From Isoetes taiwanensis (Eukaryota; Streptophyta; Lycopodiopsida; Isoetales; Isoetaceae): a stretch of DNA of 64,000 bases. Of this stretch, positions 1 through 64,000 are shown in pieces. The stretch covers positions 610,894 through 674,893 of the forward strand of contig JAJEKV010000013.1 in NCBI GenBank assembly GCA_021234155.1, read 5' to 3'. Below the pieces are notes generated by a model. It did not search any database. It was not told the DNA's origin and was given only the letters and a program-made list of their open reading frames with translations. Within the stretch, counting starts at the first letter, position 1, and every line of letters begins with the position of its first letter. Position numbers and translations under genes: made by a program.

Positions 1-135
1 CTCTTTCATTCCGTTCCATTCCATTCCTTTATCCATAAATCTCCATTTCATCCATTCCATCATTCCATTCCACCTCCATCCTCCTCCACCTTCAATTCCT
101 TGGGGCTCTCCTTCCATTCCTCCATTCCTTCTAGA
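1..135. repeat. ATTCC-type low-complexity repeat
   Basis: The window opens with irregular repeats of CCATT/ATTCC units, diverging after about 100 bases into C/T-rich sequence. No reading frame or other structure is visible. It could be the edge of a pentamer microsatellite lying outside the window. Confidence 0.6.
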
Positions 136-1479
136 ACTCCACAAAATTCCTCCACATTTTCCACCAAAAGCCCTCAAACTCCAGGTCTCCCAGCTTCTCA
201 AATTCTTTCTCAATTTATCTCCTATTTATAAACCATCCTTATTTTAGCTCCATCCTGCCCCATGCATCTTCTATCTTGCATTACATGTCATGGCATACTT
301 ATATATGTACATGAGTACGTATCTTTGGCCCATCAAGCGGCCGGACGTTCTAGATCCCAAATGGCATATCACCGAAGCACTTGCTCCGGCTTGAAATATT
401 TATATACCTGCCGCCAGAAGCAATAATAGGCCATAAAATTTGCTTCTCCAAGCGATTGAAATGTTGCCATATCTCACGTTTTGCTTGCTGAAAAATGATA
501 GCGTGCCAAGGGTGTATGCTTTTGGTCTTGCGTGTGTGCTTTTCCACAATCGCGGTCTTCGCCAAGTTTAACACCTACATGGGTCTTCTGAAACGCTTAT
601 TACCGCGGGATAGCTTCTTCGCGTCCTCGGGTGTTGGAGTCTTCTACAAGTGGCCTTATCCGAACTCACCCCATGGTTCTTCAACCTTTGGTCTCTTCAA
701 CAAAGGTTTTAATGGAACATTCTGCTGCAATCAAGTCTTGCGCAAAATAATAAGCGTTAAATCAAGTGCAAATAAATTCGAGACAAAATTCCACTGGTTC
801 TCTCGTGATGTTCGAGAAGTCTGTGAGTCTATGCTTTGTTGCGGCTAATGGGAAGAAGAATGAAAGATGCGAAATGGTATGGGTTATAATCTAAAGTGCA
901 ACTAAGGGAAAGAAAGCGAGGAGAGGTTAAAAGTGAGCGGCTAAAATATGAATAAAGGAAATACTAATGGAAAAGGGATCATGTGATGTCGGATATGTTG
1001 AAATTTTGTAAAGGCCAACATGAATAAAAATAAGAGGCTGGTCTCTCGGCCTATGCCACGAATGATTTCAGCGGATAGCCATTGATGGGGATTAGGTAAT
1101 GCAACCCCATCAAAATCTTGAAGATGGTAAGAATTCTGGCACACCCAACTCTGTAATAATATAGGGCCCACACAACACTTCAAACTTTGTGGATGGTTCT
1201 CCACGGCGCATTCCATTTCAAAACAAGTTCATGATTGGAATTCACCTTTCAGTTGATTGTTCGAATAGGGCTTGATCTTTGTTTTCTTCATTTGAATATT
1301 CAATCGCGCTTATACTGTGTTCTTCGAGGCTTTGGCGCTATCTAAGCGGTTTGCAATGCCTCCAATATCATCGCGTGCAACCTGCAATAGCAATGCGAAG
1401 AAGGTACCTCAAAGTTTCAATAGGAAAAACAGCCTCTAGCCCATAAATGAGCTTGAATGGGGTATATGGTTTGCAGCTT

Positions 1480-1701
1480 TCAGTTTGTCCTAGGCTGGGC
1501 GCGGTGATAACTTGCTATGCCAATGCGTTTATTGGAAGATACAACCTCCTTCTTAATAATGCCCATAAAGGTCTTATTTGTGCTCCAGCTACTGCCATTA
1601 CCACAGGGTAATATGCTGAACTCTTGAGATGTTTCATGCCCAACATTCTTACAAGTTCTGTATAACTTCATTGACAAAATGTTTTCCCCTATCGGAGACA
1701 C
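1480..1701 (-). pseudogene. Gypsy integrase fragment
   Basis: The minus-strand frame contains LPCGNGSSWSTNKTFMGII. This resembles the catalytic-glutamate helix region of Gypsy integrases (typically P-x-G-N-G-x-x-E-S-T-N-K). The glutamate itself is replaced. The weakly similar minus-strand frame at 2010-2219 may be the N-terminal integrase part. The position matches the protease and RT remnants at higher coordinates on the same strand. Confidence 0.5.
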
Positions 1702-2876
1702 TATATATACTTGGGCACTCCAAACCCTAGTTATTATACGATGATAGAAATGAAGCCGGTAACCTCTTACAGTTGCTGTTTTTAGTTGGCAGCTTCAGCA
1801 TTAGTAAAATAGCAAAGAGTGGCCACAATACATAACGATTGATGCTTGGATGGTGGAGGTTAAACACCCTTAAATGGACAAATTATACATTAGAACCCTA
1901 ATGCATGCGATTACCAAAATACATGGGGCACATACAGCCGAGGTCGGCAACTCTTGGAGAATGTATAGCGGTCAAAATAAAGATGGCCAATGTCAGCACC
2001 GCCGCGAAATTACCTTTTTAGCTGTTGTCTCACCTCCAAAATGTCAGCCACATACATCACGCATGACGATGAGAAGTGAAATTCCCTGCCTTTCGGCTTC
2101 ATCAACACACACCTAGATGCCATCTTGACTCCTTCTACACAAAATATCTCCCACAAGAACATGGGACAAACGGCTGCATGTTTAAGATTTAGCAAGCTCG
2201 GCTGCTTGGGACATACCATGTGGTAAGATTTGCATGGCTAAATATTGTTTAATAGGGTGCATCCATGTCTATGTCGGCCGCATTGACAAAAGTGCAAAGG
2301 TCTTTAGCATCCCTAATTACCCTCTACATTGTCATGTACTTCTTCCGCAAAATTCTGGAAAAGCGTAAGGGAGGTAAAAGGACTTGGGGCCGGGATTTAC
2401 TGCTATGCTACCCCTGTACTTTAAAAAGAGAATTGGCTCAAGAATACAATCCATGGCTGAAATTTTGCTTTCTTGAAAGTTTCCCCGCAGCAGGCAATGG
2501 ATTTTTGCTTCATGATAACGGTCATGTCTTTACGCTATAACAAGTAATGGCCGTTAACTTTTTCAGAACAAACATACAAAGTCACGCAACATATTTTTCC
2601 AACTCTGGATATCTTTCTTACGCCACGGACCCACGCTTGCAGGAATAACCAGTAAACGCTAACTTTAGGAACACTGCGCAGCACAAAACTATCCAAACTG
2701 ACCAGGTGGTAGAATAAATCTTTATGAATGGCACATCAAACTTTGGGCGACAATAATAAAAAGTAGAAGAGGCTTTCTGCTTACTAAGTGTCTCAAATGC
2801 CAGCATTCGCTGATCTAAAACCAGCGTATGGCTTTTCCCTGCGGCACATGCTCCGATTAGGTGTTAATTTTGGTGA

Positions 2877-3613
2877 TTAAGACTGATATGTCGCGTCGGA
2901 GCGATGAATGTAAAAGAGCCAACGCCCAATGAGCTTTTTCACATGCTTGAGTGTAGGGATTGCGGCTTGGCTCAATAAGTGCCACCTTTGCTTGATCAAT
3001 CTGCACTCCCACTTGGATACCTTATGCCCCAATAAAGTGCCTTCTTCAACCGAAACTTGCACTTAGATGGATTTAGACATATCATAAATTGCCTACAACT
3101 TGTTCAAGTATATAGCTTGCAATCAATTACATGACCAAAGCGGTTGATAGCATAATATAAAATGTCCAAGAATATACGGTCCTCTTTCTCCCAATGGTTG
3201 GAATGCCTTCACCATTGCTTTTTGAAGAAGCGTGGTAGAGTTGCATTCATGAGCCAAGTGGCATAGCAGCGGCGGCATAAATTACCGGTGTTATGAAGGG
3301 GTCTTGGGCTTTGATCTTCTAAGTAGGATAGAAATTTGGTTAAAGCAGAGTCCATCCATGAAGGAAAAAATTTCCTGCCCTACTACTTTGTATAATACCT
3401 CCTCTTAAAAGGTAGAGGATAAATAGTCTTTAGCGTGGCCTTGTTAAGTTCCCGATAATCAATACATACACTGAAGCTTGCCATTCTTTTTAAGATGTGT
3501 ACAAAGCAATTAACCCAAGAGGGATTGTCAATCTGGATAGATAAAACCCAACATCCAAAAAGATTTTGTATTTCTTTACGCACAAGAGACAATAGCATAG
3601 GGTTAATTCGCAA
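2877..3613 (-). pseudogene. Gypsy reverse transcriptase remnants
   Basis: Two fragments on the minus strand are recognisable. At 3383-3613 the run VCIDYRELNKATLKTIYPLP matches the conserved N-terminal block of Ty3/Gypsy reverse transcriptases. At 2877-3062 EEGTLLGHKVSK followed by VKKLIGRWLFYI resembles the thumb and connection part. The catalytic YxDD block between them could not be read intact. Stops and frame changes show a pseudogene. Confidence 0.6.
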
Positions 3614-4290
3614 TTTACGTTTCCACGTGTTTTGCTCCGTGCTTCAAGTTGATCTCTAATTGGCACACATCAGCTGGTATACCCTTAAGTTCCTTGTAAT
3701 CCCATGCAAGCGGTCATTATAAGACTGAAATAATTGTTGTAAACCGCTTGTTTCAACATCATCGATACATCTTTCAATAGACAAGGTTCTATCGCACCCA
3801 TTTTTGAGATGTTTACGCCTTTAACATATGTCTCAAGTTTAGTGTCTATTACGAGAATGTCTTGAAATGTTTGTCAAAATCTAAAGGTAACTCTTCCTCC
3901 GGTATAGCCCCTTCACAATTTTTTTTCCAAAGGGCACGTTTACAAAGAGCAGAATTTTATTTAGCGTGGATATGTTTGAATAGAAAAGGTTATAAATTTA
4001 CCCACTGAGATCTTTATGTTCAAATTAAGTCTAAATGCAAGAAAAGCATTTTTGTTCTAAATTCACCATTGACTATTGACACACTAGCAAGGAATCTCAA
4101 ATACGAAAATGAGTAATGTTATGGATAAGTGTTCTGCATACCTTTAAAAAGTGCATGATATTCAAATGGCATTTGAAGTGCATCTAGGAATGACAGTTCC
4201 TCCTTTCTCTATCAACTTACCTTTGTCATCTTTCGATGAATCCCGTGAGTGAAAGTGGGAACTTACGAGTAACCTCCATCAAACCAAAGG

Positions 4291-5373
4291 CTAGCAGCCT
4301 TGGTCGTGCTTGCTGACCAGTGCACTATCATCAGGCTTGGTGGCCTTAATGTTATCAAGCAGAGATGGGATATGCATGATACAATGCCCTTGAGCCAGGG
4401 GTTGTACCGCATCTTCAGCCGAAATGAGGCCTATTCCATGTATTCCGCGCCCCTTTTTATTATAAATATAGGCAGTATGGCCCTTGCCATCTGTAATAGA
4501 ACACACACCGTGCCTCCAAATGGGTCTTGCATCAACTGCATATAGCCAAGTCCTTCCAAGCAACAAATCATAATCACTACTGCTCTTCATTTGGGCACTA
4601 AAAGAAATCACAACGAAAGGGATGCTCACTCTAATTCCTTCAACCTCTAGACCAACCACATCAACTTCACCCAAAGGACTAACTTTTTCTAGAGTGAAGG
4701 ATGTCAGCGTTATATTTGAGGGTCTTGCTATTTTCAGACCTAACTTTATCATCACTTCATATGGCATCACGTTAAGTCCTGAACCTCCATCTAGTACTAC
4801 CCTATTCAATGAGAAATTGCCAACATTGGCTGCACAAGTAAAGACACCTGGATCATCGTACCTGACATCACTGAGCATATAGGTATCTGATTCTAGAGTA
4901 GGCGTGCCAGCTGGTTCGAGCAGTTTGAAAACACTATCCCTGTATGATGGAGCAATCTGAAATAAGGTGAGCAGATCCAAATTTACCTTGGTACTCCTAA
5001 GAAGTGATTGCACGTGATGATCATGAGCATGTAAGGTTGGTTGTTGACCAGGTAAGATGCTAATGTCATTTCTTCCAGCAAATTCGTCAAATGTTACATG
5101 TTTCTCCACCATTTTCTTTGGCTCCGTGCTTTCCTTGCTGCCTAGTGGTAATGCCATTATATGTCCCTCTTTTATAGTTGCAATCAATAAGGAAATTTGT
5201 AGATTGACATGAGGTTTTATTACCGGCCCTTCATTATGGTCATATAAACACGACATACGGCAATGTTCTTCATCGTGGTCCCCAAAAATGATGAACAAAC
5301 GGGGTACATCATGGGCATGGCTTAGCATAATGTGCACGCACTTGATGGCACTTCTCATTCTTTGGACCAGCAA
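4291..5373 (-). CDS. Gypsy aspartic protease domain, open 360-codon remnant
   Basis: The frame is open for 360 codons. Roughly residues 165-290 have the layout of the retropepsin domain of plant Gypsy polyproteins: a catalytic-site segment VVLDGGSGLNVMP (a D-x-G-S variant of the usual DTGAS) and, about 80 residues later, DYDLLLGRTWLY, the second conserved strand. The N-terminal 150 residues have no recognised domain and probably belong to the gag-protease linker. It is the best preserved piece of the surrounding minus-strand Gypsy element. Downstream, on the low-coordinate side, the polyprotein is broken before the reverse transcriptase. It is unlikely to be a host gene, although single-copy DUF-type retropepsins exist in plants. 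Confidence 0.7.
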   Translation of the reverse strand: MLVQRMRSAIKCVHIMLSHAHDVPRLFIIFGDHDEEHCRMSCLYDHNEGPVIKPHVNLQISLLIATIKEGHIMALPLGSKESTEPKKMVEKHVTFDEFAGRNDISILPGQQPTLHAHDHHVQSLLRSTKVNLDLLTLFQIAPSYRDSVFKLLEPAGTPTLESDTYMLSDVRYDDPGVFTCAANVGNFSLNRVVLDGGSGLNVMPYEVMIKLGLKIARPSNITLTSFTLEKVSPLGEVDVVGLEVEGIRVSIPFVVISFSAQMKSSSDYDLLLGRTWLYAVDARPIWRHGVCSITDGKGHTAYIYNKKGRGIHGIGLISAEDAVQPLAQGHCIMHIPSLLDNIKATKPDDSALVSKHDQGC

Positions 5374-7527
5374 GAACTTTCGGAGTGCCCTTCTTTATTG
5401 GGTATAGTGCAGACTTGGGAGGATATTTACTTCCTTTGTTTGTGACCATCTCCTTGAATTGCTTTTGCCATATCGCCCATCATCCATGGATCAAGAATCG
5501 AGCTTGCGCAGTCATCCTCAAGGCTTTTTCCTTTGTTCCATCACCTCTCGCGGCTTTTGCAAATCGCTTTATATCAGCAAGCTCTTTTTTTCATGTTTCT
5601 CTGCTTTAATAGCATAAACCAAGCATGTATATTGTGATTTCTAACATCCTCCTTCCCCAAGAACTTGGTGATGATGCCATGTGACGATCAAGAAGACACC
5701 ATCCATAACCCTTGCAATAATTCTCAGCAGCTTGAGAATGCCCGTGTCTTATGGAGCAAAGCTAGCCCTGACGATTGCAACTTTGCATAATTTCGATAAA
5801 TGAAGGCATTGCCCGCAATCCTTGCACAAAACAAGAATTAATTGCAAATTAGAAGTCTCTACATTGCTATATTTGCAAGCTTTAATGCATTTTGAAAAAT
5901 CTTTCATGTAAGACTTTATGTTCCCTCCTTGTTTTAGCGAAAAAAGACATTAACTTTTGTAACAAATTCCCTTCATCAAGTAGTACCCCAAATCTCTATC
6001 AAACCTTTAGCAAGATCTTCCCATGCTTGGGATTTGTATGTGACAAAGAAATCAAACCAAGATTCTCTACTCCATCCATGCTTTTGGAAAATGATACAAT
6101 GTCCCCTTTCTATGCCCATAAGTTTTATAATATGCTTTGAATATCTTAAGAAAATCTTCCTGGATTGCTTTGTACCATTGTACATTGAGGAGATGGAGCC
6201 AATAATGCACTCAATTCATCAATTGATTTTCTCAAGTAGCATCGCCTAGAGCCATGAGGCGGTGCATACCTGCACTGCTGATCCCTCTCGAATCTTCCTC
6301 CTTCGTGGGTAGAACTTGATGAACCATGATGAAACCAAATCTCATGTCAAATCGACCGTGAGCATGTTTAAAAACTGCCTTTAGTTGGGGAAAAAGATTT
6401 GCTCCAATGGTGTATCTCTAGGGACCTCCCATTGTGGGATATTCACATGTATGTACATAGGGTTCCCTCGCCTACCGTTGGACGCCTTTGTAAATTTAAT
6501 ATCACCAAAAAGAGCTTGAGGGTGGTCTAGTGAATTTTATTCAATGGTTTAATTTCCTAATATGTGGGATGCCATGTAGGATTTAATGTGCGGTATTAGT
6601 ACATTCTTTTAATACATTTTATATATAATATTATGGGTCCATATCTAGAAATATTGCAAATGGAACTACATGGAAAATGGATCATGGAATATGAAATAAT
6701 ATTAATACATCAACGAACATGGATAATGTATATTGTAAAATACAAGAAAGTGTAAATATCCCTAGTCGAGCAAACCTTCTTCTCCTGTAGATTGCCTTGT
6801 AGATCATGGCCTCTCGCATCTTATTGAAATATGTTTAGAATCAAAGGCAACTTTGTAGCAAGTAATAAAACTTAACAAATAAAGGAAAGCAATAACACAT
6901 CATGAATCCTACTTACATTACAAATAGACAAAACAAATGTGTAAATAATAATAAAGTGTATGCCAAATATACATAATAATGTGATTCAGATATAAATTGG
7001 AATTATATTACAAACAGACATTTCAAAACATCCTATAAGTAGTTTGTCCATTGGCAACAAATTAGCTTATTACAACTTGAAACTTTGACCTCCTGTGGAA
7101 TAACCCTTGCCGAACACGCAAATCACAACTATGCAACTATACAACTTGGCAAAACTTACTCCAAAGCTTTCTTCAAGTGGATGCATCACGAAGAGGCTTG
7201 CAAATTATGCTTTGAGAGGTATATCCTTCCGTTCTTCTTTGAGGAACTAAAATACAAGCAAAAGCAACGAAATTTTTATGAACACAGTACTGCAACTTAC
7301 TGCTTCCATTAACATAATATCACAACTTGCCACTCGAGCATAATAAACTACATCTGTATGAATTGAAGATTTTTTAATCCTAGCTCTCATACAAACAAAG
7401 CTAATATGTAGATTTACAGTCAAGATGCATGTTGTGCCTTCTATGTGAAAATACCCATATGGTCACAAAAAAAAAAAAAAACCGGGCAATGTGCCTTGCA
7501 CGATGTTTACTAAAGGGACTGAACATG

Positions 7528-7580
7528 CATGCATGTATGCATGCATTATGTGCATGTAATGCATGCACGCGTGCATGCCA
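7528..7580. repeat. Alternating GCAT/TGCA tract
   Basis: A run built from GCATGCAT, GCATTATGTGCATG and GCACGCGTGCATGC units alternates purine and pyrimidine almost without break. Such tracts can form cruciform or left-handed DNA. No gene is nearby. Confidence 0.6.
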
Positions 7581-10500
7581 AAACCATACGTTGGGAGTGC
7601 AAAGTAGTTAGAAATACAATATGCGCTCTATAAATACTAATGGCATACCCTCACACAAATACAACAGAAGAATCATATGCAAACCATAGCAAAATAGTCG
7701 TATAATTATACGTTTTGCGCGATGAACCATTTTTTGTGATATTCTATGGCTGAGGGGACCAATGATTCTTTCATTTTGGCGAGATGTTGCCCCCAAAGGG
7801 CAACATACTAACCATTTGTCTTATGCTTTAAGACTAGGTCAATTACTCTAAGAGACTAGGTCAATGTTGGAAAGAGCTCATTAGCCAACATTGATGTGAA
7901 GGTCAAACAAAACAGACTTATCTTCAAGGTCAACACAAGCATTTAAGGTCAAACTCTACAACAGGTACTTCATTTGTGGTCAAACAGTCGGTCAAAGTTA
8001 TGATGACTGGGTCTTGAAGTGTGGAAGACACTCATTTGAAGTTTGGAAGTTAGAGTTTGAAAGACCCCATGGTATATTGTTCCAATCCAAGTCCTAGCCA
8101 TTTTTTCTTATTTGGACATCCATATCCCATTTTTATCCACCTTTGCATTTTTGCCTACTTATTTTTCCCCCTTTCATACCTATGCCTCATTTCCATTTAC
8201 AAGTCTGGAAGTCAAATGCCCCTATTGCAAACATTTCGGCCTTCCATTTTCAAGATCGAAGCAATGTGCAATATCATTTTTGTTACGTGGAGTTGACATC
8301 TCCGGTGCCTACCATCTACTAATCAATGGTTGAGCATTTCACCATTCGCAAAGAAATACTATATTACAGCCACCGTACGTACTCCAAGCAACAACCTTTT
8401 GTCATAAATGATTCGGCGATCCAAATGCGGCAACTAACGGATCAAATTGCTCTGTCGCATGGTCCAAAACTTCAATTCATTTTTAGGCTGCGGCGGATCC
8501 GTCATGTATTTTTAGTAGTTACCATTCTAGATTGGCATCGACAACAAATTTGGACCGGCCAGTCAAAGGAAAAATCTTTTGCCCTAATCAATAACTTTTT
8601 ATTTTTGCCAAAAGCAAAGGTCGGATATTCACCATTTGTAAATTGCCACAAAAGCAACCTCATGTGGCCCCGGATTTTAGGTGCAAGGATATTTAGGAAC
8701 TAAATGCTAATTGCCGATTCATACCTTGTATTTTGTATTTACCAAATTTAGTCTTGCAAATTCGTATGAAGCTCAAGTGTTCTAGTGAGATCTACGGATC
8801 ACTATTGATTTGCTTAAAGCGAAATTGCTTAATTGAAGCAAAATAGCTTAAATAAATAACTTAATTAATTAAAAGAAAAAAAGACGTTTTATCTCTCAAG
8901 ACCTTTGCAAGGATCCTTTTAATACAACTAGTGGGTCTAAGCTAAAAAGCAGTGTATTTCAACTTAGGCCATGACATTGTTATAATCTCAACAATCTACA
9001 AATTCTTCTCCATTATCTAGAACATTTAAACTATAGCACAAGACTTTCAAATTCAAAGAATTCCAAAGATCTTTATATTGCAAATAAAGACAATATTCAA
9101 GTGTAACCCCACTATTACAAGAGTCTAATGTCTATATCCTTTAAATATAAAAAATAACCAGCTTGAATCATTAACAAAGGATGTACTAACCTTCTCTCAA
9201 GTATTACTAGATCTCAAGATCAAATGTGCATATATCCAAATGAAACAATATAGTAACTTTTTAGCATAGTACTTCTTTATCATGTCTGGTAAGCTTCATC
9301 AAACTTGCAATAAATGTGAAAACACACATTGGAGCACGAGACCCCGTTACCTGCAGTGAACCATAGAACAATTAGCCATAGCCATGGTAAAGTCCTATGC
9401 ACTAACAGGTAAGCTTTAGAAAACCACATAGTACATCACTAATCTCGCTATACGATATGCCCCAACTTGTGAGAGCATAACTAAGAAACGAAGATCCCCA
9501 TCTACGGTCCATAGTTAGGCACCCACGAATATGCCCATCCAATAGCTCTCAATGCTTAGAGATGCCCTGCATGTGAAGATTCACCCCAAGAAAAGGGGGT
9601 TTCTCGAGGGGGAATATTATGTTGTAATGTTATGTTGGTTCTTGATCTTTTCGCACTTCACCTTGCACGTAATCAAACAATAGCTAGGTTTTATTTATCC
9701 AACCTAGCATATTTAAAGCACTGTCATAAATAAGTAATCCACATGCCAAAACCAGTTGCATATTATAAAGAGATATTTTAACCTGTGAGATAAGGTCAAT
9801 ACACTCTTCACTGGTAGACCAATGTGGTACACCAAAATGACAAACAAAAACTGGCAAAAGTGCACTAAAACTTCTAAACAATAAAAAATACAAAAAGAAC
9901 AACCAAAATGACAAACAAAAAGACTAGCAAAATGCATTAAAACTTCTATAACATTAGGGACAAATTTTATAAACCCAAACAAACTAGCCCGATGCAAATT
10001 TGATTAATTTGTAGAGAACCCAAGTAACTATCCTTAGCAATAACAATAGAACTTACACCCCTTAGAATTGTAAGGATAAGGGTATTCTTGCTAAAGATAG
10101 GAGTGTAGTTTATCTGCAGCCGAAACAAAGCGTGAAGAAGTTGATTTAAGCAAGATTAGATTAGAAAAGGGCCGATCAGAGGTCGTGACTAAGATCCAGA
10201 AGTTGCAGAGATCAGATCGTTGCAACAAGGCAGAGTTCAAAGCTTGAGTTGTCGGAATTCTATAAGTGGCTTGTTTTTGCACTCCAAGTTCTATTTTCTA
10301 TCACCTATATCCATGCAAGATGAGAAAACTGCATAGTACATGGTGAGATATGCCTTTTAATAAATAACCATCCTAGCAGATAAAGTAAGTCCCTGCATTA
10401 TTTATAAAGATTCCTAGCACCTCCGTACTCAACTTTTCGAACTCCTTATAGGCATTGAATGCAATAATATATGTCAATATAAGGAAAGACAAAGTGAAGA

Positions 10501-10597
10501 GCCTTCAAATTTTTGTTTTGCACAAAGACCTGCGAAAGATATAAAAGTGGATGGCAGAACAAAAAAAACTTGAGACTCTCATCAAGCAGGTTGTCAT

Positions 10598-10630
10598 GTA
10601 TATTTAATTTAATTTAATTTAATTTAGTTT
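10598..10630. repeat. (TTTAA)n microsatellite
   Basis: Four to five tandem ATTTA/TTTAA pentamers in an otherwise featureless AT-rich region. Confidence 0.7.
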
Positions 10631-12294
10631 AGCAGTTTAGAACCCTAAGCAAATTTTGAAGGGAATCTGAACCTATGGGACAAACAAATGTGAACCACAG
10701 ATTTGAATCCCAATTATCTGAGGGATTGACCTGCAAGAAGAATCATAGCAGTGAGGAAAGATCTCCATGAGGACACAAAAAATTAGATGTACATCAGTCA
10801 ATCAAATGAACTGAACCTTGATAAATTCCTGATCAAAAAGTCTTCTGCCTCAAACTTTGCTGCTTTGTTGCCTATCAAAGGAGTTTCTAGCTAATGACAA
10901 CGAACAAAGGAACAAAACACAAAGAGGTGGAGCTGCTGCTCTACTGGATTTGAAAAAAAAAAGGATGCTCAGGAGCAAAGCGTTTTAGAGACTTATGGCG
11001 CTACTACACCGTCGAATTGGACTCTTAACAATCCCCTACTGCACGATCAGATTAGACCCTAACAATCCCTAAAGCTAATGGACAGTAGCCAACCCGTATG
11101 GACAGCAGCTCCAACATATGAACCGTCCAAGCAACCCTCCAAAACGATCTCAGTCAAAACGAAAAACCCACCTATCCCCGCATCTCCCAAAGGTCTGCCC
11201 TTCGGGAAACACACAAAAAGTTGTTTGTCCAAGTTTCTTCATGTCCTATCATGGCAGCATTCAATGGGCACCCTGGTATCCTAAGGGATTGCCAACCTCA
11301 TCCATAACGGTAGCAGTACCACCAACTACTCTGACAACATATAGCTCAAGGTGGTACTGCTAAATTGGCAAGCGATGTTGCCATATTATACATGGTTGCA
11401 ATTTTAGTTTCACGCTTAAGTGCCCGGCCGATGGACACCCCCGAAGGCATTAGTGACATTACTAAAGGTATATACTTAACTCACAATCACATTTTTGTAG
11501 CTTGTGCAAAAAAATGAGAACCAAATCAGAATCAACAAGGCATTTTGCCCTTGCTTATTAAACATTGGAGGGACACATTGTCCTCTCTCAAAGATCCAGT
11601 AAAGAAATACAATGCCCAGTTATGGGTAGCTTAAAGAATTTTGAGCATCTAACCTGTTATAATACAACCGCTCAATTGAAATTTCCCGTTTTATACAGAT
11701 ATTTACAGTAGCTTCGATATACAAATACAACCCGTGGAAGACTAGGACCACCAATGGGCTTTCCATCTTCAAGTAAGATATATGGCTCATGTGCTCTGCT
11801 CATACAAAATATATCGGACGAAATTCAGGCAACACAGAGTTCTCCACATACTTCAAGGACAAAACACAGGGCGAAATACCCATTCAAGAAATGTACATGG
11901 CGAACGAAGGCTAGTCTACACAGAACCGAGATAACAGACCATTTATCATATGAATGACCAGCTGAATTCTCATGTAGAGGCTCCACAATGTTAACTACAG
12001 GTACAACAGAAAACATGAGCAGGAGAATCTTGTGGTAATTAAAAGTAGCCAATGATACCATACCTTGATCATTGCATCATCCATCATAGGTCATGAATCC
12101 AAGAAGCGCCCTGCCATTCTATCTTGTCAAACTGCAAAGACAGCAATGTCAGAGTTTCCAGTTAAGGAGGCTAAGTCCTAGTTTCTGACTCCACAAACCT
12201 TGTTTTGGAAAGCCATCACCCACGACTACATGTCATTGAAGAACTTTTGTTGCGCAATATTTCTGTGACAAGCATGCCGGTCAAATCTGGTTCA

Positions 12295-12912
12295 TCATGT
12301 ATTCAAGGGTTCCAAGATAATGGACGCCTTGTAAAAACGGAGAGAACAAAGGGTGCTTCTTCATTGGGGTCTAAATGTTGATGGGACAATAGTGTAACCG
12401 TCTGGGTCTGGCTCCAAAACCATTTCACAGGAAATTTCTCTAGAGTTCACATAGTCTGTTCCACCAACTGATTCATGCATAAATATGTGGTATGCCCGCT
12501 TTCCTCGTGTCTTAAGAATCCTCATGCCTATATAGAATTTGGAATCCTCATCACCAAGACCAGCTCGTTTTCGAGAAGAGACAGGAACACCCTACAGAAA
12601 CAATGAATTGAGGACAAATCCTGCATTTGAATAGATACAAATATTATAAAGAATGCATATATCTCGTGTTATTACCTGTGTTAGCGTCACAAACACATGA
12701 ATTGGGACCCGAGCATCTGACCCTACAGCTTTAAGACGGAACTGTGGATTCTGCTGCCATGAATCATAATCCTGGCATCCTCCTGCACTGTAACCACGCC
12801 ATAGTCCACGTAAAGAATACCTCATTTCTGGAGGATATATGCGACAGACATACAAAGACCGAAAATGGAGCTGAAAATCTTGCCACGACATCCAGAACAC
12901 CCCATCCTGTGC
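12295..12912 (-). other. DEK1: DEK1 C-terminal C2-like domain
   Basis: Exons 29-30 encode the C2L/CBSW-type domain that ends plant calpain. Landmarks are FWMSWQDFQLHFRSLYVCR, RGYSAGGCQDY and HESVGGTDYVNSREISCEMV. The final exon has an extra base in the G4 run 12366-12369 and a missing base near 12329. Read as given, translation stops 14 codons after the conserved EISCEMV; allowing for both, the reading ends in LEPLNT with a stop at 12297-12295. Confidence 0.88.
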
Positions 12913-15900
12913 CTGCACAAATGTGAATAACTGCTTCACAAGTATGAACAGATGATAAGATACAGCTATATCGTGGGTTGAACACAAACCTGTGGTGTAT
13001 ACTTCAGTTTATGCTTCATGCGGTCCGTCCATTCAGAAGACATATCTGACCATGGACCATTCCATTCCACTTCATTTGCCCATGGATTGCAAATCTGGAC
13101 TAGTTTGTGGCCATCCACCTCCCTAGCCTAGGCGCAGAAACGTAAGCATAGTAAGTTTTATGCAGAGAAACCTAAGAATATAAAAGGGTGCTAAAATTTT
13201 ATACCTGAAGCAGAGAATAAGCATGTCCCTGGACAATTCCACTATCGGAGACATGCGTATCAGAACCTGAAGGGCTTCCTGCCCCTAGTAGAAATCCTTC
13301 TTGCATAAAAGCGTAATAGCTGAGACCAAAAGTCTCCCACTGGCAAGATCTAACTGTGCTTGAGCACTTGTCAAATCAATTTCCTCCCCTGCTCCACCAG
13401 TCAAATCCACTAAAGCATCTTGAACATGGCCACCTTCTAATGCTTCATAGGATCCATGTAATTTAGCATATGCTTTCTCCAATATTGAAACCCACAACTC
13501 ATTCTGCTTCCTGCTTGTTGCAAATGCAGGCTTGCCACGTGATTCACATGGTATCCAATCATCGACAACAACAGGCACCCACTCCCCCTGTATTATAGGG
13601 ACATTTTTTGGAAAGAATTAGCCTAAAATTACAAGTATGATAAATGTGTGTAGAAGAAAAAACACACCTGAATACAGAACCGCACAGTATAGATACCCTC
13701 GTGGTTATACTCTGGAGTAATTATAATGTCAGATATGCGTGATGCAGATGTCAATACAGCTACAGCACTCAAGAACCAGCAATCCCCAAGATGACCCTAC
13801 ATATAAAGAATCAGTCCAAATATGCAGAAATGTTATCTTGAGAAAGTTAGAATTGAGGGCAAATTTCAAACCTGACAGACATCTGCAGGCTTTGTAATGC
13901 CCTCAAAAAGACGAGGCCGTACATTTGCATCCTTGACAAGTTCATCTGGGCGTAACCACTCGCTGACAACCTATATTGGACATGAAAAAGATGTCAACAG
14001 AAAGGCTAAATTTGGATGCATAAACAAAAGACCAGTCTAACCAGACAACATTAACCTGCAGCTTAGGCAATGGGTGTTCAGGATCTATGAACAGGGACTG
14101 ATTATTTGGAGGAAATTCTTGATCTGTGAAGTGTGCCTCCCCCCTTGCAAATAGATCTGCTTTTACCGCAAGCTCAACTGCATTCTCTGGTTCAACTCAG
14201 CTTGAGTTTCAATATGGGGCTTCCTTAGTTTCCGAGCTACATAATCCATCTCAATGACTACGGTGTCACGGTCTGATTTTCGTTTCCGTCCAATTACATT
14301 CAGGTCTTCCCAGAAAGGCTCTTCGCGATCATAAAAGTCTAAATCTGCAGCTTCACTGCCCCAGTCATTTATCTACAAAAAACAGTATAAAGATTAACAT
14401 AGGTAACCCAAAGTTGCCAAACAAATTGCTTATATTAAGGAAATTTTAAAATTACTCTGGGAGAATCTGCAGATTGCCAATGGTCATCGGGCTCCTCTTC
14501 TAGACTACATTCTGGCATGTTAGTGCTATTATGAACTGTCATTATTTCGTCCTCTGTTAGGCACCTTCCCCAAACAAATACATCCATGATCTGCATGCTA
14601 CACTCTACTCCTTCACTATCAGAACGCCCAAAAGCATCTAAGTCCATTGGAGGACGTGTCCCCACCCACATTTCTGTTCCTTCCTGCCAAATACCGTCAT
14701 CTGCTGAAAACTGTAGCCCACTTTGTGTGCCATCCCAAAATGCCATCAAGATATGCAGCAGCTTCTCCTGCTTCTGCATCAATTGTCACTGTGACAGTAT
14801 GCCACCTGTTTCACAGAACATTAGGCAAACAGATATGTTATATTGGAAAAGCCTAAATCAAGAGCAAGTAAGAACAGAAAGTCATGTCCCACAAAGGGAA
14901 GAAAAAAAGACACAAGCATATCTTACTAACCTTCCATCAGCAACATTACTGCCCCAAAAGACGTTTCTGTTAAAGTCGTTTGATCAGCACCCTTCGAACT
15001 AACTTCAATCCAATCTGTCCTGATTCTAAATTCTGGTCTGCACCCGTCACTAGAATTTCTAGAACCGCATGTTGCCTAGACTCTGTGCCAAGGATGCAAA
15101 CTGGCCCAGAGAGTGGCTGGATCATGATTGCAGCAGAGCATGTAATAGACTTGCTCCCACAAACAAGGTTATCAATGGCACCACATGGCCTTCCTACAGT
15201 CCGGGGGCTCATCATCAATAACACAAACTGTTCCTTGCACTCCAACCTGTATACCAAAGGCATTGACAATTTAGGAAGAAAATTTCATAATGAGTAAGTA
15301 GTTTATGTGTCCTGATATTTGATGCACTCCTATAAAATACATCTACAATAAACAAAGACCATTTGTACCTGTTGAGCACATCGAGCTCTTTGAGCTGCTA
15401 AAATACGGCGAGCAATACTAGATGCTCGCCCACTGCCATCATCAAAGATATCTCCTCCACCTACTGCTCGAACAGCTGCTGCCATCGCAGCAGCCTCTTT
15501 AGTACCAGCGTCTGGGACTGATGAAATGACAGATGCCTCAATCTCTCTCCTTTTCTTTTCCTCCTTTTCCAACAAGGCCTTCCTCCTCTCCTTTCCTTTG
15601 CCTTCCTCTTCACGTCTCTGAAGCATAATTTCTTCCTCGATTTCCCTTTCTCGCATATAGCTAGAAGAGGACAAACACAAGAAAAAGAATATTAACAGGC
15701 ACTTTTTTAGTAAATTCAGGTTATGTCTGTTACCTCTCTTGCACCAACTCAAACTGTTTACGATCTTCTGGTGTCCATTGATCTATCTTTTTAGCGCTTA
15801 AATCTGAAAGCCCAATGCTATCCAAAAATAACCGAAGCCGAACTTCATCCTTCAGACAAGTCATTTATCAGGACATTGTCCCATGAAGTAATAAAAATTC

Positions 15901-18900
15901 AACTCGCAGACTATATTTTACCTGAACTCGTTCTGCCTTTGCAGCAAGCCCAAGAACAAGTAACAAATACCCCCAAATTTATCCCACATGTATACCCATT
16001 CTGTGTCAATTGCTTCCTCTAAAGCTAGTATCCACAAGATGTGCATGCATCTTTCTTCTGTGTCCACCCTCAGGAAAGGGGCTGGTGCTTTGACTTTCTT
16101 CTCCTTTTACGCCACCACAAACCTGCCGATATTTCTTCATTTCTGAGTCGCTTTCATGCGTAGTTTTAAAACATCTGCCCTAGGAAGTACATAATTTCCA
16201 GCTTTATCCCGAGGAATTGAAGGATCGCCAACTAGTAATGCAGCAGAGCTTGCCGATCTCTGAGGTGCAGAATACGTTCCAGATAATGCATTTCGTGTCT
16301 GCAAAACATTATAACAAATTAAAGAGGGACCAAGTATAGATGAAGCAAACCTTTCAAAAGCCAAACCTTTGTGGAAGACCGAGCAATTGCCTGAATCACC
16401 GTTTCCTTGTTCAAAAACTGAACAGCATCTTCCATCATCTGTAGTGTACCCAACATGAATACACATGCTTTTTTGCTCATAATGGAAAAACTGGAGGAAC
16501 AAAAATACCTTTAAAGTTATGCAAGGCCGTGAAACAGCAAAGCCGAATGCCACAACCAGAGTGACAGCAGAAACCGCTGCTCCGGCAAATGGAGGGTAGA
16601 TCTCCAAGCTTGCAACAACTCCCCAACCAGCCGTTGCCAGTGCAATGACATATAATACAAGGAACGAAGCACTACAACATGGCACAGTAAGGAACAAAAT
16701 GCCGTATAGAAACAAGACCTTGCTTCAGGTTTATGATAGGGCCAACGTACCTGACATTTTTTGCAGAATCCGCATGGGTATCATAAACATAAACAGGAAG
16801 AACACGAGGGGAATAAACAACAACTGGGGGAGACAATAAGACCTAGAGAGTGTTGAACATTAGAAATTCATATGCATAATATATTTATACGAACGATGAA
16901 TATCATAAAACTTAAACTCTTTACTTACAGTTAAAGCACGGCCTGCAAGCAGGAATAGAAAAGAAAAATAACCAACTGAGGCCCCAACAAAAGGCTCATC
17001 TGCAGTTAAATGGAAGAACTATAAGTTGACACATACAGCAAAAGAAACGTGTTAAGTATTATGTCAACTGCTGAATAACATACCTGCCAGAAGACCAACA
17101 AGAAAAGCAGCCAGAGCAAACACGAATACAGCAAAGCAAACCACAATAGTCTCGCACGCGTGTCAAATAAAAGTTATGTGATGCCCAGTGGTGTATAACT
17201 CCAATTGTGAGCACCAACAATAAGAGAAACAAAAGAAATGCCACTCCCACCTATACATCACAAAATGGAAAGGTGAACCAACGAAAGGCTTACCTAACTG
17301 ATCTACAACCCAAATTATATTAAATTACCGTCCATGGGTTTATAGTAGCTATCACAGCAGATATTGCACCAAGCAATAAGGTCAAACCAACACCAACAAA
17401 GATAAACACTCCGCGTGATAACTGCCAACCTTCATCTTTCCTGGTGATAAGGAAACCTAGTAAGCAACTATAATAGGACACAGCATAAAACCCAAATCCT
17501 AACAGTAGCTTACTTGCCAATTCCGCACCAAACCATGACATAGGTTAACTACATGTCCTCTATATTTACGACTTGCTAGAAAACAATCTTTCTGCAAAGT
17601 TTTAATGTCTCTAGGGAATATGGCATATTTAAGGGAATATATGACTCGTATATTCAGAATAAAAAATGGTAATATACCAGCTTATATTTAAAATAACAAA
17701 ATTGACATAATAAGTGTGTTAATCCACGGAGTAAAGAGTGTAAAGCAAAAACTAAATAATATAAGTAAAGTAATGAGTAAAGCATCCTCCTCACCATTTG
17801 TAGAGTCCACAAGCAAGGGAGAATAACGCAGGAATGCAAACTAACGGTAGCAGAGCAGCAAGAAAATCCACTTTTTGTGGAACTTTCCCTTCTCGTGTTT
17901 GAACAACTCCCAAATATGATCCACCAGAAAATGTTACTAGTACAACTACATTACAATGATCAAAATATGTGAAAACCATGAGAACTGATACGTGAGTATA
18001 TTTGATAAAATCTTCATGCCATGATACCTACCAACAAATATCCCAACACATACAGCCGACGACAATGAGAACCTATATGTTGCAAACCAAGAAACTGCAG
18101 GTAGCACTCCAGTAAGAACCAATGCAAACGCCATGGCTATTGCCCATCAAGATAGATGGATGATGTATATGGTGAATGAGAACTGCTTTCGCTGTTAATC
18201 CAACCCTGATATTTTAGGTCATCCAAGGGCTTGAATGATATTATAATGCCCAGCGCCAGAATACTTCCCACACAAATAAAAATACAAGACGACATTATAA
18301 GTCCCTGCAAAGGACGTTTTGGCTTCAGGTCACTTGTTATAATCCAAAAAACATCCTAATGCAATTACGACATGAAAAGAAAGGCGTAAAATCTAAGAAA
18401 ACGTTTGGATGTTGAGTTCAATGCACTAGCTGTGAAGGACAATAATGATTTGAATTTGGCATGGTAATGATACCATTGCATTCAGCTTATAATATCCCAA
18501 TATCTTGTAAAACGTTTGCTGCTGCCTTATATAAAGTAGGAACAGAGTTTCTGCATAACTAATTCCAATAAAGGCAGCTTTTTAAAACGTCAAAAATATA
18601 CCCGTGTTGACCAAAATCCATATCTATGTTCAGCAGATTCATCATTGCTAGTTTCAGCGGGAACATAAAAGCGGAATCCATTGCGTATCCAGACTGGGAT
18701 TGCAATTGACAAACTCCCAACCATTGATGGCACCGTTAGAGACAGTGCAAGAAGGATAGATGATTTGCTGCAAACAAAACAATTCTTTTAGCACATTATA
18801 AAATGAAAAAAATATTGCATAATTACGGAGGGCTCAAATCTGGGAAAGAGTAACCTGAGAAATGCTAGCAGCAGCCCCGTTGACGTGCTGAGTAACCACG

Positions 18901-21900
18901 CAATAACCCCAATCTGAAAGAAGACATTCAATAGTGGACAAACAGCACAAACGAGGATAGATAAAGACAGTTGCTTACCTTGCGTACCCTGAGTGTCATA
19001 ACCATTTCCTCTGCTTTTAATGCACGGAAATATGCCATTATAGAGCAGCACACAGGCGACAACAGCAAAGCAGAAAAACCAAACTCAAACTGTAGGATTA
19101 CATCACTACCAGTGTATCAGGCAATGGTAGACATGAGCTTCACTTTTTGAAAAATCAAGAGAGAGAGAAAAGTCATAACCTGTTCATGAGTTGCATTTAA
19201 TACTGTCACTGTCCTAGGTCGGAAAAAACAGCAATCAAACTAGTCTCCACTATAAAAAAAATAGTGAACAAGAACCAGGCCCTTTCAGGAGTGCCAGCAA
19301 AAAGCTGCACTAGGACGCTCATCCTCTGTGTCCATTTTTCCCACCTTTGCCTACGTAACTCTTCAGCCCACGCTTCCTCAGAAATACCATTTTGTGACTG
19401 ACTTGGTGCAGTAGTTCCAACCTCGCTGACATCCCTATGGTCCCTATCTGCATCTAAGCTACTTCTCTGTAACAAGGCCAATATTGTTGGATCCAAACCC
19501 CTTTCTTTAAGCATTACTGCAAAATTAGGATCAAGGCCCTTGTCTTCCAATAAGGTAGTCAGATCATGCTCTCCAGGTTTGCGTAAGGACCTACCTTTTA
19601 GCATTGATGCAAGCCGAGGATCGTTTAACCTTTCTTGAAATACTGCTGCCAGGTTTGCTTCAATAAGTTGATGCTCGCCCAAGGCACCTCGTTCTATGGA
19701 GGATAGTTCTATCGTTGATGGACCAGAAGTGAATGTCTTATGTGAATCCACGAACAACAGGCTTGACTTCTTTTCCATACAAATCTGTCCTTCAGGATCA
19801 TGCACATTCTGCAACATGCCATCGCGGTCTTCAGAAAGTGTGGAAAATCCTGACAATGGCTTTGCTGTATTGTCCCCTGCATCTTCAACTGCTATCATTG
19901 GCTGAGAGGTGCTCCAACCTGCAATTGCTTCACTTTGAAACCTTACATAACCACGATTCATGGATTCTGCTGCGGCAACATTGGCTGCCTCAACGCTGCT
20001 ACTTCTTTTAGTGCTTGACTCACGACCCTCTGAAAAGCTTGAGGAACTGCTGCCTCTCCTCCGAAATCCTTCGCGCAGTCGTAAAACTGTGGGTTGAAGG
20101 GCAGCACGCCTTGCAGCAGAAGGGCATACAACAGATAGATGACGACAGACAGCAGCTCCTAAAAGAACAGATGCAACTACAGCATAGCCAATGCAATGAC
20201 CCAAATACCTGAACACATGAAAGACTACGTCAAATCTCTTGTGATTATAGAAGCAAAAACATATCAAATGAAATGTATTCTAATAATATCACTACCAGTA
20301 TTCTACGCCAAAACAAATCAAAAACACCCTGTAAGTCCCAGCAACAAATAGTGCAACCACCCGGCTTCGTAGCAGTTGAAATCCAAACAAGCATGTCCCA
20401 ACATTGGAATCTGGAAATATAAACACAGGCCAATATAACAAACATATGGTATAAGTCAAAGTTTAGCAAGAGATTCAATTTAAAAGTGGAAATGCAATAC
20501 TTGCCAAGTATAACCACTGCAGCTGAGGTTACAGCACCAAGCCATTTATCCTTCCTTGCTGTGAGACCATATAATACTGAATATGCAACTAGCACAAGAA
20601 CAGATCCCATGTAGAGAAATACAAGTTGGGAGACCCTGCACAAACAGCAGGAGGATGAGACAAATAAATTACTTTTTCTTAGCAGGTCAAGCATTTAGTC
20701 CACTTCAGGGACCTAATAATCGTTGGTTTCAACCCCAATGTTGAACTTACCAGCATCACAAACTCCTTTTCAAGCTAATAGTCTAAAGCTTTATTAGATT
20801 AATAGCAAAGATTCAATGGCTAATTGCATATCATTTAATAACATAAGAAAAACTTCAAAAAGTCCATGCCTGTTTTGTTTTTGCAAGGTGGGGTCCTTTG
20901 GGTCTGGAGGTTCTGGCAAACAGGCAACAGGACCAACTTCTATGGTCTCAGCATATGCAAACTTGTATGAACGTCTCACGTACTCATCAACATCTATCCC
21001 ACTACCTGTTAACACAGCCCAGAGGTTAAGGTTGTGGTTCATTAATAAATCACAATAAGAGAAGAATATATACCATGGAAAACCATTTTACAAATGAACA
21101 GCATATTTATGGCCAAAGCTATTGCGGAGACCCCAAAGAAAAATCCAGATGCTGAATATCTTTCAGATGCACTCCTTCCTGCAGACACGTAGACAGCAGA
21201 AAGCTCGTATCCACATAACAAACTCACTGCCAACAAGAGGAGAACTGCGACAGCCCCTGCAAGAAAACGACAGCATAGACATTTTAAGCTGTATGATAAA
21301 TAAATAAATAAATGGATGCCTTGTGTCTTTTCACTGACTTACAAATTTGAAATCCAAGATTTATAGTTCACATGCGAAAGAACATGGGATGGGTTAAGCC
21401 TACACTGCAACTAGAGTGTGTTTGCAGAAGGTAAGCAGCAATTGCACTACCACAAATACTAATGGAGGTGCTTGTCAAGGCGTTTTGAAACTTTAGAATG
21501 GTAATATTCTGTCTGAATAATGGGGCATGTTTGTGCTTACTTTTATAGGTTTTCGCTGACTTACTTCAGCTTTCCCATGCATTTGAGGAAGAAAGTACTT
21601 ACGTGAACTTTGCCACTGTGTTCTCCACCACAACATAATTGCATAGAATGCTAGCAGGAGTGCTGTGCCTGGCAGAATTACAGCCAACCCGATTGTGTCT
21701 CTATCTAAAAGAATTATGAGCTTTGCTCCCCAAGCTATGATAACAACAACTGGAGATAAGACAACAACCCATGCAATAACTGCCAGTGCTGCAGATATAC
21801 ATCTTAGGTAAGAGCCATTCAGAAATGAAGGCCATTTTCGAGCAAACACCCAGCTACATGAAGAAAAAGGCATTCATTAGCAATAAAATAGCATCAAGTA

Positions 21901-23095
21901 GAAATTCAGTGTTTGTCCTATCAGTACTGAGCAATTTATATGGAACATAAAGATAAATGAGATATGATAGGCCTACATATGGAATGGTAGAACTCTTTAA
22001 AATGTACTTTAAGGTAAGCAAAAAACCAACCAATCACATAAGATAAATTTCAGTGACACCTCTAGCCACACTCAGCTATATAATTACAAGAGTTAGTATG
22101 ATCAATTGCATGTGTCCTCATGTTTATTCGAAGCATCAGTGACATTCTACATAAACTAGGTATGCATGCATATGTTAGCAGTTGTGATCGAGGGAAATCA
22201 TTGTTTAGGTCAAAGTTTACAGTTAATGGCATTCATGCTTGCAAAGCAATGAAAGTGCCCTAGATCTGGTTTGCCCATTATGTATAGGGAAACGTACATA
22301 GATTTAAAGGTTGCAAGTAAGAATTGTTCTTCCACAGCGAAATAAACTCATTTTCCTTAAAAGCAAGGACAAAAGGATATTCCACCCCCTTCTGCGCTTC
22401 AAATTTGACCCTCGAAGCAGTTGAACGAGGTGCATTGTGCATTCACACGCTAAAAGATGAAATGCTTAAGACTATTCGGATATATTTTTAAGTATTTCTA
22501 ACCCCTCACACAAAGAAGTGTTTCATGGGGTGCTTGTCAGAGGAAATGCCAACAGATATCTTGGATATGGAATACAATCGATCATAATTAGGAAGAACAG
22601 CCTTTGTTCTCGTGTATTAAACTATAACAATAGATTTAAAATACTTGCACCAAATATTTCCATTGCTGTCATATTGTGAATGTGAAAGATATCATCTTAT
22701 CAGAAGGCAGGGATAAGACTTCATTTTCAAGTTTCTTCCAAATACATTTTATTAGTGCCATTCCGTCCTTTGTGGATAATTCCTCACACAATGGATCATT
22801 TCAATCGATGGTATTGAAAAGGAATATCAAGTTTTCCATCCTCATCAGGTCTGCTAATGCAAACGTTTGCTTGGGTAGACAAAAAATATCGTGCTAATTT
22901 GGGTTAACCTTAAGAACAGCTAGAAAAAATGAAGAGAAAGTAATATGTACGTTACCTGTAGATTCGCCAGGGACGCCAGTTTACAGCAAACAGAATGGCA
23001 ACAGAAAGTGCACCAAACACTGAGAACAGTGTGCCACAGACGGCACACACAACAACCAGACCATGGCGATCTGTAGCTTCCATTGAGGACTCCAT
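12295..23095 (-). CDS. DEK1: DEK1, plasma-membrane calpain (phytocalpain), 30 exons, frame broken
   Basis: DEK1 is the single plant calpain: a multi-pass membrane protein with a cytosolic cysteine protease that controls epidermal and aleurone fate in flowering plants and three-dimensional growth in moss. Exons, 5' to 3': 23095-22956, 21853-21603, 21256-21074, 21005-20870, 20635-20505, 20410-20296, 20208-19180, 19089-18979, 18913-18855, 18767-18602, 18322-18032, 17945-17795, 17440-17329, 17250-17084, 16999-16929, 16842-16751, 16671-16509, 16438-16367, 16298-15922, 15849-15734, 15660-15369, 15246-14931, 14805-14456, 14372-14056, 13970-13872, 13796-13668, 13587-13205, 13127-12990, 12912-12676, 12591-12295. 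The sum, about 6.49 kb, fits the usual 2,150-residue protein, and every junction is phase-consistent once the local frameshifts are allowed for. The start (MESSMEAT) precedes the conserved NWRPWR block; a second in-frame ATG follows at 23083. About 15 single-base frame breaks are present, yet no nonsense substitution or lost splice site was seen, so a sequencing artefact or a very young pseudogene is likelier than an old one. Confidence 0.93.
12990..13970 (-). other. DEK1: DEK1 calpain protease core (CysPc)
   Basis: Exons 25-28. All three catalytic residues are present: Cys in GHLGDCWFLSA (codon 13781-13779), His in GIVQGHAYSLLQ (codon 13225-13223) and Asn in NPWANEVEW (codon 13088-13086). 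Two conserved arginines of flowering-plant DEK1 are changed here: GRLGDC reads GHLGDC and IRNPW reads ICNPW, both explicable as CpG transitions. Two apparent one-base insertions, in A4 runs at 13328-13331 and 13307-13310, displace about 7 codons from frame between the Cys and His blocks. Confidence 0.9.
14456..15246 (-). other. DEK1: DEK1 laminin-G-like (LG3) domain
   Basis: Exons 22-23 encode a concanavalin/LamG-type fold. Visible landmarks are SGPVCILGTE, WHTVTVTIDAEAGEA and DLDAFGRSDSEGVECSMQIM, followed by DVFVWGRCLTEDE. In flowering-plant DEK1 this domain lies directly before the calpain core and is thought to regulate it. The frame breaks at 15203-15207 (G5 on the plus strand), about 14994, 14956-14959 (A4) and about 14737-14741 all fall inside it. 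Confidence 0.85.
15369..16438 (-). other. DEK1: DEK1 cytosolic linker with charged coiled-coil
   Basis: Exons 18-21. Exon 19 begins with the conserved TRNALSGTYSAPQRSASSAA stretch. Exon 21 encodes a highly charged helix (REREIEEEIMLQRREEEGKG followed by KERRKALLEKEEKKRREIEA), as in other DEK1 proteins. The middle of exon 19 differs from the flowering-plant sequence and carries three apparent frame breaks (near 16158, near 16098 and in the C5 run 15970-15974). That part of the model is the least certain in the gene. Confidence 0.75.
16509..23095 (-). other. DEK1: DEK1 membrane region: two transmembrane blocks and a cytosolic loop
   Basis: Exons 1-6 and the start of exon 7 encode the first group of hydrophobic helices (for example GTLFSVFGALSVAILFAV in exon 1 and a helix before LWWRTQWQSS in exon 2). 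Most of exon 7 (about 20100-19300) encodes the large soluble loop, rich in Ser, Glu and Asp, with the conserved GLDPNFAVMLKERGLDPTIL repeat-like motif. Exons 8-17 encode the second, longer group of helices, ending with YPPFAGAAVSAVTLVVAFGF. The order matches the 21-23-helix MEM domain known for DEK1. Frame breaks lie at 19223-19228, about 18150 and about 17157. Confidence 0.88.
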
Positions 23096-24150
23096 TGTTA
23101 ACCTGCTTCATTCACTCTGCTACTGCTACCAAATGAACCCGAAAACCTGTTTGCAGAGCTTGCAAGCACTACATTACTGCTAGTAGAAGGTGCAGAATAC
23201 ACCATTGTGGAAGAAACGAATTGGGTAATCTGATCTGGGCGAGGACTATGAAAACCCAAGCAAGAAAATGGCTAGGAAAGAGGGGTGAGCTACTTGGCAG
23301 CTAGGGATTACTCCGGCAGTGCCAATGCGGTTGAAGAAGGCCATATTCCATATGCGTTTTTCTGCGTCTGGCTGCTCTCTTTCCTCAATAAAGGCGGCAG
23401 GGCACGAATACACGGGACTAGGAGGGAGAAGAGACACAGGGCCAGTGCAAAATACACACTACACTGGAACAGTGCATCCCTTTTGATTTTCTCTCTCTAT
23501 CCGCCTTTCCACTGAGAACGCGGATCCGCTGTACTCTGGCATTTTCCGGCAGCGCAGCCGGCGAGAATCCGGCGATCGGCGCCGGCATTTAATGCAGCCG
23601 CCTGAGGGCGGTTTTCAAATTGGGAAGAAAACCGGCGGAGGGGTAATTTGTTTTTAGTAATTTTGAGTTATTTGGATATTGGTTTTTTAAGCGCGCGCGT
23701 GGGCGCGTGCGTGCGAGTGCGGTTGGTTTTTTTTTCTTTTTGTTTGAGAGCGTGTCATGAATTTGGGACGTGGGAAAAGGTGGTAGGGTCCATTTCTTTG
23801 TTTGCGTAAATAAATGAGATTTTTTTTTGCTCGTGAGCGTTATCCCCCCTGGCTTCAATGTTGCCCCCTCAACCTCCAACTTTTGACTTCACCACCCTCC
23901 TGCTTTTTGCATATTTCTCTTCCTCTCTGCATCTCTATATTTCTCGTGACAGTGCCCCTCTCCCTCTCCTGGCCTTCTCCTTCGCGGCCTTTGCCTCTGC
24001 CTTTCTCCTCGTGACCCTATCTTTCTCACATCAACCCAGTTCCCACATTACCTACTCTGCTTTTCTTCCACCTCTCTTTCACCACCTCCATACCTTTTTG
24101 TCAAATCCCCTATGTATGACCTATCCAATCTCTAACTTGACTTCCATTGT
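23096..24150 (-). promoter_or_regulatory. DEK1 upstream region
   Basis: Upstream of the DEK1 start there is no other recognisable gene for several kilobases. The interval holds a GC-rich patch (23520-23600), an alternating GC/GT tract (23691-23722) and a C/T-rich tract (23830-24110), features common near plant transcription starts. No clear TATA box at a usual distance was identified. The promoter label rests only on position. Confidence 0.35.
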
Positions 24151-25252
24151 CTCACTTTAACCCATTCCCACATAATCTAGTTTTCTTCCACCTCACACTT
24201 TCAGTATCTCCATTCTTCTGTCAAATCCTTGTATATATTACGTCCAACAATTGACCTCCAATTTCGTCGCTTCACATAATCTTCAACAATGTTAATCTCT
24301 CATTTCTAGTCACTTTCTTTTTCTTGCTCCACACTTACAGTCAAGCTCGCTAAAAAAGCTCTTCTGTTTGTTCTTGATAGGTTAGGTATTTTTTTCGGAC
24401 TACGATGTGATCATATTAATGCTGCATTTAAAGCATTATCTAATGGAAACCCTAAGCAAGCAAACCTCAATTATCCAACAATTGATGTCCATTGTTATCG
24501 CATATAATCTTCACCAATTTTCTAGTCATTTGTAGGGTGAATACCAACAAGGGTGAATACCAACAACCATTTGTTGTCCTAAATTTTGCTAGATAGCATG
24601 CACGTGTTTGGATAGATATGACCCAAATACATAACCTAATACATAAGAAGGATTGACATTAATTATGATGCATAAAAGCCATTGACATTTGAGTAAATCC
24701 CTCTCGACCATGTTGCTTACATTATCTACTTTTGTTTCACCTCTATTTCAACACCTTCTTTCTTTTTGATAAATCCCCCATGTATAACCCATCCAATCTT
24801 TAACTTACATCCATTGTCTCCTTTTAACTAGTGTCCACACGATCTAGTTTTCTTCCACCTCACAGTCCCTCCATTCTTTTCTTTTGTCAAATTGTCGTAT
24901 ATAATACGTCAAGGAAAGTGGGAGAGCATTCTTGTTTATTAGCAAATGAGAGGTTGGCATGTGGCAACCATTCTACTTGAAAATGGAAACTTGCGCTCCG
25001 TTCTTGACATGACCTGCTATAGCCCATTGCTCCAGATGCATCATAGCCTCCAGATTTGTCGCCGGATTCAGGTCCATGCTTATTGGAGCTCATACCTGGT
25101 CGGATTAAGATGCAACAAGCTTATGGCTGTGCCATCACCCTGTTTTTAGTGAAATAATCTACCAATACCCAACAAATCTCTGTTCTTGGCAAAAAAAACA
25201 AAGAAACCCTGTGTTCTTGGAGCTCATCGCCACTTGTGCTTTCCTTGACGTC

Positions 25253-25353
25253 GTGAAATGCAAGAGGTTGTGCATTCCGGCCATGGCAGGGGCAGCTAAC
25301 GGTAGCCAGTTGCCCCTGCCATGGCCAGAATGCACTCCCTCTTTGCATTCCAC
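25253..25353. repeat. Near-perfect hairpin of about 100 nt
   Basis: Arms 25271-25294 and 25311-25334 pair over 24 positions with one mismatch around a 16-nt loop. The pairing continues outward with small bulges (GTGAAATGCAAGAGG against CCCTCTTTGCATTCCAC). Length and pairing are compatible with a microRNA-type precursor or with the end of a foldback element. No known plant microRNA could be assigned. Confidence 0.6.
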
Positions 25354-25493
25354 ATAACATCTAGTAATTGACCTCCATCATTGTCGCATCATGTAATCTT
25401 CAACAAAGTCAATCTCTTTTCGCTTTCATTTGGTAAAGAAGTAGAACGTCAATTGATTTTTTTTTGGTCAAGCTTGCTAAAAATGCTCTTTTG

Positions 25494-25773
25494 TATAGGG
25501 GAGGGAGGTTGGGGCTCCCTTTCCGCAACAAAGGCCCCGCGATCGGCGGCAGCCAGGAGAGGGTCTGCCCCTGTTGCGAAAAGAAAGCCCCAACCTCCCT
25601 TCCCCTATAATATGGAATGTGGGGCGATGCGAGCTGCTGCTACTTCAAATCAACCTGTTGCTCACTGGATCAGCGGAATCAGCTGTCCCGACTTCCATTC
25701 CGTGATATTGGAGTATCACAGGTGTCAGCACCAGAATGATCCTCCGCTCAAATGAGCGACCCACATTCCATAT
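25494..25773. mobile_element. 280-bp insert made of two hairpins
   Basis: The first hairpin has arms 25494-25530 and 25572-25609 (TATAGGGGAGGGAGGTTGG against its complement with one bulge, then a less perfect inner stem). The second has closing arms 25609-25625 and 25757-25773 (ATATGGAATGTGGG-type) and an inner GTGATA/TATCAC stem near 25701-25718. The related block at about 24364 lacks the whole segment (CTCTTCT joined to GTTTGTTC), so it is an insertion. It is probably a MITE or foldback element. Confidence 0.55.
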
Positions 25774-26109
25774 TGTTTGTTCTTGATATTTTATGTATTT
25801 GTTTCAGACAATGATATGATCATATTAATACTGCATTTAAAGCACTGTCTAATGGAAAAGCTAAGCATGCATTCTTTTGTCAAATCAATCTCTGATATAT
25901 AACCCATCCAACAACTGACCTCTATTGTTGTTGCATCACATAATCTTCAGCACTTTTCTACTCATTTGTAGGTTGAATTCGAACAACCATTTTTAGTCTG
26001 GAATATATTGTATGTGTTTGGATAGATATGACCCAAATATATAACCAAATATATAAAAACCATTGACATTAAATTAAAATGTATAAAAATCATTAACATC
26101 AATTAAATC

Positions 26110-27420
26110 CTCCTGGTCCCTATTCTCTTGGTGCATATTTGTATGAGGCGTCCATTGGTTGGCTCAGATTATTAGATGGGAATTTAGAGCGACTCAGAGC
26201 TTCTGTGTATGCAACCCATGAAAAAACACAAACAGTTTAGGTGGTCATCGCACATGCTTTTTTAGCTGATAATTTTTAAGGCACAAGTAAGATCGATTAG
26301 TTCAATCTCAACACTCGTGTGCAATGCACTACAACAAATGTGCACATAATGTTAAACAGCACCTTGAACTAGGAACGAGCATATGCTAAAAAGTAAAGTT
26401 CAATAACTTGTAGCAGTGGGATGCAGATAAAAATATGTGAACTTCAAATTCAAGTTGCCGATTACACAGATATCCAACCAAGATTTCCCGGAGCTGATTC
26501 ATTTGAAGCACAGTTGAATGCTTGATAATTTTCGTGGGTTGGACTAAAAGCATTCGAACACTTTTGGCTCGCCATAATTCATTGAGTTTCTATGATTGCA
26601 ATCATACTCTGTACATATATTATTAGTCGAAATGTTAACCTTTCTCTTTCAGGTCCAAAATCGACCACTCTACAAAGGCACTACATGTGCCAATGGTTGC
26701 TCTGCCTCAACTTTAAATTTCTAGGTTATCACTATGCAAGCAAGTTCCTTAAGGTATTTAACCTTTGTAAAAGTTACATATGAACTTGGTGATCCACATT
26801 TAAGTTTCTCTTTTAAATATACATCATGAACCTATTATCACAATAACTTTTCATCCCCCTTTCATGATTGTATTCAAATGTTTGCAACATAAACTGATCC
26901 AAACTTATATTTAAATATCTGTGCCTATGTCTGTTTTAAGGTTTGATTCATTCTCTCTTTCATGATTGTATTCAAAAGTCTACAACAAGAAGCTGATCCA
27001 AACTTATATTCAAATATTAGCACCTTGTAATAGGGTTGACTTTATCAACTGAGATCACACTAGCTAATAAAGACCATGATCATTTAAATGCTTGCAGTCA
27101 TGTCAGTTGTAACACATTTAACTTCTGCAACATAAAGTTCTGTAACTACAATGTAATAATTTCCTAAAGTTTTAGAATTTTTTTATTGATACTGCTTTGG
27201 TCAAGACATCTGCTACTTGCTTATTAGTATGAACATATTCCACTGCTATAGAACTATTGCGACCATTTATTTGATATAATGTACATGTAGTTCTATATGT
27301 TCTGTTGTTTTATGCAAGACAGAGTTATCGGTAATTGCTATGCAACTCATACTATCATAAACTACAATGTTGGTTGAACCCACAAAATTCCTAATTCATT
27401 CAAAAGCCTAAACCCAAATG
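26110..27420. other. Unassigned AT-rich stretch
   Basis: No protein or RNA gene was recognised. It borders the Copia remnant on its high-coordinate side and could contain that element's degraded LTR, but no partner LTR was found. Confidence 0.4.
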
Positions 27421-28350
27421 ATTTCTCTGGTTGCCAAGGAAGCTGCTTTATATTCTGCCTCTACTATTGACATTGCAAAGCCCTCTCGATTCTTACTTCA
27501 CCATGATATTCAATCATCTCCTAACATTAGAGCATACCCTGAGGTAGATTTTTATGTGTCACTATCCCCTGCTTAGTCTGCATTAGAGTATGCAACGAGA
27601 GTCAATTTATCAATGATGTATGTTCTTCCATGATCTCAATACCCTTCAAATATCGTAATATTGTTTTACCAGCTTGCCAATGTTGCCTTCTTGGATATTA
27701 TTCAAGAACCTACTAAGAAGATTTAACTCCATAGGATATATCAGGCCTTGTACAATTCGATACATATAACAAATAACCTATTACGTCTTTAGATAGTACA
27801 TCATTCACGTCCTGCACCTCTAATTCATTTGATGTCGTCGATTCCAGACTAAATTTCTAGCATGGCACCAAAGGAGTACTCATTGTCCTACATATAGTCA
27901 AAGCAAATCTATTAAGCATACCTTGAATATTGTTCTTTTGAGTTAAGATAATTTTGCTCCAATCTCTTGTTACTTCCATCCATAAGAATTTCTTTAGCAA
28001 GCCCAGGTCTATCATTTCAAACTTATCACTCAGAATTGTTTTACATTTGTTCATGCATCCCAATCCATTTGAAACCATTATACAATTTTCAACATACAAT
28101 GCAAAAATTGTCTCTAGAATAAAGTTTGTGTAAATTACCTTCATTTTTTAGTTTTATAAAGCCATGTTCCTTCAAAAAATTGTCAATACACAAGTACCAC
28201 CATCTGGGAAATTGTCTCAATCCATATACATCTTTTCTGAGCTTCTATACCTTATTTTTATCCTCTTCAAAGCTCTGAATTTGGTTCACGTAAACTTCCT
28301 CCTCTAATTTTGCATTTAAAATCGTTTGTGTCACATCCATATGATATATA
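27420..28350 (-). pseudogene. Copia polymerase remnant (RT C-terminus and RNase H)
   Basis: The minus-strand frame 27857-28144 reads LSDKFEMIDLGLLKKFLWME and then VTRDWSKIILTQKNNIQGML, the conserved Copia reverse-transcriptase tail (usually FEMTDLG...FLGMEV). Between 27620 and 27420 a broken frame contains AGDSDT and KSTSGYALMLG, the start of Copia RNase H. Several stops make it non-functional. Confidence 0.7.
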
Positions 28351-29421
28351 TATTTCATAATCATTTGCATTTGCATATGTTAACAATGTTCTAATGCGCG
28401 TGAGATTTGCTAAAGGGGAAAAAAAGTATCATCTGTGATGAGCCTGCTGAGTTGACCCTTCTAGCAACTCGAGATCTCGTCTAACTTAAGACTAGAACTA
28501 GCTTGACAAAAGTTACAGTATTGGTGAAGAATTTAATCTTCCACTTTGCCATTGAGAACGATCTATTCTCATTCATCAAAGACAACAAAAATCCAAAAGA
28601 TTTAATATCCATAATATTCTCAATATATACATCATAACAACTCTTCAGATCAGACAAGAGCTTCTAGCTCTGGAACTCAGCCCCAATACACGGCTACATT
28701 GCCGCCATCAACTTGATCATTGCCTTTCGGATTCACTGCACATGCACTCAAATGGGGTTAGTCCGCATGACTAAGTGGGGATCCTTGGCTGCCACTGCAT
28801 GCATGGAAATACTCTAGAATCTTGGATACAGAGACATAAGACCAGCAGACAAAAGATTCTAGGTGAGTACAATGCTAGACAATGACAACATAATCCAAAG
28901 AAAGATCAAACATGAGCATCAAACGCAGAGAAACATAGTCAAAGTTCTAAAACATCATAAAATAGCTTCGGGATAATGGTAAGCTCGGCTAGCCTAATGC
29001 ATGCCCTGTTAGCAGAGAAATGCCCAGCCAACTCATATTATGAGCCCCATTGGCGGAGCTGGTGGTGTGAACCTCGTATACGCATACCCTTCCCAGCCCA
29101 CGGTTGGCACTGGAGGACCTCTTACCATGGAGTCATAGAGGTGGCGTAGCATCCTGGTCAGGGAAACAACTCCCGGTGCCTTAAAGCACAAGAATGCCAC
29201 AGAGAATCACAGATGAACATGAGCATGCCGGAGCAACCTAGGCCACCGAACCTAGAAGCCCGACCCCGGAGGATCCAAGGGATAACCAAGACAACAGTAG
29301 GACAATGCAAACGCCAATATGTAGCAAAATAACAGGGGGGTTTTTTTGTGTTTTTTGTACACTTTTCACTAAGGTTTTCCTATGATTTCGTGATGTATTC
29401 AAATGGATGTACTAATGCGTA

Positions 29422-29600
29422 CAATGGTCAACAACCAATGGCTCACAACAAAAGCCTTTTTTTTGTGCATGTGGTGCATAATGGGCACATGAAGGGCCAT
29501 TGATTTTAGCCTTTCTTTTTCAATGGTCAACAACCAATGGCTCACAACAAAAGCCCTCTTTTTGTGTGTGTGGTGCATAATGGGCACATGAAGGGCTTGA
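29422..29600. repeat. Tandem duplication, period about 99 bp
   Basis: The phrase CAATGGTCAACAACCAATGG with about 60 following bases (to GGGCACATGAAGGGC) occurs at 29422 and again at 29521. It lies inside the segment inserted into the 3' LTR copy. Confidence 0.75.
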
Positions 29601-30408
29601 AGGGCGCATGTAGTGCAGTTTCCCCGCCGGCAACACATTTCTTATCATAACTTTTGATCCAGAGCTCCATTTGAGATGATTTTTATTGCTTTGGAAAGGT
29701 CTCTCTGAGATCTTTTTGATAGTGTATGATATGGATATGTTTGGTTAAGTTATCTATGCTAAAACAGCATTTTTTCGGCCGGGTTTGGTAGGCTTTCACA
29801 TCCTACCAGCTGATTAATCGCTATTGGATATTGTTTTATGGCTCATTCCGAATGAAGCTTGCAAAAAATTACCATGCATTTTTAGATTTTGAGGCAGGTA
29901 TTAAGCAAGTTCCAAGGCTTCTAGATCCTTGTGCTAACAAGCAGAAAAGTTTCCCACTTTGGTTTCTCACCACAAGAATCCATGGAGGCCAAAGGCTGCT
30001 GGTAAATTCCAGTTGAAAAATGTTTGTGTATGGGTGTTGCAAACTTTATGACTTTCAGAATAATGGGATCAATCTGCTCTATCTTTATGGTAACTTTTAC
30101 TTATATTTTATTTGTTTTATTATGATCAAATTCAAAAGCTACAGGTGATGAAAGCCTCAAATGAATTCTAGTTCTTTTCTGGTTTGAATTCTAAATTTTT
30201 GTCACACGCGGGGGGGGGGGGGAATGGGTGACGTCCCTAAGGCCCCGAAGGGGCAAAAAAAAATTTTTGGCAACACAAACCATTAACATCCAACATATAA
30301 AAATTAACCCCCCCCCCTAAAACCCCCTGTGGTTTGGGTGCATATTCACAGGGGGGGGAGGGGGTGACGTCCCTAAGGCCCCGAAGGGGCCAAAATTTTG
30401 TTTTTGCA

Positions 30409-30978
30409 ACAAAAACCATTAACATCCAACATATAAAAATTAAATCCCCCAACACATAACAACCAACACATAACTACCATTGACATTAATTAACACAACC
30501 ATTGGGTCCAACACATTTAAATTAAAATCCCCCTTAAACCCCCTTTGGTTTGGGTGCATATTCACACGGGGGGTGACGTAGGGCAGCGAGAGCTCTCATA
30601 ATTATATTTTGCACGTACGAAATCAACACCATATAGTATTCCGCTTGAAATCTTATAGTATTTTGCGAATCTTGTTACACAGTATAGCAAATTTTGTACT
30701 TGCATACCCCACAAACGAGGAACTTTATGTACGGTGTAAACTAAGGAATAAGGGGTGAATATGCCTATCCAACAGCTCTCGTTGCCCGGAGTCACCCCTC
30801 GTGTGAATATGCACCCAAACTAAATGGGGTTTAAGGGGGGTTTTAATTTAAATGTGTTGGACCCAATGGTTGTGTTAATTAATGTCAATGGTAGTTATGT
30901 GTTGGTTGTTAATATCAATGGTTGTTATGTGTTGGGGGATTTAATTTTTATATGTTGGATGTTAATAGTTTTTGTTGG
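30409..30978. mobile_element. Foldback element with about 170-bp inverted arms
   Basis: Arms 30409-30577 and 30791-30978 are reverse complements over most of their length (for example TTTGGTTTGGGTGCATATTC against GAATATGCACCCAAAC). They enclose about 210 bases. Extra direct copies of the arm lie at 30190-30345, each starting with GTGACGTCCCTAAGGCCCCG. Homopolymer C/G runs mark the junctions. No coding capacity; a non-autonomous foldback or MITE family. Confidence 0.65.
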
Positions 30979-31382
30979 ATGTTCATTAGAATATTACTAA
31001 ACACGTGCATAGATCATACTATGGCTATGTTGCCCATACAACTTACCTATGTTGACGTAGCGTGCTACTAATCAATCTTAATAACTATGAAGCATCTCAG
31101 ATTATCCGCCCCCCTCCCTCCCCACAAAACTAAGGAATAAAACATCCCATACCGCTCATACTTTGCATCCATTAACTATGATGCTCTTGATAAAATACAA
31201 TGCATTTTTTAGTTATGCATTTGGGCTAGCAGTGCTCCATTCCATAGCCACATTCAAGCCCAAATACTTCCTATAGCTCTCTCTTCCAGCTTCTCTTGAT
31301 CTCCAAGGTTCCAACATTTAGTTAATCTCTAACAATGGTTAGCTAAGGTTTTGAATATTTCAATTAAAAACCCACTTTCCAT

Positions 31383-32028
31383 ACGGTGCCTTTTTTGGCT
31401 CCCGAAAACGGGGTCTCGCGTGGACCCAAAATCGCTTAAGCGATTTTCAAGGGGAAAGTGAAAATCGCTTAAGCGATTTTCACAGTTGCCGGAAAATTAA
31501 GCGATTTTCACGATTCTTGAAAAATACGATCATCGGCAACGACCACGTAAAGGGTGGCTCTAGAAAAGCAGCGGCCGCGGCATGTTTTCAAATCGATTTT
31601 CCAAATTGGAGCGTTTCCAAGCCAAATCGACCATGCCCAATCCAATTTCGGCTCTTCTTAAGCAATTTCGGCCTGTTTTCCTTTGAATCCGAGCCCAGTC
31701 TGATAGCTCCAAAATCGGTGTAAAAGTCTCTGATTCTATGATTCCTAGGCAAATCGATCCTCCTCAGTCCTTAATCGGCCCTCTAGCAATACAAATCGAC
31801 TCTTTCTTTGCATACCGAGTCCGGTTTTGCTCACATCATCCCTGTTTTCCAATGTTTTTGCAGATTTTCAGAGAATCCAGTACTGTAAATATGACTTGTG
31901 GTTTCCGGCAGGGGCTTTTCAGGCTTGAATCAGGCTTGAAAATCGCTTAAGCGATTTTCATCCCCAAAATCGCTTAAGCGATTTTCGGGCGCCGAAGACC
32001 CCGATTTCGGGAGCCAAAAAAGACCCCG
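31383..32028. mobile_element. Terminal-inverted-repeat element with four perfect 20-bp palindromes
   Basis: The element is flanked by an 8-bp direct repeat CTTTCCAT (31375-31382 and 32029-32036). The sister LTR at about 36670 has the uninterrupted site with one CTTTCCAT. Its ends are imperfect inverted repeats containing TTTTTTGGCTCCCGAAA. Inside are four copies of AAAATCGCTTAAGCGATTTT (31428, 31461, 31939, 31966) and one partial copy (about 31493). An 8-bp duplication suggests a hAT-type non-autonomous element. No transposase is encoded. Confidence 0.8.
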
Positions 32029-33691
32029 CTTTCCATAGGTAAGGAATTTATTAGTGCATCCAATGCGGGAACTCCAAATCCTGCACTCCTGACTTAAAAA
32101 TCCACAAGACCTCATGATCGCAACTGCTTAAACCACCTTCCAGATGACTCCAGGCCTAGGCCCCATACTCAGGAGCCCCATTATAATACTCATTAGTTTT
32201 AAAATTATTATTATTATTCCATTTTACGAAGCTCAATTATTCGCAACAAAGCAAAATCTTAAGGGAAATTATTATCGCATTCGACGCTAAACCTCTACCA
32301 AGATCTAGTTACAATGTGCATGACTGTACGACATTTCCATAATTATTTTAACTATTCCATATTTCTTTATGTCTTTGTTTAGGTTTATTACTTACTCATC
32401 AAGATGTTAACCAAGAATAGAACGAGACCAACAAAAAGACACAGACTAAGAATAGACAAGACAAAGAACACAAAAGCACAAAAGGAAAACTCTGATTGAA
32501 GCTTCAATTCCCCTTTTCTGCCTCCCTATGAGACAATCGACTGCTCCAAGGCCAAATGGGTCCTTCTAGATATATTTCGGTCTGGGTGCTGATTCTGCCC
32601 CTTCAATGCTCTTTTTGACGAATTTAATACCTACCATTCTTCTTATTCATGCAGCTTCTGGCCAAATCGACACTTTCCTATCCCAAATCAGCTCTTTCTT
32701 TGCAATTTCGACCTATTCCTGTATGATCTGAATCTATTTTCATTTAGTCTAAACAACTCTGAAAGCTTTTGAATCGATGCAGAAACTCTATCTCGATCCC
32801 TGATTCATCCAAATTGACACTTTATGTTATAAATCCAACAATCTCCTAGCAGTTCCAGGGTGATTCATGCTTGCCCACTTGAAATTCAGATCTGATATAT
32901 TAGCCTTCACAAATTGATAATGCAAGGTTTGCCTCAGATAAATCCAATATAGTTTCCAAAATAACTACTCTTAGAATCCTTTTCAAAATCCCTCCCAATC
33001 ACAAATAACCATATTAATCTCTAATTAACGTGATCACGCCTTAAGCCACAATACTTCAATGATCAACGCCCTTGGCCAAGAGATGAAAGAATCTAATCCT
33101 GCCAGCATGTGCAATCAATTGAAACTAAACCCCACCTGAAAGAAGAAAATCAGATGTCGTGTTTTCAAGCTCTTGCTTCCATGGGTGCCTCCTCTGGTCT
33201 CCTCCTCAACACCACACAACTCCAAAAACCCTCTCGTACAAAATTGGTCACGTTCACAGAAGCCCTCTTTTAAAAAATCTCCCCCCCCCCCTTTTTTTTT
33301 GAAAAACCATTTGCTTAAATAGATATATACCATACATATATCCTTAGTATCAATTAAATGTATTATGTACAAACATGTACAAATACTGGCCTCCAACGGG
33401 CTGGGACCGTTACAATCTCCCCTTCTAAAATTTAACCCATGTCCTCATGGGTCGATCTTAGGAACTATTATGCTTACTGATAAAATGCGCTAACAATTGG
33501 AAGCAAGATACACAACTGCTACTAGAAATAAGACAAGCAAATCCATCATACATCTTACCGGAAACTTGCACTATACCAGCTTCTTGAACACCATCACGTG
33601 GACCTTCTGCTGCATACACAAACGTTTGGTGTTGTGGGCAATCCATTATTGCGGCAGCTCTAGCCTTACCACTTTGCTGCCTTCGCTCAAT

Positions 33692-33927
33692 GGTCTGGGC
33701 ATTTACTCTAGTGGTAACACACTAGATCTAGCAACTATAGGTCTCGAGTTCGAGACCGTCCAGAATCGCACTCTGAACTGTTGGGTGTCAAAACCCACAG
33801 ACGCAATGTAAAGTGGTTGGGGGCAGGCCCAACCAAGCAATGTAGTGTGGTGTGTGGTCACATGTCCAATTGGATGCTGCCTAGTGGCGTGACGTTAAAA
33901 TACTATCTATCTATCTATCTATCTATC
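33692..33927 (+). mobile_element. tRNA-derived SINE
   Basis: The head has pol III promoter-like boxes: an A-box-like segment TCTAGTGGTAACACAC near 33707-33722 and a B-box-like stem-loop GGTCTCGAGTTCGAGACC at 33741-33758, which is a T-arm shape. A body without coding capacity follows and ends in a (TATC)n tail at 33904-33927. It sits in the gag-encoding interior of the long-LTR element, in the opposite orientation. Confidence 0.6.
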
Positions 33928-33999
33928 CTCCATATCCCATTTTTCCTCAGGTTAACGCTCCCTTTGCTTCCATCGAGGTTCTCCATGGCTTTTGCCTCT

Positions 34000-34975
34000 A
34001 CCAACATTTGGATATCGGTTGGATCATTCTGCTCCCATGCCACGTCTATATTGAGGAGCTACATCCCTCCATACTGGCAAATACTAGGCAATTATTTATT
34101 GTTTGCCCCATTCCCCTACAACGGAAACAATGCTCCTCTTCAAAGCAACGCTGCCTTTCCTCGTCACTGAGCCGTGGGGGGTAACTTGCTACCTCCAGTT
34201 TGAGTGTTACTTGCCCAATTCCTCATGTTATTAGAACGTCCACATATTGGCTAGCAGATGGCTCCCCTCTAAATGATCATCTTCGGCTACTAAGCTGGCC
34301 AAGAGAAAGGTGTCTGTCTCTTTCTTTAAATGTCTAACGCAACTTTCTCTACCAAATTTGTTTCTCAACGTTTGACAATCTGAACAACTTCCTCGCGATC
34401 TTTATAGGCCACTCCTGACATCGTACTCTTGATAACTACATAAAGGCTTTTCACAAATTTGGAACATGACTTGATTTTATCCATAGTAGGACAATGAGGC
34501 TGCAATCTTCTAAATTTCTCATTGTATTCCGACACTGTGCCAGTTTGTACACAATCAAAGAACTCGTTCATCTTCTCAACCTTGTATCCTGGAGGGGTGA
34601 AATGGCCCTCATAGACTATCTTAAAATCAGCCCATGTAGCTGGTACGGGAGTCTTCCCCAAATCAATCAAGCATGTCTCCCATCAAACTCTTGTAAAGCC
34701 GCCTGAGCAAGGAGAGCCTTCACAAAATCCTGCGCTTTGATCAAATCAAAATAGAACTCCACCCCACGGAGCCAGGCATCAGCATCATCTCGTGTTGTGT
34801 TCTTCCCTATGAACACTTCTCTTTTGGTATCCTTTAACACCTCCTCAATTGCTTTCTCATCCTTACTCTTTTGTTGTGATGCACTTTGCTGCAGAGATTG
34901 CTGGATAGCTTGCAGGATACTAGTTACATCTTGAACTCCATCTCTCCCTACACTGCTAGCACCACCAGCATCCAT
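34000..34975 (-). pseudogene. gag of the long-LTR element
   Basis: The minus-strand frame 34667-34975 begins MDAGGASSVGRDGVQ and contains DDADAWLRGVEFYF. The overlapping frame 34365-34670 contains PATWADFKIVYEGHFTPPGY, the usual retrotransposon-gag core. Near 34088-34130 a zinc-knuckle-like CFRCRGMGQTINNC has Gln where the His should be. The frame changes once near 34668. No protease, RT or integrase follows, so the element depended on another for movement. Confidence 0.75.
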
Positions 34976-37472
34976 GATCTCCTAATACTCTGCACATAGA
35001 CAATAAGAGCAATAACAAATTACTTCAAGAGTACAAATGATTCTCAAACTCCCTCTAAGATCCAACATTGCTCTGATACCAACTGTGACGAGCCTGCCGA
35101 GTTCCCTCTTGGACAACTCGAGATCTTGTCTAACTTAAGACTAGAACTAATGGGTCCTAGCTTGACAAAAGCTATAATATTGGTGAAGAATTTCCATTGG
35201 AAATGATCTATTTTTAGTCATCAAAGACAACAAAAATCCAAAAGATTTAATATCCATAATATTCTCAATATATACATCATAACAACTGGTCAACAGACAA
35301 GAGCTTTTAGCTCTGGAACTCGGCCCCAATACACGGCTACATTTCTGCCATCAACTTGACCATTGCCTTTCGGATTCATTGCATATGCATTCAAATGGGT
35401 TAGTCCTCGTGACTAAGTGGGGATCCCTGGCTGCCATTGCGTGCATGAAAATACTATGGAATCTTGGATACAAAGACATACGCACAAGCAGACAAAATAT
35501 TTGAAGTGGTCTAACCATGGCAAATCCAAAAAAAAAAAAAAGCAAACCACAACATAGCCCTAGAGTAGAATTGCGATTTGTTGAATTATGGCAAACATTA
35601 GAGCTTTAGTTCCATAAATCAATTTAAAAGTGATGCAAGGATATTTTAATAATTTTGAAGCTTGAAATCTATGCAAGCTTTTTTCTTTGCCCCACATTCC
35701 AGGAAGTGGAGCTTAATTGGGCAGAAGTGCACCTTTAATCGACTTGAATGGTATTTCGACTGGTCGTTTGACAAAATGCCAAGATATTTTTCGCTTCCAC
35801 TAAAGGGAAAAAGCTTAGTGCATGGTCTCTCCTTTGTTGTTTTAAAAGAAATATCAAATATGAGCATCAAAGACAGAGAAACATAGTCAAAGTACTAAAA
35901 CATCAGAAAATAGCTCCGAGACAATGGGAAGGTCAGCCAGCCTACATTGAGATCCTGTTAGCAGACAAATGCCCAGTCATCTCACATTCTGAGCCTCGTT
36001 GGTGGGGTGAACCTCGTATGTGTATACCTTTCCCAGCCCACGTCTGGCACTGGAGGATCTCTTACCATGGAGTCACAGAGGTGACGTAGTATCCTGATCA
36101 GAGAAACTATGCTCGGTATCATAGAGCACAAGAATACCTCAAAGAATCATAGATGAACATGAACATGCCGAAGCAACCCTAGGCCACGGAACCTAGATGC
36201 CCGACCCTAGAGGATCTGAGACATAACAAAATACCAAGACAACAGTAGGACAATGCAAACACCATAACATGTGATGTTCATTAGAATATTTACTAAACAC
36301 GTGCCTAGATCATATTATGGCCGATATTGCCCATACAACTTACCCATGTTGATATAGTGTGTTACTAATCAATCTCCCATAATAACTACGAAGCATCCCA
36401 GACTATCCATCCCCTTTCCCCCCATAATAAGGAATAAAACGTTCCATACCGTTCATATTTTGCGTCCATTAACTATGATGCTCTTGATAAAATACAATGC
36501 ATTTTTTCAGTTATGTATTTAGGCTAGCAGTGCTCCATGCCATAGCTACATTCAAGCCCAAATACTTCCTATAACTCTGTCTCCCAGCTTCTCTTGATCT
36601 CCAAGGTTCCACCATTTAGTTAATCTCTAACAGTTGTTAGCTAACATTTTGAATATTTCAATTAAAAACCCACTTTCCATAGATAAGGAATTTATTAGTG
36701 CATCCAATGCGGAAACCCCAAATCCCTCATGATCGCGGCTGCTTAAACCACCTGCCAGATGACTCCATGCCTAAGCCCCATTATAATACTTATTAGTAAA
36801 AAATTATTAAACTTAAATGTTATTATTCCATTTTACGAAGCTCAATTATTCGCAACAAAGCAAAATCTTAAGGGAAATTATTATGGCGTTCCACGCTAGA
36901 CCCCTGTCAAGATCTAAATATATTGTGCATGATTTTGTGGCATTTCCATAATTATTTTAACTATTCCATGTTTCTTTATATCATTGTTTGGGTTTATTAC
37001 TTACTCATCAAGATAACCAAGAATATAACAAGACCAACAAAATGACACAAACTAAGAATAGACAAGATAACGAACACAAAAGCACAAAAGGAAAACTCTG
37101 ATTGAAGCTTCGATTCCCCTTTTCTGCCTTCCTATCAGACAATCGACTGCTCCAAGGCCAAATGGACCCTTCGAGATAGATTCTGGTTTGACCCATCATG
37201 ATTTGGGTGTTAACTCTGCCCCTTCAATCCTCTTTTTGACGAACCTTTTGCAGATTCAAATACCTACCATTATTCCTATTCACGCAGCTTCTGAAATCGA
37301 CACTCTTCTACCCCAGTTCGGCTCTTTCCTTGCAATTTCAACCCATTCCGATCTGATCTGAATCTATTTTCATTTAATCTAAACAACTCTGAAAGCTTTT
37401 GAATCGATGCAGAAACTCTATCCCGGTCCCTAATTCATCCAAAGTGACACTCTATGCTATAAATCCAACAAT

Positions 37473-40400
37473 TGTTGAGGAAAGGATGATCACGCATCCT
37501 GGATCAACAGCATAGATGTGCCACTAGGGTAATCCACATGAATCGACACCAAGATAATTGTTTCAGTTTTGGCCATTCATATAGCTACGGTGGGGCTTGC
37601 CCACCAAATTTATTCTTCATCAATACAATTCTCTATTATGTTCTTATTTTATCTATCTCTGTAATTCTAGTATCGGAGCCCATGTCATAACCTGGGCAAA
37701 TTCGTGGTTAGAAGGATGGAGGATGCAAGTGCTGAGGCTGGCAGTGAGGATGATGATCCTCCAGACGGGATTCAAGAAGTTTCCGTTTATATACTATTCC
37801 AATTTCATCCATTTCATTCCATTCACTCCATCCATTGAAGACCCAGATTCTGCATGCATCCTGATATATATTGGAGTCGAGATTTGCTACACTCATCCTC
37901 GAACCTTTTGGCGCAGAGTGCTTCAAGGCCCCCGCCCTCGAGGGGACATCACACCCCCGTGCGGAGGGAGCATTTTGCATCAGCTCTATGACCCACGGGG
38001 GGCAGCGTCGCCCATACCCCCAGGATGGCCCCCATTGGTTCTCAGCGGAGGAGGATGTTGTGGATGGCCTACAACGGTCGGGCTAATGGGAAGGCAAACC
38101 TCGACCGACGGTATCTGGCCGAAGTTACTCAAATGGGCGAGGCGCGGCCGGTGCGATCCTCACTACTGTTCAACAGCGAGCATTGTAGGAAGGTTTCCTC
38201 CGACAATGGACCCATAAGCGGGTTGTCCCCATTCACAAAGCGACGGCGACCCAAACCGTCCGACCAATTACGGACGATCATGGTCGATTCGATTTGCCAA
38301 ACCGTTGGGCGGCATTCTCGGCAGCTTGACCCGGGTAGAGGTAGCGTATGTGCGAGAGCCCTCACACAAGCGGGCTTTTTAGACCAGCCACTCAACGATT
38401 GACCATATCTTTGCTTGTGGGCACCGTTGAAGACAGAAACCATCGGTGGGGGACTTGTATTCTTTGCTTTGTGACTTCGCTGGCTTTCGTCGGTCCCCTG
38501 AAAAGCTTATGGCCTAGACTGCGTCAACTGGGGCTGGGCTGTTTTTGTCGCGAGAATCAATATCTGGTAAGTATGAGAGTTGTTTTTGGCGGGATCGTAA
38601 GCCCGGGCCAAGCATTCATCGGTAGTATCGGTCCCCAGGCTGCCCCCCTCTCACCAACACTTTTGGCCTCTATATTGACCGCTAGAGCCCCGGCTTATTG
38701 AGCATGAGGGGATGGCATCACGGTTTTTGCACCGGGTCATCCACCCGGCTCATCTATCGCGGACGATGTTGACCTTACGGCACACCTCCCGAAGCTATCG
38801 CGATCTCATCACGGATGCCCTAGACACATTCACCGCGGGGCCTCTGAGACATCTCTCTTAGCGTGAATTTAGCCAAGACCGGGTGGTTCTCATATCCCTC
38901 GTCCGCCACCCCGCCTCACCGCACTCACATATCGGGGGCGACTGTGGAGGTCAGCCCACCTACAAGTATTACCTAGGGTGGAGTTCCCCTCTCATTTCGT
39001 TGGGAGGCGTCCATCGGCTGCGCGGTGTGACCCGGTTTGAGCGCTTTATGCCATCTTGGAACAGGTCACCAGTGAGCTCTATGATTGGGGCCATCGGTCC
39101 GCATCGTTTTGGTATTTGAGTTAGTCATCCTTGTATAGGGTAGAGGTTTGGGGCCCGTCGTCTCTTTGGCGACCTGGAATGACTGGAAGGCGAGTCTTGA
39201 GAAAGGCATTTTTGCCACGGGCACTTGGGGTGAAACCTTCAGTCCCCTATCAGATTGCCCGGCTGCGAAACTGGATTCTTGCAGCTTCGGGGCAGCCCTT
39301 GATAGACACATCGTCTACTTCGAAAAAGTGGTTAATATGGGTGATGCTTGGCTTCTGCTGTGGCAAATGGGCCATTGCCCATTTCAGCGCGGAACTGTTG
39401 GGCGGTAAAGAGAATCGATGGTTCGCCGATGGAGCGTCTGGCGAGGAACCTGATCGTCGCGGAGTGGACCTGAAGGCCGATTGATGTATGACTGAGGAAT
39501 ACCCGGGCCTTGCTTCCTATGCAAGCTCACGGGACCCGATTATCCCTACGAGCAAAAGCGGCCATTACAAAGAACACATCAACCCCCGTTGGCGGGGCCA
39601 GCAGCTCTACAGAAGTTCCGGTGCCCACGAAAAAAGCACGGACTCATTGCCTCCATTAGCGACGGGTGCCCACCATCTCGCGTCGAGGCGAGGCGAGGTG
39701 GATTGGGGAGCCCCCGCCAGGACAGGGCTCTGTCCGGTCTTTGTCAAAACGGGTGCCATTGAGGATGAGTCTCACACTTTCTAGAGTTGCCCGGCCATTG
39801 GTCCGGATCCGGGCGGATCACGTTTCCCTTAGTAATGCGACCGGACTTGCCCCTACATTTGCGTGATGAACACACCGTCGATGCGTGCTCGGGTCGCATA
39901 TTCGGAGGTGCTGGATCTGCGAGCCCACCTTTGCTTCTCACTGCTCGTTGAGCAGGCACTATGGGTACGGTACATGAGTGTATATATTTTTATGTTTTTG
40001 CATTTCGTATATTGGAACAGTTTGTCAGCAGGTTGATTGCTGCCACGGTTTTTCCCTCGAAAACCCTTCGGGGCGGGGGTTTTTTAATCCGGGTAGTAAC
40101 CCGCTTGCTGCGCTTTTGTATTGGGTTCCATAGACCGATTGGTCTCCGTGGACGATAAAAATACCTTCCTTCCTTCCTTTAGTTCTGTGAGAAGATGCGG
40201 GAAAAATTTGTTCAAAGCGGAGCACCAGAATCACCACAAATCAGATGCATATCATGGAAGCAAATCCAGAGAATTAAATCTTGTTGGTATGCATTTCCTA
40301 TCACTAAGTTGTTTTTCCCTTTGGAGCCTAGCCAGAAGAAGGCCATAAGAGGCTTTGGTGCATGGCCTGGTACACACTTGCAATCCAGAAGGGATTGTAG

Positions 40401-40648
40401 AGCAAGGGGGAGCAAGTTAGAACTCCTAAGACACTTGATCGGATGTTGATCAAGGGGGAGTGTTGAGAAAAGGATGATCACACATCCTAGATCAATGGCA
40501 TGGATGTGCCAGCCGGGCAATCCACATGAATCGACACCAAGATAACCGTTTTAGTTTTGGCCATTCATGGGGCTTGTCCACCGAACTCACTCTTCATCAA
40601 TACAATTCTCCATTATGTTCTTATTTTGTCTGTCTTTGTAATTCATCA
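37473..40648 (+). mobile_element. Short-LTR retrotransposon with LINE-derived interior
   Basis: Related LTRs lie at 37473-37669 and 40461-40648 (both start TGTTGAG and share GATGATCAC and CATGAATCGACACCAAGATAA). They are flanked by the 5-bp duplication ACAAT (37468-37472 and 40649-40653). A polypurine tract CAAGGGGGAG directly precedes the 3' LTR, and GTATCGGAGCC follows the 5' LTR as a possible primer site. The other long LTR near 32850 keeps the unoccupied site CCAACAATCTCC. The interior encodes no LTR-type pol; instead it holds degraded non-LTR RT sequence. Confidence 0.75.
37900..39960 (+). pseudogene. Degraded LINE reverse transcriptase inside the short-LTR element
   Basis: The sequence is clearly richer in G+C than its surroundings. 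Frame-shifted pieces match non-LTR reverse transcriptases. An FRPATQRLTI-type block (normally FR-G-HST-D) is near 38380. A GPQAAPLSPTLLAS block (normally G-P-L-SP-LF) is near 38630. IADDVDLTAH (the catalytic ADD motif) is near 38755. Near 39130-39300 LYRVEVWGPSSLWRPG and LPRALGVKPSVPYQIARL match the usual LINE C-terminal region. At least five frame changes make it inactive. Limits are approximate. Confidence 0.65.
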
Positions 40649-40917
40649 ACAATCTCCTAGCAGTTCCAGAGTGATTCATGGACGCCCAATTAAAATTCAG
40701 ATCTGATATATGAGCCTTCACAAATTGATAATGCAAGATTTGCCTCAGATATATCCAATATAGTTTCCACGTAATCACATCTCAAGCCACAATACTGCAA
40801 CGATCAACGCCCTTGGCCAAGAGATGAAAGAATCTAATCCTTCCAGCATGTGCAATCTCAAAGAATCAAATTGATTGAAACTACCTTCCACCTGAAAGAA
40901 GTGTTAGAAATAGAGAA

Positions 40918-42050
40918 ACAATTTCGATTTCTGCAATAAGCTAGATCAATTTTGTGTATTGCATGTAAACTTAGATTAACCAATCAATTATCACAATGTA
41001 TCACAAGTCACTATATGATAATAGATTTGGCACCAAATAAACATTACATCCAATAACCATTGAGTTTACTGTAGCAAATGTCACTGTAGCTCGAGTATTG
41101 ACCGAGTTACTGTAGCTAGGTTGACCCGATGAGATACAACCAATGCAGCTCAATTCGAATACCAAGTTCCTCCTTGATTTTATTTCTAGCCAACTCATTG
41201 AAGAGTCGACCTTCTTGGATTTAAATACCCTGTGCTTCGACGGTCTAGGCATCGGATTTGGTCGACTTGCCAAAATCCTATTCAAAAGGATTTTGCCTCC
41301 TATAGTTCGGGCCAGCTCAAACAATAAAATAGTATTAGGTTAAAAATTATCCATTGAACCTATGAATAACCTATGAACCCTTTATAATATCTTGGGGTTC
41401 CATGTTCTAAACATGTCTTATGCACAATTATATGTACAGTATATGTATAGAATGGCTGAGATAAGAATTATGTGATGATCTAATTCTGTAATTCTGAGAT
41501 TCCTCCTTCAGTACATAATTCTGTAACCTTCGTGTCAAACTTGAACTGTTTGAACTTGTTTTCTGCTAAGGATTTTGTGAAAATATCTACTATCTGTTTT
41601 GCTATGTTGACATACACCATTTGAATATATTGTTTCGCAGTCAAGTCTATGATAAAATGGATGTTCAGTTCAACATGTTTCGTCCTCTCATGATGCACAT
41701 GATTTTTCATAATGGCTATAAAACTTTGGCTGTTTGTTAAAATCTGTGTTGGCCTTGTTTGCTTGCATTCTAGATTCTCCAACAATCTTCTCAACCATGT
41801 TATCTCCTTAGCTACCAGAGATGATGCTGCATACTCCACCTCAACTGAGGACATTGCAATGGCCTTTTGTTTTTTGCTTTTTCAAGTAATTCCTCCTCCA
41901 CCTAAAAATATAACATATCATGATGTATTTTCTGAATCCCCTCCCCAGTCTGCATCACTGTATGTACACTCTAGTCGTATGCGATACCCATGGGACGCGA
42001 CCCCTAGACCCCAATATATTGCACATGTCTATAACATGTGAATATATACG
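40918..42050 (-). mobile_element. Copia element 3' part: RNase H and 3' LTR (minus strand)
   Basis: The frame 41480-41854 reads SSVEVEYAASSLVAKEITWL and then HHERTKHVELNIHFI, the Copia RNase H core. A continuation upstream to about 42000 includes SDADWGGDSE after a frame change. The probable 3' LTR is 40918-41491 (plus-strand start TGTTAGAAATAG). A 200-bp piece of the same LTR recurs at 49083-49289 in the same orientation. This element interrupts the 5' copy of the long LTR. Confidence 0.7.
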
Positions 42051-42780
42051 CTAACTGCCACATGGCACAACCCCATGGCATGACCTTTCCTTGTCTACCC
42101 TAAAAGAGTGTACCCTAAAAGGTACCCCTTAAAGGGGGAGGAGCTCTAAAGCGCCCACCCTTTGGGAGCATCGAGATTAGAGCCAGCAGTTGCCTTCAGT
42201 GCTAGCATCAAGATTCGAGCATGTTGCAGTCACCTTCAGCACCTGATCTTAGAGAACGACCTGCTGCAGTTGGCCTAACTTCGAGCTAGCAACCTCAGCG
42301 AGCCCCCCCTCGGTCACCTTTAGCTTGACAGGAGCAATCATGGATGCCTTCAGAGGAATGCCAGCTAGCCAGGGATCTGGTAGGTGCCACCCAAGTTTTA
42401 TTCATAGAATGTATAGACCAGCCCATTGCTCATTCTTGGCCTTATCCTATCTGTGCCAAGAACTGGCCGATGAACCCTAACCATGTATGTTTAGGATAGA
42501 TTCTTATGATATTATGTTACTTTGGTTCATTGTTATCTTTGATGGATGATCTGTTCGCACTCTTGTGTATTGGGAAGGGGGGTAGAAACCCAGACCTTGT
42601 AGAATGATGATTCTAATTAGCCTCATTTAAATCCCAATTAAATGCGGCATGTGCATAAGAGCCCGCCTATGCTGTGTGTGGAGGAGCTAGACCGGCTGAC
42701 AAGGAGGGCTTGTCCGATGGCAATTGATTTCTCTGGTGTGTAAGGCCCACCGGGAAACATTGTGGGCTAGGCCTAATACC
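42050..42780. other. Unassigned stretch between Copia RNase H and element X
   Basis: Contains a run of short repeated phrases based on GCAGT(T/C)RCCTTCAG and CTAGCA (42180-42300), and no recognisable protein. It may be the true start of the element X LTR or part of an older insert. Confidence 0.35.
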
Positions 42781-44512
42781 TTGGCACTGCGTGTAGCCAA
42801 GGTATGGGCTCGACACCTCTTGGGTGGTGAGGCCACCTTCAATGGGGTTGAAGTCGTAGATGAGTAGTGGCTCTCTAGTCCGCCTGCCATTGGCATGCAC
42901 CCTCTGGAGGAGAGTGATCTCCTTCTACCTCATCGGGACTGGGGAGATGCAACCCAAGAGTAGCCCCTTTGGCTATGCCCCCGGCAGGCTATGGTCTGGC
43001 TCCAAGACCTATCAGCCTATCTGCAAAGTATGCACAAGAGGGGCGGATGGAGTGGACTACCCAACGACCATATTCTATGCCAGCCAATTCCATTGTCATG
43101 AATTTTGTTCTGTCTGTATTGATGTCTGGAGATCCCTGGCCGTCACTCATATGACTAAGGTACAAGGTGTGAGTTGAGCTTCAAACACCCAATATGCTAT
43201 TTTTATACATTTTTAGGGCGACTATATTAGTCACAAGGGTCGGTGAAAGTGATGAAATTGGTGGTGTCCTGCAATCTTTGTTGCATTTTGTACCTGTTCT
43301 CGTGTTCCTCTAGGATCTGCTTCAAAGCTTTGGCTGTGTTATTTGCTGTGGCTACCTATCTTGTTGCCTCCCCCACTAAAATCCTCAAAGTTACTCTTTC
43401 CCATTGCATTCTTATCGTTTCATATGCCGAACATCTGTTCCATACATGTTCTTCATCTTCAACCTCTCGCAGATCACAAAGCTGGCATAACCTGTCCTCT
43501 CTTCACTATCATGCGTTGCCATCTTTCCCGCTCAATCAATAATTTATGATCACCCATTCTGAATCTGCATAGTGTGATTCTATGCCTTTGACTGGTTGCT
43601 ATCTGTGTATATGCCTTGTCCGATACTGCTCTCAGGGTTCATCATTTCTAAGTACATTCCCAGCTTTACATCTAGTTGCTTTTATATCTATGCCTTAAGT
43701 AACCTTTTTCTGCAGGTTCCCTTTTCACCATTTCGCAACTTATTTTTCACTTCCCACCAGAGAGCACATCCCAGAAAGCGAACTTCACAAGAAGCACATA
43801 CGCTCCATATACGGATTTCCATTCTAAGTCTGAGATTTCTGTCCTAATCTATTTATAGGCTGGGCATCTACTCTATACGTGCCCTTCTTCTATTTCCCCA
43901 AAATCACGTAATTTGCAGGTCTTGTGTTCCCTTTCTTAAAACTGACAATACTTTTCAAAACTGACATTTTTCAGAAGCTAACAAGCCTGCCCCAGTTTTT
44001 TTGCCCCTTCTATCTTTCCATTATCCTTCATTTGTACAATCTTTTTCTAACCTTGACAATTGTATTTATCCTTGAGTTTTTAAGACTATAGAACTAAAGA
44101 TTGGTAACTTGTAACTGACATCTCTCATCTGACCTTTGATTCAAGTCCTACTTCTTGTCTTGTAACCCATATTTATATTCATTTTGCCTTTTTCTGCAGA
44201 GAATCTTTATTTTATTCAGAGCTAACAAGCTTGCCCCATTTTTTCTGGCCCTTTCTATCTTTTCATTTTCCCTTATAGTATCATCTTTTTTGTGACTCTG
44301 AACAAATATGCATTCATTCGCATCTTTTTACATCATTCTGCCCATTGCTACCCCACTCCTTCTATTTATGCCTGAACTTACCATGCTGGATCCTTGCTCA
44401 ACATCAAGGATACGACGTCAGGTGGACGGCCTCGTGTTGGCAGCCAGGCTAACATGAGGGAACTCCTGTTTATATACAATAGGAGCATCGTATACAAGCA
44501 GGGGACGTCACA
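42780..44512 (+). repeat. 5' LTR copy of element X (with insert)
   Basis: Homologous to 48401-49086 in its outer parts (42780-43160 and 44386-44512). The middle (about 43170-44385) is C/T-rich sequence with no match in the other copy and no recognisable gene. Confidence 0.55.
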
Positions 44513-44685
44513 ATGGAATTAGAGCGATGATCTTGATTGACTAAGATCGAGCACTGGCCAATTACCTGATAGTACTAATTTTCTAGAGAAATCCCAGTCT
44601 TGGCAAAACAAATCCAAGCAAGAACCATGTTTTTGGGAAAAAAAAAGTTCCCACCCGTTAGGAAAATCAATGAGCCAGTGCCCAA

Positions 44686-44753
44686 CGACTCTCAGCTAGC
44701 GCGAATGGTATTTGTGAGATTCTCACAAGCCCATTTCGTGCATGGTGAGAGTC
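44686..44753 (+). repeat. Hairpin repeat A
   Basis: An outer stem GACTCTCA/TGAGAGTC encloses a second partly paired segment (GCGAATGG with CCATTTCGT) and an apical stem TTGTGAG/CTCACAA with triloop ATT. About 200 bases downstream lies the TATA box of the H3-like gene. Two more copies are at 46112 and 46315. Confidence 0.75.
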
Positions 44754-44960
44754 ACCCACCTATTGTAGGTTATAAGCATCTAGAAATATTAAGTGGATAG
44801 TCAAAGATAGCCTAAAATAATTAATTAAGCTTGATTGTGCACTTAAACATAATAATTGATAACATGTAGAGTAATTTGGACTGTATCATCCTTTTTCCTT
44901 GGTTTTCCTAAGTCATATGGCATAATATATGGCCAAAACAAGTAAGTTTATAATTTAACC

Positions 44961-44968
44961 TATAAATA
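44961..44968 (+). promoter_or_regulatory. TATA box of the H3-like gene
   Basis: TATAAATA, 112 bases before the MARTKQTAR start codon. The leader contains TCGCGCTCCTG and AAAGGCGATCTT. A similar arrangement recurs at 46532 before a second ORF. Confidence 0.6.
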
Positions 44969-45072
44969 CTGGGATCCACGACTCTCAATTCATGGGAAAC
45001 CCAGTAACAATCGCGCTCCTGATCAGAAAGGCGATCTTGAGGCGCCCCTAACCGATTGACAAACTGCTCGAC

Positions 45073-45991
45073 ATGGCACGTACCAAGCAAACAGCTAGGA
45101 TCAAGGAACTAGAACCTGATGACGACGCTCAAGTCCAAACCCACCGACAGAGGAGGAGAGAGAGAAGGAGAGAAAGAAGGACTAAGGCAACCCAATATCA
45201 GCAACTAGTGACAGAAACCCCTTGACCCGTCGCTTTCCTGCAATCATCGGCCTCCATGGAGAGTAGCTAGGTATGCAGTTCGGCGGTAAGCGGATCAAGT
45301 GCTTTGGTGGTAAATTGGGCAAGAGGAAGAAACTCCAACCCGATGTGTCTTCTGCAGATGAGGACGACACCTATGCCCAGGAGTTAGAGCGGATTCTCAC
45401 AGGCGAGGGGACTTCTGACCCAAACAGACAAGTTTCCCAACACGCAAACGAAGAGCAACATGATCAGCAGCAGGACGAGCAGCGGGAAAAACTGGTGGAG
45501 GAGGACACAGAAGTTGTAGGAGATACAAAGAAAAGTTAAAGAAGTATGAAAAGCTCATGGCGATGCACAAAGCCTACTCGGAGTATTATGACGCACACTG
45601 AGTAAGATTTGTCGCAGCTTGCAGGCCAACAAGAGATCTAAACTCTCTTCGACCCCCACCAGATCCTCCTGTGGCACCTAAGAAACCAATAAAGCTGAAA
45701 CGGACCTCAACCTATGCAAAGTTTCTGCGGGAGATCTGCCATTTCCAGTGGAGCACCAATTTTCTGATTCCCCGCGCCACTTTTGGCATATTGGTAAAGG
45801 AAGTGGTGCAGGAATATCAGTCAGAATTCCATGCCACTTCACAAATGGTGATAGCGACCCAGGACGCAGCCGAGACCGAGTTTGTGCAAACGTTTGATGA
45901 TGCTAATATATGTGCAATGCATGCTTGCCGAGTAACCATTATGCCTAGGGACATCCGACTGGCCCATTTCATCAAAAGCCGTCGAGGATGA
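45073..45991 (+). CDS. Divergent histone H3-like protein (H3/CENH3-type), inferred three exons
   Basis: The start codon opens MARTKQTARIKELEP, which keeps the canonical H3 tip (Arg2, Thr3, Lys4, Arg8) but has Ile at position 9. A basic run of arginines follows. Inferred exons 45073-45207, 45279-45534 and 45618-45991 have introns of 71 and 83 bases with GT-AG ends and join in phase to 254 codons. Exon 2 encodes a Lys-rich then Asp/Glu/Gln-rich segment. Exon 3 ends with a histone fold that aligns to H3 residues 47-135 without gaps: FLREICHFQWSTNFLIP, the loop-1 length of canonical H3, NICAMHACRVTIMPRDIRLA, and a stop at the usual place. Changes at normally fixed sites include Lys56 to Trp, Arg63 to Pro, Lys79 to Gln, Arg83 to His and Lys115 to Cys. 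The long variable N-tail and the NFLIP segment recall CENH3, whereas loop 1 does not. If the introns are not real, one stop and a frame change would make it a pseudogene. It lies between the primer site and pol of element X. Confidence 0.7.
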
Positions 45992-46111
45992 TTTTTTTTG
46001 TATTTACTATACATGTAAAAAGTTACTTCTAATAATAAAATTATGGTTTTTCTAATGTTTGTAGACAATTTCAATGTTAAAGAGTTGGAAAAGTACAGTT
46101 CAAATCTCTGA

Positions 46112-46182
46112 CGACTCTTAGCTAGCGCTGCGAATGGCCATTGAGAGACTCTCACAAGCCCGTTTCATGCACGGTGAGAGTC
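46112..46182 (+). repeat. Hairpin repeat B
   Basis: Second copy of the nested hairpin, 120 bases after the H3-like stop codon. The outer stem GACTCTTA/TGAGAGTC keeps pairing through a G-T wobble. The apical stem TTGAGAG/CTCACAA has one mismatch and triloop ACT. Confidence 0.75.
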
Positions 46183-46314
46183 ATTACCCCTATGTCCCAA
46201 AATAATTGCCCAAGTTAGCAAATGATAAGATATAATGAGCTTCAAATTAAACGAAGAACCCAAATTTGTACTTCAAAATGTCGTTTGGATACAAATTTTA
46301 TCACCAACACTCCA

Positions 46315-46382
46315 CGACTCTCAGCTAGCGCGGATGCCACTTATGAGATCCTCATAAGCCTATTTCATGCACTGTGAGAGTC
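46315..46382 (+). repeat. Hairpin repeat C
   Basis: Third copy, in the same orientation, 150 bases before the second TATA box. The apical stem TTATGAG/CTCATAA differs from copy A by a paired G-C to A-T change, and the outer stem is intact. Confidence 0.75.
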
Positions 46383-46531
46383 GTCCACTTTTTTATACTT
46401 ACAATGTAGTTCTAATCCAAAAATACCTATTACCCATTGTGCATTCCAACATGAGTCAAACCAACTGTATTGGAAAGTCCAACAAATAGACAACATTGTC
46501 GCAACCCAAAAAATTCTGCAAGCTCCTTTCC

Positions 46532-46539
46532 TATAAATA
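46532..46539 (+). promoter_or_regulatory. Second TATA box with an H3-like-gene type leader
   Basis: TATAAATA followed by TCTCGCTCCTG and AGAGGCGATCTT, close in order and spacing to the leader at 44961-45072, then an ATG at 46654. This suggests a tandemly duplicated promoter segment. Confidence 0.5.
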
Positions 46540-46653
46540 CCACCTCATTTCTGCAAAACAACACCTTCAAATCTCGCTCCTGTCGAAGAGGCGATCTTCT
46601 CAGCTATTTAGGCACTCACCTTCGTATTCAACACAGTCTTTTTCATCACCTCC

Positions 46654-47040
46654 ATGGCAACCTCTACTTTCACTTCCTGGTACAATGCCACTAGTCATGT
46701 CAAGGAAGTACCACTTGATCAGGTATACCAAATGTTCCAGCACTCATTCGACCTCCAAGCTACACTCCATGCCACACCATATTACCACAATATTATGGCA
46801 GAGTTTCATGCTAGGGTATATGTCCATGCTAAACAAGTCCCACCATGTGTGGTTGCCGATGCCCTTTCAAGGCATCCCCTCACCACAAGAGTCCATTGTA
46901 ATGCCATATTAACACTCACCAGTGAGTTTGGCAAGAAGATTGAGGAGACCGTGCAGACAAATAAAGACATCCAAGAAGTATGGGCAAGCCTCTCTAAGGA
47001 GGCAAGAATAGATAAGGAGAGAGACCTTCAAGAACTATAA
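46654..47040 (+). CDS. ORF joining an unknown N-terminus to Gypsy RNase H end and linker
   Basis: A 128-codon open frame. The first 60 or so residues (starting MATSTFTSWYNATSH) match nothing I recognise. From about residue 66 (VVADALSRHPLTTRV) the sequence is the end of Gypsy RNase H and the linker before integrase. The ATG stands 115 bases after the second TATA box. Either the second promoter unit was fused to retrotransposon sequence, or the N-terminal part is simply degraded RNase H read from a chance ATG. Confidence 0.4.
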   Translation: MATSTFTSWYNATSHVKEVPLDQVYQMFQHSFDLQATLHATPYYHNIMAEFHARVYVHAKQVPPCVVADALSRHPLTTRVHCNAILTLTSEFGKKIEETVQTNKDIQEVWASLSKEARIDKERDLQEL

Positions 47041-48345
47041 GAAAGAGGGTAAACTCCTATATCATAAGGATAAGTCATGCGTACCTAAGTCATCGTGAGT
47101 CAGGAAGTTGATACTCCATGACATGCATAACAACCCAATTGCCGGCCACATAGGTTTATGAAGACATATTTCAAAATCAGAAGTAGCTATTATTGGTCAG
47201 GCATGAAGAAGCAAATTGCAAGGTACATTCGAGAGTGCCAGATATGTCAGCAGACGAAAGCAGAGCAACTTCGAATTTTCGGAGTCTTGCAACCGTTACC
47301 AGTTCCAAATGCCAAATGAGAAGTGGTGAGCATGGACTTCATAACAGGGCTGCCAAGAACACAACGAGGGCATGATGCCTTAATGGTAGTAGTGGACAAA
47401 TTGTCCAAAATGGCTCACTTTGTGCCATGTAAAACTACCGATACAGCTTTGGATATGGCAGTGCATTTCGTTAAGAATATTTTCAGACTCCATTGAATGC
47501 CAAGAGAGATCATCTTCGATAGGGACCCGAAATTCATGAGTGCCTTTTGGCAAGACTTGTTCACCATGATCGACACCAAGCTCTCCATGAGTTCGGCATA
47601 TCATCCCCAAATGGATGGCCAGACAGAGTGCACTAATCACATCATGGAAAATATGTTGAGGACATATGTGTGGAATAAGCAGTCAAAATGGAGTGACTAT
47701 CTCCACGCGGTTGAATTTGCTTACAACAGTACCAAACAGGAATCATCACAGATGTTCACGATCAATTATGGCTATCAGTGCCTCACATTGGATACTTGGC
47801 ACAATCCAGTGTCAAGAGTAGAAGTGTCTCAACGGATGTTGGCAGATATGCAAGAGTTGGTTGATGAGGTACGAGAATATCTTTTGCCCTCAAGAAGCTG
47901 TCAGAAGGCGTTAGCAGATAAGCACAGATCCGTAAGGGAGTTCCAAGTAAATGACAACGTTTGGCTTAAGATAAAAGTCAAACAAGCAAAGCTCCATATC
48001 GGCACATGCAAGAAGCTTGCTTCAAGATGGGTTGGACCCTTCAAAATAATAAAAAAAGTAGGAGACCAAGCCTGCAAATTGCAATTGCCAACTCATCTCA
48101 AAACCCATAACGCTTTCTACGTAAGTCTCCTCAAAAAGCATACTCCAAATCCGGAGGAGGTATTGGATACTCCAACCTTGTTAGAATTAACCGACGGACA
48201 ACTTATGATTCTTCTGGAAGTTCTTCTTCAGAGAGCATATAAGAAGACAAGAAGATCTAAGTTCCTACAATACCTCGTCAAGTGGACGCACATATCCTTT
48301 GAAAGACACTACGTGGGTACTCCAAACAGATCTTGAGAAGTAGTA
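47041..48345 (+). pseudogene. Chromovirus integrase and chromodomain
   Basis: After a stop at 47040 the zinc-binding HHCC part is readable with frame changes (DMHNNPIAGHIG, then ECQICQQTKAEQ near 47240). The catalytic core follows: [20 protein letters not shown] (first Asp), IIFDRDPKFMSAFWQDL (second Asp) and DGQTECTNHIMENMLRTY (Glu). An in-frame stop lies near 47496, and the frame 47497-48336 is then open to the end. The final segment has the chromodomain pattern QYLVKW followed, after a one-base shift, by a Trp-containing helix. This places the element among Gypsy chromoviruses. Confidence 0.8.
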
Positions 48346-48400
48346 CCTACAATTTTGAAAGAATGCAAAGGACGTCTCGTCACCGTGTTAAACAACACTG

Positions 48401-49086
48401 ACCTAGCACTGCGTGTGACCAAGGTATGGGCTCGACGCCTCTTGGGTGGTGAGGCCACCATCAATGGGGTTGAAGTCATAGAGGAGCAGTGGCTCCCTAG
48501 TCCGCCTGCCATTGGCATGCACCCTCTGGAGGAGAGTGGTCTCCTCCTGCCTCATCGGGACTGGGGAGATGCAACCCAAGAGTAGCCCCTTGGCTATGCC
48601 CCCGACAGGCTACGGTCCGGCTCCAAGACTTATCAGCCTATCTACAAAGTATGCACAGGAGGGGCGGATGGAGTGGACTACCCAACGACCATGTTCTATG
48701 CCAGCCAATTCCATTGCTATGAATTCTGTCCGCATTGATCTCTAGAGACCCCAAGCCATCAGTCATACTATGAGTCTAAGCCTTGGGTAGGATTTCCCAT
48801 TGCTGTTATGTTGTTATGTTACTTGTTCTTATGATATGGTGATTCCACCCCTAGTGGTCATTATGTATTTTGTTGATGCTATGTGCTTATGTTCATGTGC
48901 TTCCGCAGCTAGATACATCCCGAGGGAGACGGGATGAATGACACGTCCATCCCTCCCACGCTGGATCCTTGCTCAGCATCAAGGATCCGCCGTCAGGTGG
49001 ATGACCACGTGTTGGCAGGCAGGCTAGCAGGAGGGAAACTCCTGTTTATATATGATGGGAGCATCGTATACGAGCAGGGGACATCA
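48401..49086 (+). repeat. 3' LTR copy of element X
   Basis: Aligns with 42780-43160 and 44386-44510. Near its end GGATCCTTG and CAAGGATCC (48963-48988) form an inverted repeat around 8 bases. The last bases GGGGACATCA match the GGGGACGTCA that precedes the primer site of the 5' copy. Confidence 0.6.
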
Positions 49087-49289
49087 TAACCTCCTAAAGT
49101 TCGGGCCAGCTCAAACAATATAAATAGTATTAGGTTCATAAATAACCATTGAACCTATGAATAACCTATGAACCCTTTATAATATCTTTGAGTTACATGT
49201 TATAAACATGTCTTATGCACAATTATATGAACAATATATGTATAGAATAGCTGAGGTAAGAATTATGTGATGATCTAATTCTGTAATTC
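49083..49289 (-). repeat. Copia LTR fragment
   Basis: It matches 41296-41491 almost base for base (GTTCGGGCCAGCTCAAACAA ... GATCTAATTCTGTAATTC). It is probably the truncated 5' LTR of the minus-strand Copia element. Immediately beyond it, at 49290, the interrupted long LTR resumes. Confidence 0.75.
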
Positions 49290-49828
49290 AAATAAGAAGA
49301 ACATCGGATGCCGTCTCTTCGAGCTCTTGCCTCCACAACTTGGATGCAACCCTCCTCTGGGTGCCTTCTTTGGTCTCCTCCTCGGCACTACAAAGCTCCA
49401 AAAACCCTCTCTTACAAAATTTGTCATGTTCCCAAAAGCCCTCTTTCAGAAACTCCCCCTTTTATTTTTTTGAAAAAACACTTTGCTTAAATAGATATAT
49501 ATGCCATGCATATATCCTTACTATCAATTAAATGTATTATGTACAAATATGTACAAATACTGGCCTCCAACGGGCGTGTCCAAAACCAAGTTAGGACCTA
49601 CCGTCATGACTTGGTCTTGGACACCATGGGATAGTGCGGTTTATGTGTTGTGATACTCGAGGACGAGCATAGTTCTAGTGGGAGAGATTGTAGCAGATCC
49701 ATGGGAGACCACTCGAGTGGATCTTGGTGTCGCGTTCCCGAGACAGTGGCATAAATGGGTAGAAGTGACTACTCATAAACATCTAGACGGTTTTGCCTAG
49801 TTGGTTAAGGGCATGTCAGTGAGGAACG

Positions 49829-50600
49829 TTACATCATCAAAAACAATATCTCTTTTTGGGCCATCAATTCGGCCTTGCATTTTCTGTAACCATCATTTTC
49901 TTTTTTAAGTTTATTAATCCACTTGCTTCCAATGATATTTTCCCCCGTAGATCTATCTACTAATTCATAGGTACTTGTTCTCTTGAAAGAGCTAATTTTA
50001 TCCATCATTGCATCATTTTCACTACTCATTGCATCTTCAAATGATTTAATTGCGAGTACAGATAATACTTCTTCCTCTTCTACTCTTCTGCTCCTGCCTC
50101 CTTCTCTTCTACCATATTCATTAGTGTTAGTGTCTATTCCTCCCTTTAATCTTTCAACTTCAGTGGTTCTTCTCTGCTTAAGTTACTTATTTTCATCTAC
50201 CACATGTGCTTGAGTAGTTGGTTTATCCTCTAGGCTTATCACATCATTTTTGTTCTTTTCTTGATCTACATCACTGGCATTTACATCTCCAATCTCAACA
50301 GTATCATGACTATTATGTCCTCTTTCCTTGGTCATATTACTTCCAGTTTCAGTTATGCATTTCATCCCTCCATCTAGTATAGCTCTATTTTTATACAAAA
50401 TGCTTTCATCGAAGCTTATATCTCTACTAATAAGGATCTTTCAGAGTTAGCATTTTGTATGCATTGGATAGCTCATCATACCAAAAAAATGTAAAATAGC
50501 TTTGTCGTCTAGCTTCCTTCTTATCTCCTTTGAAACATGTACAAATGCGGTAATTAAGATCATATTCAAGATCATAGTTCTCGACATCAGATGATAATTT
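49829..50600 (-). pseudogene. Copia integrase end and RT start (minus strand)
   Basis: At higher coordinates a broken frame reads VSKEIRRKLDDKA and ILISRDISFDES, the end of a Copia integrase. The frame 50183-50398 is the acidic linker. The frame 49829-50029 reads MMDKISSFKRTSTYELVDR and IIGSKWINKLKKE, the N-terminal block of Copia reverse transcriptase. The rest of the element is not present nearby. Confidence 0.7.
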
Positions 50601-51177
50601 GAGTTGGATATGGCTTAAGCCATCTGATCATGATCTAGAATAGACTATTTTCAAGAAAACAAACCACATCTACCAGCAGCTTTTAAAAAATTCCTGCTTT
50701 TAAGTAACCATGATATATGATGAAAACAACAAAAGTTGAGGGCCTAGTACAAGTGCATAATACAACTACATACAGTCCCAGATATGGTAATATGCTTGCA
50801 CACACTATTTACTACGAGTAATGGTACAGATTTATGTGGATGAAATTGAGATGCTGGTCTCTAGTGGGCAACGAGAATAAGGTGCTATTCAATAGTACAG
50901 AAACGGTCGAGAGAAACGGCCTCTCAGCCATACAGTCCAACAATGCAATGAGAACATCAATGCTTTGTGAGGGAGAAAATAGAGAAAATATTACAGGGGA
51001 AAACCGAGAAAATTACAAGACAGAGAAAACATAGAAAAAATTATAGGACAAAGAAAACATTACAGGAGGGGGAACTATTCAGAAGAAACGTAGAAAACAT
51101 TCAATCAGCACAGAGCTCTTACATGGATCAGATGACGAGCCAATGGCCCAGGAACGACATGAATCGCCACTCTCCTG

Positions 51178-51373
51178 TGTTAGCGAGGCTGCCTATTCTA
51201 AGCGTGCCTTTATAAAAAGGCAACGTGGCTACTATTAGCTTTCACCTTTTACCATAGGAAATACCTTTTATGGTGCTTATATATTGTAACACATATCATT
51301 CAATAGATGTGTCTTCTTTTGTGGTGCATACTTTTCTCTCTTGTATTTTCTTAGTAAACTAGCAATTTCAACA
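51178..51373 (+). repeat. 5' LTR of the Copia-derived element
   Basis: 196 bp, TG...CA ends, with a TATAAAAAGG box near 51210. Close match to 54361-54563, and in inverted orientation to 54175-54305. Confidence 0.85.
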
Positions 51374-51385
51374 TGGTATCAGAGC
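51374..51385 (+). other. Primer-binding site
   Basis: TGGTATCAGAGC, complementary to the initiator-Met tRNA 3' end as in most plant Copia elements, directly abutting the LTR. Confidence 0.85.
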
Positions 51386-51693
51386 TTACTTCTGGTTTTG
51401 GAGCAGTTGTGAATTTTCGAGAGCTCACTGGGACGAAAACTTTGTATGTTTTCTCTAAAGCTGGATATCCGGCTTGAAAGATCAAGATGGAGCTCGTCTT
51501 GCAAAGCAAAAAGCTTTTTGGAATTGTGACTGGGAATAACCTTCCTCCAGTGCAACATGTTGACGCAACTACCGGTAATCTTGTTCAGAATGCTACTGAA
51601 TACGATGCTTGAGTTAAGAATGTAGATGACAGGAACGAAAAAGATCAAACAGCTCGAGCACTGATTCTCTATGCTCTTAAAGAATCCATTTTA

Positions 51694-52270
51694 ATGGATG
51701 CCAGAGATTTTGTTACTTCTAGTGAAGTATGGAAGTATTTAGAAAAAACTTATATGAAGAAGACTATGCATGAAGTGATTAGTCTTCGCAAGGATCTTAC
51801 AACATTGCAGTATCGTTTGAATGATTCGTTTGACGAACATGTGGATAAATTTAAAGCGCTTCTAGAAGCACTGTCTGCAGCTAGTGCTAGTATTCCGCAT
51901 GATCAACATGTTGTTCATTTTCTGGAATCCATGCTGGAAGAGCTTCAGACTCTTACGATAGTTCTCGCCAATAAAAAATCTATGACTGTAGATCGGGCTT
52001 GTGAATCTCTAAAAGATGGAGTACGAAAATTACAAAGACAATCTATGCAAGAAGATCAAGCTTTAATTGTTGATAGTAGAAACGAGGTCGAGAAGATGAA
52101 AAGGCTCTTGTTACTGATACTAGGCGTAGTCGTGGTCGTGGTCGTGGTTGCAGCCGAGGCCGTGGTGGTGGTGGTAATTAGCAATTGGCTAGACTTGAGC
52201 AATCTAAATCAGAGATTGTCTGTACTTATTGTAAAAAGCTGAATCATGTAGAAAGCGGGTGTTATTTGTG
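51694..52270 (+). CDS. Copia gag with zinc knuckle (partly broken)
   Basis: The open frame 51694-52242 has the UBN2-type gag order: SSEVWKYLEKTYMKKTMHEV, then LRKDLTTLQYRLNDSFDEHV and PHDQHVVHFLESM. Upstream, frame-broken sequence from about 51370 (RELTGTKTLYVFS, KMELVLQSKKLFG) is the gag start. The zinc knuckle CTYCKKLNHVESGC lies just after a frame change near 52210. The valine-rich C-terminus (residues about 145-165) is an out-of-frame reading of an Arg-Gly repeat (CGTGGTCGTGGT), a common gag tail. Confidence 0.75.
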
Positions 52271-52390
52271 AATGAGCATAAAACGTTACTTTAGGCAATT
52301 CGAGATGGACCTCCTATCTGTGATGAACATGCTAGTGTTGCATGTGATGAAGCTTTTGAAGCCGCTTTCTCTACAGGAACTGTTGTTTCC

Positions 52391-52909
52391 ATGACTGTTG
52401 ATTCAGGTGCCACACAACATATGACATTCCATAAGCATTGGTTAAAGAATTATCGCCCACTTTTAGTTCAAAAGCTTGTATTTCTTGGTGATAACACAAG
52501 TCATGAGGTCAAAGGCATTGGAGATCTTCATATTGATACTCCTAATAAAATACAAGTCTTGCGTGCTATTTTACATGTTCCTGGTTTGCGCCGCAATCTT
52601 GTTTCGGTCTCTAGACTTGCAGATCTTGGCTTAATCATTCAGTTTGATAGATAGTGGTGTAAATTTATCCAAGATGGATGTGTACTTGGAGTTTCCCCGC
52701 GAGAAGGTCATCTCTACGAGTTTAGGTTGACCGATGATTTTGTGAATCTTATGACTGTCAGTGGGGATGAATCGAGCACATTGTGGCATCGTCATTTTGC
52801 ACATGTGAACTTCCAATATTTATTGGACATGGCCTCTAATAGAATCGTGGATGGTCTATATGTGAGGCACGTGCTGTTGGAAAGCAACATCTCTATCCTT
52901 TCAATGTGA
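52391..52909 (+). CDS. Copia protease and pre-integrase segment
   Basis: MTVDSGATQHMT carries the DSGA active-site motif of Copia proteases, followed by RNLVSVSRLADLG. After a stop near 52652 the pre-integrase block LWHRHFAHVNFQYL is readable to about 52860. Both are usual parts of a Copia polyprotein. The stop shows that the element is not coding-competent. Confidence 0.75.
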
Positions 52910-53541
52910 AAGGCAAACGTGCAACACAACTTTTGGAGCTTGTGCATGCTAATGTATGTGGCCCACTACCTTATGCTTTGAGTGGTGCACGATATTTCAT
53001 TTTATTTGTGGATGATTTTTCCCGTAGAGCTTTTGTGTATTTCATCTCTGCAAAGTCCCAAGTCTTCACCAAATTCCAAGTGTTTAAAAGTATGGTGGAG
53101 ACTCAGACTGACAAAGTGATTCAGAGATTACGTACTGATAATGGTGGAGAATTTACTTCTGCTCAATTCAAGTGTTTTTGTGAAGAGCATGGTATAGCTC
53201 GTGAGCATACCATTCCTTATTCCCCTCAGCAAAATGGTGTTGCTGAGCGTAAGAATCATACGATAATCAGTGATGTTCGATGTATGCTTACTCATGCTGG
53301 TTTGGATAAGTCATTTTGGGCAGAAGCTATGGCTACTGCTGTTTATGTACAAAATCGAACGATAAACTCTTCCCTAAAAGGCGTAACTCCTTTGCAATTA
53401 TGGTCAGGAGTAAAACCAAATGTTCAAAATTTGCGAGTTTTTGGTTGTTTAGCCTATGTTCATATTTCAAAAGAGAAGAGAAAGAAGCTTGATCCAGTCG
53501 GCCTCAAAGCCATCTTTATAGGCTATGCAGTCGAGGCATAG
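52906..53541 (+). CDS. Copia integrase core
   Basis: 211 codons with the full D-D-E set: LFVDDFSRRAFVYF (first Asp), RTDNGGEFTSAQF (second Asp) and NGVAERKNHTI (Glu). GCLAYVHISKEKRKKLDP and FIGYAVEA follow, as in Copia integrases. A stop follows at 53539. The frame then continues as GYQLYDLATQRVITSRD up to the inversion junction near 53616. Confidence 0.85.
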   Translation: MKGKRATQLLELVHANVCGPLPYALSGARYFILFVDDFSRRAFVYFISAKSQVFTKFQVFKSMVETQTDKVIQRLRTDNGGEFTSAQFKCFCEEHGIAREHTIPYSPQQNGVAERKNHTIISDVRCMLTHAGLDKSFWAEAMATAVYVQNRTINSSLKGVTPLQLWSGVKPNVQNLRVFGCLAYVHISKEKRKKLDPVGLKAIFIGYAVEA

Positions 53542-53615
53542 GGATACCAACTTTATGATCTTGCTACACAAAGAGTCATTACTAGTCGTGATGCAGTTTT
53601 TGATGAGTCTATCCG

Positions 53616-54305
53616 GCATGGATTCCAGAAAATAAACAACATGTTGATCATGCGGAATACTGGCACCAGCTACAGACAGTGCTTCTAGAAGCACTTTAAA
53701 TTTATCCATATGTTCGTCAAACGTATTCAAACGATACTACAATGTTGTAAGATCCTTGCGAAGACTAATCACTTCATGCATAGTCTTCTTCATGTAAGTT
53801 TTTTCTAAATACTTCCATACTTCACTAGAAGTGACAAAATCCTTGGCATCCATTAAAATGGATTCTTTAAGAGCATAGAGAATCAGTGCTCGAGCTATTT
53901 GATCTTTTTCATTCCAGGCATCTACATTTTTAATCTAAGCATCGTATTCAGCACCATTTTGAACAAGATTACTGGTAGTTGCGTCAACAGGCTGCACCGG
54001 AGGAAGGTTATTCCCGGTCACAATTCCAAAAAGCTTTTCACTTTGCAGGACAAGCTCCATCTTGACCTTCCAAGCTGGATATCCAGCTCCAGAGAAAATA
54101 TACAAAGTTCTTGTCCCAGTGAGCCCTCGAAAATTCACAACCGCTCCAGAACCAGATGCAAGCTCTGATACTATGTTGAAATTGCTAATTTACTAAGAAA
54201 ACACAAGAGAGAGAGGTATGAAGACACATCTATTGAATGATATGTGTTACAATATATAAGCACCATAAAAGGTATTTCCTATGGTAAAAGGTTAAAGCTA
54301 ATAAT
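53616..54305 (-). repeat. Inverted copy of gag, leader and part of the LTR
   Basis: Reverse complement of about 51232-51933. Minus-strand frames contain TFDEHMDKFKVLLEALS and LVLQSEKLFGIVTGNNL, matching the plus-strand gag at 51490-51930, and the primer site in reverse near 54162-54174. A transcript through the element would pair its two gag arms over about 700 nt. Confidence 0.85.
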
Positions 54306-54360
54306 AGACACAATATTTTTCTATATCTTATTTGGTGAAAGACTAAAGTCACATGTGGGG

Positions 54361-54563
54361 TGTTAGCGAGGCTGCCTATTCTAAGAAGGCAGCGTGCCTT
54401 TATAAAAAGGCAACGTGGCTACTATTAGCTTTCACCTTTTACCATAGGAAATACCTTTTATGGTGCTTATATATTGTAACACATATCATTTAATAGATGT
54501 GTCTTCTTTTGTGGTGCATACCTCTCTCTCTTGTGTTTTCTTAGTAAACTAGCAATTTCAACA
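54361..54563 (+). repeat. 3' LTR of the Copia-derived element
   Basis: 203 bp. Preceded by a short purine-rich ACATGTGGGG and followed by the target duplication TCCTG. Confidence 0.85.
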
Positions 54564-55205
54564 TCCTGGAGCTTGGAGCTGCTTCCGAAGTTCCGGAATG
54601 GAGAGTAATCTACCGCTACAGACACACAAAAGATAGATTGTATATACCAAATAAACTGTTTGATCGCCGCGCACGCTATGCATCCACATAAAAAGCGGTT
54701 AAGATTTGTGGCACTGACTGAAGGGGCCGCCTTAGAAGATTGATGTAGAAGAGTCGAAGCCAAGAGCAAGAGGTGCAATGCGTGCATTCTTCTTCCAATT
54801 AGCATGGAATTGAAGTATATGCGGCTCTTTCTTTTGGCTACCTTTTATATAGGATAGGGTGGATAATATATTGGACCATTGGGTTGGCATGGCCCATAAA
54901 TTAATGGCCACGCAGTTTGGCCACCCATTGTTCATGTGTTAACCGCTATGTTCGCTTTTGGTGTGGATGCATAGCCTAGTCTGCGTGGCGATCAAACAAT
55001 TTATTTGGTATGTGTGCGTCTATAGCGGATAGATTACTCTCCATAACGGAACTTCGGAAGCAGCTATAGAAGAGTGGCGATTCATGCCGTTCCTGAACCA
55101 TTGGCTCGTCATCTGCTCCAGGTAAGAGCTTTGCGCTGATTGAAGCTTTTCTTCGTTTTCTCTGAATAGTTTCCGCTCCTGGAATGTTTTCTCTGTTTGC
55201 ACATC

Positions 55206-57000
55206 ACGGTTTTGGTATCAAGCAATGGGTTGTCTTTCCCAAATGCATGGCTCTCTTCTATAATCTCTCTGGATCAAAATATGATCCAGCATGAGAAGTA
55301 TTGTCCCTCATTTTGGCAATGAGCAATGGAATTTACTTCCTCGTTGATTTGCAGACCTCATGCTTCCCTAGTGGATAGATTCAAGAATCAAATTTCCCTT
55401 TAAATTCTCTGTAATGTCTGATGCATTGATTTGCGTTAATTTGTGTTTGTGAATTGGCTAAAGTAGAATTATAGAGCATATGACTAGGTTCAAATATTAG
55501 ATGGGCATCAATTGAGCCCTTCATTACCTTCTGAAGAGTAGTGGCATTCTTAAGGGTAACACTGGTGTTTCCAATTCCTACACCAGCACGACAAGCAGGT
55601 TCTAGTGTTGGTTCATGCAAAACATGGGCTATTTGGCTGTAATGTCCTAGCAAAGTGCAGGAAGAAGTGATCCAAAATTTGGTTTCATATAATGCAATCC
55701 TTCGATAGCATGCCCTGTTTTTTTATGCTTCAATATTTTGAATCTCAGATAAAGCAGGCATAAACCAAATACAGGATCATGAAACTCAATGATTGGAGGA
55801 TCTTCCAAACAAGGAAAAGGTGCTGTACCTTGGTGTGCAAAGCCAGATGAGGTGCCCTAAAAGCATTCATTAGGCTCCGAGCCCTAGAACATAAAAAGGA
55901 TTATTCATTGACTTAGTTGTGGGGATATCCGTAGTTGATGTATGGGATATGCTCAGCGTAAGGACTTTGTCTGTTAAAATACTTTGAAATGAGCTTATAT
56001 TTCTTAGTATTCTCAAACTATGTGTTAGCATGAGTACAGTGGAGCAGGCATGAATGACATCATGAAGCTGCCACTGCCTTGGGGAACTTGATTGCTGGAA
56101 GACAGTTCCTTAATGTATAACTTTCTATACAAAGTAATCAATCTGCTTTTCCCTAGTTATTATGGTAGGAAATATATTTTTTTTTGAAAATGGAACAATG
56201 ACTTATCTGGCTATTTTTATTCCTCTGCTGTGCTTACATCTGAAATAACTTCATATTGTGCTCGAGAAATAGTGTTTAGGGTTATTACTGCCTCTTTATT
56301 TTTAGTCACTTTTCTAGACTTTTTGTTCACCATGTAATTCTGTGCCTATTTTCTGTTGCAAAATGTGCTCATTCTTGTCCATATGGACGGATTTGATAGG
56401 AACTTTTAAAACAACAATGGTGATACACGTCTATAGCAAGCCATATTAGTTAATTCATCGACAACACATGAAGTTCGTCATTATGTATAGACGAAGATGA
56501 TGTACCTGAAATTTGCTCCGTAGCAAGGAGTATGTATATGCATCAGTTAGGTCACATTCTACAGAAATAATTAATCTGCATCTACTTAATATTGCAAACT
56601 CTTGCACTGGATACCTGTTGGTCAATGGATGTGTTACGTGGGATGTTGCCATTTGATTTTCTCTTACACTTTTAAAGATGGGCTGAAGTGTTCTATCACA
56701 CTTGCAAAAAGTGAAAAATCATTTTATTCATTCTTCTCATCCGACTTTTGATTTAATCAGGGATGTGTACTGTTCTCCCTCAGATTATGTTTACAGTTAT
56801 TAAGAAAGTCTTAGTACCCAGTTACTCAAGCATTTTGAAGTTAAAAAGTGTGAAGATCCTGACGAGTGGTTAAGGGATAAAGAATTTTGCCGTTAAAATT
56901 GTCCAAAATACTAATAGCAAAAACATGGTATGTTATGTGACCCTTTTTGAGTTTATGCAACATATTTTTGTCACGTGATTCAGTCCATCTCTCACTGCAG
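55206..57000. other. Unassigned region upstream of the CFAP119-like exons
   Basis: It probably contains the N-terminal exons of the CFAP119-like gene, but none could be joined in phase. A segment at 56822-56891 (ending CEDPDEWLRDKEFC) looks exon-like and follows a TACCCAG acceptor, yet its donor phase does not fit the next exon. No mobile element was recognised. Confidence 0.4.
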
Positions 57001-58314
57001 GCAAAAGCATTGGCATGGACTGACCTGACTGAACAGGACTTAATGCACATTTTAAAAACTTCAAACTCCCCTTCTGATACCCGTAGGTAACCATATATTT
57101 GCTTTTAATATTTTTAAGAAAATGTCATTATCTTCTTCCCCCACCTGATAAATTTGTTTATCCTGGCTTTTCAGAAACTTGGCTTGCGTTATGAAGCTTA
57201 ATGATACTGATGACCCTTCTCGCATTCTTTTGGATCTGCATTACTCGTCTTTCTTGTATCCCATATCTTAAGATCAAGATAATACCACATGTAATATCTG
57301 AATTGGATATTGATCAAGAGGCTTGAAAAAATAAAAATGCACTTAACCATTTGCAATGTTAAGGTTCACCCAAGAGCAGGGGTTTTCTTTGGAGAAGACA
57401 TCTACTTTCATCTCAATTATGAAGGTTGTGCATGAACAAGCTATTGGTATATATCTGTCCTTTGTTATGAGAAGCTTATAACATGTCATTGGTCTATGGC
57501 ATATAGTAATCACTTATTTTTGGCATACTAGAAAATCATTACACAGTGGAGAGAAGTTGGGAAAAAACAAAAGAACTTCTGATGCGCCATAGTGTTCAAC
57601 GTCCACCATTTTCGATTTGCCTTTTCACATTTGGTGACCTTCAAGAAATAATAAGATATATGCTAAACACGTATAACCTTTTGTCTTATAAATATCTGTC
57701 AACCTTATTATAGTAGATTTACTGTATGTTTGTGTATTGTATCCACCTGATTCAGGTATTATAGGCATTTCAAGCTATACCAATATGCTTTCAACCCAAC
57801 TTTCTATCTTGACTTAGAAGCTGTTGATTATAATCTGGTAGAGTTGGCACCAAGTGTGCCACCATTGTCTGATGCCATCACTCAAGCCGATTATGATATT
57901 GAGCAAGAGAAAATTCGAAAAGCCCTTGAGGTATGATCTAAATTGAAAGAACATAATTGGCCTTTTAGTTCATACCTCTCGATTCTAATTTGCATAAACA
58001 TGGTATTCCATGCCAGGAAGAAGCAGCCAAAAGAGAGCAGGAGCGTTTGGTCCTGGAAGAAGCTGAACGCAAAGCCAAAATTGAAGAAGAATATCGAGGT
58101 ACTAAAGCAGGCTAACTTTTTAGAACTTCAATTATGTTGTGATGCTCTCTATTCTCTGGATGCAGCGGCCATTCCAGATGAAGTTACTCAAAAAGTTACT
58201 GAAGCTGTGAATCGACACATGGAACAATTGCGTCTTGAGTTTGAGAGGAAAGTAAAGGAAGAAGAAGACAAGCTGTTAGAAAAACTATCAAACCAAGTAA
58301 AACCAAAGAAGTAA
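57001..58314 (+). CDS. CFAP119/CCDC189-like flagellar protein, C-terminal eight exons
   Basis: Exons 57001-57086, 57175-57255, 57364-57446, 57532-57670, 57756-57930, 58017-58098 and 58166-58314 join in phase to a TAA stop; earlier exons are not identified. The product contains FTQEQGFSLEKTSTFISIMK, then LLMRHSVQRPPFSICLFTFG and YYRHFKLYQYAFNPTFYLDL, and ends in a charged coiled coil (EEAAKREQERLVLEEAERKA). From memory of the family this order matches vertebrate CCDC189/CFAP119, an axoneme-associated protein needed for sperm motility. All seven junctions found have GT-AG introns and no frame break, so it looks functional. A flagellar gene in a land plant implies swimming sperm. The name rests on recalled similarity. 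Confidence 0.6.
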
Positions 58315-59440
58315 TCATATGTAAACAATACGTTTATCAACAAAAGAATTCTAAGACGGAGAAATGCTACTTTTAACTCTACATCGAGGGGCAAGGCCCC
58401 GCAAACACAACCCGCATGACAGTTGAACCCGTGACAGTGGAATACCAATTGTTAAAGTTCAGACGTCACCAATAAATCTAATATTCAGTTGATCGACTAT
58501 ACCATGCATGGGACTGTGGCAATTGCAGAAGTTCCTTATAGTTCATGTTATACAATTTATACATTACAAGAAATTTATTGCGGCGGCCTCCGCCGCGAAC
58601 ATTTCTCTTACCCAACTCAGGACAAAGTAGATTTTTGTATCAAGTCAAAAAGGATCTCAGCTATGGGCTTGCAAAATGGGCCTTAAACCCCATCATGGAT
58701 CGATAGCATTCGTTAACAGAACATTTTTACTTGCAAAAAGTGGTAGCCATCTCTATAAATAGCTGCTTGTTATCTCATTTCTAGCTTGCAAGGGTCTAGC
58801 TTATCTCTGTATCATCTCTGTATAATTGACAATTTAAACATCGTTGGAGAACATTTTAAGGTAACAGGTAGCAGTGACATGCTTGCCTCAACACTTATAT
58901 GTACCTTTTTTTTTGTTGAATAATTAAAAGTTCCTTTTCATCTAAAAAAAGAAAAAGAAAAAACTTGCTATGTTCTCTTATTACACATGCACGCTTCGTT
59001 TTAAATTAGGAATGACGATTGCCTAAAGTAAATATTACGTGAAATTTGGCATTTTTTTAGTTTGGCCATTTGAAGAGTTTAAAAATGCTGGAATGTGGAC
59101 AATATTGGCACAATTTAGATAGGAAAAACAATAAACCATTTCTATCAGTCGGTGGAGTTACACTCTTGGGGATTTGGATGAGGAGACTGATGAAAAACTG
59201 AATACCTGCAATTCAAATTCGTCTGCACAACACAAATCTTTATCATGCTAGTAACAACAGCAAATCAAATTCCCAAAGAGAACAGTACCAAAACCTCTCA
59301 ATGATTTATATAGATTACAGAATGCGTGGCACCCAAAAACAAACGTATCACTCTACAATTACATATGCTAGTTGAATCAGTGCTCCTAATAATGCCTAGA
59401 GCACAATTCTGATTTTCAATGTGCTTGACCAAATGACCAT
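58315..59440. other. Intergenic, 3' flanks of two convergent genes
   Basis: Between the plus-strand CFAP119-like stop and the minus-strand BTB-type stop. AT-rich, with possible polyadenylation signals, and no other gene recognised. Confidence 0.5.
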
Positions 59441-59446
59441 GCGTTC

Positions 59447-59760
59447 TTAAGATCTATTTGCAACATTTTGAATAATTTTCAGTACTGCATCTGGATCCTC
59501 ATTCCTGTAAATAAGGCAGCGCAATTCATCTGTAAAGGCAACCTGCTTTAAATTCCTTGCAATACACTCGATACATACCCTTTTCAAATAATGTGCATCA
59601 TAGAATCGAGCTTGATTTAGCATCTCAATAGCATTCAACGGATAAACTTGGCTCGCCACTGCAGATTCACATACCCGTTTTAAAGCAGGAATGCCATACT
59701 TATGAGCAGCTGCCAACAATGCCATGCCATGCTCTTTCATGGCATTTGTATCATGCTCCC
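59447..59760 (-). CDS. BTB/POZ-type protein, C-terminal exon with BACK-like helices
   Basis: The last exon follows a TGTGCTTCAG acceptor at 59761-59770 and ends with a stop at 59447. It encodes KEHGMALLAAAHKYGIPALK, then RFYDAHYLKRVCIECIARNL and VLKIIQNVANRS. This is the second half of a BTB domain and the helices that follow it in plant BTB proteins, which act as substrate adaptors of CUL3 ubiquitin ligases. The first half of the BTB domain should lie at higher coordinates but was not recognised between 59770 and 60680. The gene may have long introns or be truncated. Confidence 0.6.
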
Positions 59761-59769
59761 CTGAAGCAC

Positions 59770-61200
59770 ATAAATTATACATTATTCAAAATAACATCTC
59801 AAACTTTTCAAAATAATTGTGGACAGTGTTGATCCAGATCGCCCTGGGGCAAATTTTCGGGCAGGCGATCATTTTCATTGGGCAATTTGAAAAGCATTAT
59901 TCCCTGCAAAAAGAAAGAAGAGAAGGCTTTTACATCCGTTCCAACAGTTCATCCTGTAGACCTGTGCAAAACCCTCTAAAACACCAAAGTAAAAAACGAT
60001 CTGCAAAATCCCTTCATAAGGTCGGCTTCCTCAAATTTTAAGCAGAATCTGGCCATTCACACCATTTACACCGGAAGTGGGTTGAAGATTTCCATAAAAA
60101 AGGGCTCTTCCTGCACAGAAGCACCTAAGAAATAATAGCTCCTAGTTCTTTCGTGCTGATGCAGAGCCACATCTCCAACCTCAGAATCCCCTGTCCTGGC
60201 TTCTACCTTAAGCCACACAATCGCTACCTCAGTTATATGGCTCGGATATCGCCATGGCTTAGCAAATTAAATCAAACGGCAAGTGACTGGTTAAGGTTCA
60301 ATTAGGGCAATTTATTACATACTTCATAGAAAAAATTTACACAGATGCCATAGAAGCAGAAGCTGGGGCGAATATTATCCATCCATAATATAGAAGCAGA
60401 AGCTGGGGCAGTTTGCTTCTTTGTTTCTTCGCAAAATGGTAGAAGGCGCCAGAGCTCTGAACGGAATGGAGCTCAGCACATGAACGGAAGCAGAAGGCGG
60501 CGAAATCGGAAGACTTGCTCTGATGATAAGGAAGATCTCTTGAGCCAGAAGAAGAACTCCTGTCGATGTCGACGGCCGAAATCAGGAGCCGCCATAGCCG
60601 AAGATTCAGGGCTTGCTTGCACCCTAAGAAATGGACATTCAGAATAACCCGAGTCTTCCTCAATCGTTGCAAAAACTTCGCCGGAAAATTCTATCCTAAA
60701 CTTGTACCCAGGAAAAAGAAGTACAGGTGTCGCTAAAATATTAAAGCATAAAGGAATCGAATCTTTGGTAAATCAATTATATCATTATTATATATTAATC
60801 TATTATTATAAAACCGTGGCGTCGGTCTGTGCGCCCGATCGACGGCCGAGATCGCGGCAATGTCCCTGCCCCCCGCCGGACGGCCCAGATTTGTCTGTTT
60901 ATGCTTCTGCCCCCATCAAACGGCCTATATTGTGCCACGTGGCATCATCAACCCTTGAAGACAAGCCTTAAAATTGAATGGTGGTATCTCCATTTTTTTG
61001 AAGGGCAACTTTTTAGAGTTGCCATTCATGTTGAATGGCAATTTTGTCAAGATGCCATTCTTTTGAAGGTTAAATTTGTTCTTAGCCATTCATTAAAGCT
61101 GCAATAAACAAGCACATCTTCAGTATAAAAGCAAAAACGCTTCACCATATATAATTCACACATAAAGCTTAAAGGCCTTCCTATTATGATTCAATAGCCC
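59770..61200. other. Unassigned region upstream of the BTB-type exon
   Basis: A minus-strand open frame at 60337-60672 (111 codons) matches nothing I know and could be the leader of the BTB-type gene. Near 60340-60410 the phrase ATAGAAGCAGAAGCTGGGGC occurs twice, 38 bases apart. A GC-rich patch at 60815-60900 lies next to AT-rich sequence. Confidence 0.4.
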
Positions 61201-61205
61201 AAAGT

Positions 61206-61642
61206 TTACGATTGCACTATGCGGCGCTGCCTATGATCCATCCAATCGGCATAGATCATCTCATAGTCTGCATCTGCCACGTCAGGCGATGATAATGATA
61301 AGAACATCAACATTTCAAGAGTTTTCAGATTCAAAGATTCTCGATCATCATCCTTTATCAAGTTTTGCCTTCGGAATCCACGTTCACAGAAGATGTTGGA
61401 AGAACTAGAACTGCTTGCCATAACTTCATCATGTCATCATAGACATCAGAATGGAAATCACACACTCTACAAGCATCCCATAAAGTCTTCATGTTCTTAC
61501 GGCTTTGTTGCACTTGTAATCTTACTACAAATGAATATGCTTGCCCTTTGCACTTTTCAATATTAAGAAATGCATATTGCCCTTCCCCAAAATTATTACA
61601 TAAAGTGCTAGTCCACTTATATGTTTGGTCTTCCATTTCCAT
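61206..61642 (-). pseudogene. hAT transposase C-terminal fragment
   Basis: The minus-strand frame 61358-61642 ends MMKLWQAVLVLPTSSVNV and the frame 61206-61421 continues CERGFRRQNLIKDDDRESLN and LKTLEMLMFL. This order (P-x-S...CERGFS...N-x-I-K...L-x-x-L) is the hAT dimerisation region. A frame change near 61370 separates the two. The N-terminal transposase parts were not found. Confidence 0.65.
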
Positions 61643-61649
61643 GTTTAAT

Positions 61650-64000
61650 GTTGGTTGGTTTGCTATTAATTTCGTAGTATCTCATTAAGTATAAAAATCC
61701 TATTCTATTCTATTAATAATTATAAATTAATAATGGTATCTTGTTCCAATTGGGGTGGGAAAATACATGAATAATAGAAAATATATATACTAGAAAATAA
61801 ATTTTTTTGTTTGAACTTGCCATTCAATTGAAGGGTGAAATTTGCCAAAGCCGTTCAAATTTAAGGCCTGCTTGAAGAGACACATAAAACATACCCTTTC
61901 GTGCAAAAATTTGAAATATGGATTGTTATTATGCCAAAGTGGCATCGTTTCCAGATTTTCTTGCCCTTTTCCTACTGTCCGGAAGACCTTTCTAGGGCCG
62001 CTACGATAGAGAAGACGAAAGAATGCTCAAAATTTTTCAGGGCGGATCATCCTGGGGTTGCTTTTGGTTGCCAGAACCCCTCGACTGTGCAGACATGGCT
62101 GCTCTTCCGGTTCAACATCTTTTTTTTGGGTTCAATGTCTAATGGCTGCTCTTCCGGTATGTTGGATTGCATTATAGTACAACGAGCTCATTCTTCTGCC
62201 AAACAATCTGTGCTCCTGCAGGGATTGCATGCAAAGATTTCTATGACATTGAGATCATAATTTGCTGATGAAGTAAAGGTTTTCTTTTTACTATGCTTTC
62301 TTAAAAGGGCATCTGATGCATTTCGAACTAGAGCTATGGACATGCATAAATAATGCACGATTAGTTCCTAGCCAAAGATCCACATGAACTTGGTTACTCA
62401 GATATGTTCTAGAATGTGCCAAACAGAGGCTATGGTACCGTGCATACCGGACTAAAGGACCCTTTAAACGTTTTGCTCAATCAAAGCCAAAGTGTTTCTA
62501 TTCCTCGCATCTTTACAATAAAATGGAAGAGTTCATATCTCAACTATCATATTCTTTTTTGTGAGATTAGATGATTTCAAGAATGCTTTGGATTGTTGCG
62601 GATGAATCCATAATCATTGAATATTTTGAAGAAATGCAACAGAAGCATAGAGCCAAACAAGCTCATTCTTGTGAATATTCCGAACGCATGTGGTACCAAT
62701 CGTTGTAGTAGTGCCATCTATGCATCCATGGGCGATTCTTTATAGCTGATTTCGGAATCGCCTTTACCTCATCTTGCACAAGGATTGAGCTATTTTTTAC
62801 CGTAGTGTATCTCTTCCCGCACTAAAGGGATATGTGGCTCTTTGATATCCCCAAATACTTCACTACACCCGGTATCCTTCCACCGGCTTTGAACTCCAAG
62901 GTCGGGGATAATGTATCAACCCGGTTGCCAGAGGCCGGAGAGGTCGGGCAGGTGGATCTATGCCACCCCTAGGGAGACTGTTATTCAACCTCTGCCACCA
63001 TATACCATGGTGACTTTTTACCCCAATTGCTTTCCCCTGGGTATGATCCCGTTTTTAAAGTTTTTATTTTGGCACGTTAAGTTTTTATTGAAAAGGCAAA
63101 TTTTTCATTTGAAGGTTTCAAAACCGCAAGAACCCAAATGGTTTGAGAGCTGCAAATTGTTGAGGATTTATTTCTTGGTTACTAAAGTGCATGATCTTAT
63201 GTGTAGCAACGACCCTTGGTGATCAAATATGCATCTAATGGACAGTACCGAGATGATGTTTCTCCTGCAATGGGGTTGCCGCCCTGGAATTCCTGCAATT
63301 GTTTCACAAGTTCCTTCTGGCATCATTTGACGAGGGGATCGGTACACCCATATTCTAAGACCGAACAAACCTGGTATATTAGATGCTCCGATCCAAACAA
63401 TGTACTCACATCACGAAGAAATACATACAAAGATATAGCAACTTAAAATAGAAGGAACTACATTTAGTTGCATGTTGCACCAGTTCAAATATGCACAAAA
63501 AATGTGAGCAATTGCTATGTAGATTGATTGCACACATGGAATTATCAAGTCTCCTATTTTTTAAAGAAGATGCGCTGCTGGTAGAGATCATTGTCAGTGT
63601 TCTTTCCAATGAAGGAAAGATCTTGCAGTTGCTTTTGGCCCTGCTCACAAATAGAATAGATTCATAAATAAGACTGAGCTTTGTCTATAGCATATGACCA
63701 AGTTTAAAACAAGGCCATGGCCTGACTTTTCCTTGCATTTGGCTAGAATCTAAGCTGCTATTAATGCTTCTTTCTTTCTTTGAAAATGCTAATGTAGTTT
63801 GTTCATGTCTTTATTGGTTGGATTATTGATGTCCATCATATTAGAATTCTGCGTAATAATGGGTTCTGAGATGGATGGTATTGCTTGCAAAAAGTCTTGG
63901 TTCTAGGTCTGAGTTCAGTAATAGTTTATGGTTCTAAATGCAAAGAATCACATGGCAGAGGACCCTCCCATCTTTCTTTTTCATTTCAAATGTAACCTTG
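61650..64000. other. Unassigned right end
   Basis: No conserved protein was recognised. The open frame 62911-63222 (103 codons, plus) has a Pro-rich start and a basic hydrophobic middle and resembles nothing known to me. The sequence is AT-rich throughout. Confidence 0.4.

Follow-up and report, generated by a model that had tools for sequence, protein, structure and literature searches.

A histone H3-like reading frame between the primer-binding site and gag of a decayed Ty3/gypsy chromovirus in Isoetes taiwanensis

Results

Architecture of the host element

The window analyzed in this study, a stretch of 64,000 nucleotides from Isoetes taiwanensis, contains an odd histone ORF that sits inside a decayed Ty3/gypsy chromovirus, between the LTR with its primer-binding site (PBS) and the start of gag. 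The element lies on the plus strand, reads LTR-PBS-H3 ORF-gag start-pol remainder-LTR, and was compared with two other copies (C5 and C800, see below). The 5′ LTR (42015-44513) has lost its left end and the 3′ LTR (48406-49089) its 5′ part. Both were recognized from two pairs of direct repeats on either side of the histone fold, one at 42784-43151 and 48406-48767 (90.5%) and one at 44381-44513 and 48956-49089 (87%), and from comparison with C5, whose LTR matches 42015-42109 and 42476-43108. The 5′ LTR has about 1 kb of sequence that is absent from the 3′ LTR, and this extra part, at 43152-44380, has an 81-nt imperfect repeat (43967-44046 and 44212-44290). Directly 3′ of the LTR, a PBS-like sequence TGGAATTAGAGC was found by eye at 44514-44525. 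Its counterparts are TGGTATCATAGC in C5 and TGGTATCGAGAGC in C800, and by eye these sequences resemble a tRNA-Met-type PBS.

The H3-like ORF is preceded by a TATA-box-like site CCTATAAATAC at 44959-44969 and followed by a possible poly(A) signal, AATAAA, noted by eye at 46034-46039. A second TATA-box-like site (46530-46540) stands ahead of gag, and a motif at 45015-45038, after the first TATA-like site, is common to the gag leader, with an overall alignment barely above shuffled sequences. The ORF at 46654-46848, which begins MATSTFTSWYNATSH, is identified as the N-terminal part of gag because it is homologous to the C5 ORF that opens MATSSFRRWYSTTAH (2.4e-10). This copy lacks the remainder of gag as well as the pol sequence that precedes the end of RNase H. 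Decayed pol sequence then runs from the RNase H end through integrase and the chromodomain (46850-48385, chromodomain at 48157-48330). It is 71% identical to C5 pol at the DNA level over 1554 nt and matches SH3_Tf2-1 (6.4e-18), with a Chromo match below the cut-off (0.023), and it is interrupted by stops and frame changes.

Hairpins of about 75 nt bracket the H3 ORF in both the window and C5. The three window copies lie at 44685-44759 (-37.3 kcal/mol, z -6.8), 46111-46183 (z -1.9, with 8 of 200 shuffles as stable) and 46314-46388 (z -4.6), and the C5 sequences at 7950-8025 and 8137-8212 of sampled stretch L004 and at 6960-7032 and 7170-7242 of L014. Copies inside one element are 78-89% alike; between window and C5 hairpins, blastn shows no similarity, and no hairpin of comparable strength occurs in the C800 intervals. 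No Rfam family matches the window at gathering score, and within 43000-49500 the only hit is FTX_2 (0.32) at 43873-43983, away from the hairpins. A hairpin-derived pattern, to which the three window copies do not all conform, was without exact matches in viral contigs, and of five pattern matches obtained there in a search for relatives none was confirmed by tblastn.

Other repeats and genes lie nearby. Copia remains occupy 41296-41881 (41480-41881 by eye), 49090-49289 and, by Pfam, 51613-53541; the piece at 49090-49289 adjoins the end of the 3′ LTR and is 93% identical to 41296-41494. A piece of a calpain-type protease gene, presumably plant DEK1, lies on the minus strand at 13285-15284, with Pfam Peptidase_C2 at 13285-13617.

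A divergent H3 fold behind an exact H3 tip

The ATG at 45073 opens the reading MARTKQTARIKE, which carries the H3 tip MARTKQTAR, as the initial annotation had proposed. Beyond residue 8 the sequence is unlike H3 and forms a charged tail. Residue 9, Lys in H3, is Ile here, and no K27-type ARKS motif was seen by eye in the tail of the window or C5.

The sequence at 45602-45991 is an H3 fold beyond doubt. It passed the profile search that had been suggested as a check (Pfam PF00125 Histone, 1.6e-18, 67.5 bits against a gathering cut-off of 26.4), and its best match among solved structures is H3.3 (2.7e-20). The gap-free alignment to the H3 fold also held, with 41 of the last 87 residues identical to H3.3. 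So did every changed residue listed earlier (Ile9, Trp56, Pro63, His83 and Cys115): relative to H3.3 the fold carries K56W, R63P, R83H, F84A and K115C. Residues 63, 83, 84 and 56 of H3 contact DNA, and the loss of these contacts through R63P, R83H, F84A and K56W counts against a reading in which the protein acts in chromatin. An NCBIfam search gave a single weak match to an archaeal histone (0.074), a PHROGs search gave no match, and an AlphaFold2 prediction made without an alignment had a mean pLDDT of 39.5 and was set aside. In a neutral-decay simulation of the window fold alone, a weak test, 9% of runs remained free of stops and the observed similarity had a P of 0.047; the comparison of copies given below supersedes it.

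A broken reading frame, not a spliced gene

The initial annotation had joined tip and fold through two introns into a protein of 254 residues. This gene model did not survive comparison with C5. The proposed second intron (45535-45617), read in the frame of the fold, matches the corresponding position of C5 over 32 residues without a gap, and there the sequence is coding. For 45518-45613 against the C5 coding sequence the score was 85, which none of 2000 shuffles reached. Within this supposed intron lies a TGA (45599-45601), upstream of which the frame changes; the C5 sequence is interrupted by a stop eight codons ahead of the position of that TGA. The segment aligns without gaps to coding sequence and stops occur in both copies: the ORFs of the window and C5 are broken, and neither is a spliced gene. 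The proposed first intron covers a further frame change, in the linker.

Scored with an approximate splice matrix, the proposed donors are unremarkable, since 49% and 24% of the GT dinucleotides in the window do equally well or better, and the acceptors are better (15% and 6% of AG). An open frame is kept by 1104 models with one or two introns, and with that many models and a coding second intron the spliced gene was rejected. The region is better described as an ORF start with the tip and charged tail, running to a frame change or stop (45073-45222), its tip identical in protein sequence to that of C5; a charged, Gln-rich linker in another frame with a broken reading, for which Pfam gives only a weak match below cut-off (45270-45536); the end of the linker in the frame of the fold, which takes in most of the supposed second intron and closes with the TGA (45506-45601); and the fold itself with C-terminus and stop (45602-45991).

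Related copies in the same assembly

Sixteen stretches of the same assembly were sampled blind, one of 2 kb and fifteen of 10 kb (one of them half N). The LTR family of the window occurs in three of them, L004, L018 and L011, the match in L011 extending over only 70-75 nt. In the C5 copy the order is LTR-PBS-H3 ORF-gag-pol. Within L004, hairpins stand 3′ of the LTR and PBS, and beyond them an ORF opens MARTKQTARVVMED with the MARTKQTAR tip, residue 9 being Val, so that this position is Ile or Val and not Lys in the two copies. A TATA-like site CCTTTAAATAC stands at the place matching CCTATAAATAC of the window; it is weaker than the window site, and the alignment there is barely above shuffles. 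The C5 ORF has stops and one frame change, and a charged Gln-rich linker leads into the start of an H3 fold (Pfam 5e-12, 46.6 bits, cut-off 26.4). This fold is split, with the remainder 17.2 kb downstream and the C-terminal end gone. Downstream of the fold lie further hairpins, another TATA-like site, the gag start and, further on, a zinc knuckle (by eye), RT, RNase H, an integrase zinc domain, a chromodomain and the 3′ LTR. With LTRs, PBS, RT, RNase H, integrase and a C-terminal chromodomain, C5 is a Ty3/gypsy chromovirus, and no target-site duplication was evident at the ends examined. The 17.2-kb insertion that splits it (L004 9306 to L014 6525) holds other repeats itself; it opens CAGGGTAAAAATTA, closes with the inverse and has an 8-bp duplication CTTCCAAA on either side, features that mark it as hAT-like, and it is a later guest.

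A related LTR, preceded by a purine tract, lay at the end of L011, and integrase and chromodomain were found in the stretch that follows. From the spacing in C5 a 3-kb stretch of C800 was chosen, a prediction that was not recorded beforehand. This stretch contains an H3 fold (Pfam 2.3e-38, 131.6 bits, cut-off 26.4), identical to H3.3 at 81 of 99 residues. A single in-frame TAG and a break in the frame ahead of the fold interrupt the reading, and the ARTKQTAR tip is absent from the stretch read. Upstream of the H3 sequence are a PBS and a 5′ LTR that shares 86-88% identity with its 3′ counterpart. The order in the parts read, on either side of 30901-35400, is LTR-PBS-H3 fold and, further on, integrase/chromodomain and LTR. 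The 12.4-kb element is flanked by a 5-bp target-site duplication, ATAGA. Because ATAGA stands at both ends, the segment from 27987 to about 40394 is a single insertion that encloses the H3 sequence, which therefore lies within the ends of a mobile element. A different N-terminal part is seen here: an open stretch of 279 residues without a Pfam match (L023:1920-2756, minus strand) precedes the C800 fold. About 270 bases past the H3 sequence, a gag-like start (MA....WY-like, its eighth codon a stop) was recognized by eye alone; in the C800 stretch after H3, gag pieces gave no tblastn hit.

An H3 fold thus follows the PBS in all three copies read there (window, C5 and C800), a further copy, C6, being left out of the counts since it is readable at its 3′ end only. 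These copies show both the position of the ORF and its transposition together with the element. No intact copy is among the three; all are broken.

Selection and relationship to H3 and CENH3

Differences between copies were compared by codon position against a simple null, with three sequences in all. Between window and C5 they number 49, 36 and 76 at the first, second and third positions; the null mean at the third position is 53.7, and none of 3000 random placements was as high. Identical residues number 47 of 113, compared with 27.9 ± 3.5 for random placement (again 0/3000 as high). Over 67 fold codons the other two pairs point in the same direction: window and C800 gave P values of 0.010 and 0.041, and C5 and C800 gave 0/5000 and 0.0024. 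The two MARTKQTAR tips, a comparison of nine codons only, differ by five synonymous and no non-synonymous changes. The 22 codons ahead of the fold have 13, 5 and 8 differences at the first, second and third positions, with no third-position excess, which leaves selection on the linker unsupported. These patterns argue firmly for past selection on the protein. By comparison, three integrase/chromodomain pieces of window and C5 share 57-74% identity, which suggests that change is faster in the H3-like protein.

In the tree, window and C5 group together (support 82/83) and share seven residues that depart from H3. They lie with three plant CENH3 sequences on one side of a branch supported at 80/86, on which branches are long. 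Only one of eight inner branches is well supported, and the rows of window and C5 are long. C800 falls with canonical H3, though a single clade of all three copies is not rejected (p-AU 0.12); of its residues that depart from H3, C800 has one in common with only the window and two with only C5.

Lacking the near-invariant tail and fold, the window sequence is not canonical H3 (H3.1/H3.3). Nor is its loop 1 lengthened: it has H3 length, one or two residues below the plant CENH3s. The earlier statement that the fold differs both from canonical H3 and from typical plant CENH3 therefore stands within the limits of these tests. A65 and T85 of window and C5 occur in all three plant CENH3s compared, and F54 in two of them. 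In a retention test of the window fold, positions kept in human CENP-A were not favored (p 0.30), and comparison with the three plant CENH3s gave p values of 0.017, 0.002 and 0.002. Among the origins first suggested (centromeric, gametic or element-borne), the element-borne one is upheld by the three copies and the C800 target-site duplication; the centromeric or gametic one is not, the CENH3-like residues being few and the branch weak.

Discussion

Plants silence LTR elements via H3K9 methylation, and the chromodomains of LTR elements recognize histone marks. The ORF plan of the family is a charged tail or linker followed by an H3 fold, between PBS and gag, to which window and C5 add an exact ARTKQTAR tip and a TATA-like site of their own, distinct in the window and less so in C5. 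That the element encodes an H3 variant kept by selection is, in our judgment, very probable. We infer that the H3-like protein would be a separate product, made from its own promoter during element activity, which may pair with H4 and form nucleosomes on element DNA or compete there. With Ile or Val at residue 9, no ARKS motif seen by eye in the tail of either copy and the K4 tip retained, activating marks could be placed on such nucleosomes but not the K9/K27 silencing marks, which would slow host silencing. This anti-silencing role is the one we favor, though tentatively, as it could well be wrong. The more specific proposal, a lineage that packages its own DNA with a K4-bearing, K9/K27-free H3 variant to evade host heterochromatin, is doubtful. 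Taken as one statement, a chromovirus family with an H3-like ORF between PBS and gag together with anti-silencing nucleosomes falls a little short of an even chance. A tip-based mechanism cannot apply to every member of the family because C800 is without the ARTKQTAR tip in the stretch read, and any single mechanism is weakened by this absence and by the lost DNA contacts of the window fold.

Several other explanations bear on origin. There may have been two captures, an old one of an H3-type gene in the window/C5 lineage and an independent one of a near-canonical H3 in that of C800. The closeness of the C800 fold to H3.3, its grouping with canonical H3, the few shared residues and the different N-terminal part all speak for two captures, but the slot is the same, the plan of charged linker plus fold is similar by eye, and a single clade is not rejected; we regard this as a serious possibility that stops short of being probable. 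It is very unlikely that a host H3 fragment was captured by chance and is a functionless passenger. In its favor, plant LTR elements are well known to capture genes, according to the available text of a review (PMC13317346), and all copies found are broken; against it stand the third-position excess between copies and the occurrence of the ORF in one and the same slot of diverged copies. The compact, gene-like unit of TATA-like site, ATG and AATAAA would fit a two-intron H3 gene of the host, centromeric or gametic in function, with unrelated repeats next to it; this reading is largely refuted, and we consider it most improbable, by the coding nature of the second intron in C5 and by the C800 duplication that encloses the H3 sequence.

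Other functions can also be envisaged for a selected, element-encoded H3 variant. The protein might serve replication, by coating or condensing element nucleic acid in particles or by steering integration, perhaps to centromeres together with the chromodomain, in which case the CENH3-like A65, T85 and F54 of window and C5 and their branch with plant CENH3s (80/86) would reflect that role. The C5 ORF lies directly 5′ of gag in a chromodomain element, as such a role might lead one to expect; against it, loop 1 has H3 length, the CENH3 branch is not strongly supported and joins long rows, and the ORF's own TATA-like site and the stop before gag suggest a separate product and not a gag fusion. We hold this to be unlikely. 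Less likely still is a histone mimic, in which an H3 tip on a charged tail titrates enzymes and readers of the H3 tail outside nucleosomes: the tip is indeed kept across five synonymous changes with the compared remainder only 42% identical, but the fold, needless for a tail decoy, is itself selected, and C800 has no tip.

If the proposed selected, element-encoded H3 variant is confirmed, histone variants would be shown to arise and diverge within mobile elements, and an element that supplies a variant without K9 would allow arms races over histone marks to be tested directly. H3-like genes of repeat-rich plant genomes may belong to elements, and caution is advisable in their annotation.

Comparison with known systems

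In the openly licensed, top-ranked literature, we found no published report of a histone inside an LTR retrotransposon. In the available text of a screen of 121 angiosperm genomes, 15 extra domains are reported and none of the nine named is a histone (PMC9289625). The word histone is absent from the main text of a 2026 review of gene capture (PMC13317346) and appears once, for chromodomains, in the accessible part of a survey of plant LTR elements (PMC6317226). Chromodomain targeting is described in the available sections of PMC2864245. Among lycophytes, the Selaginella chromoviruses SM-Tcn1 and SM1-Galahad (PMC2864245, PMC3350952) are alike in gag-pol with a chromodomain and in 5-bp target duplications. 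As far as the available text of these papers goes, Galahad has a tRNA-Met-type PBS, no PBS was found in SM-Tcn1, which measures 5.7 kb with two ORFs, and no H3-like ORF is described for either; a figure legend in this literature (PMC2864245/PMC3350952) gives one element an "additional ORF with unknown function". Orchid Ty3/gypsy elements carry an AlkB-type m6A demethylase ORF, likewise a fixed extra domain that may counter host control, according to the portions available (PMC9289625), though there it is an RNA demethylase and here a histone.

Plant CENH3s share with our sequences a long variable tail, A65 and T85, and P63 in the window. They differ in their longer loop 1, and here the tip is an exact MARTKQTAR and the location a retrotransposon. 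A close likeness is H3L, an H3-like gene carried by a hAT transposon of Pyrenophora tritici-repentis, which, in the available text, is likewise borne by a mobile element, has N-tail insertions and fits neither H3 nor CenH3 (PMC3538342). H3L belongs to a fungal DNA transposon with 26 near-identical copies in the reference genome, whereas the present copies are old, strongly diverged members of a plant LTR chromovirus with the ORF in a slot before gag; the host element being an LTR retrotransposon, it has no hAT transposase.
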